Assembly (NCBI GenBank): GCA_944474755.1
Contig: OX104119.1
Coordinates: 41,689,927 to 41,753,926, forward strand
From: Limnoperna fortunei
Taxonomy: Eukaryota; Mollusca; Bivalvia; Mytilida; Modiolidae
DNA: 64,000 nucleotides
Direction: 5' to 3'
Part shown: piece by piece, positions 1-64,000 of the stretch
How positions within the stretch are numbered: the stretch's first letter is position 1
How the letters are laid out: each line of letters begins with the position of its first letter
Program-made: the position numbers and the translations under genes
The notes under the pieces: model-generated
Seen by the model: the letters and a program-made list of their open reading frames with translations, nothing else
What the model was told of the DNA's origin: nothing
Database searches by the model: none

Positions 1-136
1 TCACATGAATGTTTTTCTTTGGACAAATGTTTGTTTTGATAATATTGATATTTTTTATTCTTCTGTCAATTTATTCAACAAATAGGCGTGCATAATCAAA
101 ATTTATTTAGAATAGTTCAGAAAATTAGTACATTCC

Positions 137-240
137 TACCGGTAGTCGGGGTTTCTACGGGTGATCCGGCTTCCCCCAATAAAAACTGAAGCCAGTGATA
201 TAGCTGATAAATGGGACAAGCAGCATTAAATCTCGTTCAA
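137..240 (+). repeat. SINE fragment (3' body)
   Basis: The stretch carries the body of the tRNA-headed SINE seen in fuller form at 3178-3430 and 33,195-33,395: a 'gtcggggtttct' box, a 'ccggcttcccccaataaaaactg' block and a degenerate 'atagctga' block. The tRNA-like head is absent, so this is a truncated, old copy. Confidence 0.6.
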
Positions 241-432
241 GCAAATATTTTTATTATCATCAAAGTTTGAAATTGATCAAAGCAATATTTTGTTTAACCA
301 AAGTACAAATGCAACGATTGTCAAAACTGTAATCTTTGATGTTTTATTTAACACATGTTTTTATACTTGTAGTTAAAATTTAGGAAACTCATGCCTTCAG
401 AAACCGGCAAGGAAAAATGTAATAATACTTAC

Positions 433-504
433 ACATACTGTAGTTTTGGCAGATTACACAAAGCACCGTTTTCAATCACAGAAATCTTATTACTGGATAA
501 AGAC
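433..504 (-). CDS. LRR exon of receptor gene 1 (72 nt, phase 2)
   Basis: On the minus strand this segment is bounded by a good acceptor (ccaatttcag) and a consensus donor (gtaagt). It is exactly 72 nt, begins with one base of a split codon and ends with two, so it is symmetric phase 2. It encodes one 24-residue leucine-rich repeat whose start reads SLSSNKISVIENGALCNL and which ends in LQYV. The same ending occurs in the last repeat of gene 2 just before its C-cap, so the LRR C-cap exon of this gene should lie just outside the window on the left. Joined to the exon at 3758-3943 it continues the frame and gives a normal N-cap to first-repeat transition. The assignment is strong; the number of repeats between the two exons is not proven. 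Confidence 0.85.
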
Positions 505-2504
505 CTGAAATTGGTGAATAATTTTCACGCTCTGTATAACGATAGAAATAAATCAGCATTTGTACACCTGAAAGACCCTTTTAATCTCAAAAATAAAATC
601 TAATACCATTTTAACCAATTTCAAGTTTTATTGTCATTATATGACATCAGACAGAAAACTTTAATTGATTGGTTTTGATAAAACTGAAAGGAGAAACCGC
701 GGACGTTACTATCTGGCCGCTGGTCAATTCGGTCTGTTGAACATCTATAGCACAACATTTTTCTGTCTTTTTGACTATTTGCTTTGACAAGTTCTGTTCG
801 TTTGATTTTTTTGGCCACTAGGTTATTTTAGTCAGTTGATTAATTGTCATGTTACAAGTTTTCCACTGGACATTTTTTGTTTTGGTTATATCTGTCCACA
901 TGACATTTTAATATTTTGTACAGTTTATCACGTGTCAAGTTTTTCCCTTGATCATTTTTTATTTTGACATTATTTGTTCACTAGACATTTCCTGTTAGCC
1001 TATTCTTTTTCTGACAATTCCTCTCTTTCTGCGCTGTCAATTTCCTAAGTGTCAACGCGTTGTCTTACTGACCCGTTGTCGGGAAAAAAAACTGCACATT
1101 CCGCTTCCGTTTTCCGGTCAAAATTTGCATTTTTGTACTGTTGTACTGTTCATAAAAATTGCAATTTGGATAAAAATATCATTATCTCGAAAACAATAAT
1201 GCACACAGTATTGTTTCTTTGTCCGCAAATAAGTATTTAGGTCAGAACTTATTAGTTATAAGTAATAATACAATGTAAGTGGTATGTTTTGTTAGAGGAG
1301 CAATTTACGACAGATTAGCCTTTGTTTTGATAAAAGCCCCTAAAATTTTAAAGTAAGCAGACTATAATTGAACACGTGACCAAAGTTAGTGTCAATGATG
1401 TCCTTGATTTATAATTGAGCAGACCTCGGTAATGTTCAGGGAACATCGGAAATACTATATAACTATTAACGTTTTTTACTCAAGTCTACATTTGTTGTTA
1501 ACATTCACTCAACAATATATTTTGTATCATTAACAATCGATTTAATGGAGCTTTATTTTTCGGTCAAAACAAAATTAAACGGAAACGTCAATTATGGGTC
1601 GGATACCTAAAAGTAAACGAAAAACTAAACAAGACTATACAAAAAAAGCATAATTAATCGTGGTTCATGAAAAGTAACATAACTTATCAATTATGACAGA
1701 TAAATGTAGACTGTCTAAGGATATTAACACTCTAATTTTGCCATCCCCCAATTAAAATCCACATATTATTTTGAAAAATTGTCAGCCAAAAAGTATTTTT
1801 TATCCTTAACACTGGTATAATCCGCAACCAGCATTTTAACAAAATAGATATTACCAAGAATTGGTTCAGATCAGGTTTATCCAATAGGAATAACAATGTA
1901 TATTTCAATGAAAAGTCAGTGTCAATATTTGCAATGGCCTGGCCATTGTCTTTACTGTAGTAGCATCATAAAAATCAAGGAACGATAATGATAAGCCTAA
2001 AGTTACAGATCATATTAAGCATTTAAAAAAATACTTCATTTTTGTACTAAAAAAACAAACAATGAATATCATTTCGGAGAGGACGACATGTACGTAGTCC
2101 GGTAGGTCACTAGTATCATCTACATATCTAACAAAAATCTTTACCAAGTTTCAGTTGTAAGAATTATATTCCACCATATCAACTCAAAAAGATGACATAT
2201 AGAAACATTTTTAGAGCTCTAACTACATATATTTGGGGTTCTCTATATCTTTTTTATACTAACTTGAGTACTTGTTTCCGTCATACATTCAATTTGTTTA
2301 TAGTATTCCTATCTCTTCTGAAGAAGGAATGCCCATTTAATTGAACAAAATTAACTGGTTGAAATACACAAAAATTTGAAATCAACACAAACACTACCAG
2401 AGAAGAATTTTAAATGTAGACATAAACTTCTAACAATTCTTTTATTATCCCCCATTTTAAAAAAGGACATTGTCCCTTGTTTGGACAACCTACAATTTTT
2501 TTCC

Positions 2505-2506
2505 AC

Positions 2507-2539
<33 letters not shown>
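2505..2539. repeat. (TAA)n microsatellite
   Basis: Uninterrupted ATAATAATA repeats of about 35 bases in the intron of gene 1. Confidence 0.95.
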
Positions 2540-3177
2540 GAACTACAATCCTAATGTTTAATTTCAAAAAGTTGCTTAAATTTGCCGACGAGAACGTAGT
2601 CGCTTTTTATTATGATAGATATTAAAAACATTCACAAAACCCTGCCTGATATTTTGATAAAGTAATTCGACAAAAGTCTATTTGACAAAAACAGAGATTT
2701 GACAACAATACAAGGCAAGATGTGATAATATTATTCTGTGCTATACAAGTAGTTAAATTAATCCACAGCAGATATCTTTTCACAAAAACATCAATTTAAA
2801 CCAAGATTTTGACTGCTTCAAGTTTCTTTATGTAGGGCTAAGACTGAACACAATTGTACTATATAGGACTTAAATATATTTATTTTAAAGACATATATTT
2901 TATTTCAAATTCCATTTAAATCCCATAAAACATATCTTTATATGCCAACTATTGCTGCAATGGTAAAGAAATATAGAAATATAGAAATATTCTAAAGACG
3001 TTTGCAATCTCTGGATCAGACATTTGCGTTTTAAAAGAAAAATGTTCAAATAACAATTTATCTTCTTATAATTTTAATACCAAATATGCATTACGTGCTT
3101 GTGTTTGTAACATTACTATACAGTTTGATTGATGTTTTATTGATTTCTTCAGAACCACAGCATGTAGTTATGTTTGT

Positions 3178-3430
3178 TTGAATGGTGTTTTAACGCCACT
3201 TTAAGCAATTTATCAGCTATATCATGGCGTCCAATTTTTATTGGGGAGGAAGCCGGAGCACCCGGAAAGAACCCAGGACCTGCGGTAGAAAAATTGGCAA
3301 TCCTTGTCAATTAAGATTGGAGTCGAGTACACCCTTCCTGCAGTGAGCATCGAAGCCGCAATCTCAGTTGACAGACCACGTGATTAATAGTAGACGAACT
3401 ACCTTAACCACTCGGCCACCGAGGCCCCTG
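3178..3430 (-). repeat. tRNA-derived SINE, near full length
   Basis: Read on the minus strand it starts with a tRNA-like head (gcctcggtggccgagtgg) whose A-box TGGCCGAGTGG maps to 3408-3418. A degenerate B-box (GGCTTCGATGC) lies at 3347-3357. The long gap between the boxes fits a tRNA with a long variable arm (Ser/Leu type). The body contains the 'cccaataaaaattgg' block and the tail the 'aacaccattcaaacaaac' block. Other copies lie at 7.7, 8.8-9.2, 16.0, 17.1, 33.2 and 35.5 kb. It is a SINE, not a functional tRNA gene, because the cloverleaf cannot close after the B-box. Confidence 0.75.
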
Positions 3431-3757
3431 TCTGTAGTAATGAACTGATATGAAGTTTAAACCTTTTTTTTATAGATTATAAAAAAGCTTAATGAATTGC
3501 TGAAATTGAATAAGACACCGTTTAAACCGTTTTATGTTGTAAATATATAATATGTAAAAAGGCAATGTAAGAGGCTGCTGCTTTCAAAATATCGCATTAA
3601 AACAATACAATTCTTAAAATTTTTACTCTAACTTAAATAAGTACTTCGTATTCTGATCTTAAGCTATATAAAAGTAAATTAATTAATATATTAGAATGAC
3701 ATTTAAATGATACAAATACATGTATGTGGTTAATATACTATATAAATACTGACTTAC

Positions 3758-3943
3758 AGGTAGTAAGTATCTAATGATAAGTTTGCTGGGAAACTATCTA
3801 ATCCTCTTCCTGTGCAGTCTACGCTAATTCCATATGTGTATGGCAAACAAGAGCATTTGTCTGGACACGCTGACATATAACCGAAAAAAAATATGAAAAC
3901 TGTGATAGCAGGTATCAACTGCATTTTACATCATGGAAACAAT
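3758..3943 (-). CDS. first coding exon of LRR receptor gene 1 (signal peptide + LRR N-cap)
   Basis: The minus-strand exon has a clean acceptor (tttatttcag) before 3943 and a gtaagt donor after 3758. Translation starts at 3924 with MQLIPAITVFIFFFGYMSA, a typical signal peptide with a hydrophobic core and small residues before cleavage. A cysteine-rich LRR N-terminal cap follows: CPDKCSC, then VDC, then GRGLDSFPANL, which is the family's C-x3-C-x-C...C...L..(I/F)P pattern. It ends in phase 2 and joins the exon at 433-504 in frame. The 19-nt leader in this exon holds a tiny upstream open frame (ATG ATG TAA), so an upstream 5' UTR exon is expected. The product would be secreted or membrane-bound and recognise a ligand outside the cell. 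By analogy with gene 2 it should end in a transmembrane segment and a cytoplasmic tail. Confidence 0.88.
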
Positions 3944-4651
3944 CTGAAATAAAAACGTAAAGTCCGTTTATATCTATCTAGTTTACGATCTTGATTGCGC
4001 AAACGGGTTTTAGAATGTTATAGAAACGGTAATTTTTTATTGTTTCTTTTGCAGTGCAACGTATGTATATTTAGTCTAAATTTTACTTTAATCAGTGTTG
4101 AAAATTCAGTAGTATAAGAATTTAAAAGCATGTAAAATCATGAAATTAGTAAAACATTTATCTGCATTACTAAAATGATTATAACACACTACAAATAAAA
4201 ATAAATGAATTAGGCAACAGGCAAACTTGCCATCATTGGAGATTTAACTCTCCGACTGCCACAAACCATAATTTTATTTATTTTTTATTATAAAAGATTC
4301 TTTAAAACTTTAAAATTTTCATAACATACTTCTAGATGATTATCTTGAAATCACAATTCAGAGCACTTTCTATATTATCAAATTACCCGTTCAAAAGTAT
4401 AATAATGAGTGAGGACAGGAGTCCTGCACTGATAATGGCACAATCAACTGAACTATAACCTTCAGGAAAAAGATATATTAGACGACACACAGGTTTTGAC
4501 TCGGATAGATTAAATCGTGCACAACTTTAAAAAAAATTGATTTAACTTTGAAATAAAAACACACTTCAAAATTTCGAATAACTGACCACAGGCGTTAAAT
4601 ATAATGTTGTTCTCTTATATGACTTCAATATTTCTAATATTAATCCATATC

Positions 4652-4950
4652 TCGATAATCTTAAAATAATTCTAACTTGAAAATTCGGAACTGAATACTG
4701 TGGACACCTAGACTTGTATATTGTGTCGAATTTATTGTTTGTTTTTGCAGTTTTGTTTGCAGATATAAAAAATTCCGCCGTGAACAAGGTATATGGTACT
4801 TTTGTAATCTAAATCAAGTGGACGATGGGGTATATTTCCGTTTTTAAATGTCGATAATCTTAAAATAATTCTAACCCGGAAAATTTGGTACTGAATACAG
4901 TTGACTCATGAACTTATATATTTTGTCGAATTTATTCTTTGTTTTTGGAG
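4652..4950. repeat. two-copy tandem repeat, 198-bp period
   Basis: The block starting 'tcgataatcttaaaataatt' at 4652 recurs at 4850 with the same following order (ggtactgaatac..., gtcgaatttatt...). The copies have diverged visibly. No coding sense is seen. Confidence 0.75.
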
Positions 4951-5169
4951 TTTTGTTCTTTTTTTATTTCTTTGTTTAATGTAACTGATCAATGCAATAT
5001 GATTTATGTAGTAGCCGAAAAAACAATAGCAAGGCGACCGACCGAACAATAAGGGCGGAAAGTCAAGGGACTGTTACAAATCAGGATAAAGACAAACATA
5101 AACAACGCAAGAAACAAAGCCCCAAAACACGAACAGAAAAATCCGAACCCAATAAAAACCATTGGTCTA

Positions 5170-5900
5170 TTATGATGCACTGTACGAGTAAGCAGTGCTG
5201 GCCTTTTATTAGACACCGGTCAAGTTTCTCATCGTTATGTCCAGAAAAAAATCGAATAAACAAAATGGACTGACTACATATGATTCGGCAAAATGTCCGA
5301 TCTTATTGGAGAAATTGATTATTCATAACCATCAATTAAGTCATGATGACGACCTTAGAACCACTGAAGGGATAACATCAACCTTGGTACAACAATTTTT
5401 TGGTTGAGTAGTTTAGTAGTCAACACAAGTGAGAGGTCTAGAAAATAGGAATACGATCGCAGGTTGTAGAATAACATTTAAATTGTGAAATGTACACACC
5501 ATACGCTTGAACTACTGGAATTTCGCTATAGATTAACGAAAGTTGATAATTGGAAAGTTGAGGGCATTACGTTTGTGGTAGAGTCAAGTTTGTGGTTTTC
5601 CCAAATCTATTTCCAGAAGTAGGAGGCCGACCTAAGTGCATTGGTGGTGTTTTTTAATTTCAAGCTCACTAGGATAGTGTTTTTTCATTCTTCTTCTTCA
5701 GGCCTTCTAAGAACTCAGTCTTATAAGAGTGCAAAGGAGAGGAGCACAGTTAGTACCTATTTGAATACCAACAGTCTGATGCAAATCATGTTGTCCGAAC
5801 ATGATAAATATTATGTCAATCAGAAAATCTAACATATGCAAGTAACAATATATGTTTAAGATTAAGATATAAAAATCTAAAGCATATGTGAACATTTGTT
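5170..5900 (-). pseudogene. decayed Penelope-like reverse transcriptase fragment
   Basis: On the minus strand the segment around 5737-5790 reads QTVGIQIGTNCAPLL, the hallmark 'GxxxGTNCAPLLA' box of Penelope-like element reverse transcriptases. Downstream in the minus direction, with frameshifts and stops, come further family-like pieces (KRNALNFPIINF, then a region reading HDLID). These follow the usual order of the RT thumb region. The frame is broken many times and no complete ORF or endonuclease domain follows, so this is an old, inactive copy. Plus-strand frames here, including a long basic one at 4992-5273, are antisense noise. Confidence 0.7.
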
Positions 5901-7694
5901 AAAATAACAATTTTAAACAGGCTTAGGGCAAAAGGAATACACATTCACCATGCGTGTATTACATGTTTTTGTCACAAATGAATCATTATTATTATACTTT
6001 AAGCTGGAAATCAGTACTAAAATTAATTTGATGCTAAGAACAATAACCTTTTCTCACTCATAACGGCACATGGGCAAAATCACTGTCTGGGAATTTGAAA
6101 GTAGACCAAATAACTAGTTATCTGTTCGACGTGCCTTTAATCGAACATCAGGTAATACCCAAATGATTAAATCTCGAAAAATGTATTTATTTCCCGCTCC
6201 TGTGGACCTCGAAAAAATAATCATTTCTTGATTTAATAATTATGGATATTACCATCATTAAATGCCATAATTGTATATTATTATTATTTTCATTATTGTT
6301 ATTATTTAAGTATATTGGACGTCTGCATACAATATTAATAAAAATACCTAAAGAATAAACAAAACATAATACTTTTTTGAATTTTTGATGTTAGTTTTCC
6401 CTCTTCCTGGATTTGTCTGTTTCCTAGACATAACATTGAGTAAATTGACTTGTGTCTAATTAGAAGAAGATACTTCTAACTCTTCCGTATCATCTGAGTG
6501 CAACAGTTTTTATTGGGTTTGGCTTGTTGTATTGTTGGCTTTTGTTTCGTGTAGCCCGAATTTTTTATGTAAAAGAACAAGTATTTGTCGAAACAATGTA
6601 ATTTCCGTTACACCGAAAATCATTGTTCGTAAACCGTTTTAACCACTGAATAATTTTTATATTAAGTTCACACAAAATAGAACTTCAGAAAGGCATTGGA
6701 ATGCGCCATACAAATTTAAAACAATTTTACTGAGATTCATGTATAAATCGTCATAAACAGCAATATTTGTGAACTAGATTAAATTATATGTATAAAGAGC
6801 AATATCAGGTAAGTAAAATATTACATTTAAAAAACTTTAAAAAAATTATTAATTATATGTTATTTTTGAGCATTCATTTTATCTAATCATAACAAACAGT
6901 CAGATGGGCGCGGGGACCTCGGTAGCTGAGTTTCAGGTAGTAAGTATATAATATTGATTAACAAGGCAAACTCTGCACAAAAGTATGATCGTTCTATTAC
7001 ATTAATTTTCCAACTACACATGCTTTCTATACTTGAAAGCACTACTATGTACAATGTAAAATGAATATTGTATATTGTGTTTAAACTTTCACAAACACAA
7101 AGCCGATTTAACTCTACTATTCCAAATTAAGATTCTGCGTCGTTATATTAAAAATAACAAACATTTAAAAGTGTAAAATTGACATAAATATATTTGTATG
7201 AAAACTTTAAATTTTAAAGTCGCTGATCTTGATATAAACCTTTTCCATATGGCTTATTTACCAGTGTCTATACCCTTTAGGTACAGAAATGAAAGATTTA
7301 ATAAACAAAACTATTTTTCCATTATCACATTTTAACTCGTTAAATTGAATATAGCAAGAAATTTGTATTTATTGAATCAACAAAACAAGATATACGCATT
7401 TTCAACATATTTGTTATTTTTCCGTGTTTATCACGAGTGGTAATACCAATAATATTATTCTATACACCTTTTAAACGCACATTTTTGGTCTTTTGAAATA
7501 AGATCAACTTGCCAACATAATTCTTTCATTGTGATTATTTCCTTTTGATCCTTGTATGAAATATAAAAAAATCATGAATCAAAAAACCTAAACGCATGTT
7601 AAAGCATGTAGCGGCTATATATATGTGACCATAAAAACCTAAAAATATATCCATAATACTTTATGCGAATCGACAATTAATATTGATTGTTTGC
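5901..7694. other. intergenic, no assignable feature
   Basis: AT-rich sequence with no readable exon on either strand. A short block at 6905-6922 resembles the SINE head (ggacctcggtagctgag) and is followed by 15 bases (aggtagtaagtat...) that match the 3' end of the gene 1 exon at 3758. Both are too short to call. Confidence 0.4.
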
Positions 7695-7925
7695 TTTTGT
7701 TTGAATGGTGCTTAACGCCATTTTCATCAATTTTGTCTAGTTTGAAGTGAGGATGCCGTAGTATCCACAGAAAACCACTTTGGTAGAAAAAAACTGACAG
7801 TCCATGTCAAGTAAGATTGGAGTCAAGCGCACCATGCCCGCAGTTAGGCTTGCACCCAATACCTCCATGTTAACAGACCGCGTGCTCAAAAGTAGACAAA
7901 CTACCACTCGACAACCGATGCCCTT
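7695..7925 (-). repeat. SINE copy, degenerate
   Basis: Contains, in antisense order, the tail block (tttgtttgaatggtg), the body and the 'aagattggagtcaagcgcacc' block, then a decayed tRNA-like head. It is clearly the family of 3178-3430, with many substitutions. Confidence 0.65.
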
Positions 7926-8754
7926 GTTTAATATTGATTTTACTAAATATCAGTTGTGTGTGTGTAACAAAGTCGTTTTGTATGTAAAATATGACCTCGC
8001 TTAGAAAATGATAACTTACCTTACATTTTTTCGATGACATAAAATTTAACACTATGAGACAAAGAGGATGATACACACTGTATAAGATTCACAGTTATTT
8101 GTTCTTGTTAATATTGCTATTATATGCCATTTCCTTTTAAACCTACAGGACATCCCATGCTACATGCTTATTTCTAAATCAAAATCACACATTTCAAATG
8201 TCATAGCTGGACACGAAATAACTCTACGAGAAATAATCGTGCAAAGTACGTTGTCAGATTTACACATGGGTTTCTTTCGTCCAAAAAAAAATCACGACGA
8301 GACAGATGACAAACATAAGTATATTTAATGTGGGTACTCAAAAGCGGTTACCATAATATTCAAAAGATTCAAAAGAAAAAATGCTAACTATACTTTACAT
8401 CAAATTCTAAGAGATTCCATTATTCTAATATCAAACAATAAAATCATTTAATGACAAGAATTAATTATGTCGATAGAAACATTGATTTACTAATACAAAA
8501 AGTTTTATTTTCAACAACAATAATAAAAGAAAGCCATACTTTTAGATAGCTCTGAGCAACTTTGTACATATAAAATGTATTGATAGGACCTTAGCAGCAT
8601 ATGTGTCATGGTATATTGAGTATCCAAGCCATTATTGCGAATACATTTGTTGATACTTATTTCCATTTGACTACAATTAATGCACACATTCAGTTTTTAA
8701 TCTTTAAAGGTAGTTTAGAGATATAAGATTTTCTTGAAACTAACGAGCGACTTT

Positions 8755-9243
8755 TTTCATTGTGGGGAGGAAGACGAACATTAGACAATCCTTTTGAATT
8801 AAAGTTGGAGTAAGAAGACACTGCCAGCAATAAGGATATAACTCAGATTTAATGCAATATTCTTCCTATATAGAATTGTGTATCGTCATGGGATGCGTGC
8901 TTGCGTTTATAATTTCTTTAAGGGAAATGACATTACAAACTAGACATGGATATGATATATTGATACATACATGTCATGTACAAGGATATTGGTCTTCTGA
9001 AAATACAGGTTCTTCAGATTTTTTCCTGAGAAAGTATTATTTGTAAACTAGAAGAGTACTTATCCAAATGCTCATTCATAAAATATCGACTGAACATTCT
9101 AATGCACTTTACAAAGTTATACTGATTTTTGCAAACCTCACCAATTACGTCGGGATAGAATCGAACCCGCAATCTCAGTGCTTACAGACAACATGCGTAA
9201 TAGTATCCGAACTACCTTAAACACTCGACCAGCTAGGCCCTTC
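8755..9243 (-). repeat. SINE copy in two pieces
   Basis: The body part (8755-8850) and the tRNA-like head part (9148-9243, with gaatcgaacccgcaatctcag) are in the same orientation, separated by about 300 bases of unrelated AT-rich sequence. Either one copy was split by an insertion or two fragments lie side by side. Confidence 0.55.
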
Positions 9244-9429
9244 GCAGTAATTTAAGTGGATGGTGTCTTGTTAAATGCGTGTACCAAGTCAATACCATTG
9301 CTGTATTTGTTGTTTTTTCAGTTGTTGGTTCTCATTTTTGTCCGTTTCTTGGACTTTATGGACTATTTTTATTTGACAGTTTACTTCCTGGTAGGTATTT
9401 TTTTATTTACTTAAACAAATGAATGTTTT

Positions 9430-10680
9430 AAAAATCGACAATAAGATGCCTAGTTTTGCAAAAACAGATAGTTAAAAGTACACTGAAGTTAGAAGATTCT
9501 GACAAATAGTTATTAATATTATAACTTTAAACTTCATGGTTGCTTATTTCGATGTACATCAGAGACTGTTAATTGCTATCTATCCATGTGTATCCACTGT
9601 AATTATAATTTATCGTTAATTTGGAAATTCTCGAGAGTTTCTGAATTTATTAATTTTCATTAGTATTAAAATAATGACAAATGTGTTAGTATTGAAATTA
9701 CGATGTCGTTGTTGATTAGTTTTTATAGTTATACACCCGTGTCTATCCCCAGTAATTATCTTTTATTGTCATATTTTAGCCTTAATAGAATTTTCATGTA
9801 AGTACACAATTATTCATTTGCATGTTTGTATTGCCCATCTTTGGTGCATTTAAGAGAAGAGAAACATTTCACTTAAAATTTTGATTGTGTTTTTTTCCCC
9901 CTTTGGACGTTTTATTTCGACATATTTGTTTTTAAATAAGTTGAGGTAATGTTTCATAATTTACCCCCAGATGATTGCTTATTAAATTGGTGGGAAAATG
10001 TTTATATATTAAATGTTTATTGCTAACATACGACGTGTACTAATCCGAATAGCAATGCATACTCTGTTGATAAAAATCTACTTAAAAGAAGAACATTCTA
10101 GTGCAGTTTAGAATGTTTTCTAAAAGATGTTTGAAAGAATTGTTTTTTAGATCTTCAGTTGTGAAAAAAGAGATAGTTTAATTAGTATTGAAGTTTCATT
10201 ATTATGACAAATATCTTTTATATTAACTTAAAATTTTATGGTTATGATGTTGATGTAATTTAGCAACTTTCTCAATAACCGTGATCTACCCGTGTCCATC
10301 CACTGTTATAACATTTAATAGTAAATTATAAAGATCTTGAGATCTAATAAACACAAATATTTTTTATTTTTACCTTTTAAATATATTAGTGTTACTATAA
10401 TGACAAATGTGTTACTATTAAAACTATGATGTCGTCGTTGATTATTTTTTTATAGTAATGTACCCGCGTAAGTCCCCAAAGCTATGATTTCGTGGTTGAT
10501 TATTTTTAAAGTTATGTACTAGTATCTATATCTAGTAATTACCTCTGATTACATTTTAAAGTTTCAGTCAAATGTTCATTAAATCTGTACACAATTCTTT
10601 CATTTGCAACTTTTTAATGTCTCATCTTTGATGCATTTGAAACAAGAGAAAAATATATGATGTGATGTGGTTTCTTTTTC
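9430..10680. repeat. diverged tandem duplication, about 0.72 kb period
   Basis: A run of phrases recurs in the same order: gttattaatattataactt, 'ccatgtgtatccactgt', 'gacaaatgtgttagtatt', 'gatgtcgttgttgatta', 'acacaattattcatttgca' and 'ctttggtgcattt'. The first copy covers roughly 9430-9890 and the second 10,150-10,650. No reading frame is conserved between the copies. Confidence 0.65.
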
Positions 10681-13334
10681 CTACGAAATTGAGTCAATGT
10701 CTCATATCTTACCTAAGAGGCGTGATTATTATATTTGCGGGGGAATAAATGACTGGTGCATCCTTGTACATGGTCAACTGGATTGTCAAAGTTTGTTTTA
10801 AACATGGATAAAATTCGTTTTGTCCGACAACCCAACAATTCGAATAGATAACGAACGATTTGTGAACAACATTTTTTTTTATCAACATGTCTTATTAGTT
10901 TTTTTGTGGATTAATTTTTATATAATTTGTATGAAGGTACTGTATGAATGGAGTTATACCTTTATATATTGCATTCGTGGTCAGAAAATATGTCAAAATT
11001 CAATTAAATTTGTAGGAACCAATATACACAACACACTTATGTTCATCATTTTTGAAAACTCGATCACATTACAAGATTGCGGTGGACTTTTCATTTAGAC
11101 AGAGAATATGCTTACATGAATAGACAAAATACAGATGTGTGTTAGAATATCTTAATAACAAAAATTGTATCCAACCAAACAATAATGCACATGTTGGGTG
11201 TAAATCTGTAATATGCTGTCAGTAAATGCCTTCTGTGTAAAACGGTTCTCTCAAAATAATAGAAAAATATGATATTTGAAACAAAAGCGGATGACGCTGA
11301 TGTATTTGATTAAACAAATGTTTTAGTTAATGAAAGAAAGATTCACGTTCTGTAAGATTAGATTACGAGAAAAGTGCTTCCTTACCAAATTTCTCAATCG
11401 ACGACTGGAAACAGATTCGTTTCTTAGTTCAATATTAATCAACATTTAGTTAAATTAAATAAGGCTGTATTATGTGGCATTGAATATGTTGCACCTGACA
11501 ATTCATAATATTATACCTGTGTTCCATATAGCGAAATTAAAAATAAATATCTGAACTTTAATGAGATTCTTAATATATTTTTTTGGTTGGGACTAAAATA
11601 CTAGAGATGGTGATAAAAGTGATTTTGTAAAAAATAGCTACAATGAAATAACAAATAGCTTAGAATGAAGATATTTAGACGAACGAAAGATACGCCTCCA
11701 AGTAAAAGAAACCATACTTTTAGAATAAACTTTTACGAACTGTTTAATATGTAATTACAAGTTTATTTTAAATGGCAGAATGTGATCCTGATACAAAATA
11801 CAGGTCGGTTGTATTCGACAGGAATAAATTACTTATAAAACGGTAATTGCAGGATAACTTTTTTTACATCGAGTATGTTTAATTTGACAAAATATGTAAA
11901 CCTATTTAATATTGCTGTAGCGAAATATGGGTTTTGGTAATAAACATATTATTAAAAGTGTCCACCTGAAAATAAACCTAAACTGAACTAAATTATTTAC
12001 GCTTGCAGAAATATTGAAGCATAAAAAGTAAAGATTGAATGTATTCAGGCCATTATGATTAGCTACTGGTCAAAACTAGGTAATGGTAAAGATGACAGCT
12101 GTCAAATAATTTGTTGGACATTTTTCTTATATTTAGGAAATATATCTCCGGTGCTCACTAACACTGACAACATTTCACATCTCTGTGGGTTTGGAATTAT
12201 ATGTTAATTATAGATCCATGGCATAATATTGATTAACAACACAAAGACAGCTATTGAGTATCACTAGAACATGTCGCTTTTAAAAACATGGAAATAAGTT
12301 GTCAAAAATTAAGACTTCTTTGAATCTGAACTGTATTTAATGTATATCATATCATTTGTGTGTGGTCTTACGGTCTAACGAATTATTGTTGCATTAAATA
12401 AATAAATAAATTTATGAGGGTATGTCTTAATAGGTAAAGATATCTGTAGTTTAAATTTAATTAAAGAACTATTTAAACTTTTAAAAGTTTGTATTGTAGT
12501 TGAACAAATAGTTATACAATTTTTGGATTAATTTAGTTTAATGAAATCAAAAGGGTTGCAAATATATAAAAATATTTGAAAGAAAAAAATGGTGCATCAG
12601 AAAGAATGTCATTATTAACATTTATCATTATGAACAAAATGTACAAATAGGATAATAAAAATATTATATGCTTAAACAATGTCATGGGGTTTTTGGTTTT
12701 AGCAGTATTTATTTTTAGAAAAATTTCACACCAACTACAATATGAAATTAGCTTTATATCATTTAATTACAACATTTACTGTGTCGATTGATTTTTTAAG
12801 AAGTTTTTTTCTGTTTAAGTCATGTTTAAAAAAAATTATTATGTGTTTAAAAATAAGACTTTTAAGTAGCAATTTACTTACCATTAGGATTAGTCTTTTG
12901 GCTGAGTTTTAACTTTCAAGTGTAACTTTTTGCACAAAATACCAATTATGTAAATATCCTCGGAAAATATTCTAACTAACGTTGATTAATAAAACACGAG
13001 ACATCTTGTTCATTTTACGACTTACCAAGTTGTGGTTGAATGTGACAATTTGTGCGCAACAAAGATCTATTACAGTTCTTTTCCAATCATATTTTGATAA
13101 TGTATTTTGACTTTGATGCGTTATTGATTACTTCCAATATCCGTGATGAAGGTAAATATTTAGATGTTTGTACCTGCCAATGACAGGACACATTTAATTT
13201 TCAGAATAAATATGTTTCAACAATTATACAAGTTTGACTGTTTATTGAAAATCATTGAAGCGTTAAGGTGAGTCAACCATAATTATCATTATCGATGAGA
13301 AAGCACACATTACAGTTTATCGTTCAGTCCTCTA
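10681..13334. other. intergenic, nothing recognised
   Basis: AT-rich. Scattered donor-like gtaagt strings occur on the minus strand, for example near 12,880 and 13,022. None is paired with an acceptor around an LRR or other recognisable frame. The open frame at 10,820-11,098 shows no domain and looks fortuitous. Confidence 0.4.
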
Positions 13335-14110
13335 ATGCCTTTGATAAGCATTTCGACCACAATGAGCTGCTATTACTATATGCATGATACGGATCTCATA
13401 AAGAAGATTTCAGGTAATTTGGTACATTACTACATCAACGAAGCAGTAGGATGCGGACAGTTTGCTGGAGGCACCAAGCATGTTCAATGGAATTCAAGTC
13501 GGTTTAATTCTACATATTACATGTCCTTTTACAGAAAAACAGTGACTATACGAGATTCTTCAAGACGAGTTTTATCGTCCGTTACAATACAATCTTTGGA
13601 AGAAGGACTAGCATACGATCTTGCAATCGGGTCCAATATGTCATATCTAGAGATTGCCTGCGATTGTTTGAAATATGTATTTCCAGCTTTACTGGTTCAG
13701 GCCCAAACCTTTACAAAACCACTTTTAAAACGGTCTTATTCAGTAGCACAGAAGTTCTCACAACGTTACCCAATCATGCCCCAAACAAGCTCGCGTTTAT
13801 AATGAATCTTTACACAAAAAACGCGAATTACATGTATCTGCAAAATGAATCCAATCACTAAGTTGCCAATGTAAAATACTTAATGCCAACTGTAGTCGAT
13901 CTGTTAGATGTATTACATTAATGTGAAACTAATTGCTGGTCAAAAAGTTGATGAGCTGCACGTTGTCTGTTTTTTACTGTCTGTAATGACACACGCACTA
14001 CTGTTGGCGTTGGGAAGTCTGAATTGATAGCACTCTGGAACCTCTTCCGCTTTGCATATTAGTGAAGCAGTAAGCTGCGGACAGTATACTGGAGGCACCA
14101 GGCATGAGCG
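13335..14110 (+). other. unassigned coding-like segment with an internal duplication
   Basis: An open frame runs from 13,335 to 13,802. Its piece EAVGCGQFAGGTKH (about 13,440-13,483) is echoed 625 bases later as EAVSCGQYTGGTRH at 14,064-14,107. The echo keeps the amino acids while the DNA differs, which suggests a former coding repeat. The frame after 13,660 also seems to shift, since another frame continues to about 13,861. I do not recognise a family. It could be a decayed exon pair of a cysteine-containing extracellular protein or part of a mobile element. Confidence 0.3.
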
Positions 14111-15084
14111 AACACGTAATGTCTGACTATGGTTGACCACGGGAGACCTTGTCTGGTCTCTACAACATTATCAGTTTGTTGAAATCAATTAAGAAGACAA
14201 TAAAGTGCACAACAGCAGTTCTTTCACATGACAAGACTGTAGCAAACAACAATTCTTGCTTCGAAAATATTATCCTTTGCTTTGTTTGTTCAGTATATAT
14301 ATGCGTTATGGTTAATACGTGTTATATTTTTGAACTGGCCGGAATGTTTAAATGCATTCAGGTAAGTTCGTTAAAATGCATTCAAATTCGTTGAAAGTGC
14401 ATTCAACGATTTATGCTCAGTTTACGGGCAAACAAACACATTAAAGAAGTATTAACTTTTAACAATTTAATAAGACTGGGTTGATGTAATTTATTCCATC
14501 GTGATTGTTTTTTTAAATAAAGTTTACATCTACTTTCACAACTTTTCAATTGTGACTGATTGGTTCCCCTCTTTGACAATGTCCATTCTTCTCTTCTTTG
14601 AACAAAGATAATGCAGGTTCTCATAATATTTTGTTTAAGAACTTAGTTCTTTTCGGTAAATGTAGGACAATTTAAATACACTTTATATAATTGAGTAGTA
14701 TATTTTTGATACGTACTACATGTACTCGAACAACACACAAACACTGAATTAATAGAAGTAACAAAAATATTCATGTGAATTCTTCATTTTTGTTGACAAT
14801 TTATTGAAACGGTTGCTAATAGCAAAAATAGAGCACAACCTTTTAAAATAAAAAAAAAATATGTTTACTCTGACGCTGATTTTGTTAATAACGAGGAAAA
14901 TAGTATCTCGTCTTATGTGTACAATATTGTAGCTGTATGTAGCTACAATTGTTTTTTCGTATGCCTGAATGCCAAACATACTTTAAAATATTTTCATCGT
15001 TCTTCGTTCATTTCAGGCTCAAAAAGCTAATTCTATGCTTTCTTTCTTTAGATAAAGTAACTATAACGTCTTAATGAAGAACAG

Positions 15085-15935
15085 GATTATCACCAGTTGA
15101 CTAATTTTCTGCACTTTAAAAGTATACAAGAAGAGAAGGAACAGCTCCACGTGAATCTACATATTATAGCTTACAATTGATTATGAAACGATGTTCACAC
15201 TATTTGCTAACACTTTACCGACATGACAATTTACTCGATAGTAAACCTGCTAAGTACATCTCAACATACAATAGGATTGTAGGTAATTTAGAGGACACTA
15301 ATTTCACACTCAATTCTTGTATGTATTAGATGTGTTACACATCAAGAACTATTTATCCGAGTATATTTACGGATGTGGAGTTGCAAGTGAGGTAACGACT
15401 AGACACATCTATTATTACTTTACACAAATTTGCAGCCTTATATAGATCTAAGTTTGAGATAAATACTGTGATTAGTTCGATATCAATCAATTTGGATCCA
15501 ACTTCTCTTCCTATACTATGGGACAAGGCAACTTTAATTGTTTTAAGTCCTAAAACATTTGTATAAACCTGTCTTGTCCTCACACCCAACACGAAGTTGT
15601 GAGCTGTCAAGTATTGTTTTCAAATCTTCATCTTGGCATACACCATAAAGATTCGATATAAAGATCGTGTCAAAGGTGCTTTATTTAAGAAATATCGTTT
15701 AAACAAACTTCGTTGTAAAATACACGATAAGTTTCTCTTAGGCTGTAAAAAACTTTGTTTAGTTGATTCTTGAATTTATTACATTAACGGTTAACACTAT
15801 AACCGTTTATGTAATAAAGCTACCAAACGCACACAAACTCTATGTTACCAGGACATATTGCAACACAAACGTTTCTGCTATTAAATACAAGTTACTATAA
15901 ACGATCTACTAACTGTATTACAATTCATTATAATA
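15085..15935 (+). pseudogene. decayed ORF of unknown family, probably mobile-element derived
   Basis: One plus-strand frame from about 15,345 to 15,930 is readable over roughly 190 codons with six stops. It has protein-like composition, with pieces such as SLPILWDKATLIVLSPKTFV and KKYRLNKLRCKIHDKFLLG. Upstream, other frames are open between 15,080 and 15,330 (for example KPAKYISTYNRIVGNLEDTN), which fits a frameshifted ancestor. I cannot name the family. The basic, Leu/Lys-rich composition and multiple lesions suggest a dead transposon gene rather than a host gene. Confidence 0.35.
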
Positions 15936-15989
15936 TACATAATTAAAAATTTGTATATTAAAAATTATTGGTTGTTTTTACAAAGGTTG

Positions 15990-16052
15990 CTACAGCGCAC
16001 CCTGCACGAAGTGAGACTAATACCTTTACCAATCGGCCACCGCGTATCCCGG
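15990..16052 (-). repeat. SINE head fragment
   Basis: Short antisense piece with 'gcgcaccctgcacgaagtgag' and 'accaatcggccaccgcg', matching the A-box end of the SINE at 3178-3430. Confidence 0.5.
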
Positions 16053-17121
16053 TATTATTGATAAAATCAAACTATATTCAATAAATATTTCCCTTTGGGG
16101 CAATCCATCATGACCTTCATGAATGTCATGACGCATCGAAGCCAATTCGGATTTATAAGCAAAATTTATATAAAAAACAAACGATATTTTTGTTGAACAT
16201 CAAATTAATAAAAATAAGAAAACATTGTTATGCATTAAATAGCAATATAGACTTTTCAGTGTGCATGCATTAAATTATCTTATTTATTATTTTAATGCTT
16301 TAGTAAACAAATAAACCACATACATTTTGTCACGATACTTACAAATACTGTTGGTTTCTAACTGCAAATGGTGTCATCTGAAAAATGGCTCATTTTCTAT
16401 TAACTTATGGTGGTTTAAGATGTTACTACATTGAGCTCTAAATTATGCTCTCTTTAATTTTAGGAAATCGTAAACCCCTAATCAATCTTTTTTTATCTAA
16501 GTTGAGATGATTTTATAGTAACCGTTTTTGATGGTGGCTTTCTAAGCATGTCATAGAGTCTGTTTTTTTTAAAGTAACATTGACCAATTTAAATGTCTTA
16601 TTGCGTCACATGAACGATGTTTCTCCACTACGACAAATCTTTGTGAACTGTATATGTCTATATAAAAGGTCATATTCTGGACAAGGTTTGCTGAGAAGAA
16701 GAACAAAAACGAGACGAACGAGAACAAAAAGATCGCGAACGAAACTATTTCCCCTTATAAAAGTAGAAGAAGAGTTCTACCATCTCTCTACTGTAGCAGG
16801 AACCGCGACTCGTCCCTTAATGTTTTCCTTATATACGCTACCGATAGACTGTTGAGTAGACCACAAACTTTCCGTTAAAAACGCTTTTTAAATTTTGCGA
16901 CAATTCATGGTGTATATGACCTTTTCAAGTGTCATTTTTGTAATGTGGAAATATGCCAAAGGTGACGAAGGGACGCTAAACCATCTTAAATTATCTGTAG
17001 ATTTATAACGTTCAATTGTTCTTTATAATTATAATTATTATTAAAAAATCATTTTTGTAAACTAAAACGTAGCTACGCGTGTCCATTTTTGAAGAGTTAA
17101 TACCCACAGCGTATCCACAAC
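16053..17121. other. intergenic, nothing recognised
   Basis: The open frame at 16,580-16,855 has an Arg/Lys-rich stretch (RRRTKTRRTRTKRSRTK) from a purine-rich run. It shows no domain and no splice context, so I do not call it a gene. Confidence 0.35.
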
Positions 17122-17265
17122 GGACAGGGTGTACTTGATTCCAATTTTAATTGACAAGGATTGCCAGTTAAGATTGGAGTCGAGTACACCCTACTGCAGT
17201 GAGAATGGAACCCGCAATCTCAGTTTTGACAGACAACGTGATTAATAGTAGACAATATCATTTAG
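17122..17265 (-). repeat. SINE fragments arranged head to head
   Basis: At 17,126-17,165 the SINE phrase 'gtgtacttgattccaatttt' runs in plus orientation. It is followed directly by the same phrase in minus orientation (aagattggagtcgagtacacc), which then continues into the tRNA-like head. The two arms would fold into a hairpin. Confidence 0.6.
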
Positions 17266-19151
17266 GCTACACCTATATTATATTATATTGTTGAATATTA
17301 TCCATAACACTACATTACTTTGAACTCTAATATTTTGTGTATGTTCAGTTTATAACTATATTGACATTTAAATAATTCCGCTACTAGAGTGTAAATAAGT
17401 TGACTGCGACTTGAATGACAGAATTCAATGGCGCCAGGCTTTTGTGCCATGCATATAATATTTGAAAAATTAAATTAAATTGAATATAAATATATCTTTT
17501 TGAAATCATTTATTATGAATGTACAATATATATATATATATAACAAAATATACAAAATAGCAATTGTCACGTGTTGTAAACAAGATTGAATTCTGTTATC
17601 GTTGCAAGGATAGAAGAAATAAAATTTGAAGAAAAAGATTGTTCATCATTTAAAATACTCCTTCTTAAAAAGAAATAATTAGTGGGGAAAACCAATGACA
17701 TATTGCCTAAATGTTAGCATATTTGAAATGAATAAAACCAGATGAAATATTTACTCTTAGCGCACTCAATTGAACATTACTAAATTATCACAAAAATCTA
17801 TAGCAAAAAAGCCTTGTATTATGTTACAAACACATTGTTTCTTTTTGTTTTGACATGTTTGAATATTCACGACTGGTTTTATGTGTTATGCTTTATTTTG
17901 TAAATTTGTATCATTGCTCTTACTTTGTAATATCTTGCTAATTTACTAAATCTTCTTTTAAATTACAAACTAACCAGTCAAACTTAACTTGTAGGCAATG
18001 TTTTTGACTGTTTTGCTATTATCTATTTAAACGTATTTATAAATTGAAATTCTAACAAAAGTATTAATTAATACAAGGGAGTTTTGTAAAATGTAAATGC
18101 TCCTTTTCAAAGAGGACGGTAACTTACATAAGTAAATCTTGTCTCAAAAGTGCAGACAAACATTTGTCAAAGTTTACCTTTAAGGGCACTGTCCTACCGG
18201 ATAAAACACTAAAGATATTTAATATGTATCATTCATTTTGTAGTTAACTGCTTAGGGTGAAAGGTGAATAAAAAATAAAAGTTGTGTAAAGATAGAATAA
18301 ATTTTCCGCGTATTTTCGGAATGCTAGTTAAAATTTATTGTACATTAGAAATTAAGGTCTAAAGTAACACTATTAAATGTAGTAACGATAAGAAAAAATA
18401 AAAAAAAATTAAAATACATTTATCTTTACAAAGTATATGTAAGCGTATGTCTATGAAGCGAATTTACATTAATATACTTCGTAACTACCACACATGCATA
18501 TATGTTTATATGGTATAAATATATAATAAAAACACAAAATCGAAGCAGAAGGTATCCACTTATCAGTTATCGTCGTTACTGATTGCAAACACAACAACGT
18601 CCCCACTTGGTATTTTCTACAGTCAAAATATGTCGAATGGCATTGGTAAATTGATTGGACCTGTTATATTTGCAAAATGCACAATAGTCGTGACTTATTA
18701 TTTTAAATAATCATTATTAAAAGGTTGAAATCAATGAAAAATTAACATGATATTTACAACATAGAACAAAATATTAAACCAAGGACATTTGAACAGGATA
18801 TAAAAATATTAATTCATCATCACAGTAAAGTCTATACAATAATACTCTTTTGAACTTTTTCCTAGTATCAGTGAGCAATAATTAAACGGGACATTTGTTA
18901 GCAACAAAGGATATTCATTGATAACTTCTTAAAATAAGACATGACCGTATGCCATGATATTGAATGTAAACGTCACATTTAAAATAAGCATTAAGATTGT
19001 ATGACCTTAACAAGCTTTTCATTCTCGTTTGTATTTTGTTTACACTACACAAAAATACACTACAATAAGTGCATAATAGCTTTGGTTGATCTGGGAAGAA
19101 AGAGAGCTACGAAATATCAGGTATCTTTCAGTTTCATTAGATGAACCTTAT
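17266..19151. other. 3' flank of receptor gene 2
   Basis: AT-rich sequence downstream of the gene 2 stop codon, including a short (TA)n run near 17,528-17,542. The 3' UTR and poly(A) site of gene 2 must lie in its right-hand part, but I cannot fix the site. Confidence 0.4.
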
Positions 19152-19461
19152 TTACTCTAGCTCTAAATAATCATGGACATCCCTCCTAGTATTCGTATCA
19201 ACCGTAATACTCGGTGGTGATACTGTTTCATCATCTGTTATATGTTCAGAAGCATCATATTGTGAGTAAGTTTCCTCGGAGCATTTGTTATCATAAGCGT
19301 GATAAGCCACTTCATCTACAGTATAATAATCTGATTCCGGTTCCAAATATCCATCGTCATTTGTGTTTGTAGATGGTACTATAAATTCCATTGGAAACTG
19401 CTCATAATGTGTTTCTTCATTCTCTGGACTAACAAATGCAAAGTAATATTTGTGACTCATG
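19152..19461 (-). CDS. last exon of LRR receptor gene 2: cytoplasmic tail
   Basis: The minus-strand exon begins after an acceptor (caaattcag) at 19,461 and runs to a TAA at 19,152-19,154. It encodes about 102 residues, strongly acidic and rich in Ser, Thr and Tyr. Tyrosines sit in signalling-like contexts: GYLEPESDYYTV, EVAYHAYD and a C-terminal DYLELE. SDYYTV fits the loose ITIM pattern S-x-Y-x-x-V, so phosphorylation and SH2 binding are plausible but inferred. The exon starts with the third base of a split codon, exactly what the 34-nt exon at 23,073-23,106 supplies. Together they place this tail behind the transmembrane exon. No TIR or kinase domain is present. Confidence 0.82.
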
Positions 19462-20599
19462 CTGAATTTGAATACTTTTGACTATATTTATCATTTTTGC
19501 GACAAAATGTCTATATGACATAAATAATATCACTGCAGGAAAAAGAATGTTTCCAACTATCCCATATATTACACATTTTCCGTAATTACATTGTATAAAA
19601 CGTATTTTTGTTACATAACATATACTATCGATTTGTTTTACTCACAAAATGTTATGCTAGCAAACAGGTTATGCTTCCCTTTATCAACACACATAATCTC
19701 ATCCACTACATTTTTTCGTGTTTGTAAATTTTTCTCATTGACATAAAAGATACTTGCAAACATTATTTCTATAAAGTATCTACGATTTTCTTTGATTTAA
19801 TTGCTTATCAAAAATATGACTGTTGCCGGAACTTGATGCCATTTTGTCAGATATGAAACTCTTAAGTGATCTACCAAAATTTAGAAGATTACATTCCGAA
19901 TGTCTGTTAACAGATTTTTTATGATGTCAGCCCTGAATACACCAATTATGTTGGCGATATTACATTTACAATTTAACATGTTATATAGTATTTCAACTGG
20001 TTGCTTGCAATGTTTTACCAAACTTATGAATTCAAAACGCCAGTATGTTGACTACCACAATGTCCATGAGCTGTAAGCACAAGTTATAAAAATGAAAAAG
20101 AAAAGATATAAGACTGTTTGAGATAACAACTTTCAAATACCAATTGATAGCTATCTATGGTTGCTAGAACAGCATTACCTATTTATTACTGACTAGGGTA
20201 AGTAATTGTCCTTATAAATTACAGATTATACTTTTTGGATAATATTAACAAATGTGGGTCTTTCATGTCTCTGCAATTCTAAAACTGCGTTTAAATTATT
20301 CTTTTTGAACAATTAGTCACTAGTTCACATTATTATTGGAATCAAAATTTTGTTTAATTAGTTCTCTAGGGTGGCAACATTTTTAACGTCAAAGAAAGAG
20401 ATATAAGATACATGTAATTGGTTTAGTCCGTTTAGTAATGTTGTTGACAAAATGGAACTATGATGGAGGAAAATGTGTACAGATGTGTTTGGTTCAATAG
20501 TTATCACTATCCAACTTAATGGACAGAATTGTTTTTCGATTTTAAAGTGCAGGTGATATTGTTTGCTGTGTTCATGCAGATACACAATTAAATGAGAAA

Positions 20600-21110
20600 A
20601 TACAAGTGCTTTTAAGTAGGAATTGATACTTACACCGATTACTTCACCAGCACATCAAATGGCAAAAAATTTGACATTCATGTCAATTTGAATTGTAAAA
20701 GTGAGAACATAATATACCTGTTACAGTGTGGTATACGTAATCTAAAGTATATTGGTGAGTCTGTGCAAAGGTTCAGCAAAATAAAGAATGGGCACAGAAG
20801 CCACACAAGATGCAAACCAAACTTAACCCTTAATAGGCATCTACGTACGCAAGGCACTGCAATAACTGAACTTTTTCAATAAACTCAGGATGATCCTCAT
20901 AAACCATTACCCAAGCAGAACGTTTTTTGGATCAAAACATTGGTATCCAAAGGGAATGATTGAAAAATTATTGGATTGTAGCGCAGATACAACCATGGTA
21001 TTCAAATATTCACGTAGAATTACGGGTCGTTTTATTTATTTTAAAATTGCTTGTAGCCTTATTAATAGTGCTACTTACTTATACACCTGTACATACGTGT
21101 AATAGTACTA
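20600..21110 (+). pseudogene. Penelope-like element fragment with GIY-YIG endonuclease remnant
   Basis: A plus frame from about 20,610 to 20,880 reads NIIYLLQC, then KYIGES and GHRSH. This is the order of the GIY-YIG endonuclease fused to Penelope-like reverse transcriptases (family pattern VIYLIxC, YVGET, HRS). A second open frame at 20,890-21,102 ends in a piece reading EKLLDCS, matching the usual C-terminus (NEKLDC) but shifted in frame. There are stops and frameshifts and no RT upstream, so this is the 3' portion of a dead element. It lies antisense in the last intron of receptor gene 2. Confidence 0.72.
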
Positions 21111-21180
21111 ACAAAAACTGTTTTCGTTAATTATAAGAAATCGTATATATCATATACGTTTATTTGCTGTTAAAACACAG

Positions 21181-21204
21181 ATGAAGCCTGTTTGTCAGGC
21201 GAAA
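21181..21204 (+). other. stem-loop at the 3' end of the Penelope fragment
   Basis: The sequence (c)agatgaa-gcctg-tttgt-caggc-gaaa has a perfect 5-bp stem, flanked by agatgaa and gaaa. It resembles a hammerhead core (CUGAUGA...GAAA) with the second base changed and no cleavage triplet in place. It sits about 75 bases after the endonuclease remnant, where such motifs occur in Penelope-like elements. It is probably a dead ribozyme or a related 3' structural signal. Confidence 0.5.
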
Positions 21205-21360
21205 TATTTGTGCTTAAAGTTTAAAACTTTGTTTTCGCTTTAATTATGTATCTAAATGTTGTTGTACAACATTTTAAACGATTATATTAATTTTATTAGT
21301 CTGTACAGTATCGTTATGTACCGTAACGATCCAACATCCCGTACGAACAATTGTTGACTA

Positions 21361-22095
21361 TGTACATATATACAAGTCTAGAAGATTATGCAACGACACG
21401 TGATGGTGTTTTTGTCAAAATTATAGACACAGATTGACCATCGAATGCCCTTAGTCATTGAGGGTCAATATAAATTAAAAACGTCAACCAGTCATAAAAT
21501 ATTGATCTTGAATTTTCTCACTCCAACTGAACTTCAAACTTCTATACATTCCCTTAACCATCCGCCACCGGCGGACGACCTGTCACTTGGCTTTGCTTAA
21601 ATATTCCAACAAGATGTTATCAAAATTATCAAGGTGACAAATTCATTACGCCAGACGCGCGTTTCGTCTATTCAAGACTCATCAGTGGCGTTTAACTCTA
21701 AATGCTTAAGGCATTCTTCATTTGGAGATGGAACAATATAAGTCCACTGGGATCGTGTAAATACACAATACAGGTAGTTGAAAATATTATATAAAGGGTC
21801 TAAAAATCTACCAACCAGTACACCTATTAAGTATCGGATCGACAAACATGACGATACAGCATAAACAAAAAATAACATACAAGTCTAGAAGAATATGCAA
21901 TGATACAAATGACGGTGTTTTTTGTCACATTAATAGGCACAGACTGACCAACGAATGGCCCTAGTCATTGAGTGTCAATATAAATAAATAACGTCAACCA
22001 GTCATACAATATTGGTCTTGAATTTACTCTACAATTGAACTTCAAACTTCTATACATTGCCTTAACCATCCACCACCGTCTGACGAGCTGTATAT
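21361..22095 (-). mobile_element. hammerhead-ribozyme repeat (retrozyme-like), tandem copies
   Basis: Non-coding repeat in minus orientation. The phrase 'acaagtctagaagattatgc' recurs at 21,370 and 21,883, giving a unit of about 0.51 kb. The ribozyme at 21,648-21,691 lies between the two body copies, so the arrangement is body, ribozyme, body. The family is also present at 34,030-34,575. Non-coding elements that carry hammerhead motifs in tandem units are known in bivalves (retrozymes, and motifs in Penelope-like elements). This one has no ORF of its own. Confidence 0.7.
21648..21691 (-). ncRNA. type I hammerhead ribozyme, intact by sequence
   Basis: Read on the minus strand: stem I 5' arm ACGCCA, core CTGATGA, stem II GTC/GAC closed by the loop TTGAATA, GAAA, a very short stem III within CGCGCG, the cleavage triplet GTC, and stem I 3' arm TGGCGT. 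Stem I pairs perfectly over 6 bp and all core bases are canonical. Predicted cleavage lies between 21,654 and 21,653 (after the C of GTC). The very short stem III is typical of hammerheads in metazoan retroelements, which often act as dimers. Confidence 0.85.
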
Positions 22096-22261
22096 ATATA
22101 AGTTTAAATTTCTGCCCGGAAATGTCTAAAATGATTTAAATTCTGAAGTTTTTTTTATTCAGAATATGAAGATGGCCTCTGCTGGATTTAGGAATTTTAA
22201 TAATAAATGCTCTTCAAAATCTTATTTTTTTTAATTTTAAATATATTTTAGGCTTGATCAA

Positions 22262-22299
22262 CACTTATGAGTTTTGATTAGACAAAGCATGAGTCTGGC
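22262..22299 (+). pseudogene. decayed hammerhead ribozyme
   Basis: Same layout as the motif at 22,856 but with core lesions: CTGATGA has become CTTATGA and GAAA has become CAAA. The 3' side (gtctggcgtagtaaatt) is still recognisable. It should not cleave. Confidence 0.7.
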
Positions 22300-22855
22300 G
22301 TAGTAAATTGTACAACCTTGGTATCTTTAATGGCATTTTATTTATTAACAGATTTTTAAGTGTAGCTGTTGCAATTAGTGGTGATTTTGAATAAAGGATG
22401 TCAGTTGATACTACCAGATGGTGGCAACTAATTCTAGAGCAGCAACGCAAGGACTTTAATGGTTGAATTGGATGAATGGTTTTGTATCGTTCAGAAAATA
22501 ATTATATTTAGGTCGAGAACACTTGATAATAGGTTAATGGAAATGTTATCATCTATCTTTATTTGCAACCACTGGGTCGATGCATCTGCTGGTAGACTGT
22601 TGGTACCCGAAGGTATCACCAGCCCAGTAGTCACACTTCGGTGCTGACAGGAAAGTCATTGATTCTAATAGTGATAAAGTCATTGTCTAAATTTACTGAC
22701 TAGAAATTTCACAAAATATTTTATTTCTAAGGTTTTTTCTATTTCAAGGTGTAGATAGCCTTAGCCGGATTTGATATAACGTTTTGGAATTTTGGTGATA
22801 AAAGCTCTATAACATCTTAATCATTTGGATTTTTACATATTGTTTGGGGTTTGAG

Positions 22856-22897
22856 CGCCACTGATGAGTCTTGATTAGACGAAACGCGCGTCTGGCG
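22856..22897 (+). ncRNA. type I hammerhead ribozyme, intact by sequence
   Basis: Stem I arms CGCCA and TGGCG pair over 5 bp. The core CTGATGA (22,861-22,867), stem II GTC/GAC with loop TTGATTA, GAAA at 22,881-22,884, CGCGCG and the triplet GTC are all canonical. Predicted cleavage follows 22,892. It differs from the minus-strand ribozyme at 21,648 mainly in one loop base and the outer stem. Confidence 0.85.
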
Positions 22898-23072
22898 AAC
22901 ATTTATACCACCAGATAAGTCTAAAAGGAGAATTTCGGCTGATATCATTGTAAGCAACCAGAGTCGTGTTCAGATTAATTGATTGATTGTTACCGACAAC
23001 AAAATTGAGTTACAGTTGATGCTTTCATGAACAGGCATTTATGCTTGTTAAGCCTTTAAAATATATGTTTAC

Positions 23073-23106
23073 CTGTTCTCTTCATACACATTCTTTCTGC
23101 AACAGC
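23073..23106 (-). CDS. 34-nt juxtamembrane exon of LRR receptor gene 2
   Basis: Minus-strand micro-exon with acceptor 'cttaatag' and donor 'gtaaac' following AACAG. It takes phase 1 from the transmembrane exon and leaves phase 2 for the tail exon, the only combination that joins the two in frame. It encodes GCCRKNVYEENS. The two cysteines directly after the basic stop-transfer sequence are a likely palmitoylation site (inference), and the tyrosine adds to the tail's tyrosine set. Its small size makes it easy to miss in automatic annotation. The non-consensus donor lowers confidence slightly, but the phase fit is strong support. Confidence 0.72.
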
Positions 23107-23567
23107 CTATTAAGTCTAAATAATGATATTATTTATTAATAGCATTACTTTCAAAACAAAGTTAACTCCAATGTAAGTAAGCCAACACTGTGTGTAAATT
23201 AAGAACTAATATACGTCACCATAGATACATAGATAGTATTTAATCATAAAATTATCTCTCATATATGCAAAAAGTCATTACTTTCATTACTTTTGTGTAC
23301 GACAACAACATGTACATCAATTTCAATAAGTCCGAGCTTGTTTGTTGAAATTATATGCTTTGGAATGTATATTACAGAGTGTTTGGGTTGAACTCAGAAA
23401 TATTACATCTTTCGTGTAATAGAACAAATAATTTTTTTTTTAAATTCCTACGTTTCAGTTAATATTTAAGTAGATGCAGTAATTGCGTGATTATTTATAC
23501 ATTAATGTCATGTGAAAACAGTTTTCTCCCTTTTGTGCAGTTAAGCCCATATTGCTAGTTAAAATAC

Positions 23568-23663
23568 CTTTTCGTCTTGTATATACAATGACAAATATTG
23601 CTATTATAAGCAACGATATCGGTACATAAAAGAATACTTCGTAGCTAGTATTTGCTGTAGAAA
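23568..23663 (-). CDS. transmembrane exon of LRR receptor gene 2
   Basis: 96-nt minus-strand exon with acceptor 'tacttttag' and donor 'gtattt'. It reads VSTANTSYEVFFYV and continues into PISLLIIAIFVIVY followed by TRRK, a single hydrophobic helix of about 20 residues with a basic stop-transfer end. It enters and leaves in phase 1, fitting the stalk exon before it and the 34-nt exon after it. Reading through the donor instead would add about 25 codons before a TAA, so intron retention would give a tail-less receptor. Confidence 0.82.
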
Positions 23664-24033
23664 CTAAAAGTAAATAAAGTTGTAAAAAATGATTATTGAC
23701 ACAAATTTCAGCAAAGCCTTAACAAAGAAGAATGGAATAAATCACACTAATGTTAATGAATGATCGTTTTTGAACTTAACGTTTTTGTCCACTTTTTGTG
23801 GAATTTTACAATAATAAGATTTATTTTTAATGATCATTTACGGATTGCAATATATGAAATTATTTTATCTAATGTTTTGGTAAATGCAGTCTGTATTCCG
23901 TGAAGAAAAGTAGCAAAGACATCGACTGACCAAGAAAAGGCAAATGTCAAGGAACGATTAGAAGTCACGATTTAGACAAAAATATATAACACAAAACAAA
24001 TATATGCTTTACTCGTGTAATACTATAACATGT

Positions 24034-24127
24034 ATTCAATAAGAAGCGCAGAGAAAACATTTTATATTATTATTATAATATAAGGATGAATTTTCAAATG
24101 TGTTCTCTATGCTTCTTACTGAATGTT
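24034..24127. repeat. imperfect foldback in an intron of gene 2
   Basis: Arms 'attcaataagaagcgcagag' and, inverted, 'attcagtaagaagcatagag' flank an AT-rich centre of about 30 bases. It may be a small MITE; no clear target duplication was found. Confidence 0.5.
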
Positions 24128-24214
24128 GAAGTTTGATTAGTATTCTGTATATTTTCACGAGAGGAGATCTAACGTTGATCTTCTATAGTTCTATTAGCAA
24201 GAATTTACACTTAC

Positions 24215-24253
24215 CTGTTCTGTCTGGAAATGTTGGACTTGTTGTAGTGTAGG
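24215..24253 (-). CDS. 39-nt stalk exon of LRR receptor gene 2
   Basis: Minus-strand exon between acceptor 'gatttttcag' and a gtaagt donor. It is phase 1 on both sides and encodes PYTTTSPTFPDRT, a short Thr/Ser/Pro stretch between the LRR C-cap and the membrane that would carry O-glycans. Being symmetric, it could be skipped or duplicated without breaking the frame. Confidence 0.8.
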
Positions 24254-24800
24254 CTGAAAAATGATTTTCATTTAAGACTGTCCTCCCTTAACAATATCTT
24301 TACATCCTTACGCGTGTCACATGATTTTTTACGTAGACGTCTTACTTAACTTGTCAATAGAAGCGATTGTGTCTAAGGAAAAGGATATAAGTCCAAAAAT
24401 ATGAAAAATAAAAATTACACGTGTAAAGTCGATTGTCTGCTTAAAAGAAACTTTTGCCATTTCCTTTCAAATTTTATTGTAATGTGTCTGTTTGGAGATT
24501 TATCGGTATGTTTCAAATTATATCTTGCAGGTAAGTTCATTTTTGTTAATGATTTTGGAAAGAAAAAGAGGTGATGTTGATTTGTTTACTTATAGAAGTA
24601 ATCTTGATAAACTGGAAACCTTGGCATGAAACATCTGAAGGTAAATTGTGTTATGTTTTTTTTAAATTTGATACTTGTATTGGATATTATTACTTTTACC
24701 TTTAAAGACAAGAAAAAAAAACGAATTTTTTGCAATGAAAGCAGCTTCAAATTCTTTTTGATCTAAAAAATAATATACATATTTCATTAAAAATACTTAC

Positions 24801-24958
24801 GCTGACATTTCGACATGATTTCCATAGGTAAATTTAAAATTAGAGTTCCATTGTAATTGCAATTCGCTCCCGTTAAGCTCTTCTTGTATTTTGTTGACAA
24901 CCAACTGTAGAATGACCAAATGCGGCAATCGCATTTGAGATTGTTTCCGTCTACACCC
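24801..24958 (-). CDS. LRR C-terminal cap exon of receptor gene 2
   Basis: 158-nt minus-strand exon with acceptor 'acactgcag' and a gtaagt donor. It reads GVDGNNLKCDCRIWSFYSWL, then TGANCNYNG and ends in IMSKCQ. This is the LRR C-cap pattern: N-x-L-x-C-D-C, the aromatic/Trp-Leu segment, and two further cysteines at the usual spacing. It enters in phase 2 from the last LRR exon and leaves in phase 1. The entry makes a textbook last-repeat-to-cap junction (DLQYV then GVDGNNLKCDC). Confidence 0.92.
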
Positions 24959-25886
24959 CTGCAGTGTGTGATACTTTATTACAAATGCTTTTATATTCTA
25001 GTTAGTAAAATTACAAACTTATCAAGCCTATAAATGAATATAAATGAGTAAATCAAAAGATGCCACCGAAAAATAAACACACAGAACAAAACAGACAAAT
25101 ACATCAAACATGTGTAAATACAGGAAAATAAAGATGAACAACAAGAACCCCTGTAAAATTGGAATTGAAATTAGGAAAATAAAGCAATAAGCTGATTATA
25201 TTTCTCATTTGAATGGTGTGTCAAAAGCAGAAGTTAGGTATTCCTGTTTAAACAAAACTAACCAATATCATACTGTAAAAAGGTGTGCAAAACAGAAAAA
25301 CCTATCACGACGAAAATGAATCAGCGTACTGAACCACAGACAACAAAACTTGCGCAATACCTGATGTCCCCAAACATATAAAAACTACAGAAAAATACTG
25401 CGACAGTCCAAACAAATTTTAACCTCGGAAATAGAAACAAACAAAAATGCAGTATGCAGCGTACAGATGAACATTAATATCTTATTAATAAAAAGCACTT
25501 ATTGGTTTCAATAATTTGCTAAGAGTTTATTTGACAAATTCTATTTATACGTTTCGTTTTTTTGTTCAAACGCATTAAGAGTCCTGTAGTTTGTATACTA
25601 GTTACGACCAACAATTAAGTCTCGCGTGTAAACATCAAACTCATAAGTGGACATATATTTATATACGCAAATGTGAAATTACAAATTACAAATAAAAAAG
25701 AATATGAAGCGTTTCACGTAAATTGTGCGAGTTCAGGGTAGCACGAAATGTTCAACAATATATGTATTAGCTACGATAGAGTTAATTTTTTTTAAGTTTA
25801 TCCATCTTTAGATGAGATAAATCTAAGTACAATTTATAAGTTTATTTTATAATATACTGACTACTTGTTACTTTATCAACACCTAC

Positions 25887-25949
25887 ACATATTGAAGATC
25901 ATCCATATTAGAAACTTCAATAACGCTCAGTTTGTTATTATCAAGCATT
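25887..25949 (-). CDS. terminal LRR exon of receptor gene 2 (63 nt)
   Basis: Minus-strand exon between a polypyrimidine-rich acceptor (ttttttcag) and donor gtaggt, phase 2 on both sides. It encodes MLDNNKLSVIEVSNMDDLQYV, one residue set shorter than the 24-residue repeats of the array. This is normal for the repeat that leads into the C-cap. It joins the exon at 31,026-31,097 upstream and the C-cap exon downstream in frame. Confidence 0.85.
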
Positions 25950-26695
25950 CTGAAAAAAATGAAAAAAAAACTTTATGTTGATCTCGCATTGTATTTTTTA
26001 CTAAATCTACCTTGAGTAGTGAAAAAGTCTACAAGTAAGTATTGTTACTAGTATTTTATCTTCGTTATACAAAACCTTTAACATAAACAACATACAATAA
26101 CTGAAAAATACTGCATATTTTCATTCAAAACCATTAAAGATGACTTTCTTAACGAGCATACTTTCAAGATTAGGTTTAAACCACCATTAAAGTTGAATTA
26201 AAAAAAGCAAATACAATCGGAATGTGTTAAAACATATTTTAAAATTGTGTACAACACATAAAAATATGTTCTGATTTAGAACACCAATAAATGCCACTTT
26301 TGTTACATGTGAAGTTGGTGGTAGCAGAATTGTATATAGTATTTGAAGTAGCGAAAATATATGCGACTGTTACTAAAAATATATTACATGAAATATTGAA
26401 CGTAGTCATAAAATGAATATAGATGACTGCTTTTATTGATATAACAAATCTCAGATTTATATACATTATTCATACATAGTCAGAAAATATATAATCTCTT
26501 GTAAGAGCCTAACAAACCGGTAGAAATGTCGAGTATTTCTCATGTTTCGCGACGAGTACAGATACACTTCATATTTTCTGACAATGTACGAATATTTATT
26601 TTATCCTTTAACCTTAAAACATTTTATACGAGATGCCATTTTCAAGTCGAAAATCGGCAATAAGTCCACTTTTTCGTCTCTTACCTTGCATCGTA

Positions 26696-26762
26696 TCAAA
26701 TACGATAATTGTTTGTGACGTCAGGCTAACCCTAACGACGTCACAAACAAATATTGTATTTG
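26696..26762. repeat. foldback repeat
   Basis: Arms of about 27 bases (tcaaatacgataattgtttg... and its inverse ...caaacaaatattgtatttga) include a shared gacgtc and surround 14 bases containing 'ctaaccctaa'. The structure resembles a small palindromic MITE. Confidence 0.55.
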
Positions 26763-28799
26763 ACAACATGTCTTAACTAGAACTGAATACTACATATCAT
26801 TAGAAATGAGAAGACAGATATGAGGATATTTTATATGGTCACACAGCATTATTTACAAAAAGCTACTTTATTCGTAGGGTCATATATTTAGAGTTGAAGT
26901 AGTTGCAAGATAAAATCTGTTAGCTTGCTGCAATTTGAAGTAAAACTGTATTAAGTTTTTAACGCTATGGTGCAGACTTGGGGTCTAGAATATGTTGAAT
27001 CTTTATATATATTTTTTGTCAAAATGCATTACTTCCAGATGCTAAACATTCGATAGGATTTTTCAAAGGTCAGTGTTCAATATATATTTATGTTATAAAC
27101 TTTATCGATTCTGTTGATTGATAGTAACAATAGTATATGTTTTGAGTCCTAGGAAAGCGCAATTATTTCATCACCTGTGAAATTTGAATTATTGTGTCTG
27201 TATAAACGTTTTTTTACAAATCGCAACTTCGCGACCGATTGGGGTTAATATGCTAGGTATGCAGCAATAGCTTCAGGTGTAAAAATTCAAGTAAACGTTT
27301 CTTCCAAACGATATTAAAAAAATATTGTATAATTGTCCCTTCTAAGAGGTTTTTGGTTCAATGACATTGAACTTGATTTCCTTATACGAGAAAATTAAAA
27401 GTTGTTAAAAATAATATCACAAGTAGCTCTTAAGGACAGGCATAAACAAAATACCTTGATTGGCGAGAGGTATAAACTCTCTGTATATCAGGTATTTAAG
27501 GAAGTCTATGCAACTTATTGAAGTTCCATAAGTTCGCTTTGACATAACTATCCTGATTAATTCTATATTCTGGCAAAAATTACGCTTACGACAATAAGAA
27601 GATTAAAAACGAATTAATTACATACTATAAATAATAACTCATATTAACACAGCATTATAAGACATTTTGTGAGTTGTTTTGTTACCCTCTCGTTGGTTTG
27701 TCGTCTTTTAATTGGACTACTTGAAAACCGTTAAACATCAAGCCATAAAGACAATATTTTGTACAGAAATAGAAAGCACAACTGACATCTTTTAACGTGA
27801 CCTTATAAATCGTCTCAACGTCAAAATTCCTATCGTTTTAAATTCATCGTTATCATTGAAACATGTCTTAAGTTCAACTCAAAAATGTCGAATCATGACA
27901 AAGAATACGCTGTTTTGCACGTTTAAAGGATCAAAACCTCTTTTCAAATGACACAACTCTTACGGATTTAGGTTCAACCAACATATACACAAAATATGGA
28001 AAGCTAATGTATTATCGTAAAATAAAATAAATTTCATTCCAATAAAGACTGGCAAAATGAATGAAAATATAAACCAAGATCTTTGGTGGTCATCAAGAAT
28101 TGTTATTTTGAGTGATTACCTTACAAATAGTGAAATTTCTGTCAACGCTGAAATACCATTTTATGGAAAAAGTACCTAGCGACCTGATAATAACTGTTAC
28201 CCAAATAAGGTATTTCCTTTTTTGAAATTGTCCTTCTACTGTTATAAGTATCGAGTTATATCATACTTAGTTCGAAACAATCTTGATATCCCAAATCTTT
28301 GAATGATTTTCAATCTAACACCTTACAATCATTCATTGACACTTTCACATACAAGCGGATACTTAATATACATAAATAATTAGTGATCCGGTTAGGAACA
28401 ACCGTGATTTCTATTTTTCATGAGTTCAGTTTACGCAATTTGATATTCCAGTAAATAAAAATGGTTCATTTGAATTTCAGTCTACAGTATGTTGGTTTGT
28501 TTAGCAAGACATGGCTATACTGAATTATGTTTGAATTATTTTATTTTTATACCAGCAATTTGCCCATTATTTCTCGATTTAAAAATAATGAAACACATGA
28601 CACGCGAATATTAGCACATTTGTCTATATCGAGAATAACTACTGGATTAGCATGTTATAGGTTCGGGAAAAGTTTATGTCAAATAATTATGTCATTAACA
28701 ATTTAACCTACAGAAAAATTTAACAGTGAAACGTGGAATCATGAGAATTGTTGAGCACGTAGAGATGCTGTTATCGAAAAGATTTGTCTAAACTTTTAA
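26763..28799. other. intron sequence of gene 2, nothing recognised
   Basis: AT-rich with no LRR-type reading frame between splice signals. One 28-nt segment (28,120-28,147) is framed by splice-like signals, but its length would break the phase-2 chain. Confidence 0.4.
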
Positions 28800-28965
28800 T
28801 GAATGTTCTGTTATGGCATAAATGCAACATCTTAATCATTTGGATTTTAAATATTGTTTAGGTTTAAACGCTACTGATGAGCGTTGATAAGACGAAACGC
28901 GCGTCTGGCGTAGTAAATTCTATTAACCTTGGTATCTGTGATAACATTTTATTGTTAGTCAAAGG
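28800..28965 (+). mobile_element. truncated hammerhead repeat copy
   Basis: It shares the lead-in 'aacatcttaatcatttggat' and the follow-on 'gtagtaaatt...aaccttggtatct' with the element at 22.1-22.9 kb, around the ribozyme at 28,868-28,911. Only the region around the ribozyme survives. Confidence 0.6.
28868..28911 (+). ncRNA. hammerhead ribozyme with weakened stem II
   Basis: Stem I arms ACGCTA and TGGCGT pair over 6 bp with one G-U. The core CTGATGA, GAAA, CGCGCG and cleavage triplet GTC are intact. Stem II has changed from GTC/GAC to GCG/GAC, leaving only the closing pair, so activity is doubtful. Confidence 0.65.
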
Positions 28966-28999
28966 CTCACGCAAAGCATCTTTACCTTGAATATTGTAT

Positions 29000-30066
29000 C
29001 ACACCGTAAATGGTTTTTTCGTAAACAATGCACCCAGCAAAGAGATTTCATTAGATTTTAGACGAACACGTGCTCGATAAAGAACGACATTACTTCTCAA
29101 ATTAAACAATTATGCACAGCGAAGGTGCAATTGCGTTTGAAATAAAATCCTTTAAAACCAAAAAGATTAGTATGTTAAATGTCTTTAACATTTTGAGTGC
29201 ATATGGATTGCTATCAAAATCAACATAGCTAAAATTTGACCTAACAGGGAAAATCCTTACAAATGTTTCTTTACCTATTAGTTTTTAATTTGTTCTTCGT
29301 CGTCTGTTTTCAATGTCAATTGCATATTATAATTTTGTTTTATTGTGTAGTTGTAAACGTATCTTTACGAAAACGTTTGCATGAAATTAATAATGCATTG
29401 CTAACTTAAGCTTAAGCGTCAAGGTTTCGAAACATAACACTGAACAACTGTCCTTTAAATCCAGGCATTCATTCACTGCCAAACTGTGTTAATGTGGAAG
29501 CTACCTAAATCTGAACATATATTTTAAATGTTAGTTTATTATTATTAGATACTTTTTAAAAATGTACAACATTTTATAAGCATGTTCATATCTCCAGTGG
29601 TATTTCTTATTTAATCATGTACAAACAATTATAGAAAATAATAACAAAATACATTCTGCATGAAAGAAACGCATAATAGACTTTGTAAAATTTTAATGCG
29701 CATACGTCGAAGTAATGTATCACCTTTATGCTCATGATAACGACACCAAATTTAACACAAAAATGTTATAAGGTGTATTTATTTGTCGACTGTTATTTTA
29801 GAAATGTCCATTCGGCTACTTTGTTTACGGTGACATGAAAGTTGGTACGTACTTAGACCGCTACGTGCAGCGTCTCCTCAGCAAGGATTAGATCAAATGT
29901 TTTTATTTTTCTGTTGTATTGCGATCATCTCTTAATTTTGCGACAAAAAAATGAAAAGTTGTATTTGGGAAAAAGCTTAAATGCTTATTTTAAGCTTTGA
30001 GATCAATGTTATTAGAAACAAGTAGAAATCCGTCTTTTTAGCCGTTTTCGTTGAGAACAAACTTAC
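29000..30066. other. intron sequence of gene 2, nothing recognised
   Basis: No readable exon or repeat beyond the string 'aaagaaacgcat' near 29,663, which also occurs at about 31,284 and may be a transposon end. Confidence 0.35.
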
Positions 30067-30137
30067 AATCTGTTCAGATATACATGAGCAGTATAATGTT
30101 CAGCTTTCAACAGAAGAAAGTTTGTTAGATTCCGAAC
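30067..30137 (-). pseudogene. decayed LRR exon of gene 2
   Basis: Minus-strand segment ending at a gtaagt donor. Its first half reads ESNKLSSVES in an LRR register but the second half is out of frame. Length is 71 instead of 72 and the acceptor AG is preceded by A (caaag) rather than a pyrimidine. It looks like a former LRR exon that lost frame. Confidence 0.45.
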
Positions 30138-30527
30138 CTTTGCAAACATTTAACAATTCAATTTCACTCTCTATATGTGGATGTCTTATATTAACCGAGT
30201 ACTGAATTTTTGACAATGTTTTATTTTTTGCTAATTTAATACTTGATTAAAAAAAATATAATTGTAAATTCAAATACAGCATGACCACAAGTGAGTTATG
30301 CAAGAAACATGTATCCTCAGTTTAGTTCCCTTAACGTAAACCAATACAGATGAACATACATTGCTTAAAGGATGAAAAAGAATATTTCTAGCCAATTTCA
30401 ATGTTAACAGTGATGTAATTAATTATGACATCAATATAATGTTTTGCGTGTTTTTGATTGGTATAAAAACAACTTTTGGGTCAAATAAATAAATCGCAAC
30501 AGCACTAAAATTACATTAATATATTAT

Positions 30528-30634
30528 AAAAGCCGGCTTGAATTAGTAGTTAGCTGGTCTATATTGAATTCCGCTTGACTTCGATGCAGTGGAATCTAAT
30601 ATCAACCTGGTAACTACTAGTTCAAACCGGTTTT
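30528..30634. repeat. foldback element with about 45-bp arms
   Basis: The left arm 'agccggcttgaattagtagt' and the inverted right arm 'aaccggtttgaactagtagt' match over about 45 bases, around a short centre (cttgacttcgatgc). It is probably a MITE. It lies upstream of the possible open frame at 30,773-31,000, which I do not call. Confidence 0.55.
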
Positions 30635-31025
30635 TCATGACGGTTCCAATATAACTATACTTTTCAGTTTTAGTGGTCATTGAATTTGATCATATGCAAT
30701 TTTAAAATATACTGTTAAAAAATGTAAGAATAAAATCATTGATTTATTTATACTCTTCTCTATATTTGAAAAGTGATGAAATTGAATTTCAGGATTATCA
30801 GCAAATCAATATCCAAATGCAAAAAAAAAGTTAAGGGTTACCAGTATTACAACAATGACAAAATGTTAGTATCCTCTGTTTTTCTGATCAAGGAAGATCA
30901 GGATTTCTTGGCCCTCAAAAATGTATATTCACATTTGTCTGGCAGCCAAATCATGATAGCAACATATATCAAATCATTGTATAATATCGTTGGAATTTAA
31001 ATCAATGGTTCAAAAAGAAACTTAC

Positions 31026-31097
31026 AAGGATGTGAGATTTTCAAGACCAGTTAAAATGCCGCTTTCAATTGAAGTCAGTAGGTTAGAACTCAAATCT
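31026..31097 (-). CDS. LRR exon of receptor gene 2 (72 nt, phase 2)
   Basis: Minus-strand exon with acceptor 'attttgcag' and a gtaagt donor, exactly 72 nt, phase 2 on both sides. It encodes one 24-residue LRR that begins DLSSNLLTSIESGIL and ends ENLTSL. It links in frame to the terminal LRR exon at 25,887-25,949. Upstream the next intact LRR exons are those of the array from 50,956 on, so either a 20-kb intron full of transposons separates them or this is a separate gene whose first exons are lost. Confidence 0.88.
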
Positions 31098-31439
31098 CTG
31101 CAAAATAAAACATTATTTATTTCAGATACGTTATTTCACGTACGCAATGGAAGATTCACATAAATATCCTTGAATATACAACAATCATTATATAATACTC
31201 AATTAAACAAATGTATGTATCGTTGTAATCATTATCTTAACATAAATTAATATAGATTTTTTCTTTAATATACTCTCCAAAGAAGAAACGCATGGTGGGT
31301 TTTTACATATTTTAATAACGACATTAAAATCAAAATTTAACAATTACAAGAAAGATATCAAATGTTTGTTGTAAGCAAATTAACAGGCATTGTACAAATC
31401 CCAAATCTCATTCAATAAATCACAGTTCAACGTCACTTC

Positions 31440-32455
31440 CGGTCAATTGCAAGTTAGTAATGCTTCACCACGTGAAGCCAGCACTTCTATGCATCCCCTC
31501 GGCATGGACACGAACACTATTGCAATGTAGTATTTCCTTTCCTCTTGCAACATATGTCGAAGTTGATTTATGGTGTACGTTCTGTGGTTGGCGGTTGAAC
31601 ACACGTTTGTCCAGTTGGTCCAAAATATGTTCGATGGGATTCAAATTCGGCGATTATGAAGTGCATGGCAACACATTTATGTTATTCCGCGCAAGAAAGT
31701 ATTTGGTTGGTTGGCTGTTTGCGGGATAGCATTGTCCTGTTGGAATAACTCCTTCTGGTGGTCGATATTTGTGAAAAGATGTGGTTGAAGGATAATCTCC
31801 CTGTACCGCTTAGCCGTTAACTTGTGTGGTACGTATACAAGCTCTGATTTTCTGTCATCTGAAATCGCCAGTCATGACGCTACCTCTGCTGAATCAATCC
31901 ACTTCATTGACACATGACAAGGTAAATCGTTCATTTTATGGGCAGTAAACATGTGGTCTACCATCACGCTTCTATAATTAGCAGTAACCACGACTAGTCA
32001 CAAAACTAGTTCCTGTACCAGTTCTGGTCCAGACCATCAACATGTTGCGCTATCTGACTTATCTCGGCTATATAACGCCGTCAAAACTGGTTTGAAATAG
32101 GGTCTATTGAGTCTAATTCCATGTTGTCGGATCCGGTTTCTGACAATTTGGGCGCTGATTCTTCGCAATCCAGGTATACCGACTGCAATGGTTGTTGCAG
32201 TGACTGTTCGATTCCGTAGATGGAATTCCCGGATGTACCGTTCTTGACGTTTTGCGACAATGCGTGATGGTCATTAGTTGTACCAGTCTGTTGGGATCGG
32301 GCCCATAGTCTTAAAATGGTACTCTGATTCACATTTTTTTTAAGAGTATAACAAGACGAAAAACAGAGATTTTGAACTTGATGCGTTTTCAGAAATCTTA
32401 CAGCACCTTGTCTAAATGTTAAAACATTAAAACCATTCAAAGTTTTCATTTTCGT
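31440..32455 (-). pseudogene. Tc1-like transposase remnant
   Basis: Minus strand. The N-terminal helix-turn-helix part reads VNQSTILRLWARSQQTGT (about 32,275-32,335). A frame change follows, into a piece reading GIPGLRRISAQIVRNRIRQH. The C-terminal part reads QQDNAIPQTA and then SPNLNPIEHILDQLDKRV (31,600-31,653), the family's signature around the last catalytic acidic residue. There are several frameshifts and stops, so it is inactive. Clear terminal inverted repeats were not found; 'gaagaaacgcatgg' near 31,282 may mark one end. It lies in an intron of the LRR receptor gene, in the same orientation. Confidence 0.75.
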
Positions 32456-32534
32456 TTTCCCTAGCCGAAAGCAGATCTTTGAACTGTTCTATATTTGAAC
32501 TATAAAAAACCATTTTTAAGGGTGATATTTCAGG

Positions 32535-32638
32535 GTGCCGTTTCATAAAGGGATCGCTAATTAACGTGCTCGTTATCCAATGCAATTTAAATGGGATAAC
32601 GTGCATGTTAAGCTAACGATCGCTTTATGAAACGGCAC
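32535..32638. mobile_element. 104-bp palindromic MITE, copy 1
   Basis: The whole element is a near-perfect palindrome, GTGCCGTTTCATAAAG ... CTTTATGAAACGGCAC. It is flanked by TCAGG on the left and CCAGG on the right, an imperfect 5-bp target duplication. The sister copy is at 44,206-44,309. Confidence 0.85.
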
Positions 32639-32639
32639 C

Positions 32640-33194
32640 CAGGATTACATTATTTAAAATGTGAGTCTAAAGGAGCGCAAACACCATTATATACATAAAT
32701 ATATACAAAACTAAGTTTTACCACTTTGTTCGAATTACATTTTTGTTTAATTTAAAACGAATAATACAAAAAAAAACAAACTATTAAAAGGCACAAACGG
32801 ATGCTTTTATTATAAATTTTGGAACATTGCAAATTGATCCAAACATCAAATTTATAACGCAGTTTAAAGGGTACCAGTGCGACATGTTACATATAGCAAT
32901 TAAGAACGACAACAAATTGCATGTTGATATGAGACTCTTTCTTAGACAAAATAAAAATCTATTTGTGATGTGAATCGGAGCAAACATATTTAAAATGGTC
33001 GCAGAACATGTTAGTGTGTAATTCATACAATCTCAGCTTTTTTCGCCAGATAAAATTTCGTTTAATACTGTATTTGACTGTTTAAAGTTATCACACTGTT
33101 AATTCATATTTCAAAGATAACTAGCTTTAATTTCTTCTTTGAAATCTGATGAGCATATACGCCATTTTGTTTTCTGTTTTTTTTCAATATAATA
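32640..33194. other. intron sequence, nothing recognised
   Basis: No exon-like segment. An open minus-strand frame at 32,784-33,026 shows no domain. Confidence 0.35.
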
Positions 33195-33395
33195 GCGTTC
33201 AGTTTTATTGGGGTAAAAAAGCCGGACTTCGCATTGAGAGTTATCGGACAATCCTCAATTGATACCGCAGGTCGGGGGTTCTCTCCGGGTACTCCGGCTT
33301 CCTCCCCCAATAAAAACTGGACGCCATGAAATAGCTGAAAAATTGCTGAAAGTGGCGTTAAAACACCATTCAAACAAACAAAAAAAATCAATTGA
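33195..33395 (+). repeat. SINE 3' body with inverted partner
   Basis: Plus-orientation body and tail ('ccggcttcctcccccaataa', then 'gtggcgttaaaacaccattc' and a CAAACAAA-rich end). Just before it, at 33,198-33,232, the same body block is present inverted, so the two can fold on each other. No tRNA-like head is present. Confidence 0.65.
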
Positions 33396-34029
33396 TATTG
33401 GATTCAAGCACTCTTAAAACGTAGGACTCCATTCGTGTTTCGTTTGTTTACGATAAAACTCAATTCATGCATCAAAACAGGTTATATACGATATTAAAAA
33501 TCCTAGTGTGTCGATTTCGTATCATGTGTGCACGAAATAAATTGTGTAACACGATTAGGAGACGTGTTTACACGCTCAAATGCACGTGATAATGTTATCG
33601 GGGCAGATACGTTAAGTTGCCTTAAAATTAGCCTCTAGATTTCAAACAAATGTGTTGTTCTAAATTAACTTTCAATGTTCGCCTAAATATACAATTAAAC
33701 AAATGTGTCTTATTTTCTTGCAATTGTATAACACAAATCCTGAACAAAGATTATGATATAAAATCCATATCGCAATACATATGTTTTTATTTATCATGAT
33801 TTTTTTTGTTTTAATCATAGTCTCGTTTGTCCCTGACTTATTGTCTGTGGAAAATTCCTCGATATTTTCAATTATTTTTTTACAAGAGTTACAAGGCGAT
33901 GTCTTCAAAACTATCTTTGAAAGAAGAAATATTTTTGATATAATTTATGTTCCGAAGAAACACGATGCTTTACAATAATTTACTGTCAGTCTGTTGAATC
34001 TAAGACTCAGTATGACATACACAATGTCA
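33396..34029. other. intron sequence, nothing recognised
   Basis: Overlapping open frames on both strands at 33,672-33,978 are hydrophobic by base composition and show no domain. Confidence 0.3.
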
Positions 34030-34575
34030 CAATTTAAATATATATATATAAGTATCGGGATCGCCAACATGATGCAACAGCATCAACAAAAAAAATAATA
34101 TGTTAGTCTAGAGGATTATGCAACGATACAAATAGAGTTGTTTCTACTATAAAATAAATGTATAAATATATTATATATATAAAGGGTCTAAAGAACGCTA
34201 CCAACCAGTATACTTATTATGTATCGGATCGACAAACATGACGATACAGCATACACAAAAAATAATTTAAAAGTCTAGAAGATTATGCAACGATACAAAT
34301 GACGGTGTCTCTGTCAAAACCATAGACACAGACTGACCAACAAATGGCGTTAGTCAAAGAGTGTCTATATAAATAAATAACGTTTAAGTCATAAAAATAT
34401 TGATCTTGAACCTTCTGACTTCAGCTGAACTTAAAACTTATATATATTGCCTTTCCCATCCGCTACCCGGGGATTGAGCTTTCAATTGGCTCCGTTCAAA
34501 TATTCCAACAAAATGTCATCAAACTACCAAGGTGACAAATTAACTACGCTGGACGCAGTGAAAGCTCATAAACAA
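34030..34575 (-). mobile_element. hammerhead-type repeat, second locus, decayed
   Basis: Same family and orientation as 21,361-22,095. The phrase 'gtctagaagattatgcaacg' occurs at 34,275 and a shorter version at about 34,112, showing head-to-tail partial units. At 34,540-34,575 the ribozyme position is only a remnant (ctacgctggacgcagtgaaagctcat, given here in two parts by position): the core is gone. Confidence 0.6.
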
Positions 34576-35454
34576 TGTAGAAAAAGTCGGTGAAGTAAGT
34601 TCAGAACTCAGTTCTAAAAACTACTCAATTAATGATAAGAGAAAATTTTATTTGTGATGTATAAGTCAAATGCACACTACAACGCTCCAGAGAAAAGAAT
34701 GATTATATAGCACGTGATCTGCATATACGAGGTTACTATAGGTCAGATCAGTATTTAGGACGCTTACAAACTATATGCAACCTAACCTATGCAACAAACT
34801 ATAAAAAATCTTAATCATCAAATACATTTTAGGTGCATAAATTTGCACTCAATAGTCATTGTATTGTCGCAGTGATGCGATTAACTTGATAATTTTGGTT
34901 ATAGAATTTAGTTAAACATTGCCACCTTAACTTGGAAGTTATGCCAAATTTTAATGGTATCAACAATTTTATCAGAAAAGTAAGGTAAAAGAATAAATAC
35001 ATTTATGTTTTTATGGATAAACACTCCAGATACATTTGTCTTCCCATCTAACGATATTGAATATTCATTCTGTTCTTGTCATGTCATCACAAAATTACGC
35101 ATCTAAATTGTTAACACGACCATAAACAATGTGGCAAACGTGATCATCAGAATGTTTTTATATCTATTTTAATTTTGTTTATAGTTTGTACTTTGTTTAC
35201 GAATTTAATCAAATGAAGATGTAATCTGTGGTTTATAAAACATTCATACGTTCAAATGTATATAATAGCTTAATGTGAGGGCATGTAAATTTTTCATTTA
35301 TCTTCACTCCATCACTTGAATGACGTTACATCTTAATTAGTTTAATATGATTGTACATTATGGTGTATCTAACAAATGTCATTATTGCCTGGGCTTGTCT
35401 GAGTTTAGGTAGTTATTAAACTCCTATTGATCTCATGTTCGATAACACTAAGGT
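34576..35454. other. intron sequence, nothing recognised
   Basis: AT-rich, no LRR-type or transposon-like frame seen. Confidence 0.35.
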
Positions 35455-35645
35455 TGCGTGTAGGAGTACCAATAAGTATAGGGTTTGCTAGGCTCCGATC
35501 TGAATTGACAAGGATTGCTAGTTTGTCAAACAATAGTAATGTTTTTATTGGATACTTGGTCGCCCCCCCCCCCCCCAATGCAAAATGGACGTCAAGGTTT
35601 TGCTGAAGGTTTTGTTAAAATTGGCGCTAAATCGCATTAAAAAAT
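35455..35645 (+). repeat. degenerate SINE copy with a C14 run
   Basis: Carries 'ctgaattgacaaggattgc', then 'tttttattgga', a run of 14 cytosines at 35,563-35,576, 'tggacgtcaaggtttt' and 'ttggcgctaaa' in the SINE body order. It ends directly before the LINE. Confidence 0.55.
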
Positions 35646-35819
35646 AATCGTTACAAGAATGAAAAATATGAGTGTATTGCCAGTTTTGTATTTATATTTA
35701 TAGTGTTGTATTCAGAAGAAGTTCTTTCATTTTGTGTGGTGTATTTCGTTATTTATTCTCGGATTGCCGAGATTTTTGGTGGATTGTGTTTCGGTTTATA
35801 AGTTCATTTTTGTTTGAAG

Positions 35820-37327
35820 ATGGCGTCGCCATTATTTTCCAGTGTAGTAGCTAATGTTAAGTCTACTCAGTTGTTGTCGGTCGTTGCCTTAGGCAATAGT
35901 TAGATTTCTACCAAGGACAATAGGAACCTTAAGTTAATCAAGAGGACAATGCCGTCCAAGGTAGGTGTAAAATCCGTGCCCCAGGCTAATGTTAGTAATC
36001 TTGTAAATTCGCATGGAGAAAGTCCAAGATTAAAAAGTTCTGCTTTGTCAATCGGAAATAATGTAGAGTTTGCACGAAATAGTGTAGTATCTGAACAGAA
36101 CGATGACATGCCGTCTTTTGGACATAAACCGTTCGGTTTTGTGTCAAGGAAACATGGAGTAAAGTTAACCAACAGACAGTCATATTTCTATTGAGCAATA
36201 CGTTGTTGCTATTGCTACTATTGAAAAGCCTGAAAATATAGTGGCTGCCTCTCTTGTAGTGTTCCTATCCAACCTTGAAGATGTAGAAATCTTGTGTTCT
36301 AATGGCCTTAGTATAGGTGATGAATTTATTAATGTTCAATGTTTAGTTAAAATCCCCAAAAAAGTAACTTTGTCCAACTGCCCTCCTGTTATTTCCGAAT
36401 GACTTACTGGAAGATTAATTGATGCGTTATGGCCGCATCATTTCTGACATTAAGCCTATTGCACTAGGCATCAAAATGCCGGCTCTTAAACATGTAAAGT
36501 CCTTCAGAAGACAAGTTTCCCTTATTCTCCACCCCTGTGTAGTGTTACCAGAATATTTTGATATGTTCTACCAAAGACAAAACTACAGAATATTTCTTAA
36601 TGGTAATGTACTTTGTTTTAAATGTAAGCATACTTGACATATTAAGAATAGATGTCCAGAGAATAAATCTACAGCCGATAACAACAAGTCAGAATCAATT
36701 ACAGATATCCCATTTACGGCTGAACCAGCTCCGCTAACTGGGACAGCGGGACAGTCTGTTACCTTAGACTCTGGAGTCCATGACTCTGCATCTAACACCC
36801 CAGCCAATGGTGCTACAATGGCAAAGTCTGGGAAATTTACTGTTGCTAATATCATTGTTGGTCTGCACACCCCTGTTGAAAATCTGGAGAATGATCAACT
36901 GCCAGCTAAATCTGCAGTTAAGAGGAAAGCAGCAGACAATATTGACTCTATTATTACTATTAAATCCCCTACAACGGCTAAAATTGCAGATGTATTACCC
37001 CCACCATCCCCTTGTGTTCTTAACACCAATGAAGACGAAGATATAGACATTGAGTCTATATCCTCTGATTTGTCAGAACAAAACCTATCACAAATAGTAG
37101 TAGATACTGAGCACAAATTATCAACTGAGGAGCTGGATAGACTTCTTGTGGAACCTAAAAGTAATAAAAAGCCAGTTGAAAAATGCCTAGAGTATACCAC
37201 CAACCTCAGGCAACTAGGACAAGATTTTATTGACCTTCGACGCAACCCTGAGTTCTCTTCCCAGCTGAAAGCCCGTCTAAATAAATTGATAAAGAAATCA
37301 AAAACCTACCTAAAAACTTATGCTTAA
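35820..37327 (+). pseudogene. LINE ORF1 (gag-like RNA-binding protein), broken
   Basis: It starts at 35,820 in a good context (gaagatggcg) with MASPLFSSVVANVK. The middle part reads LMRYGRIISDIKPIALG and then LKHVKSFRRQVSLIL, matching the Tx1-group ORF1 block (RYG.l...IK.I.LG...LKHV...RRQV). A zinc knuckle follows at about 36,619-36,655, C-x2-C-x4-H-x4-C (CFKCKHT stop HIKNRC), in which the glycine codon before the histidine has become TGA. The last 169 codons (36,818-37,327) are open and end LKTYA. Frame changes occur near 36,180-36,190 and 36,400. In life it would bind the element's RNA. Confidence 0.75.
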
Positions 37328-37410
37328 AGATTAAATATATCTAAGTCAAAGGGTATTGTCCACTTATTTATGCATTTTTGTTCTGTATTTTTATTACAAT
37401 TACAATTGTA

Positions 37411-40400
37411 ATGTCCGGTTTTTCGATAGTTTCCCTGAACACTCAAGGTTGTCGTGACTCTTTTAAAAGATATTTTATATTAGATTCTTTGAAATCTAGA
37501 TTAAATGTGGACATTTTTCGTCAAGATACACATACCATTCCTTCTGCTGAAGGTATATAGAAAATGATATGGATAGGAGAAGTAGTGTTCTCTTATCTCT
37601 CAAATATTTCTGCGGATTGGCGATATGTTTTTCAAATAATTTAGAATATACTATTCTATATCATAAAGTTATATTACCCGGTCGCATTTTACATGCTATT
37701 ATCAAATTACAGGAGCAAAATGTTTATTTGTTGAATGTCTATTCCCCCACCTGTCCCAAAGAAAAACTTTTTGAAATGTTTAATACACCATTTGAATCAA
37801 CTTGATCCTTCCTATCCAATATTTCTTGGAGGTGATTTTAATTGTACTGCTTATCCTTCCATAGATAGGACAGCAAATGTTGAACCCCACCCCCACTCTT
37901 GTAATGAATTAAAAATATTGTTAAGCGTTTCAAATTTATTGATACGTTTTGTAATATTCATCCCTACGATAAAATATATTCTTGGTCGAGAAATGACGGT
38001 ATCGCCGCAAGACTTGATCGAATTTACATCTCCAAACATTAGAGTCAGTTCATCAGATCATTAGAAATAAAAGAATGTACATATTCTGATCACGATTTAG
38101 TTCATGTTTACTTTAGAGAAATTCAAGGTGAACACAAGAGTGCATACTGGTATTTAAATAGATCACTTTAAGTTGATAAATCGTATATTGATATGATTAA
38201 TAACTATTAGATTTCTTGGCGATTACAGAAATCTGAGTTGAAGTGTATTCAAGATCGTGGAAAATACAAAATAAAGGAACTTTCGCAAGAATTTTCCATT
38301 AAAAAGAATTATGATTTTAAACGTAAATTTAATAGTTTGCAGTTGCGATATTCAATTATTAAAATCAAATTCTGCCGCAAACCCTGATATCAATACCATT
38401 TTAATTGAGAAACAACATCAGATGTCTCGTATTCAGGCCCATGGTGCTAAGGTACGTTCAAGGTTCAAATCTGTAAATGATGCAGATAAACCTACGAAAT
38501 ATTTCTTTGACCTTGAAAAGAAACGTGGTACAAAGAAATTATTATCCCATTTAACATTGCCAGATGGCAGTATAACTGATTCAGATCACGAAATAAGAAC
38601 CCTTGCCACAAATGTTTACTCTGACTAAGTGAAATCCAAAAAGAAACATTAGATAGTGTTATTAGTTACGATGAATTGTCCTCTGCCGTTGATGTATAAT
38701 AATAAATCCCCTGTTATTGACCGGTTGCCTTGTAAATTTTATAAAACCTTTTGGAACGTCGTGGGAAAAGATATGCACGAAGTTATTGTTACTTCTATTG
38801 AAGAAAACAGACTTCCACTTTCGTGCAGAAGAGCCGTTCTGACGATGATTCTGAAAGTAGTTTGTTGAAAAACTGGAGACCAGTGTCTCTTCTCAGTCTT
38901 CTCTCTTGCGACTATAAAATATTTACTAGAGCTTTCTCGCTTAGACTCCGTACCTTTCTAACCAATATATTAAATATCGATCAAAGTTATTCTGTTCCCG
39001 CCGTACATATACTGTGAAATACTTTTTATTCTTGGGGTATCAATTTTAGTGGTTTTCGTGGAGGCCTCAGACCACGAAATTAAAATCCAATGAAGAATAT
39101 AACTTCATTATCAGATCGGAACTTAGGAACAACGATCTGAAAATGTCCAAGATTGTTCATTTATTTGTAAATGTAATTTAGGGTTTTGTGGTTCGATCCA
39201 TACTTCATTTTTAGCTCAATATCCATCTGAAATGATTATGTAAGCAGTTTTATGTTCGAATTGTGTTTTTATTAAATGTTGGTATCATTTAATTGTAAAT
39301 AGTTCGAAGAAACATCGACTTCAGGTCAAGGTGTGGAGATATAAGGTGTTCATTTTCGCTGTGAAAAGTAACAAACTGGTATCGAATTTATTAGTGTGGT
39401 TGCTCATTTGAACCTAAATAAAATAATATAATAAAATATTTAAAAGATAAGCTTTATTTTATCTTCATTAGTACATTTCAATGACACATCATATTTCAAA
39501 CGGGTGTTGTGCTTACATGAAACCGATCATGGCACAAATGACAGTTAATAATACCTTTGTAAGAGTAGTTTATTGTTACTCAACACCTGGAGTGACAAAA
39601 TGACCGTCGGCTAGAAATGCTTCTTTTGATAACAATTAGAGAATTAAAAAGACTCAAAGTATTGTTAATTGCAATTAATCGATTTATATATTACCGAGTT
39701 TATAATTAGCTATTGATTTCTGTCTTGTTAATGCTAATATTAGGATGCAAGTAATTAAATTTCTTTTTTATTAAAAGTATGATGTATTTTTATTAAAAAA
39801 AAACCACAATCTTGACTAATGAACACTGTAGTGTACAGTCGTAGCCATGTGCGTCAACAAACAGCATGTTATGCAACTGTTTTGTCTTCTTTATATGTTG
39901 ATATTTATTATCAAGAGTGCAAAGGATTTTGTGTTCATTTATTTTCAGTTTTTTGCATTTTCGCAAACGTCAGTCAACGAATTTAAGAACCCACGAACAT
40001 ATAAAATTTCATCAAATTACGAAATTTGATGCCCACGAAGAAAAGAACTTCCACAGTAAGTGATAATATTGGTTTTATTTCTACGTGTTAAGCTAATCAG
40101 GAAAATATCCCCCTTGCTATTGTTTCCCTTGACCAGGCTTTTGATCGTGTTCATCATGGTTATTTGATGAAGACATTAGAAGCCTTCGGTTTTGGCGATT
40201 ACTTTATATCCTTTATAAAAACTATTTATACAGATGTACATACTTTACTTAAAATTAATCAATCGTTATCGCCTCCCTTTCAATTTAAGAGAGGTATACG
40301 ACAAGGATGTCCCTTGTCTTGTAAATTATATGTTATTTGCCTTGATCCTCTTTTGCACAAACTAAGGTCAAAAGACGGCTTATCAGCCTTTGAACTTCCA

Positions 40401-41350
40401 TTATCTGATGGTAAGAAAAGTTGTTTATCTGCATATGCATATGATTTGGATACTCTTTGAACGCAGGACTCTCATTTTCAAAGGTTGTCTTTCTGGTTAG
40501 ATATATATAAATTAATTTACAAAAGACTGAAGGTTTGTGGGTGGGAAGTTGGAAAAATAGAAATGATTGTCCACTTGATCTCAAGTGGAATAATAAAGGC
40601 CTTAAAGTTTTGGGCACTTTTGTTGGAAACAATAGGGATTTTTATAAACAAAACTGAGAAGGGATGGAGGAGGATATTACTGTCAAACTTGTTGGGTGGA
40701 AACCATTTGCTTGTGGTTTGTCACTTATAGGACGAACTCTTGTAATTATTTTACAATCCGCGTCAAAATTGTGGCATCGATTAAAATCCGTGGCCGTGCC
40801 CGACGAAATTATTAATGCCATTCAAAATAAATTTATAGATTTTCTATGGCAAGGAAAACATTGTGTTTCCAAAGAAATGTTGTACCTTCCGTATGTACTG
40901 GTGGACAGGGTTTGGTTCATATTTTGTCTTGAATTCGTGATTTTCTAATTCAATTTATGTATCGATTTTTTACATTAATGAATGGTGAAGATTTTCACCC
41001 TTGTCAATATTTGGTAAATATGTTTTTGTCTACTGTTTCTAACTTGAATTATGATATACAATTGTTACTACTTGATGGGGATTTTCAGTATCCTAACATC
41101 TCAAGCTTTTATCAAGATTTAATAAAAGCCTGGAAATATTTTGAATCATCTAGAATGAAAAAAGATGATACCTCAGTTGCAGACGTTTAAGAAGAACCTT
41201 TGTTCTTTAATCCTTTATTAGTTAACCCTAAAACCGAACAACCTTTTTATTTTGAAAATTTTGTAATTACGGGTATAACAAAGATTAAAGATCTTTTTGA
41301 TACTAGTCTAATAAGAAAATGTACTGCAGAAGATCTTGATGGCATAATAA
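37411..41350 (+). pseudogene. LINE ORF2 (endonuclease and reverse transcriptase), broken
   Basis: The endonuclease begins MSGFSIVSLNTQGCRD. FRQDTHT stands where the catalytic Glu box (QETH) is expected, so E is replaced by D. GGDFNCTAYPSIDR lies near 37,830-37,870 and YSDHDLVHVY near 38,081-38,110. In the RT, LSCDYKIFTRAFSLRL lies before the insertion, and SLDQAFDRVHH (motif A, two residues shorter than usual), RGIRQGCPLS (motif B) and SAYAYDL (motif C) after it. Motif C, normally YADD, has Tyr in place of the first catalytic Asp (40,434-40,445), which abolishes activity. C-terminal fragments follow to about 41,600 (LIGRTLVIILQSASKLW, IDFLWQGK). Confidence 0.78.
39012..40056. mobile_element. 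TA-flanked DNA element inside the LINE RT
   Basis: The ends are imperfect inverted repeats, CTGTGAAATACTTTTTATTC at the left and, inverted, CTGTGGAAGTTCTTTTCTTC at the right, continuing with 'gtgg/gtggtatcaatttt'-like sequence. TA dinucleotides flank both sides (39,010-39,011 and 40,057-40,058). Removing the element and one TA restores the RT reading frame across the join (VHI to SDNIGFI), which fixes the borders. It has no transposase ORF, so it is non-autonomous. It inserted after the LINE. Confidence 0.85.
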
Positions 41351-41821
41351 GCATTCGCGCCGAACGCTGTATATAACAACATCTTGTTTTACTATGGTCG
41401 TCTTTTCCTCCGGAGTGGAGTAAATTGATAAATAGTTTTTTAGATAATAATATTGATATTGGTGTAGCATACCGACATTAGAATCGGATGAAACATATGT
41501 TGCATTCTTTGCAACTGCATTTTATTCCAATGTCTTTAGTTCAGATGTACACTGCATTTATAAAATTGTTTGTCAAAAATCTATCATACGACAGTTTTAG
41601 TTTTCAGGACATTTTGTAATTTCAAAGTCAGTTGATGCAGATGATAATTTTAATATAAAATAAAAGCAACTGAAGAATTCCAATTTCTCTTACTGTCAAT
41701 TGTACATGTATAAAACATAGGTACATGTATATCACTTTGAAGTGCAACAGATGATAGATGTTGAAAATACCATTCTTTAAGGTACTGTCATCCATCAGTG
41801 TAAAAGTCATGAAATTGACAT

Positions 41822-43390
41822 CTCAATATACTGATAATTTTTTTCCTTTCAACTGTTTTAACTGTTTTGTGAGTATTTGTGCGTAGTACATGCAGCACTT
41901 TGGACCAGAACAGAAAAGCCAGCTATGATCATCTTCTTCCCTGTTTAAACAATTGAAAACATGAGAAATAAGAGCAGTCACTTGGAAGAAAATAAGAACT
42001 TACATTTCGTATAATAGTCTGTAAAGTAGAAATTCTTTATGTGTATCAAGTTTATTCCCTATTATTCAGTCAACTGCATCTCTTTATTGTTCAATAATTT
42101 TAATTCAAAGTTACAAATTGATTAGCACCTTTAATCATAGCCAATGAACCAAGTTTACAAGCTTTCCCTATGCTGTTATAAATCAAGGTACATGTATTTA
42201 TCTAAACAATGGTCACATTCTAGATGTAAACCATATTAAGTATTGTGAATAAATATTAAAATGCAATTTTTTTTAAAACTGCATGTCACTGCACTTTGAG
42301 CAAAGCCTTTTCAATTCTTGATTATTAATATTACATTTTAAATACTTTCACACAGAATATAAGAATGCATCTATGAGGTGAGGTTACTTTTAAATAACTA
42401 TCCACTTTATGAAGATCTATACAAGTTGAAACTTTTATTTACGAGATACTTAGTACATTTTACTTTACATTACCACATTCCACTTACAAAGTTGGCATCA
42501 TGTTAAACTCATCTAATTTGAACAGAAACTTGGAACTTTTGAAAATTGCTTCTCCACACAGGGTCACCAACTTGACTCGGCGATGCACAAATGATATCTA
42601 TAAATCCGTCTTTGATATTGTGATATGTTCAGCCATCTGAAATGAAATTGTTGGTCATGTTAATTTATACATGTATTAAGTGACTTTAATAACTACAAAA
42701 CTATTTTATTTGTAGTATTGATTTTCACATACCTTTTTCGGACAAATAATTTTTAAAAATCTTTGCCAGTATTTAGAAAAAAAAATCCACAACTTAAATT
42801 TTTTGTGACAGTCAACCAAGCGATGAATGACGATTAAAACTGGAGCAACAGGATGTAGGATGAATAATTAATGTCTACCAGTAGTTTTATTGATGGTTTT
42901 TGTCAAATGTTTAATATTAATTCCGCCTATCATCTCCTAACCACGTTAGTAGATGTTTATACTAGTACTATTTTACTGATACTATGTTGAATGTTTATCA
43001 TATGTAATTCTCCTCCTCTTTTTTCTTGTTAAAAAACTCGTGCCTTATTGTGAAAAAAGTCCATATTTTCGTATATAATTTACGTACTGACCTTTCTATG
43101 CTGCCGTTAAGTTTTGAACATCTGTTTACTTGATTCTCTATAAGCAATATCAAAAGCAGACCAACATCTCTCAATTCAATTAAATAGCGCGATGACGATT
43201 TGTTCATCTTTCTCTTCATTGGAATGTAAATGATACAAATTGAAGTGGAAAGAATTTCCCAAACGCTTTTGGAAGAACGGCAACGCAATCCTTTTCTTTC
43301 TCTAAACAATCCAACATAATTCTTTGAGTTCTCAGGTACTAAAATAGTTGTAAAACTTTTCAGACCGCAAAACGCATCGGATATCGCCAT
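41822..43390 (-). other. candidate spliced minus-strand gene of unknown function
   Basis: An ATG at 43,390 in strong context (gtcaaaatggcg) opens a frame reading MAISDAFCGLKSFTTILV. A consensus donor (AAAG|gtcagt) lies at 43,092, phase 2. An acceptor (atttcatttcag) at 42,637 leads into WLNISQYQRRIYRYHLCIAE and a stop, giving a complete protein of about 123 residues. Further exon-like pieces follow: a donor gtaagt near 42,489 and an acceptor (gtttaaacag) at 41,941 before a frame reading EEDDHSWLFCSGPKCCMYY with a stop at 41,822. The exact model is uncertain. It lies between the LINE's RT end and its presumed 3' UTR, on the other strand, and could be a host gene captured there, a non-coding transcript or chance. 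Confidence 0.3.
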
Positions 43391-43559
43391 TTTGACAGTA
43401 AAGCCTAGTGTGATATACAAACCAGTATTTGATTGGTCGAATCACTCAACTGGAACTGAAATTTGATTGGAAGATCAAAATTAAAAATTTTGACCCCTGT
43501 AATGGGATGTCGTTAGGTCTTACAACGCAGCGACCAATAACAAAAAGGGGGGAGCATGA

Positions 43560-43920
43560 AAGATTTAATTTTAATTAGATTGGTACCAGTCCATGTTGAC
43601 TTTGATCATTCGGACAAAGTCATTTATAGGTTTCTCTAGGTTAATGTTAAGTATGTAAAATATTTAATGTTAAAGTTTAAACTGGCTTGTATCAGTTTAA
43701 ACTGACTTTACTCACAAGGACAAAGTCTTTTGGTTTATAAACTTTCTATCGCATTGTCATTGTGTATTTGGCTTTAATGATATCATTATATCTATTTTCA
43801 AAATTGTTACTTAAGCTTGTCAAAATAATGTATTTGTTAGGTTTATATGTTATGTATAATGAATTTTTGATGCCTTGTTAAACTGTGATATAATGTTTTA
43901 ATCAATAAAGGGTATTGAAA
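43560..43920 (+). other. probable LINE 3' UTR
   Basis: Non-coding stretch ending in 'ttttaatcaataaagggtat', with a poly(A)-signal-like AATAAA just before a run of TTC repeats. Its position after the Tx1-like LINE and its 3'-UTR character suggest it is that element's end. Direct homology cannot be shown from one copy. Confidence 0.35.
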
Positions 43921-43977
43921 ATTCAATTCTTCTTCTTCTTCTCCTTTTTCGTCTTATTATTGTTATTATTATTTTTA

Positions 43978-44077
43978 TTAAGGTCTTTCCCACTTCCAGT
44001 GGAAAGACCTTATTGTATTTCTTCTGATTATTAAGGTCTTTCCCACTTTCATTGGAAAGACCTTATTGTATTTCTTC
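43978..44077. repeat. two hairpin repeats AAGGTCTTTCC...GGAAAGACCTT
   Basis: AAGGTCTTTCCCACTTCCAG followed by TGGAAAGACCTT forms an almost perfect hairpin. It is repeated once, after 'attgtatttcttctgattatt'. The same half-palindrome (gggaaagacct) closes the 1-kb units at about 46,281 and 47,338. Confidence 0.8.
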
Positions 44078-44079
44078 TG

Positions 44080-44117
<38 letters not shown>
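44078..44117. repeat. (ATT)n microsatellite
   Basis: About 40 bases of uninterrupted ATT repeats that open the first 1-kb repeat unit. Shorter (ATT)n runs open the next ones at 46,325 and 47,380. Confidence 0.9.
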
Positions 44118-44119
<2 letters not shown>

Positions 44120-44205
44120 TTTCTTCTTGTTCCGCCCCTTTTCGAAAGCCCATCAATTTGAGAGTTCGCGACATATCATTTCGAAACTTTGGATTATAGA
44201 CCTGG

Positions 44206-44309
44206 GTGCCGTTTCATAAAGCGATCGCTAATTAACGTGCTCGTTATCCCATGCAATTTAAATGGGATAACGTGCACGTAAAGCTAACGATCGCTTTATG
44301 AAACGGCAC
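44206..44309. mobile_element. 104-bp palindromic MITE, copy 2
   Basis: Same palindrome as 32,535-32,638. It is flanked on both sides by CCTGG. The homologous unit B shows the unoccupied site (gacctggac near 46,420), which proves insertion and a 5-bp target duplication. Confidence 0.92.
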
Positions 44310-44545
44310 CCTGGACTTTATTCTCTATTCGAGACTGCGTTTTGCAAGTCGAATACTTTTTACTGACAGAGTTATCTGCCCAAACACCGAAAACCTTGTT
44401 ATCAGAACAACTCAGAAACTATAAAATTTAGAGAAAAACTGAAAAGTGAGAAATGTTAAGGAACTTTTGAGACAACTTTGTGCCATAATTTGGCCAAAAA
44501 ATTTTGTCGAGCGAAGGCGGGCGGTATACCTTGAATTTTTCATGG

Positions 44546-45716
44546 TCTAAAACTAAACTTTATGAAGAACTTGGTTGGGAGCCTCTTTATAAGAGAAGAG
44601 AAAAACATAAACTTATATTATTATATAAGATTATGCACAATATTTACATGATATTGTACAACCATTTACAGTCAATATTCATAACTATAATCTGAGAAAT
44701 GCTATTTCAGAGAGTAATTTTAGAATTCCTTTTTGTAATTCTGTATCTTATGATAAGAGTTTTATTCCCAACACTTTTAAACTTTGGAATAATCTTCCAG
44801 AGTCAATTAAAACAAGTCCCTCCATTGAAATATTTAAGAAAAGGTTAAAATCTGATGTAATGGCTTGTCCTGAATATTTCAATGAAGGAAATAGAAAAGA
44901 AAATATAATACTCTGTCAGATGCGAAATGATGCCAGTAATCTGAATAAACACTTACTATGTCATCATTTATCTGATAGTTCTGCCTGTCCTCGTTGTAAC
45001 CATACAAATGAAGATCCCAGCCATTTTTTCATGTATTGCCCCTCTTATAGTATTCAGAGACAAAATCTTCTGAATGCATTTGCAACTTTAAATATTGACT
45101 TTAACATTCAAAATATTTTATATGGCAGTCCAATTTGTAATAATGAACAAAATAAAACTTTGGTCCTGTCTGTGCATGATTTCATAAAGGGAAGTAAAAG
45201 ATTTATATAATTAATTGGTTAATTAATTAATTAATAGTAATACAGGTATATAAATGAATAATAATTAATATTATTAATGCATTTATCAATCGAGAGCACT
45301 AATGATAATTATGATGACTAAAATATTATGTGTTATTTCTCTATTTTGTTTGTATATATGTTTGTTCTGTGATCTATCATCTATATTTCCTTCCTATTTT
45401 TTTTTCTCATGTACTCGAAAAGCCACAGATCTCATATTCCATATCCTTGCTTTGCATCTATCTACATTTGGTTATGATATATACATGTAAATTATTAGAT
45501 AATTCTTCTTTATTTTCCTTATTAATAATTACAAAGAAACATTATAATAACTGAGATTTTTGGCTTACAATAGAATTTGAGTTGTCTTTCTTTGACTTAA
45601 TTATGACATGTCTGTGCCATTGTTTGATGTTACCATGGAGAGGATATATATAGGTTTGGTCCTGCTATCCAATCCAATTCATGTATTTCATGAATAAAAT
45701 ATGTTTAAATCAAATC
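44546..45716 (+). mobile_element. 5'-truncated non-LTR retrotransposon (3' end) with 12-bp target duplication
   Basis: It is flanked by AATTTTTCATGG at 44,534-44,545 and 45,717-45,728; the empty site can be inferred from unit B. Inside are the C-terminal pieces of a non-LTR ORF2: LGWEPLYKRREKHKLILLYK, then a frame with NTFKLWNNLPESIK. At 44,860-45,210 comes a C-terminal domain with CPRCNHTNEDPSHFFMYCP, the C-x2-C-x8-H-x4-C finger usual at the end of such ORF2 proteins, ending in FIKGSKRFI. A 3' UTR follows and ends in an 'aataaaatatg...aaatc' tail. The frame is mostly open, so it is younger than the Tx1-like LINE. Confidence 0.85.
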
Positions 45717-47390
45717 AATTTTTCATGGACTCCAAAACACGCAAACCGTAAGTCGAAAACACCTTGGGTCTTCGCCATTTGTTGTTCTGTGTCATGACCT
45801 TAAAGAAAATCTGAAGGTCAAAGTTCAGATATAACCTCGACCTGAGGCCTCCAATTTTGTTATCATAGGAGTTATTGCCCTTGACATGTTTCGGTTGATT
45901 GGTTTTTGACTTATAACTTGAAAATGGTTAGAGATAGTATAGTAAACCAGCATAGCTAAAGTGATCAGTAGGTAAAGAGCTTCAATTTGAGCCCAAGGTC
46001 AAAGGTCATGGGTCAAGGTCACACCATAGCAACAAGGTAACCATTATAAAAAGTCCTTAGTAACCATATATATTTAGAATCAGGATGAAGTATTTCAGTA
46101 AAATATGTCATTACACAGCCGGAAGTGACATTTTGTCCCTAGCAACGGTCACAAAAGTCCTTAGCAACCATATGAATAGGGACCAATTGCTTTACTTAAA
46201 TAACTAATTTTCATGACTGCTAGTGACGTTTTGTAATTAGCAACAGAAAAAACGTCCACAGAATCCCCATATTTACCATGCTGGGAAAGACCTTCACATT
46301 TGTTCTTTGAACAAATGACCTTTCATTATTATTATTATTCTTTCTTCGTGGTCCGCCACTTTTCAAAGTCCCATCAATTTGAGAGTTCGCGACATTTCAT
46401 TTCAAAACTTTGGATTATGGACCTGGACTATATTCTCTATCAGCTACTGCGTTTTGCAAGCCGAATAATTTTTCCATACAGAGTTATCTGCCCAAACACC
46501 GAAAACCTTGTTATCAGAACAACTCAGAAACTATAAAATTTAGAGAAAAACTGAAAATTGAGAAATGTTAAGGAACTTTTGAGACAACTTTGTGCCATAA
46601 TTTGGCCAAAAAATTTTGTCGAGCGGAGACGAACGGTATACCTTGAATGTTATATGCACTCCGGTCATCACCAAAACTCGCAAACCGGAAGTCGAAAACA
46701 CCTTGGGTCTTCACCATTTGTTGTTCTGTGACATGACCTTAAAGAAAATCTGAAGGTCAAAGTTCAGATATGACCTCAGCCTTAGGCCTAGAATCTTGTT
46801 ATCATAACAACTCGAAAACCGTAAAAGATAGAAGCAGACAATAAGTTGGAAAAATACTCCTCTCATTAAGACCTACATTTAGTCTTTATGTCCGAAACTG
46901 TTCAATCAACTGTTTAGGAGTTACTGCCCTTGACATGTTTCGGTTGATTGGTTTTTGACTTATAACTTGGAAACGGTTAGAGATAATATAGTAAACATAC
47001 AAAAGCTAAAGTGATCAGTATGAAAAGAGCTTCAATTTGAGCCCAAGGTCAAAGGTCATGGGTCAAGGTCACACCATAGCAACAAGGTAACCTTATAAAA
47101 GTCCTTAGTTACCATATATTTTTAAAATCAGGATGAAGTACTCAAGTACAATACATTATTTTACAACCGGAAGTGACATTTTGTCCCTAGCAACGGTCAC
47201 AAAGTCCTTAGCAACCATATGTAGAGTGAATAGTGACCACTTGCTTTAGTCAAATAACTAATTTTCATGACTGTTAGTGACATTTTGTAATTAGCAACAG
47301 ACGAAACGTCCACAGCATCAATATTTTTACCATACTGGGAAAGACCTCACATTTGTTCTTTGAACAAATGACCTTTCATTATTATTATTA

Positions 47391-49735
47391 TTTCGGGTTC
47401 GACTTTTTCTAGACCATGAACTTGTCCGACACATTTCTCAGAGACGCCAAAATAGAATCAAATGAAACTTGGTACAGTTTTAGATCGACAAATGGAGGGG
47501 TGCGGTCAGTAATCAGAGTTATGATAATGGCAGCCTCTTGACGACAACCATCGAAACATGGCAAAAGTTTTCCCGTGGTCCGATTTCAACGAAATTTGGT
47601 AAGGAGGTAGATTTCAATATTTTGATTGAAACGCTACATTGGAAATTTATTTCCGACGTCGCGTTTCAAAATGGCGGCAAATAACGTGTATAATTTTCAA
47701 CGTTATCCGATCTAGATGACATTTAAAGTGTTCCGATTGCAACAAAATTTAGTGTGGAGGTAGATTTCAGTGCCCCGAGTGGAAATCCACATTCGGAATT
47801 TTTTTCGGCCGTGAGTTTCAGGATGGCCGCCAAAACGCGTCAAATTTTAAACGTTGTCCGATTTTAATTAAATTTGATTTGTAGGTACATTTTAATGTCC
47901 TGAATGGACCACTATACTATACATGTGGATTTTCGGCGACTTCTGTGTTGGCATCCCAACACATAATTTTTAATTAAGTCGCCAAAACGGAGTTTTGGCG
48001 AATTATTGTTTTGCACATATTTCGGTTTCCACTTTTTCTAGATCGTGAACTTGTCCGACACATTTCTCAGAGACGCCTTAACATAATAAAATGAAACTTG
48101 GCACAGTTGTAGACCAACATATTGAGAGGTGCAGCTAATAGTCACAGGTTTGATAATGGCCGCCATTTCTAAATGGCCGCCACTTGACGACACCCACCCA
48201 AAAAGGGCAAAAATTTTTCCGTGGTCCAATTTCAACGAAATTTGGTATGAAGGTAGATTAGTATTTCAAGTGAAATGTTACCTTTGAAATTTATTTCCGA
48301 CATCGCATGTCAAAATGGCGGCAAAAACGGTATAAGTTTCGGCGTTATCCGATCTCGATGAAATTTAATGTGCTCCCATTGCAACTAAATTTGCTGTGGA
48401 GGTAGATTTAAGTGTCCCGAGTGAAAATCCACATTCGAATTTTTTTTAGATAGTGTGTTTCAAAATGGCCGCCAAAAACGCGTCAAATTTTTAAAAGAGC
48501 TTCAATCAAATTTGATGTGTAGGTACATGTTAATGTCCTGAATGGAACGCAATACTATCCGTGGGGATTTTAGGCGACTTCTGTGTTGGCATCCCAACAC
48601 ATTATTTTTAATTATGTTTCTCCTTCTAAGACATGAAATTGTCCGCACGATTACGAGCAAATGCTTTGACCGATCAATTTGAAACTTAGGGAGGTTATGG
48701 AGTACTCAGAGGGGTGTAATCAACTTTTAAAATTTTCGAAATGGCCGCCATTTTAAAAATCACCGCCATGGAAAATAAAAGTACATTTCTCAGATCTCGG
48801 TAATGGCTTGACAGATTTAAATGAAAATTGGAACACTAATACAGTTCTCTATCCTGAGCATTTGTACTGGAAAAACATTTGACGCGAACGCCGCCATTTT
48901 GTTATGGCATCCATTTTACCACACTCCCCCAAAAAGTCAACTTTGTCCGATTTCAACGAAATTTGATTTCTTGGCATATTTTAATGTACTGTTTTGAATG
49001 AAATACTATCCATGTGTGTTTTGGGCGACTTTTTTGTTGGCATTCCAACACAAAGATCTTTAATTATTATTCTTCTTTCTTTTTTCCTTTTTTTTCCCGC
49101 TCAATCATGTCCGCACATTTTGTCTGAGATGAAATATCCAATCAAAAAAAATGAAACTTTGAGAACATGTTAAGGGTGACCTGAAGTTTTGCAATCAAAT
49201 TTTGGAATTTTCAAAATGGCTGCCGTTTTAAAATGGCTGCCATTTCCATGGACACGGGGTCATTATATAGAACATTGCATTATCTTGGCAACACTTAGGT
49301 ATTTGGGGGTTTTGAACATAATGAACATTATAGTGGCAATGTGGGTTCGTTTGGGAGACATTCTGTGTTGGCATACCAACACAATCAGCACTAGTTATTA
49401 TTCTTTTTCTTTCTTTTTTCTTTTTCATTTTTTTCCGTTCAATCTTGTCCGCACGGTTTCTCTGCGATGCAATGTCAAATCAATATGAACCTTTGGGAAT
49501 ATGTTAGGGGTGACCTGAAGTTTTGTAATCCATTTTTTGGAATTTTTAAAATGGCGTCCGCTTCTATGGAAACAGGGGTCATTATATAAGACATTGTATT
49601 ATCTTGGTAGAAAATTTGTATTCCGGGTTTTTAGGGGATTTTCAACAAGCTCAAGATGATTATAGTAGCAATAGAGGTTCGTTTAGGAGATATTTGTGTT
49701 GTAATCCCAACACAGTCATTACTAGTTTTTAATTC
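47391..49735 (+). repeat. five tandem units ending in a TGTGTTGG...CCAACACA hairpin
   Basis: Hairpins lie at 47,944-47,963, 48,582-48,601, 49,034-49,052, 49,364-49,383 and 49,695-49,714. Units shorten from about 0.64 to 0.33 kb. Each starts after an AT-rich spacer with 'cttttt...cgttcaatcttgtccgcac'-type sequence and contains phrases like 'atggccgccattt' and 'tttcaacgaaatttg'. In the last two units the hairpin is followed by 8-10 bases and CTAG before T. No coding frame. Confidence 0.75.
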
Positions 49736-50599
49736 TGTTAATCTCAATATCAGAGTTCAACTGTGCATAATAGTCACAGAGATAACTTTGCGTTAACAAA
49801 AAGTTTGATTTGAATAGTCAACTGCAAAACCACAATGACTAAACGGCACACGATACTAATACTTCAATTATATGTCGCTGAAAAAACAACAAAAAGGAAT
49901 ACAACTTGATGAAAAAAATATAATAAACTACAGAACAGCTTAAAAACCTTCTACAGTACTTTGATTTTGAAAAATAGAGCAAACATAAGAATAGTATAAT
50001 GATATGTTGCTCTGCTGTTAAGCTGTAAGTCCCCAAGGGAAACACCAGAACATAAGTCACACATCGGTTCAGGCCCAAGTATCAGTGATTCATTAATTGA
50101 TATTGCAATGAGCTGAAATATCTGTCATGAAAATGTTTAAAGGTTTTAAATAATAATGTGTCTTTATGAATATGGTTGATTGAGTCGGATTTGATCAAAT
50201 ATTTGGAAATTGAAGAATATGTTGGAATTTGAAGATAAAATTTCTTACACATCTAATGTCTTTTGCATATACTTCGGGGTTTCGGCACTGCCAACGAGTC
50301 TAGACGCAAGTCAGACTTGCAATTTGTGTAGCCTTGATAGTTCCCTGGACATTTCGGGTGACACCGATTTGCCAACATCACTCCCGGTTTCTGTTTATCC
50401 CAGAGGTATCATTAGCTTATGAATTACAACTACGTTCCTGATCCATAATCATTGATTCAGCAATTTACAACTTAATATATAAATTTACAGCCCTGAAATT
50501 TCGAGATGTTTTCGTGTGTACTTTGTTTTCCTTGTATACCAAATCCAAGAATTTCTGACCTACATTCACCTACATATAACTTTAAGCCATAAATTGTGG

Positions 50600-50840
50600 A
50601 GTTATCTCACATATGTTATGTGAGATAACACTACATCTCCTTTTATCGGCTTAACTAGAACTAACCTTAACCCTGAAAAAGTAATAAAACACTGAAACAA
50701 TTTTTACAAGTCAAGTTTAACTGGCGGTTTGACAATCTTCCTGACCTCGTAATGTAATGTGTTGATTCTGAATCAGCTGATTGCTGCAGGTCAGCGTTAA
50801 TTTGTTTATTATCATTATTGTCATTAGTCGACTCAGATTT
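50600..50840 (-). mobile_element. Ty3/Gypsy-like retrotransposon 3' end
   Basis: The minus strand has a C-terminal polyprotein piece with HYITRSGR. A one-base frame change later it reads IVKPPVKLDL and a stop, the usual end of Gypsy pol (TRSGR..KPP..L). A purine-rich tract (aaaaggagatg) follows, then TGTTATCTCACATAACATAT, which would be the start of the 3' LTR. The LTR start is itself a hairpin. Only this fragment is present, inserted in the first unit of the LRR array. Confidence 0.6.
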
Positions 50841-50955
50841 CACTAACCCTGAAATATCGGGAATGTATCGACGTCTGCTTGGTTTTATTTGCATACCGAA
50901 TCTTAACAGTTCTTAGCTGAACTAATATAAATTTTAGCATTATGGTAACACTTAC

Positions 50956-51027
50956 AGTGTATGCAAATTCTGGAGTCCGTTAAAAGTATTACTGGGAATA
51001 AAAGTACTTTGGTTGTGAGACAAAGAC
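50956..51027 (-). CDS. array LRR exon 1 (72 nt)
   Basis: Donor gtaagt, acceptor 'aaatgcatag' (TAG instead of the CAG of its sisters). Phase 2 on both sides. It encodes SLSHNQSTFIPSNTFNGLQN and ends LHTL. Relative to its sisters it has Ser-Thr-Phe where the others have Ile-Thr-Ser, so the hydrophobic position after Asn-x is lost and the repeat may be less stable. Confidence 0.82.
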
Positions 51028-52323
51028 CTATGCATTTACAGTTGCAATATTAACTGTCTCTCATTGTAGTGACGTAAAGTTTCTGTCACATTCGCTCATA
51101 AGCTTTTATAGACATGTTATAATAAAGCGTACTAAATATTATTCGTGCGATTCATTACTAATCCAACTTGTTAAAACTGTCGTCGCAAAATAGTTTAATT
51201 ATCAAAGCTCAACTGCGCACAATAGTCACAGAGATAAGTCTGAAAAACAAAGCTAGAGTTACACGTCCCTAAAACAAACTACACAAGGAAAAACAACTTC
51301 GGGATACAAATATAATAAACCGCAGAAAAACTCAAAACTCGTCTACTTTGATTGTAAAAAGTCTGATGTATCAGAAGAAATGAAGAATTCTTTCTGTTTG
51401 GAAAATGAAAAAGTTTACAAAACATAAGAATAGCATGATGATATGTTCCTCTGCTGGTGAACAAGTACAGTTGTCACAGCTGGATTCAGATGCAATTATT
51501 ATTAAGTGACATTACAATAGTCTGAAATAACTGCCATGAAATTTGGAAATGTTTTAAATAATAACTTGTCTCTATGCACATCCTTCAAATGGATTTAGTC
51601 TGATTTGATATATTATTATGAAATTTGAAGATAATAGCTCATAGACATCTTATTATTTGGCATATAAAACTCTTTGGGTTTTGGCGCTGCTGATGAGTCT
51701 AGACACATGTCAGAAGTGAAATATGTGTAGCACTGTTATTTCTGTGGATATTTTGAGGGACACCAATGGACCGACACCCCTTACGGTTGGATGTTAACCC
51801 GAGAGAAGTCAATAGCTTAGGAATAACAACTACTTGCCAGAGAGATAATCAAAGATTCTGTCATTTATGAGTATTGGTATTTCTCTAGAAATTTCTAGTG
51901 CAACCACTGGGCCAACATCTACCCCGTTTCCCTGTTAATCCCAGAGGTATCACTAGCCTGTTAATAACAACTGCGTGCTATACTGATTATCATTGATTCA
52001 GCCATTTACAAGTTAATATAAGTTAATATATAAAATTATAGCCTAGAAATTTCGCCAACGTATCGACGTGTACTTGGTCTTCACTTGGTCTTCCTTGAAT
52101 ACAAGATTCCAACGTTTTATTTCTCACGTAAATTCACCTACTTATAACGTTCACATAAAATTGTTATTCTGTATCTGTTATTTTCATTAATTCTTTGCAA
52201 TTAAATTTCTCTGTGTATACATCTTTTTGTGTTATTGTAGAATTATTTATACTAATTCGTACAAAATCTAAATTAACTACGAGCTTAACTAAAATAAATA
52301 ATAGTAAGTACAGTAACACTTAC

Positions 52324-52395
52324 AGTGTTTGCAAATTCTGGAGTCCGTTAAAAGTACTACTGTTAATGGAAGTAATTTGGTTGTCCGACAACGTC
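52324..52395 (-). CDS. array LRR exon 2 (72 nt)
   Basis: Acceptor 'cgcattacag', donor gtaagt, phase 2 on both sides. It encodes TLSDNQITSINSSTFNGLQN and ends LQTL, a complete 24-residue LRR in the L-x-x-N-x-I/L pattern. Confidence 0.9.
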
Positions 52396-53489
52396 CTGTA
52401 ATGCGAAAAAAAAACAATTATATTGTGTACATTTCTCCCATGTTTAGTATTCTTTCTTATCGTACAATATGAGACAGATATATTCCTCTGCATTTACAAT
52501 CATTTGAGATATATAGTCTCCCATTGTAGAGCGTAAGGTTCTGTCACTTTTGCTTTACAAGTGTCTTATATACGTGCTATAACAAAGCGTACGCAAAGTT
52601 CTTATTGTGATTTTTTACTGATCCAGTTGTTAAAACTATCTTCGCAAGCTTGTTTCACTATCAAACTTTAACAGCGCACAATAGCCAGACAGATAAGTAT
52701 GCGAAAACATAGATTTGAATTGTCATGTCAACTGTAAAACTGCAATGTCTAAACGTCTGTTTAGGAATACAAATATAATAAACCACACACAAAAACATTA
52801 AAATCTTCGACGTTGATTGTGAAAGGCCTTTCGTATCAGCAGGAATAAAAGAAGTTGTTCTTTATGGAAATTTAGAAAAATATAGCAAACATAAGAATAA
52901 CATACTTATATGTTCTTCTGCTGGTGAATTGAAAGTCCCCAAATGGAATACCAGTACAGTAATAACAACTCGGTTCAGACATAATTATCATTAAGTGATA
53001 TTACAATAGTCTGAAGTAACTGTGCTAGAATTATGAAATTGTTTCAAATAATAATGTGTCTCCATGCACATGTCTTTAATTGAATTAGTCGGATTTTACA
53101 TAATATTTTTAAATTTGAAGATAATAGCTCTTAGCGTAATTATTAGTTATATAGACTCTTTTTGGGTTTTGGCGCTGTTGATGAGCTTAGACGAATTCCA
53201 GAATTGAGATTTATGTAGCATTGGTATTTCTGTAGACATTTTGAGTAAAACCAACGGGCTGAACACCACTCCAAGATGGCTGTTAATCCAAGAGGTATCA
53301 CTAGCATAATAATAACAACTGTTTACAAGATCGATAATAATTGATTCAGTTCTTTATAAGTCAATATATGCATTTACAGACCTGAAATATCGAGAATATC
53401 TCAACGTATTATCGGTTTTACTTGCATACAAATTCTTAACATTTCTTAGCTGAACTAATATAAATAATAGTATGTATGTTAACACTTAC

Positions 53490-53561
53490 AGTGTATGCAA
53501 ATTCTGGAGTCCGTTAAAAGTATTACTGGGAATAGAAGTAATTTTGTTGTAAGACAAAGAC
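53490..53561 (-). CDS. array LRR exon 3 (72 nt)
   Basis: Acceptor 'cccattacag', donor gtaagt, phase 2 on both sides. It encodes SLSYNKITSIPSNTFNGLQN and ends LHTL, a consensus-like LRR. The sequence is identical to exon 4. Confidence 0.92.
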
Positions 53562-54698
53562 CTGTAATGGGACAAAATCATACCGTTAATGTACAACGTT
53601 AATGTTGGTATAATGGTTTATTATACAGAGAAATGAAATGAAATATTGTATTGTATACATTTCCCATGCTAAGTGTTCTTTCACATCGTACAAGATGAGA
53701 AGCATTTATTCCTCTGCATTCACAATGTTGCAGAATTAATTGTCTCCAATTGTAGTGACGTAAAGTTTCTGTCACTTTCGCTTCATCAGGTAATTTAGAC
53801 ATGTTATAATAAAGCGTTCTAAAATTTATTCGTGCGATTCATTACTGTTCTAAGTTGTTAAAGCTATCATCGCAAAATAAAGTTTCATTATCAAAGTTCA
53901 ATTGCGCACAATGGTCACAGAGACAAGTCTGAGAAAACAAAGATTTGAATTGTCATGTCAACTGTAAAACTGCAATGTCTAAACGTCTGTTTAGGAATAC
54001 AAATATAATAAACCACACACAAAAACATTAAAATCTTCGACGTTGATTGTGAAAGGCCTTTCGTATCAGCAGGAATAAAAGAAGTTGTTCTTTATGGAAA
54101 TTTAGAAAAATATAGCAAACATAAGAATAACATACTTATATGTTCTTCTGCTGGTGAATTGAAAGTCCCCAAATGGAATACCAGTACAGTAATCACAACT
54201 CGGTTCAGACATAATTATCATTAAGTGATATTACAATAGTCTGAAGTAACTGTGCTAGAATTATGTGTCTCCATGCACATGTCTTTAATTGAATTAGTCG
54301 GATTTTACATAATATTTTTAAATTTGAAGATAATAGCTCTTAGCGTAATTATTAGTTATATAGACTCTTTTTGGGTTTTGGCGCTGTTGATGAGCTTAGA
54401 CGAATTCCAGAATTGAGATTTATGTAGCATTGGTATTTCTGTAGACATTTTGAGTAAAACCAACGGGCTGAACACCACTCCAAGATGGCTGTTAATCCAA
54501 GAGGTATCACTAGCATAATAATAACAACTGTTTACAAGATCGATAATAATTGATTCAGTTCTTTATAAGTCAATATATGCATTTACAGACCTGAAATATC
54601 GAGAATATCTCAACGTATTATCGGTTTTACTTGCATACAAATTCTTAACATTTCTTAGCTGAACTAATATAAATAATAGTATGTATGTTAACACTTAC

Positions 54699-54770
54699 AG
54701 TGTATGCAAATTCTGGAGTCCGTTAAAAGTATTACTGGGAATAGAAGTAATTTTGTTGTAAGACAAAGAC
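54699..54770 (-). CDS. array LRR exon 4 (72 nt), duplicate of exon 3
   Basis: Same sequence, splice sites and phase as the exon at 53,490-53,561, created by the recent 1.2-kb duplication. Including both in one transcript adds 24 residues without breaking the frame. Confidence 0.9.
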
Positions 54771-55299
54771 CTGTAATGGGACAAAATCATACCGTTAATG
54801 TACAACGTTAATGTTGGTATAATGGTTTATTATACAGAGAAATGAAATGAAATATTGTATTGTATACATTTCCCATGCTAAGTGTTCTTTCACATCGTAC
54901 AAGATGAGAAGCATTTATTCCTCTGCATTCACAATGTTGCAGAATTAATTGTCTCCAATTGTAGTGACGTAAAGTTTCTGTCACTTTCGCTTCATCAGGT
55001 AATTTAGACATGTTATAATAAAGCGTTCTAAAATTTATTCGTGCGATTCATTACTGTTCTAAGTTGTTAAAGCTATCATCGCAAAATAGTTTCATTATCA
55101 AAGTTCAATTGCGCACAATGGTCACAGAGACAAGTCTGAGAAAACAAAGAGTTTGGTTTGAATAGTCAACCGAGAAACCGCAATGTCCAAACTGCCCATG
55201 ATACCAAAGCTTATGTAGTACAGAGATCAACAGAGACTTTGAATCATTTTGTATCCAGTTCAGCCCTTTAAATAATACATTTATCGACAAATGCTTGCC

Positions 55300-59030
<3,731 letters not shown>

Positions 59031-60447
59031 ATACAGCATTCCAATACTAAATGGTCTCCCATTGTAGAGACTTAAAATAACTTTCGCTTCCGCTTATTAA
59101 GGTACTATAGACAAGTTATAACAAATCGTACACAGAAATTCTTCGTGTGATTCATTGCTAATCTAGTTGTTAAAACTATCGTCGCAAACTTGTTTTAGTA
59201 TCATAGTTCAACTGCGCACAAATGTTAGAGAAATAACTCTGCAACAATGAAGTTTGATTTAAATGGTCAACTGCGAAACCTCAATGTCTAAACGGTCCAT
59301 GATACCAAAGCTTCTGTTACATGTTGCTAAATAAAATCTACACAAGAAACAACAATTTGGGGACGCCCTTCTATTTGGATTGTGAAAGCCTGATGATATT
59401 TTTCTCTGCCGGTGAACTGTACATCCCCAAGGGGAACACCTGAAAATTATGTGATATTTCAATAGTCTAAAATTATTGTCATGAAATTTTGGAAACGTTT
59501 CAAATGGTGTTTTTTTCTTTTGGATTTCATATAATATATTGGAATTTGTAGATAACAGCTATTAACAATTATTTGGGCATATACACTCTTTGGGATGTCG
59601 GCACAGCTGGTGAGCCTAGACGCATGTCAGAAATAAAATTTTTCTAGCTTTAGTATTTAAGTGGATATCTCGATTAAAATCACTGGGCCAACACCCCTCC
59701 GGGTTGACTGTTAATCACAGAGGGATGACCAGCTTAGGAATAATAACTACGTACCAGATCGATAATTATTGATTAAGCCATCTATAAGGTAATATGTAGT
59801 TACAGCCCTGTAATTTCCATAATTTATCGAAGTGTACTTGGTTTTCCTTGTATACCAGATCCCAACATTTTATTTTTCACGTACATGCACCTACTTATAA
59901 CTTTCACATTAAATGTTTATTCAGTTGATAATATTATCAATTAATTTCCCCTGTGTGTACATCTAATGGTTTTATTGCATTATTAATTAAATTAAGAATT
60001 GAATGCTTTGTTTGAAGTCTCATTTGAAAGCGTTGACCAAGGTACATTCAATGATCGCTCGTGATTAAAATGTGTTTCGGTCAACGCTTTCATACGTCAA
60101 TAAAACTTCAAAATAATGCATTCAGCTTTTATATACACATTTTATTTCATTTAAAAAAATGCCTGGGTCCCGATTTACATTGTGCACTAGATATGTTTGT
60201 TGATTTAAATCATGCATCGTTGTTTCTTTACTGTGGACCTCGTCAAGGAGGCGCGTGCTCTTTAAGGCTACCGGTTTCATTGAAAAATGCAAGTAATGAA
60301 TCTACGTCATCTGTAAAGGAATGAACCAAAAGAAATCTAGGATATCGATGAAAGACATACGTAAAGTAAATAATATTAATTTGCACACGATTACAATTAA
60401 TTTTAAGCTGAACAAATATCAATATGATTATATATTTTAACACTCAC

Positions 60448-60519
60448 AGTTCACGTAAATTCGTAAGACCGTCAAAAGAACCATTGTGAATAAAAGTAAT
60501 TTGGTTCACAAACAATAAC
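60448..60519 (-). CDS. array LRR exon 5 (72 nt), divergent
   Basis: Acceptor 'gttgtttcag', donor gtgagt, phase 2 on both sides. It encodes LLFVNQITFIHNGSFDGLTN and ends LREL. It is the most divergent intact exon of the array, in framework as well as in the exposed positions, so probably the oldest. Confidence 0.87.
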
Positions 60520-61124
60520 CTGAAACAACAATTCGATTAATTTATAGTTGTTCTAACATAATGGTTCATCATACAGAAAAATCAAATGACAAATATAGTG
60601 TTGTATGCATGTCCCATGTTTAGTATTCTTTCCCGTCGTACAATGTGAGAATTATAGGATAATCAATTGATCAGAGTGTAGCATTGGTATTTCTGTAGAC
60701 ATTTTGAGTAAAACCACGGGTGAACACCAATCCCAGATGGCTGTTGATCGCAGAGGTGTCACTATCATAATAACAACAACTACGTACCAGATCGATAATC
60801 ATTGATTCAGCCCGTTATGATTTAATATATGCATTTACAGCCCTGAAATATCGGGAATGTTTCGACGTATTGTTATAATTACATTGTAATCTTTTACATT
60901 GATTGTTAATTTAACAGTTTACTCTTTTATTGTAATTAATTAATTAATTAAGTGTAATAAATGATAATTAATATATAATTAAATTTTAATTTGTATTTGT
61001 CTTTTGTTGGCTAAATTTAAAGTTTATTTCTACCTGTAACATTATACTTGGTTTTAATTGCATACCACATCTTAACATTTCTTAGCTGAACTATTATAAA
61101 CTATAGCATTATGGTAACACTTAC

Positions 61125-61196
61125 AGTGTATGCAAATTCTTGAGTCCGTTAAAAGCATTACTAGGTATAGAAGTAATGTTGTTCATATACAAAAAC
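61125..61196 (-). CDS. array LRR exon 6 (72 nt)
   Basis: Acceptor 'cctttacag', donor gtaagt, phase 2 on both sides. It encodes FLYMNNITSIPSNAFNGLKN and ends LHTL. The framework matches exons 2-4 while the first residues (F, Y, M, N) differ from all of them. Confidence 0.9.
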
Positions 61197-62705
61197 CTGT
61201 AAAGGGACAAAATAATTCCGTTAATGTACAATTGTTTTGGCATAATGGTTTATTATACAGAGAAATGAAATGATAAATATTGTATTACATACATTTCTAA
61301 TGTTAAGTATTCTTTCCCATCGTACAATATGATAAACATATACTCCTCTGCATTAACACTGTTGCAGAATTAATTGTCCCCATTGTAGTGACGTAAAGTT
61401 TCTGTTACTTTCGCTTCAAAAGGTACTATAGACATGTTATAATAAAGCGTACTAAAAATTATTCGTGCGATTCATTACTGATCTAGGCTGTTAAAACCAT
61501 GGTCGCAAAATAGTTTAATTATCAAAGTTCAACTGCACTCAATAGTCACAGAGATAAGCGTAAGAAAACAAAGAGTTTGGTTTGAATTGTCAACTGCGAA
61601 ACCGCAATGTCCAAACGGCCCATGATACCAAAGCCTCAGTTACACGTCCCTAAAACAAACTACACAGGGAAAATAACTTGGGGAATACAAATATAATTAA
61701 CCACAGAATATCTTAAAACTCTTCTACTTTGATTATGAAAAGCATAATGTATCAGAAGAAATGAAAGAATTCTTTCTGTTTGGAAAATAAAAAAAAAACA
61801 AAACAGAAAAATAGCATGATGATATGTTCCTCTCTGGCAAACGATAAGTTCCCAAGGGGAACACCAGTACAGTAATTACAACTCAGTTAAGACACAATTG
61901 TTATTAACTGACATTACAATAGTCTGAAATAACTGCCCTGAAATTTTGGAAATGTTTTAAGCAATAACGTGTCTCCATGCACATGATTCAAATGGATTTG
62001 GTCTGATTTGATATATTATTTTGAAATTTGAAGATAATAGCTCTTAGACATCTAATTATTTCGCGTATAAACTCTTTGCTGATGAGTCTAGACACATGTC
62101 AGAAGTGAAATATGTGTTGCATTGTTATTTCCGTGGGTATTTTGAGGGAAACCAATGGACCGACAACCTTGACGGTTGGCTGTTAATACCAGAGGTGTCA
62201 CTAGCTTAGGAATAACAACTACGTGCCAGAGCGATGATCATAGATTCGGTAATTTATGAGTATTTGACATTTCTCGGACGTTTCTAGTGCAACCACTGGG
62301 CAAGCACTTCTCACGTCGTATAGCTGTTAATCCCGGAGGTATCACTAGCCTGGGAATAACAACAGCGTGCAATACTGATTATCATTGATTCAGCCATTTA
62401 TAAGTTAATATAAGTTAATATAGACAATTACAGCCTAGAAATTTCGAGAATGTATCGACGTGTATTTGGTTTTCCTTGAAGACACGATCCAAACTTTTAT
62501 TTATCACGTACATTCATCTACTCATAACGTTCAAATTAAATGGTTATTCGGTTGCTGTCATCTTCATTAATTCAACGCAATTAATTTCTCTAATTTCTCT
62601 GAGTATACATCTTTTTGTTTTGTTCGATAATTATTTCTACTACTTCGTACAAAAACATAATTGACGACGAGATGAAATTAAATAAATAATATATCTATGC
62701 CAACA

Positions 62706-62769
62706 CAAATTCTGGATTCCATTAAAAGTATTACTGGGAATAGAAGTAATTTGATTGGAAATCAAAGAC
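62706..62769 (-). pseudogene. decayed array LRR exon
   Basis: It reads SLISNQITSIPSNTFNGIQN in the LRR register, but the acceptor AG has mutated (cag to cat) and the last bases plus the donor are deleted (aatttgtgttggc). It cannot be spliced as its sisters are. Confidence 0.8.
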
Positions 62770-63014
62770 ATGTAAAGCGAAAAAAAAATTCCATGTTAAT
62801 GTACAATTGTTCTGGTATAATGATTTATCATACAGAGAAAAAAAATGATAAATATAGTATTTCCCATGCTAAGTATTCTTTCCCATTTTACAATATGATA
62901 AACATATATTCCTCTACATTTAAAATGTTGCAATTATTAATACTAATTCGTACAAAATCATAATTAACTTCGAGATGAACTTATATAAATGATAGTTCCT
63001 ATGCTAACACCTAC

Positions 63015-63086
63015 AGTGTATGCAAATTCTGGAGTAAGTTAAAAGTATTACTGGGAATATAAGTAATGCTGTAGGCATATACAACT
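63015..63086 (-). pseudogene. decayed array LRR exon with frame loss
   Basis: The 3' half reads ITYIPSNTFNLLQNLHTL and a donor-like gtaggt is present. The 5' half has lost frame and the acceptor position is unclear. It is probably inactive. Confidence 0.65.
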
Positions 63087-63928
63087 GTTCTAGGTAAATG
63101 GTTTATACTACCGAAAAATAAATTGATAAATATTGTCTTTCCCGAGTTAAATATTCGTTCCCATTTTACAATATGGTAAACATATGTTCCTCTGCAATTA
63201 CAATGTTGCAGTATTAATTGTCTCCCATTGTAGTGACGTAAAGTTTCTGTCACTTTCGCTTCATAAGGTAATATAGACATGTTATAATAAAGCATACTAA
63301 AATTTATTATTGCGATTCATTACTGATCTAAGTTATTAAAACTATCGTCGCAAAATAGTTTCATTATCAAAGTTCAACTGCGCACAATGGTCACCGAGAC
63401 AAGTCTGAGAAAACAAAGAGTTTGGTTTGAATAGTCAACTGCGAAACCACAATGTCCAAATGGCCCATGATACCATAGCTTCAGTTACGCGTCCCTAAAA
63501 AACAAATTACACAAGGAAAAACAACTTCAGGAATACAAATATAATAAACCGCAGATTATCTTAAAACTCTTCTACTTTGATTTTCATTTCGACTTGTTAT
63601 AAAAGTTCAACTGTGTATATGTGTCGGTTAGATAACTCTGTGACAATATAGAGTTCAATTTTCATGATCAACTATGAAAGCTATCTGGGTGGTCCATGGT
63701 ACAAATTCTTTTAATACACGTAGCTAAGCAAAAACGACGGTAAACTGCGAAATAGTTCTAGTCTGATTTTGGAAAGCACGACTTTATAGAAGTTAGGAAG
63801 AAATCTTGAAGTTTGGAAACTGAAAACAAGATATATAGCAAACATGATTACAACATAAGTATTGTAACGGAATTGAGAAATCCGTTATTACCTCTTTATT
63901 ACGAAAGCTCAAAAGGCTCATTCGAAAT

Positions 63929-63965
63929 TCGAAATTCGAGATTCGAGATTCGAAATTCGAAATTC
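63929..63965. repeat. short tandem repeat of ATTCGA(A/G)
   Basis: Five to six head-to-tail copies of an ATTCGAA/ATTCGAG unit near the right edge of the window. Confidence 0.85.
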
Positions 63966-64000
63966 AATATAGTTATAACAATCGGAAAGCGTGTGACATA

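What the first reader, a model, noticed from the sequence alone, without database searches (positions are those of the whole stretch)
50956..63086. A germline array of LRR exon cassettes with variation on the ligand-facing positions
Six intact 72-nt exons, each symmetric phase 2 and each in its own 1.2-1.5 kb tandem unit, encode single 24-residue LRRs. The framework is nearly constant in exons 1-4 and 6 (Thr-Ser-Ile-Pro-Ser-Asn-(Thr/Ala)-Phe-Asn-Gly-Leu-(Gln/Lys)-Asn-Leu, with few changes). The start of each repeat differs: SLSHNQ, TLSDNQ, SLSYNK, LLFVNQ, FLYMNN. In LRR solenoids the x residues of LxLxxN lie on the concave binding face. Constant scaffold plus variable concave face is what lamprey VLR modules show. 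Symmetric exons can be added, lost or skipped without frame damage, so unequal exchange or alternative splicing could yield receptors of different length and specificity. The exons, phases and variation are seen directly; diversification for recognition is inference.
Basis: partly seen in the sequence, partly recalled or inferred. Interest (0 to 1): 0.88.

Follow-up and report, generated by a model that had tools for sequence, protein, structure and literature searches.

The report
Mussel-like receptor gene with variable cassettes
An animal genome holds a row of interchangeable, one-exon receptor building blocks whose scaffold stays fixed while the presumed binding-surface codons change faster than the surrounding DNA, which suggests an inherited way to diversify recognition.

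Summary
Six intact 72-nt, phase-2, single-LRR exons lie at 50956-61196 (minus strand), with two degenerate ones above them. They belong to a larger gene: 13 intact cassettes of three classes run from about 88.6 kb (window coordinates) down to 31 kb. A signal-peptide/N-cap exon lies upstream at 134.8 kb; C-cap, stalk, transmembrane and tyrosine-rich tail exons lie downstream (25-19 kb). Twenty exons join in frame (603 aa); no RNA data were available.

The variation claim survives a neutral test. In four close cassette pairs, x5/x7/x8 codons (LxLxxN) differ at 17 of 36 bases, against 5.2-7.0 expected from flanking introns; the rest of the exon is conserved. The neighbouring LRR gene shows no excess. 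Eighteen related cassettes on another contig, outside the finding, repeat the pattern: diversity 0.342 (concave), 0.083/0.102 (introns), 0.074 (rest). There the interleaved Leu and Asn codons never vary and changes avoid third codon positions, so selection fits better than a mutational hotspot.

Lamprey-type assembly is not supported. The closest known case is the brown-algal LRR-ROCO exon array. Splicing choice, polymorphism and immune function are untested.

The parts
63015..63086 (-). degenerate class-C cassette (VVYAYS...), acceptor lost
62698..62769 (-). degenerate class-C cassette (SLISNQ...), acceptor AT, donor deleted
61125..61196 (-). intact class-C LRR exon FLYMNNITSIPSNAFNGLKNLHT
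60448..60519 (-). intact class-B LRR exon LLFVNQITFIHNGSFDGLTNLRE
54699..54770 (-). intact class-C LRR exon SLSYNKITSIPSNTFNGLQNLHT
53490..53561 (-). intact class-C LRR exon, identical to 54699
52324..52395 (-). intact class-C LRR exon TLSDNQITSINSSTFNGLQNLQT
50956..51027 (-). class-C LRR exon SLSHNQSTFIPSNTFNGLQNLHT; AG acceptor with a weak pyrimidine tract
31026..31097 (-). intact class-A LRR exon DLSSNLLTSIESGILTGLENLTS
25887..25949 (-). 63-nt last LRR exon MLDNNKLSVIEVSNMDDLQY
24801..24958 (-). C-cap (LRRCT-like) exon, NLKCDCRIW...C...C; named from its cysteine pattern, not by Pfam
24215..24253 (-). short Thr/Pro stalk exon
23568..23663 (-). exon with a hydrophobic, presumably transmembrane, segment (VFFYVPISLLIIAIFVIVYTRRK); read by eye
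23073..23115 (-). juxtamembrane exon DLIGCCRKNVYEEN
19152..19461 (-). tyrosine-rich cytoplasmic tail exon ending YLELE-stop; its own place is the only match in the genome at E<=0.001
3758..3924 (-). signal-peptide + N-cap (LRRNT-like) exon of the next gene (gene 2)
433..504 (-). first intact 72-nt LRR cassette found in gene 2 (SLSSNKISVIENGALCNLPKLQY); its other cassettes run to about -15.1 kb and serve as the control

Best explanation
This is one long (about 116 kb) animal gene on the minus strand for a single-pass surface receptor: signal peptide, N-cap, 13 or so LRRs each coded by its own 72-nt phase-2 exon plus one 63-nt LRR exon, C-cap, stalk, transmembrane segment and a tyrosine-rich tail. 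Shown: exon structure, an in-frame model, three cassette classes repeated in A-C-B order, local amplification and decay of class C, and replacement changes at x5/x7/x8 above the intron rate. Inferred: exon-intron units are copied and lost by unequal exchange; natural selection then favours new residues on the concave (ligand) face while keeping the scaffold, giving germline-encoded recognition receptors whose tail signals. A pathogen- or self-recognition role is the likeliest reason for such selection but has not been tested.
For: Spliced model of 20 exons, 603 aa, open throughout, AG acceptors and GT donors at each internal end; six LRR families in Pfam. Gene 1, four disjoint closest pairs: x5/x7/x8 17 of 36 nt changed, 5.2-7.0 expected from introns, P<=1.3e-4; rest 25 of 240, 34.5-46.6 expected. 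Parsimony on intron trees: class C 16 steps in 9 nt (1.78 per base) vs 0.865 per intron site, A 1.00 vs 0.694, B 0.78 vs 0.324, with rest 0.383, 0.45 and 0.15 (class A there includes the dead-donor cassette 95029). Permutation among 15 x codons: gene 1 P=3/455 (7/455 by the count, both with 95029). C14 family of 18: 2.67 per base vs 0.475 intron and 0.417 rest, P=6/455; diversity 0.342 vs 0.083/0.102 vs 0.074. Nine disjoint pairs from C14 and C15, overlapping that family: 21/81 vs intron 119/2474 vs rest 15/540. Leu6 and Asn9 codons between and beside the variable ones: no change in the 18 C14 cassettes; in the 13 gene-1 cassettes Asn9 never varies and Leu6 only as TTG/TTA. Changes at codon positions 1+2 vs 3: 23 vs 1 in C14 (P=7.7e-4), 48 vs 7 pooled with gene 1 (P=4.5e-4). 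Gene 2 control: 3 of 27, 6.5-7.5 expected; 0.56 vs 1.077 and 1.00 vs 1.198 per base.
Against: No RNA, protein or second individual was available. Only one genome. Pfam named neither cap, and the signal peptide and transmembrane segment were read by eye. The variable set is not exclusive: x17 (7 steps), x3, x23 and x20 also vary in C14, and x10, x13, x18, x23, x2 and x3 in gene 1. Five of the nine close pairs show 0 or 1 concave change: two identical pairs, L040/L045 (1 of 9 at 0.7% intron divergence), L046/L053 (0 of 9 at 2.5%) and L044/L047 (1 of 9 at 4.3%). The 95029/66126 pair differs at only about 2 of 9. In gene 1 alone the codon-position test is weak (25 vs 6, P=0.068). Pairs and steps are few, no codon-model likelihood test was run, intron divergences are uncorrected, and gene conversion may make them an underestimate of age. 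The immune role rests on analogy.
Confidence: 0.72

Rival explanations
1. Ordinary LRR gene: the x positions are simply free to drift, so a fixed scaffold with variable x residues appears without any selection for change.
For: One LRR per 72-nt phase-2 exon is an old architecture (passage in PMC11378527; LRR exon modularity in PMC6642158). A paralogue at C9:21.38 Mb has nine different 72-nt cassettes of the same kind. x17, x23 and other x positions vary too.
Against: Free drift should not exceed the intron rate, yet x5/x7/x8 change 1.4 to 5.6 times as often as intron sites in the four diversified sets (three classes of gene 1 and the C14 family) and 17 vs 5.2-7.0 in disjoint pairs. Gene 2, with the same architecture, shows no excess.
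Confidence: 0.15
2. A mutational or gene-conversion hotspot at the 5' end of the exon, rather than selection, makes the variation; for example short conversion tracts between cassettes.
For: The variable codons lie within the first 13 nt of the exon. Some concave sets recur on different scaffolds, such as RLYGN on DRSS and DRGS. Unit homologies are patchy along the array.
Against: Leu6 and Asn9 codons in the same stretch are unchanged in 18 C14 cassettes, including their synonymous sites, and third positions are spared (23 vs 1). A tract or hotspot does not respect codon structure. Conversion followed by selection stays possible.
Confidence: 0.12
3. Alternative (Dscam-like) splicing picks among class-C cassettes so that one gene makes many receptors per individual. 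This is compatible with the best explanation and would add to it.
For: All 13 intact cassettes are symmetric and interchangeable. Brown-algal LRR exon arrays do show splice variants with different LRR content (PMC11378527 section 11).
Against: No RNA evidence. Including every intact cassette gives a plain 14-repeat solenoid, so choice is not required.
Confidence: 0.2
4. Somatic cassette assembly as in lamprey VLRs.
For: Same overall plan (N-cap, LRRs, C-cap, stalk) and variable concave face.
Against: The germline gene model is complete with splice sites on each intact cassette; there is a hydrophobic segment and a tail; the searches found one convincing start exon and one C-cap for the whole array.
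Confidence: 0.02

Closest known systems
Brown-algal LRR-ROCO genes (Ectocarpus, Saccharina; PMC11378527; Zambounis et al. 2012 seen only as cited there)
   Same: Tandem 72-bp phase-2 exons each coding one LRR; shuffled; four concave sites (14, 16, 18, 19 of their numbering, which by spacing correspond to x3, x5, x7, x8) reported under positive selection; candidate immune receptors.
   Different: Those are ROC-COR GTPases of algae; here a signal peptide, N- and C-caps, a transmembrane segment and an animal genome. Splice variants are reported there, unknown here.
Agnathan variable lymphocyte receptors
   Same: N-cap, LRRs, C-cap, stalk (VLR plan recalled); variation on concave positions.
   Different: VLRs are assembled somatically from incomplete germline genes (passage in PMC13428168); here complete spliced germline exons and a transmembrane tail.
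Tetrahymena 90-bp LRR exon arrays (PMC6564038)
   Same: Expanding arrays of fixed-length, phase-2 LRR exons.
   Different: 90 bp rather than 72; ciliate; the term search of the text found no occurrence of 'positive selection'.
LGR/glycoprotein-hormone receptors, Slit, TLRs
   Same: LRR ectodomains; phase-2 introns of gonadotrophin receptors (as stated in PMC11378527); top PDB sequence matches are TLR13, LGR5 and LGR4.
   Different: No 7TM, TIR or EGF match in Pfam.
Dscam exon arrays
   Same: Tandem arrays of similar exons in one gene (recalled).
   Different: Mutually exclusive exon use there (passage in PMC13428168); no splicing evidence here.

Membership tests
LRR exon array with concave-face diversification (brown-algal type) | Tandem 72-nt phase-2 exons, one LRR each | tested here: met
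LRR exon array with concave-face diversification (brown-algal type) | Concave sites evolve faster than neutral expectation | tested here: met
   by intron comparison, not by PAML
LRR exon array with concave-face diversification (brown-algal type) | ROC-COR GTPase domain | tested here: not met
   Pfam scan of the spliced model at E<=0.001
LRR exon array with concave-face diversification (brown-algal type) | Splice variants with different LRR content | not testable with these tools
   no RNA data
Agnathan VLR | Germline gene incomplete, flanking donor cassettes without splice sites | tested here: not met
   13 cassettes with AG/GT sites, complete frame
Agnathan VLR | Somatic assembly with cytidine deaminase | not testable with these tools
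   single assembly; no deaminase search was run
Agnathan VLR | Variable concave face on constant scaffold | tested here: met
Toll-like receptor | Cytoplasmic TIR domain | tested here: not met
LGR receptor | Seven-transmembrane domain | tested here: not met
   no 7TM match in Pfam; one membrane-like segment after the C-cap, read by eye
Dscam-like mutually exclusive exon array | One exon chosen per transcript | not testable with these tools
   no RNA data

The most novel reading that the evidence does not exclude
An animal, probably a bivalve, uses a genome-wide set of exchangeable 72-nt LRR exon cassettes (gene 1, and the related clusters on C14 and C15) as a germline repertoire generator: cassettes are copied and swapped between and within genes, selection renews mainly the binding-face codons, and splicing or copy-number differences let individuals carry different receptor sets, a germline counterpart of the lamprey VLR.
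Probability: 0.22. Interest if true: 0.9.

Novelty: new variant of a known kind. Interest (0 to 1): 0.74.

Why it matters
If right, it shows in an animal the logic reported in brown algae: symmetric one-LRR exons that can be added, lost or exchanged, with selection acting mainly on the binding-face codons. The introns give a built-in neutral clock beside every cassette, so diversification can be measured exon by exon, between individuals and between species. It makes the question of how invertebrates without lymphocytes widen recognition directly testable with long-read RNA and DNA from a few animals.

Tried and rejected
Tail-only and C-cap-to-tail protein searches found no relative, so the protein could not be named by homology; the full-length search gave 2024 proteins at E<=0.001, and the 120 listed are LRR-rich proteins of many kinds. 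Pfam and PDB searches name the fold, not the family, and Pfam did not name the N- and C-caps. A whole-genome search for the C-cap and one for a mitochondrial gene to name the species did not complete. A satellite paper on the golden mussel was searched for a 53-bp unit without a match in its text. Lamprey-type assembly was rejected because the intact cassettes have splice sites. Pseudogene array was rejected because of the conserved scaffold and in-frame model, although three cassettes are dead. Assembly duplication of 53490/54699 was considered; 10 mismatches and 5 gap openings argue against it.

Rows left out of counts: the degenerate cassettes 62698 and 63015 from every test; cassette 95029 (dead donor), but not; 53490 (identical to 54699); gene-2 cassette -7511, and gene-2 cassettes -2322 and -13907 from all tests; the pairs 52324/50956 (intron 0.387, concave 4/9) and -4013/-13117 (0.442, 4/9) by the divergence cut; class-A cassette 31026, class-B cassette 60448 and gene-2 cassette -15137 had no partner there; the pair L055/L059 (0.434, concave 9/9) and the unpaired L056. 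Of 19 C14 hits at 85% or more over most of the query, 18 were used, L067 giving no intact exon in my scan; a twentieth, partial hit was not fetched. L069-L076 were not placed in the C14 family.
Full report
WHAT IS THERE. The window is C9:41689927-41753926 of a 1.335-Gb, 285-contig genome. On the minus strand, 72-nt exons with AG acceptors and GTAAGT/GTGAGT donors each code one LRR in the same phase (1 nt, 23 codons, 2 nt). A strict scan finds 25 such exons in 204 kb and none in 5 shuffles; a looser scan gives 28 rows (three overlap at one place), all on the minus strand.

THE WHOLE GENE. Adjoining DNA shows that the array goes on to window coordinate 88.6 kb, with a dead copy at 95.0 kb. Cassettes fall into three classes by scaffold: A (SIESG), B (SIHNGSF), C (SIPSNTF). 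From 5' to 3' they read A(dead)-C-B, A-C-B, A-(C)(C)-C-B-C-C-C-C, A, with degenerate copies in brackets, so a three-exon block was repeated and class C was then amplified. Upstream is a signal-peptide/N-cap exon (134755-134921), and downstream come a 63-nt LRR exon, C-cap, stalk, membrane, juxtamembrane and tail exons. The pattern and tblastn searches found, between 19 and 144 kb on this strand, one convincing start exon and one C-cap (one further N-cap pattern match near 129.7 kb is repeat-like and has no signal peptide). Joining the 20 exons with intact splice sites gives an open frame of 603 aa. The caps are named from their cysteine patterns (recalled) and from the N-cap alignment to LGR5, not by Pfam, which lists six LRR families and one sub-threshold non-LRR match. 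The tail has no other match in the genome at E<=0.001. The neighbouring 53490 and 54699 units are 97.2% identical, a fairly recent duplication.

THE VARIATION TEST. In gene 1, four disjoint closest pairs have 17 of 36 changed bases in these codons, with 5.2 (mean flank) to 7.0 (faster flank) expected, P<=1.3e-4; the other 20 codons have 25 of 240, with 34.5-46.6 expected. On intron-built trees the concave codons change 1.78, 1.00 and 0.78 times per base in classes C, A and B, against 0.865, 0.694 and 0.324 per intron base (class A with the dead cassette 95029). Among the 15 non-scaffold codons, the set x5/x7/x8 ranks at P=3/455 (7/455 by minimum residue changes).

CONTROL. Gene 2, the next gene on the same strand (start exon 3758-3924, cassettes from 433 down to about -15.1 kb), has the same architecture. 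Its concave codons show 3 of 27 changes with 6.5-7.5 expected; on trees 0.56 vs 1.077 and 1.00 vs 1.198 per base in its two classes, permutation 140/455. So the excess is not a by-product of LRR structure or of the method.

REPLICATION OUTSIDE THE FINDING. A DNA search with one cassette and its flanks gave 33 matches: 12 in this locus, 16 on C14:4.09-6.00 Mb, 4 on C15 and 1 on C13. A search with one of the C14 cassettes gave 32 matches, 19 of them at 85% or more over most of the query in the same C14 interval. Of those 19, 18 had an intact 72-nt exon. Diversity per base is 0.342 in x5/x7/x8, 0.074 in the rest of the exon, 0.083 and 0.102 in the introns. In an overlapping earlier set of nine disjoint pairs from C14 and C15: 21/81, 15/540 and 119/2474. 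For example L051/L052 differ by 2.6% in introns but at 4 of 9 concave bases. Five of these nine pairs, at 0-4.3% intron divergence, show no or one concave change; four carry 4, 4, 4 and 7. Three tandem exons at C14:4.37 Mb (period 1115) are identical.

WHY SELECTION. The Leu codon between x5 and x7 and the Asn codon after x8 never vary in the C14 set, even at synonymous bases; in the 13 gene-1 cassettes the Asn codon never varies and the Leu codon only as TTG/TTA. In C14 the concave changes hit codon positions 1 and 2 in 23 cases and position 3 in one (P=7.7e-4); pooled with gene 1, 48 vs 7 (P=4.5e-4); in gene 1 alone 25 vs 6 (P=0.068); in gene 2, 9 vs 5 (P=0.69). A hotspot or conversion tract would not respect codon positions. 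Selection on residues does, with or without conversion as the supplier of variants. Against a clean picture: x17 is as variable as x8 in C14, x3, x23 and x20 vary too, and in gene 1 x10, x13, x18, x23, x2 and x3 vary. So the concave face is the main but not the only variable part.

FAMILY AND HOST. The start exon of gene 1 has 14 matches genome-wide at E<=0.001, itself included, 9 of them on C9. A paralogue at C9:21.38 Mb has nine dissimilar 72-nt cassettes in its first 15 kb, probably the ordinary state of the family, from which gene 1 departs by cassette amplification. The size, the LRR matches listed falling on contigs C1-C15 only, and the low GC of the window (31.9%) resemble the golden mussel assembly (1.34 Gb, 15 chromosomes, 33.8% GC, 309 scaffolds; passages of PMC10541798), but the contig number differs and this is inference.

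COMPARISON. The nearest described system is the brown-algal LRR-ROCO array: 72-bp phase-2 exons, shuffling, splice variants, and positive selection at four concave sites (PMC11378527: abstract, passages and section 11 read). Tetrahymena has arrays of 90-bp phase-2 LRR exons (passages of PMC6564038). Human NLR and Slit LRR exons are modular (passages of PMC6642158). In an oyster, two sites of one TLR on an LRR surface were reported under positive selection (passages of PMC4346834). A review of immune diversification lists FREPs for molluscs and VLRs for jawless fish (passages of PMC13428168). The rows shown by my ten literature searches (titles and starts of abstracts) included no animal LRR exon array of this kind; the library holds open-licence papers only, so this is weak evidence of absence.

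WHAT IS SHOWN AND WHAT IS INFERRED. Shown: exons, phases, array, in-frame gene model, faster-than-neutral concave change, scaffold constraint, absence of the excess in gene 2, repetition on another contig. Inferred: that the exons are joined in RNA, that the x residues face the ligand (established for LRR solenoids, not modelled here), that unequal exchange made the array, that the receptor serves immunity or self-recognition. Not supported: lamprey-type somatic assembly.

Noticed in passing
window 21648-21691 (-), with similar stretches at 22856-22897 and 28857-28954: Type I hammerhead ribozyme (Rfam RF00163, 40.4 bits) inside a repeated element (copies at about 21.4-22.3, 28.8 and 34.0-34.6 kb).
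   Followed up: partly
window 36638-45210 (+): Stretch with LINE-like open frames, including one with a reverse-transcriptase-like RGIRQGCPLS motif (label recalled), lying in the 20-kb intron between cassettes 50956 and 31026.
   Followed up: no
L013:28-8959 (about window coordinates 104-113 kb): 53-bp satellite, 169 copies, inside the long 5' intron of gene 1.
   Followed up: no
window 55212-59048: 3.8 kb without array homology, with a 100-bp AT repeat, splits the array between cassettes 54699 and 60448; a piece (56833-57752) recurs at 96384-97286.
   Followed up: no
window -18.4 to 3.9 kb and about -57 kb: Gene 2 and the start exon of a possible gene 3 on the same strand: a cluster of N-cap/72-nt-cassette genes.
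   Followed up: partly
C14:4370669-4372970 (L040): Three identical 72-nt cassettes (WLGNNKITSIGKDAF...) in tandem with a period of 1115 bases.
   Followed up: partly
C14:4.09-6.00 Mb: Nineteen near-full matches of one cassette class at 85% or more, 25 kb or more apart, on one strand: apparently many paralogous receptor genes. Their full structure was not read.
   Followed up: partly
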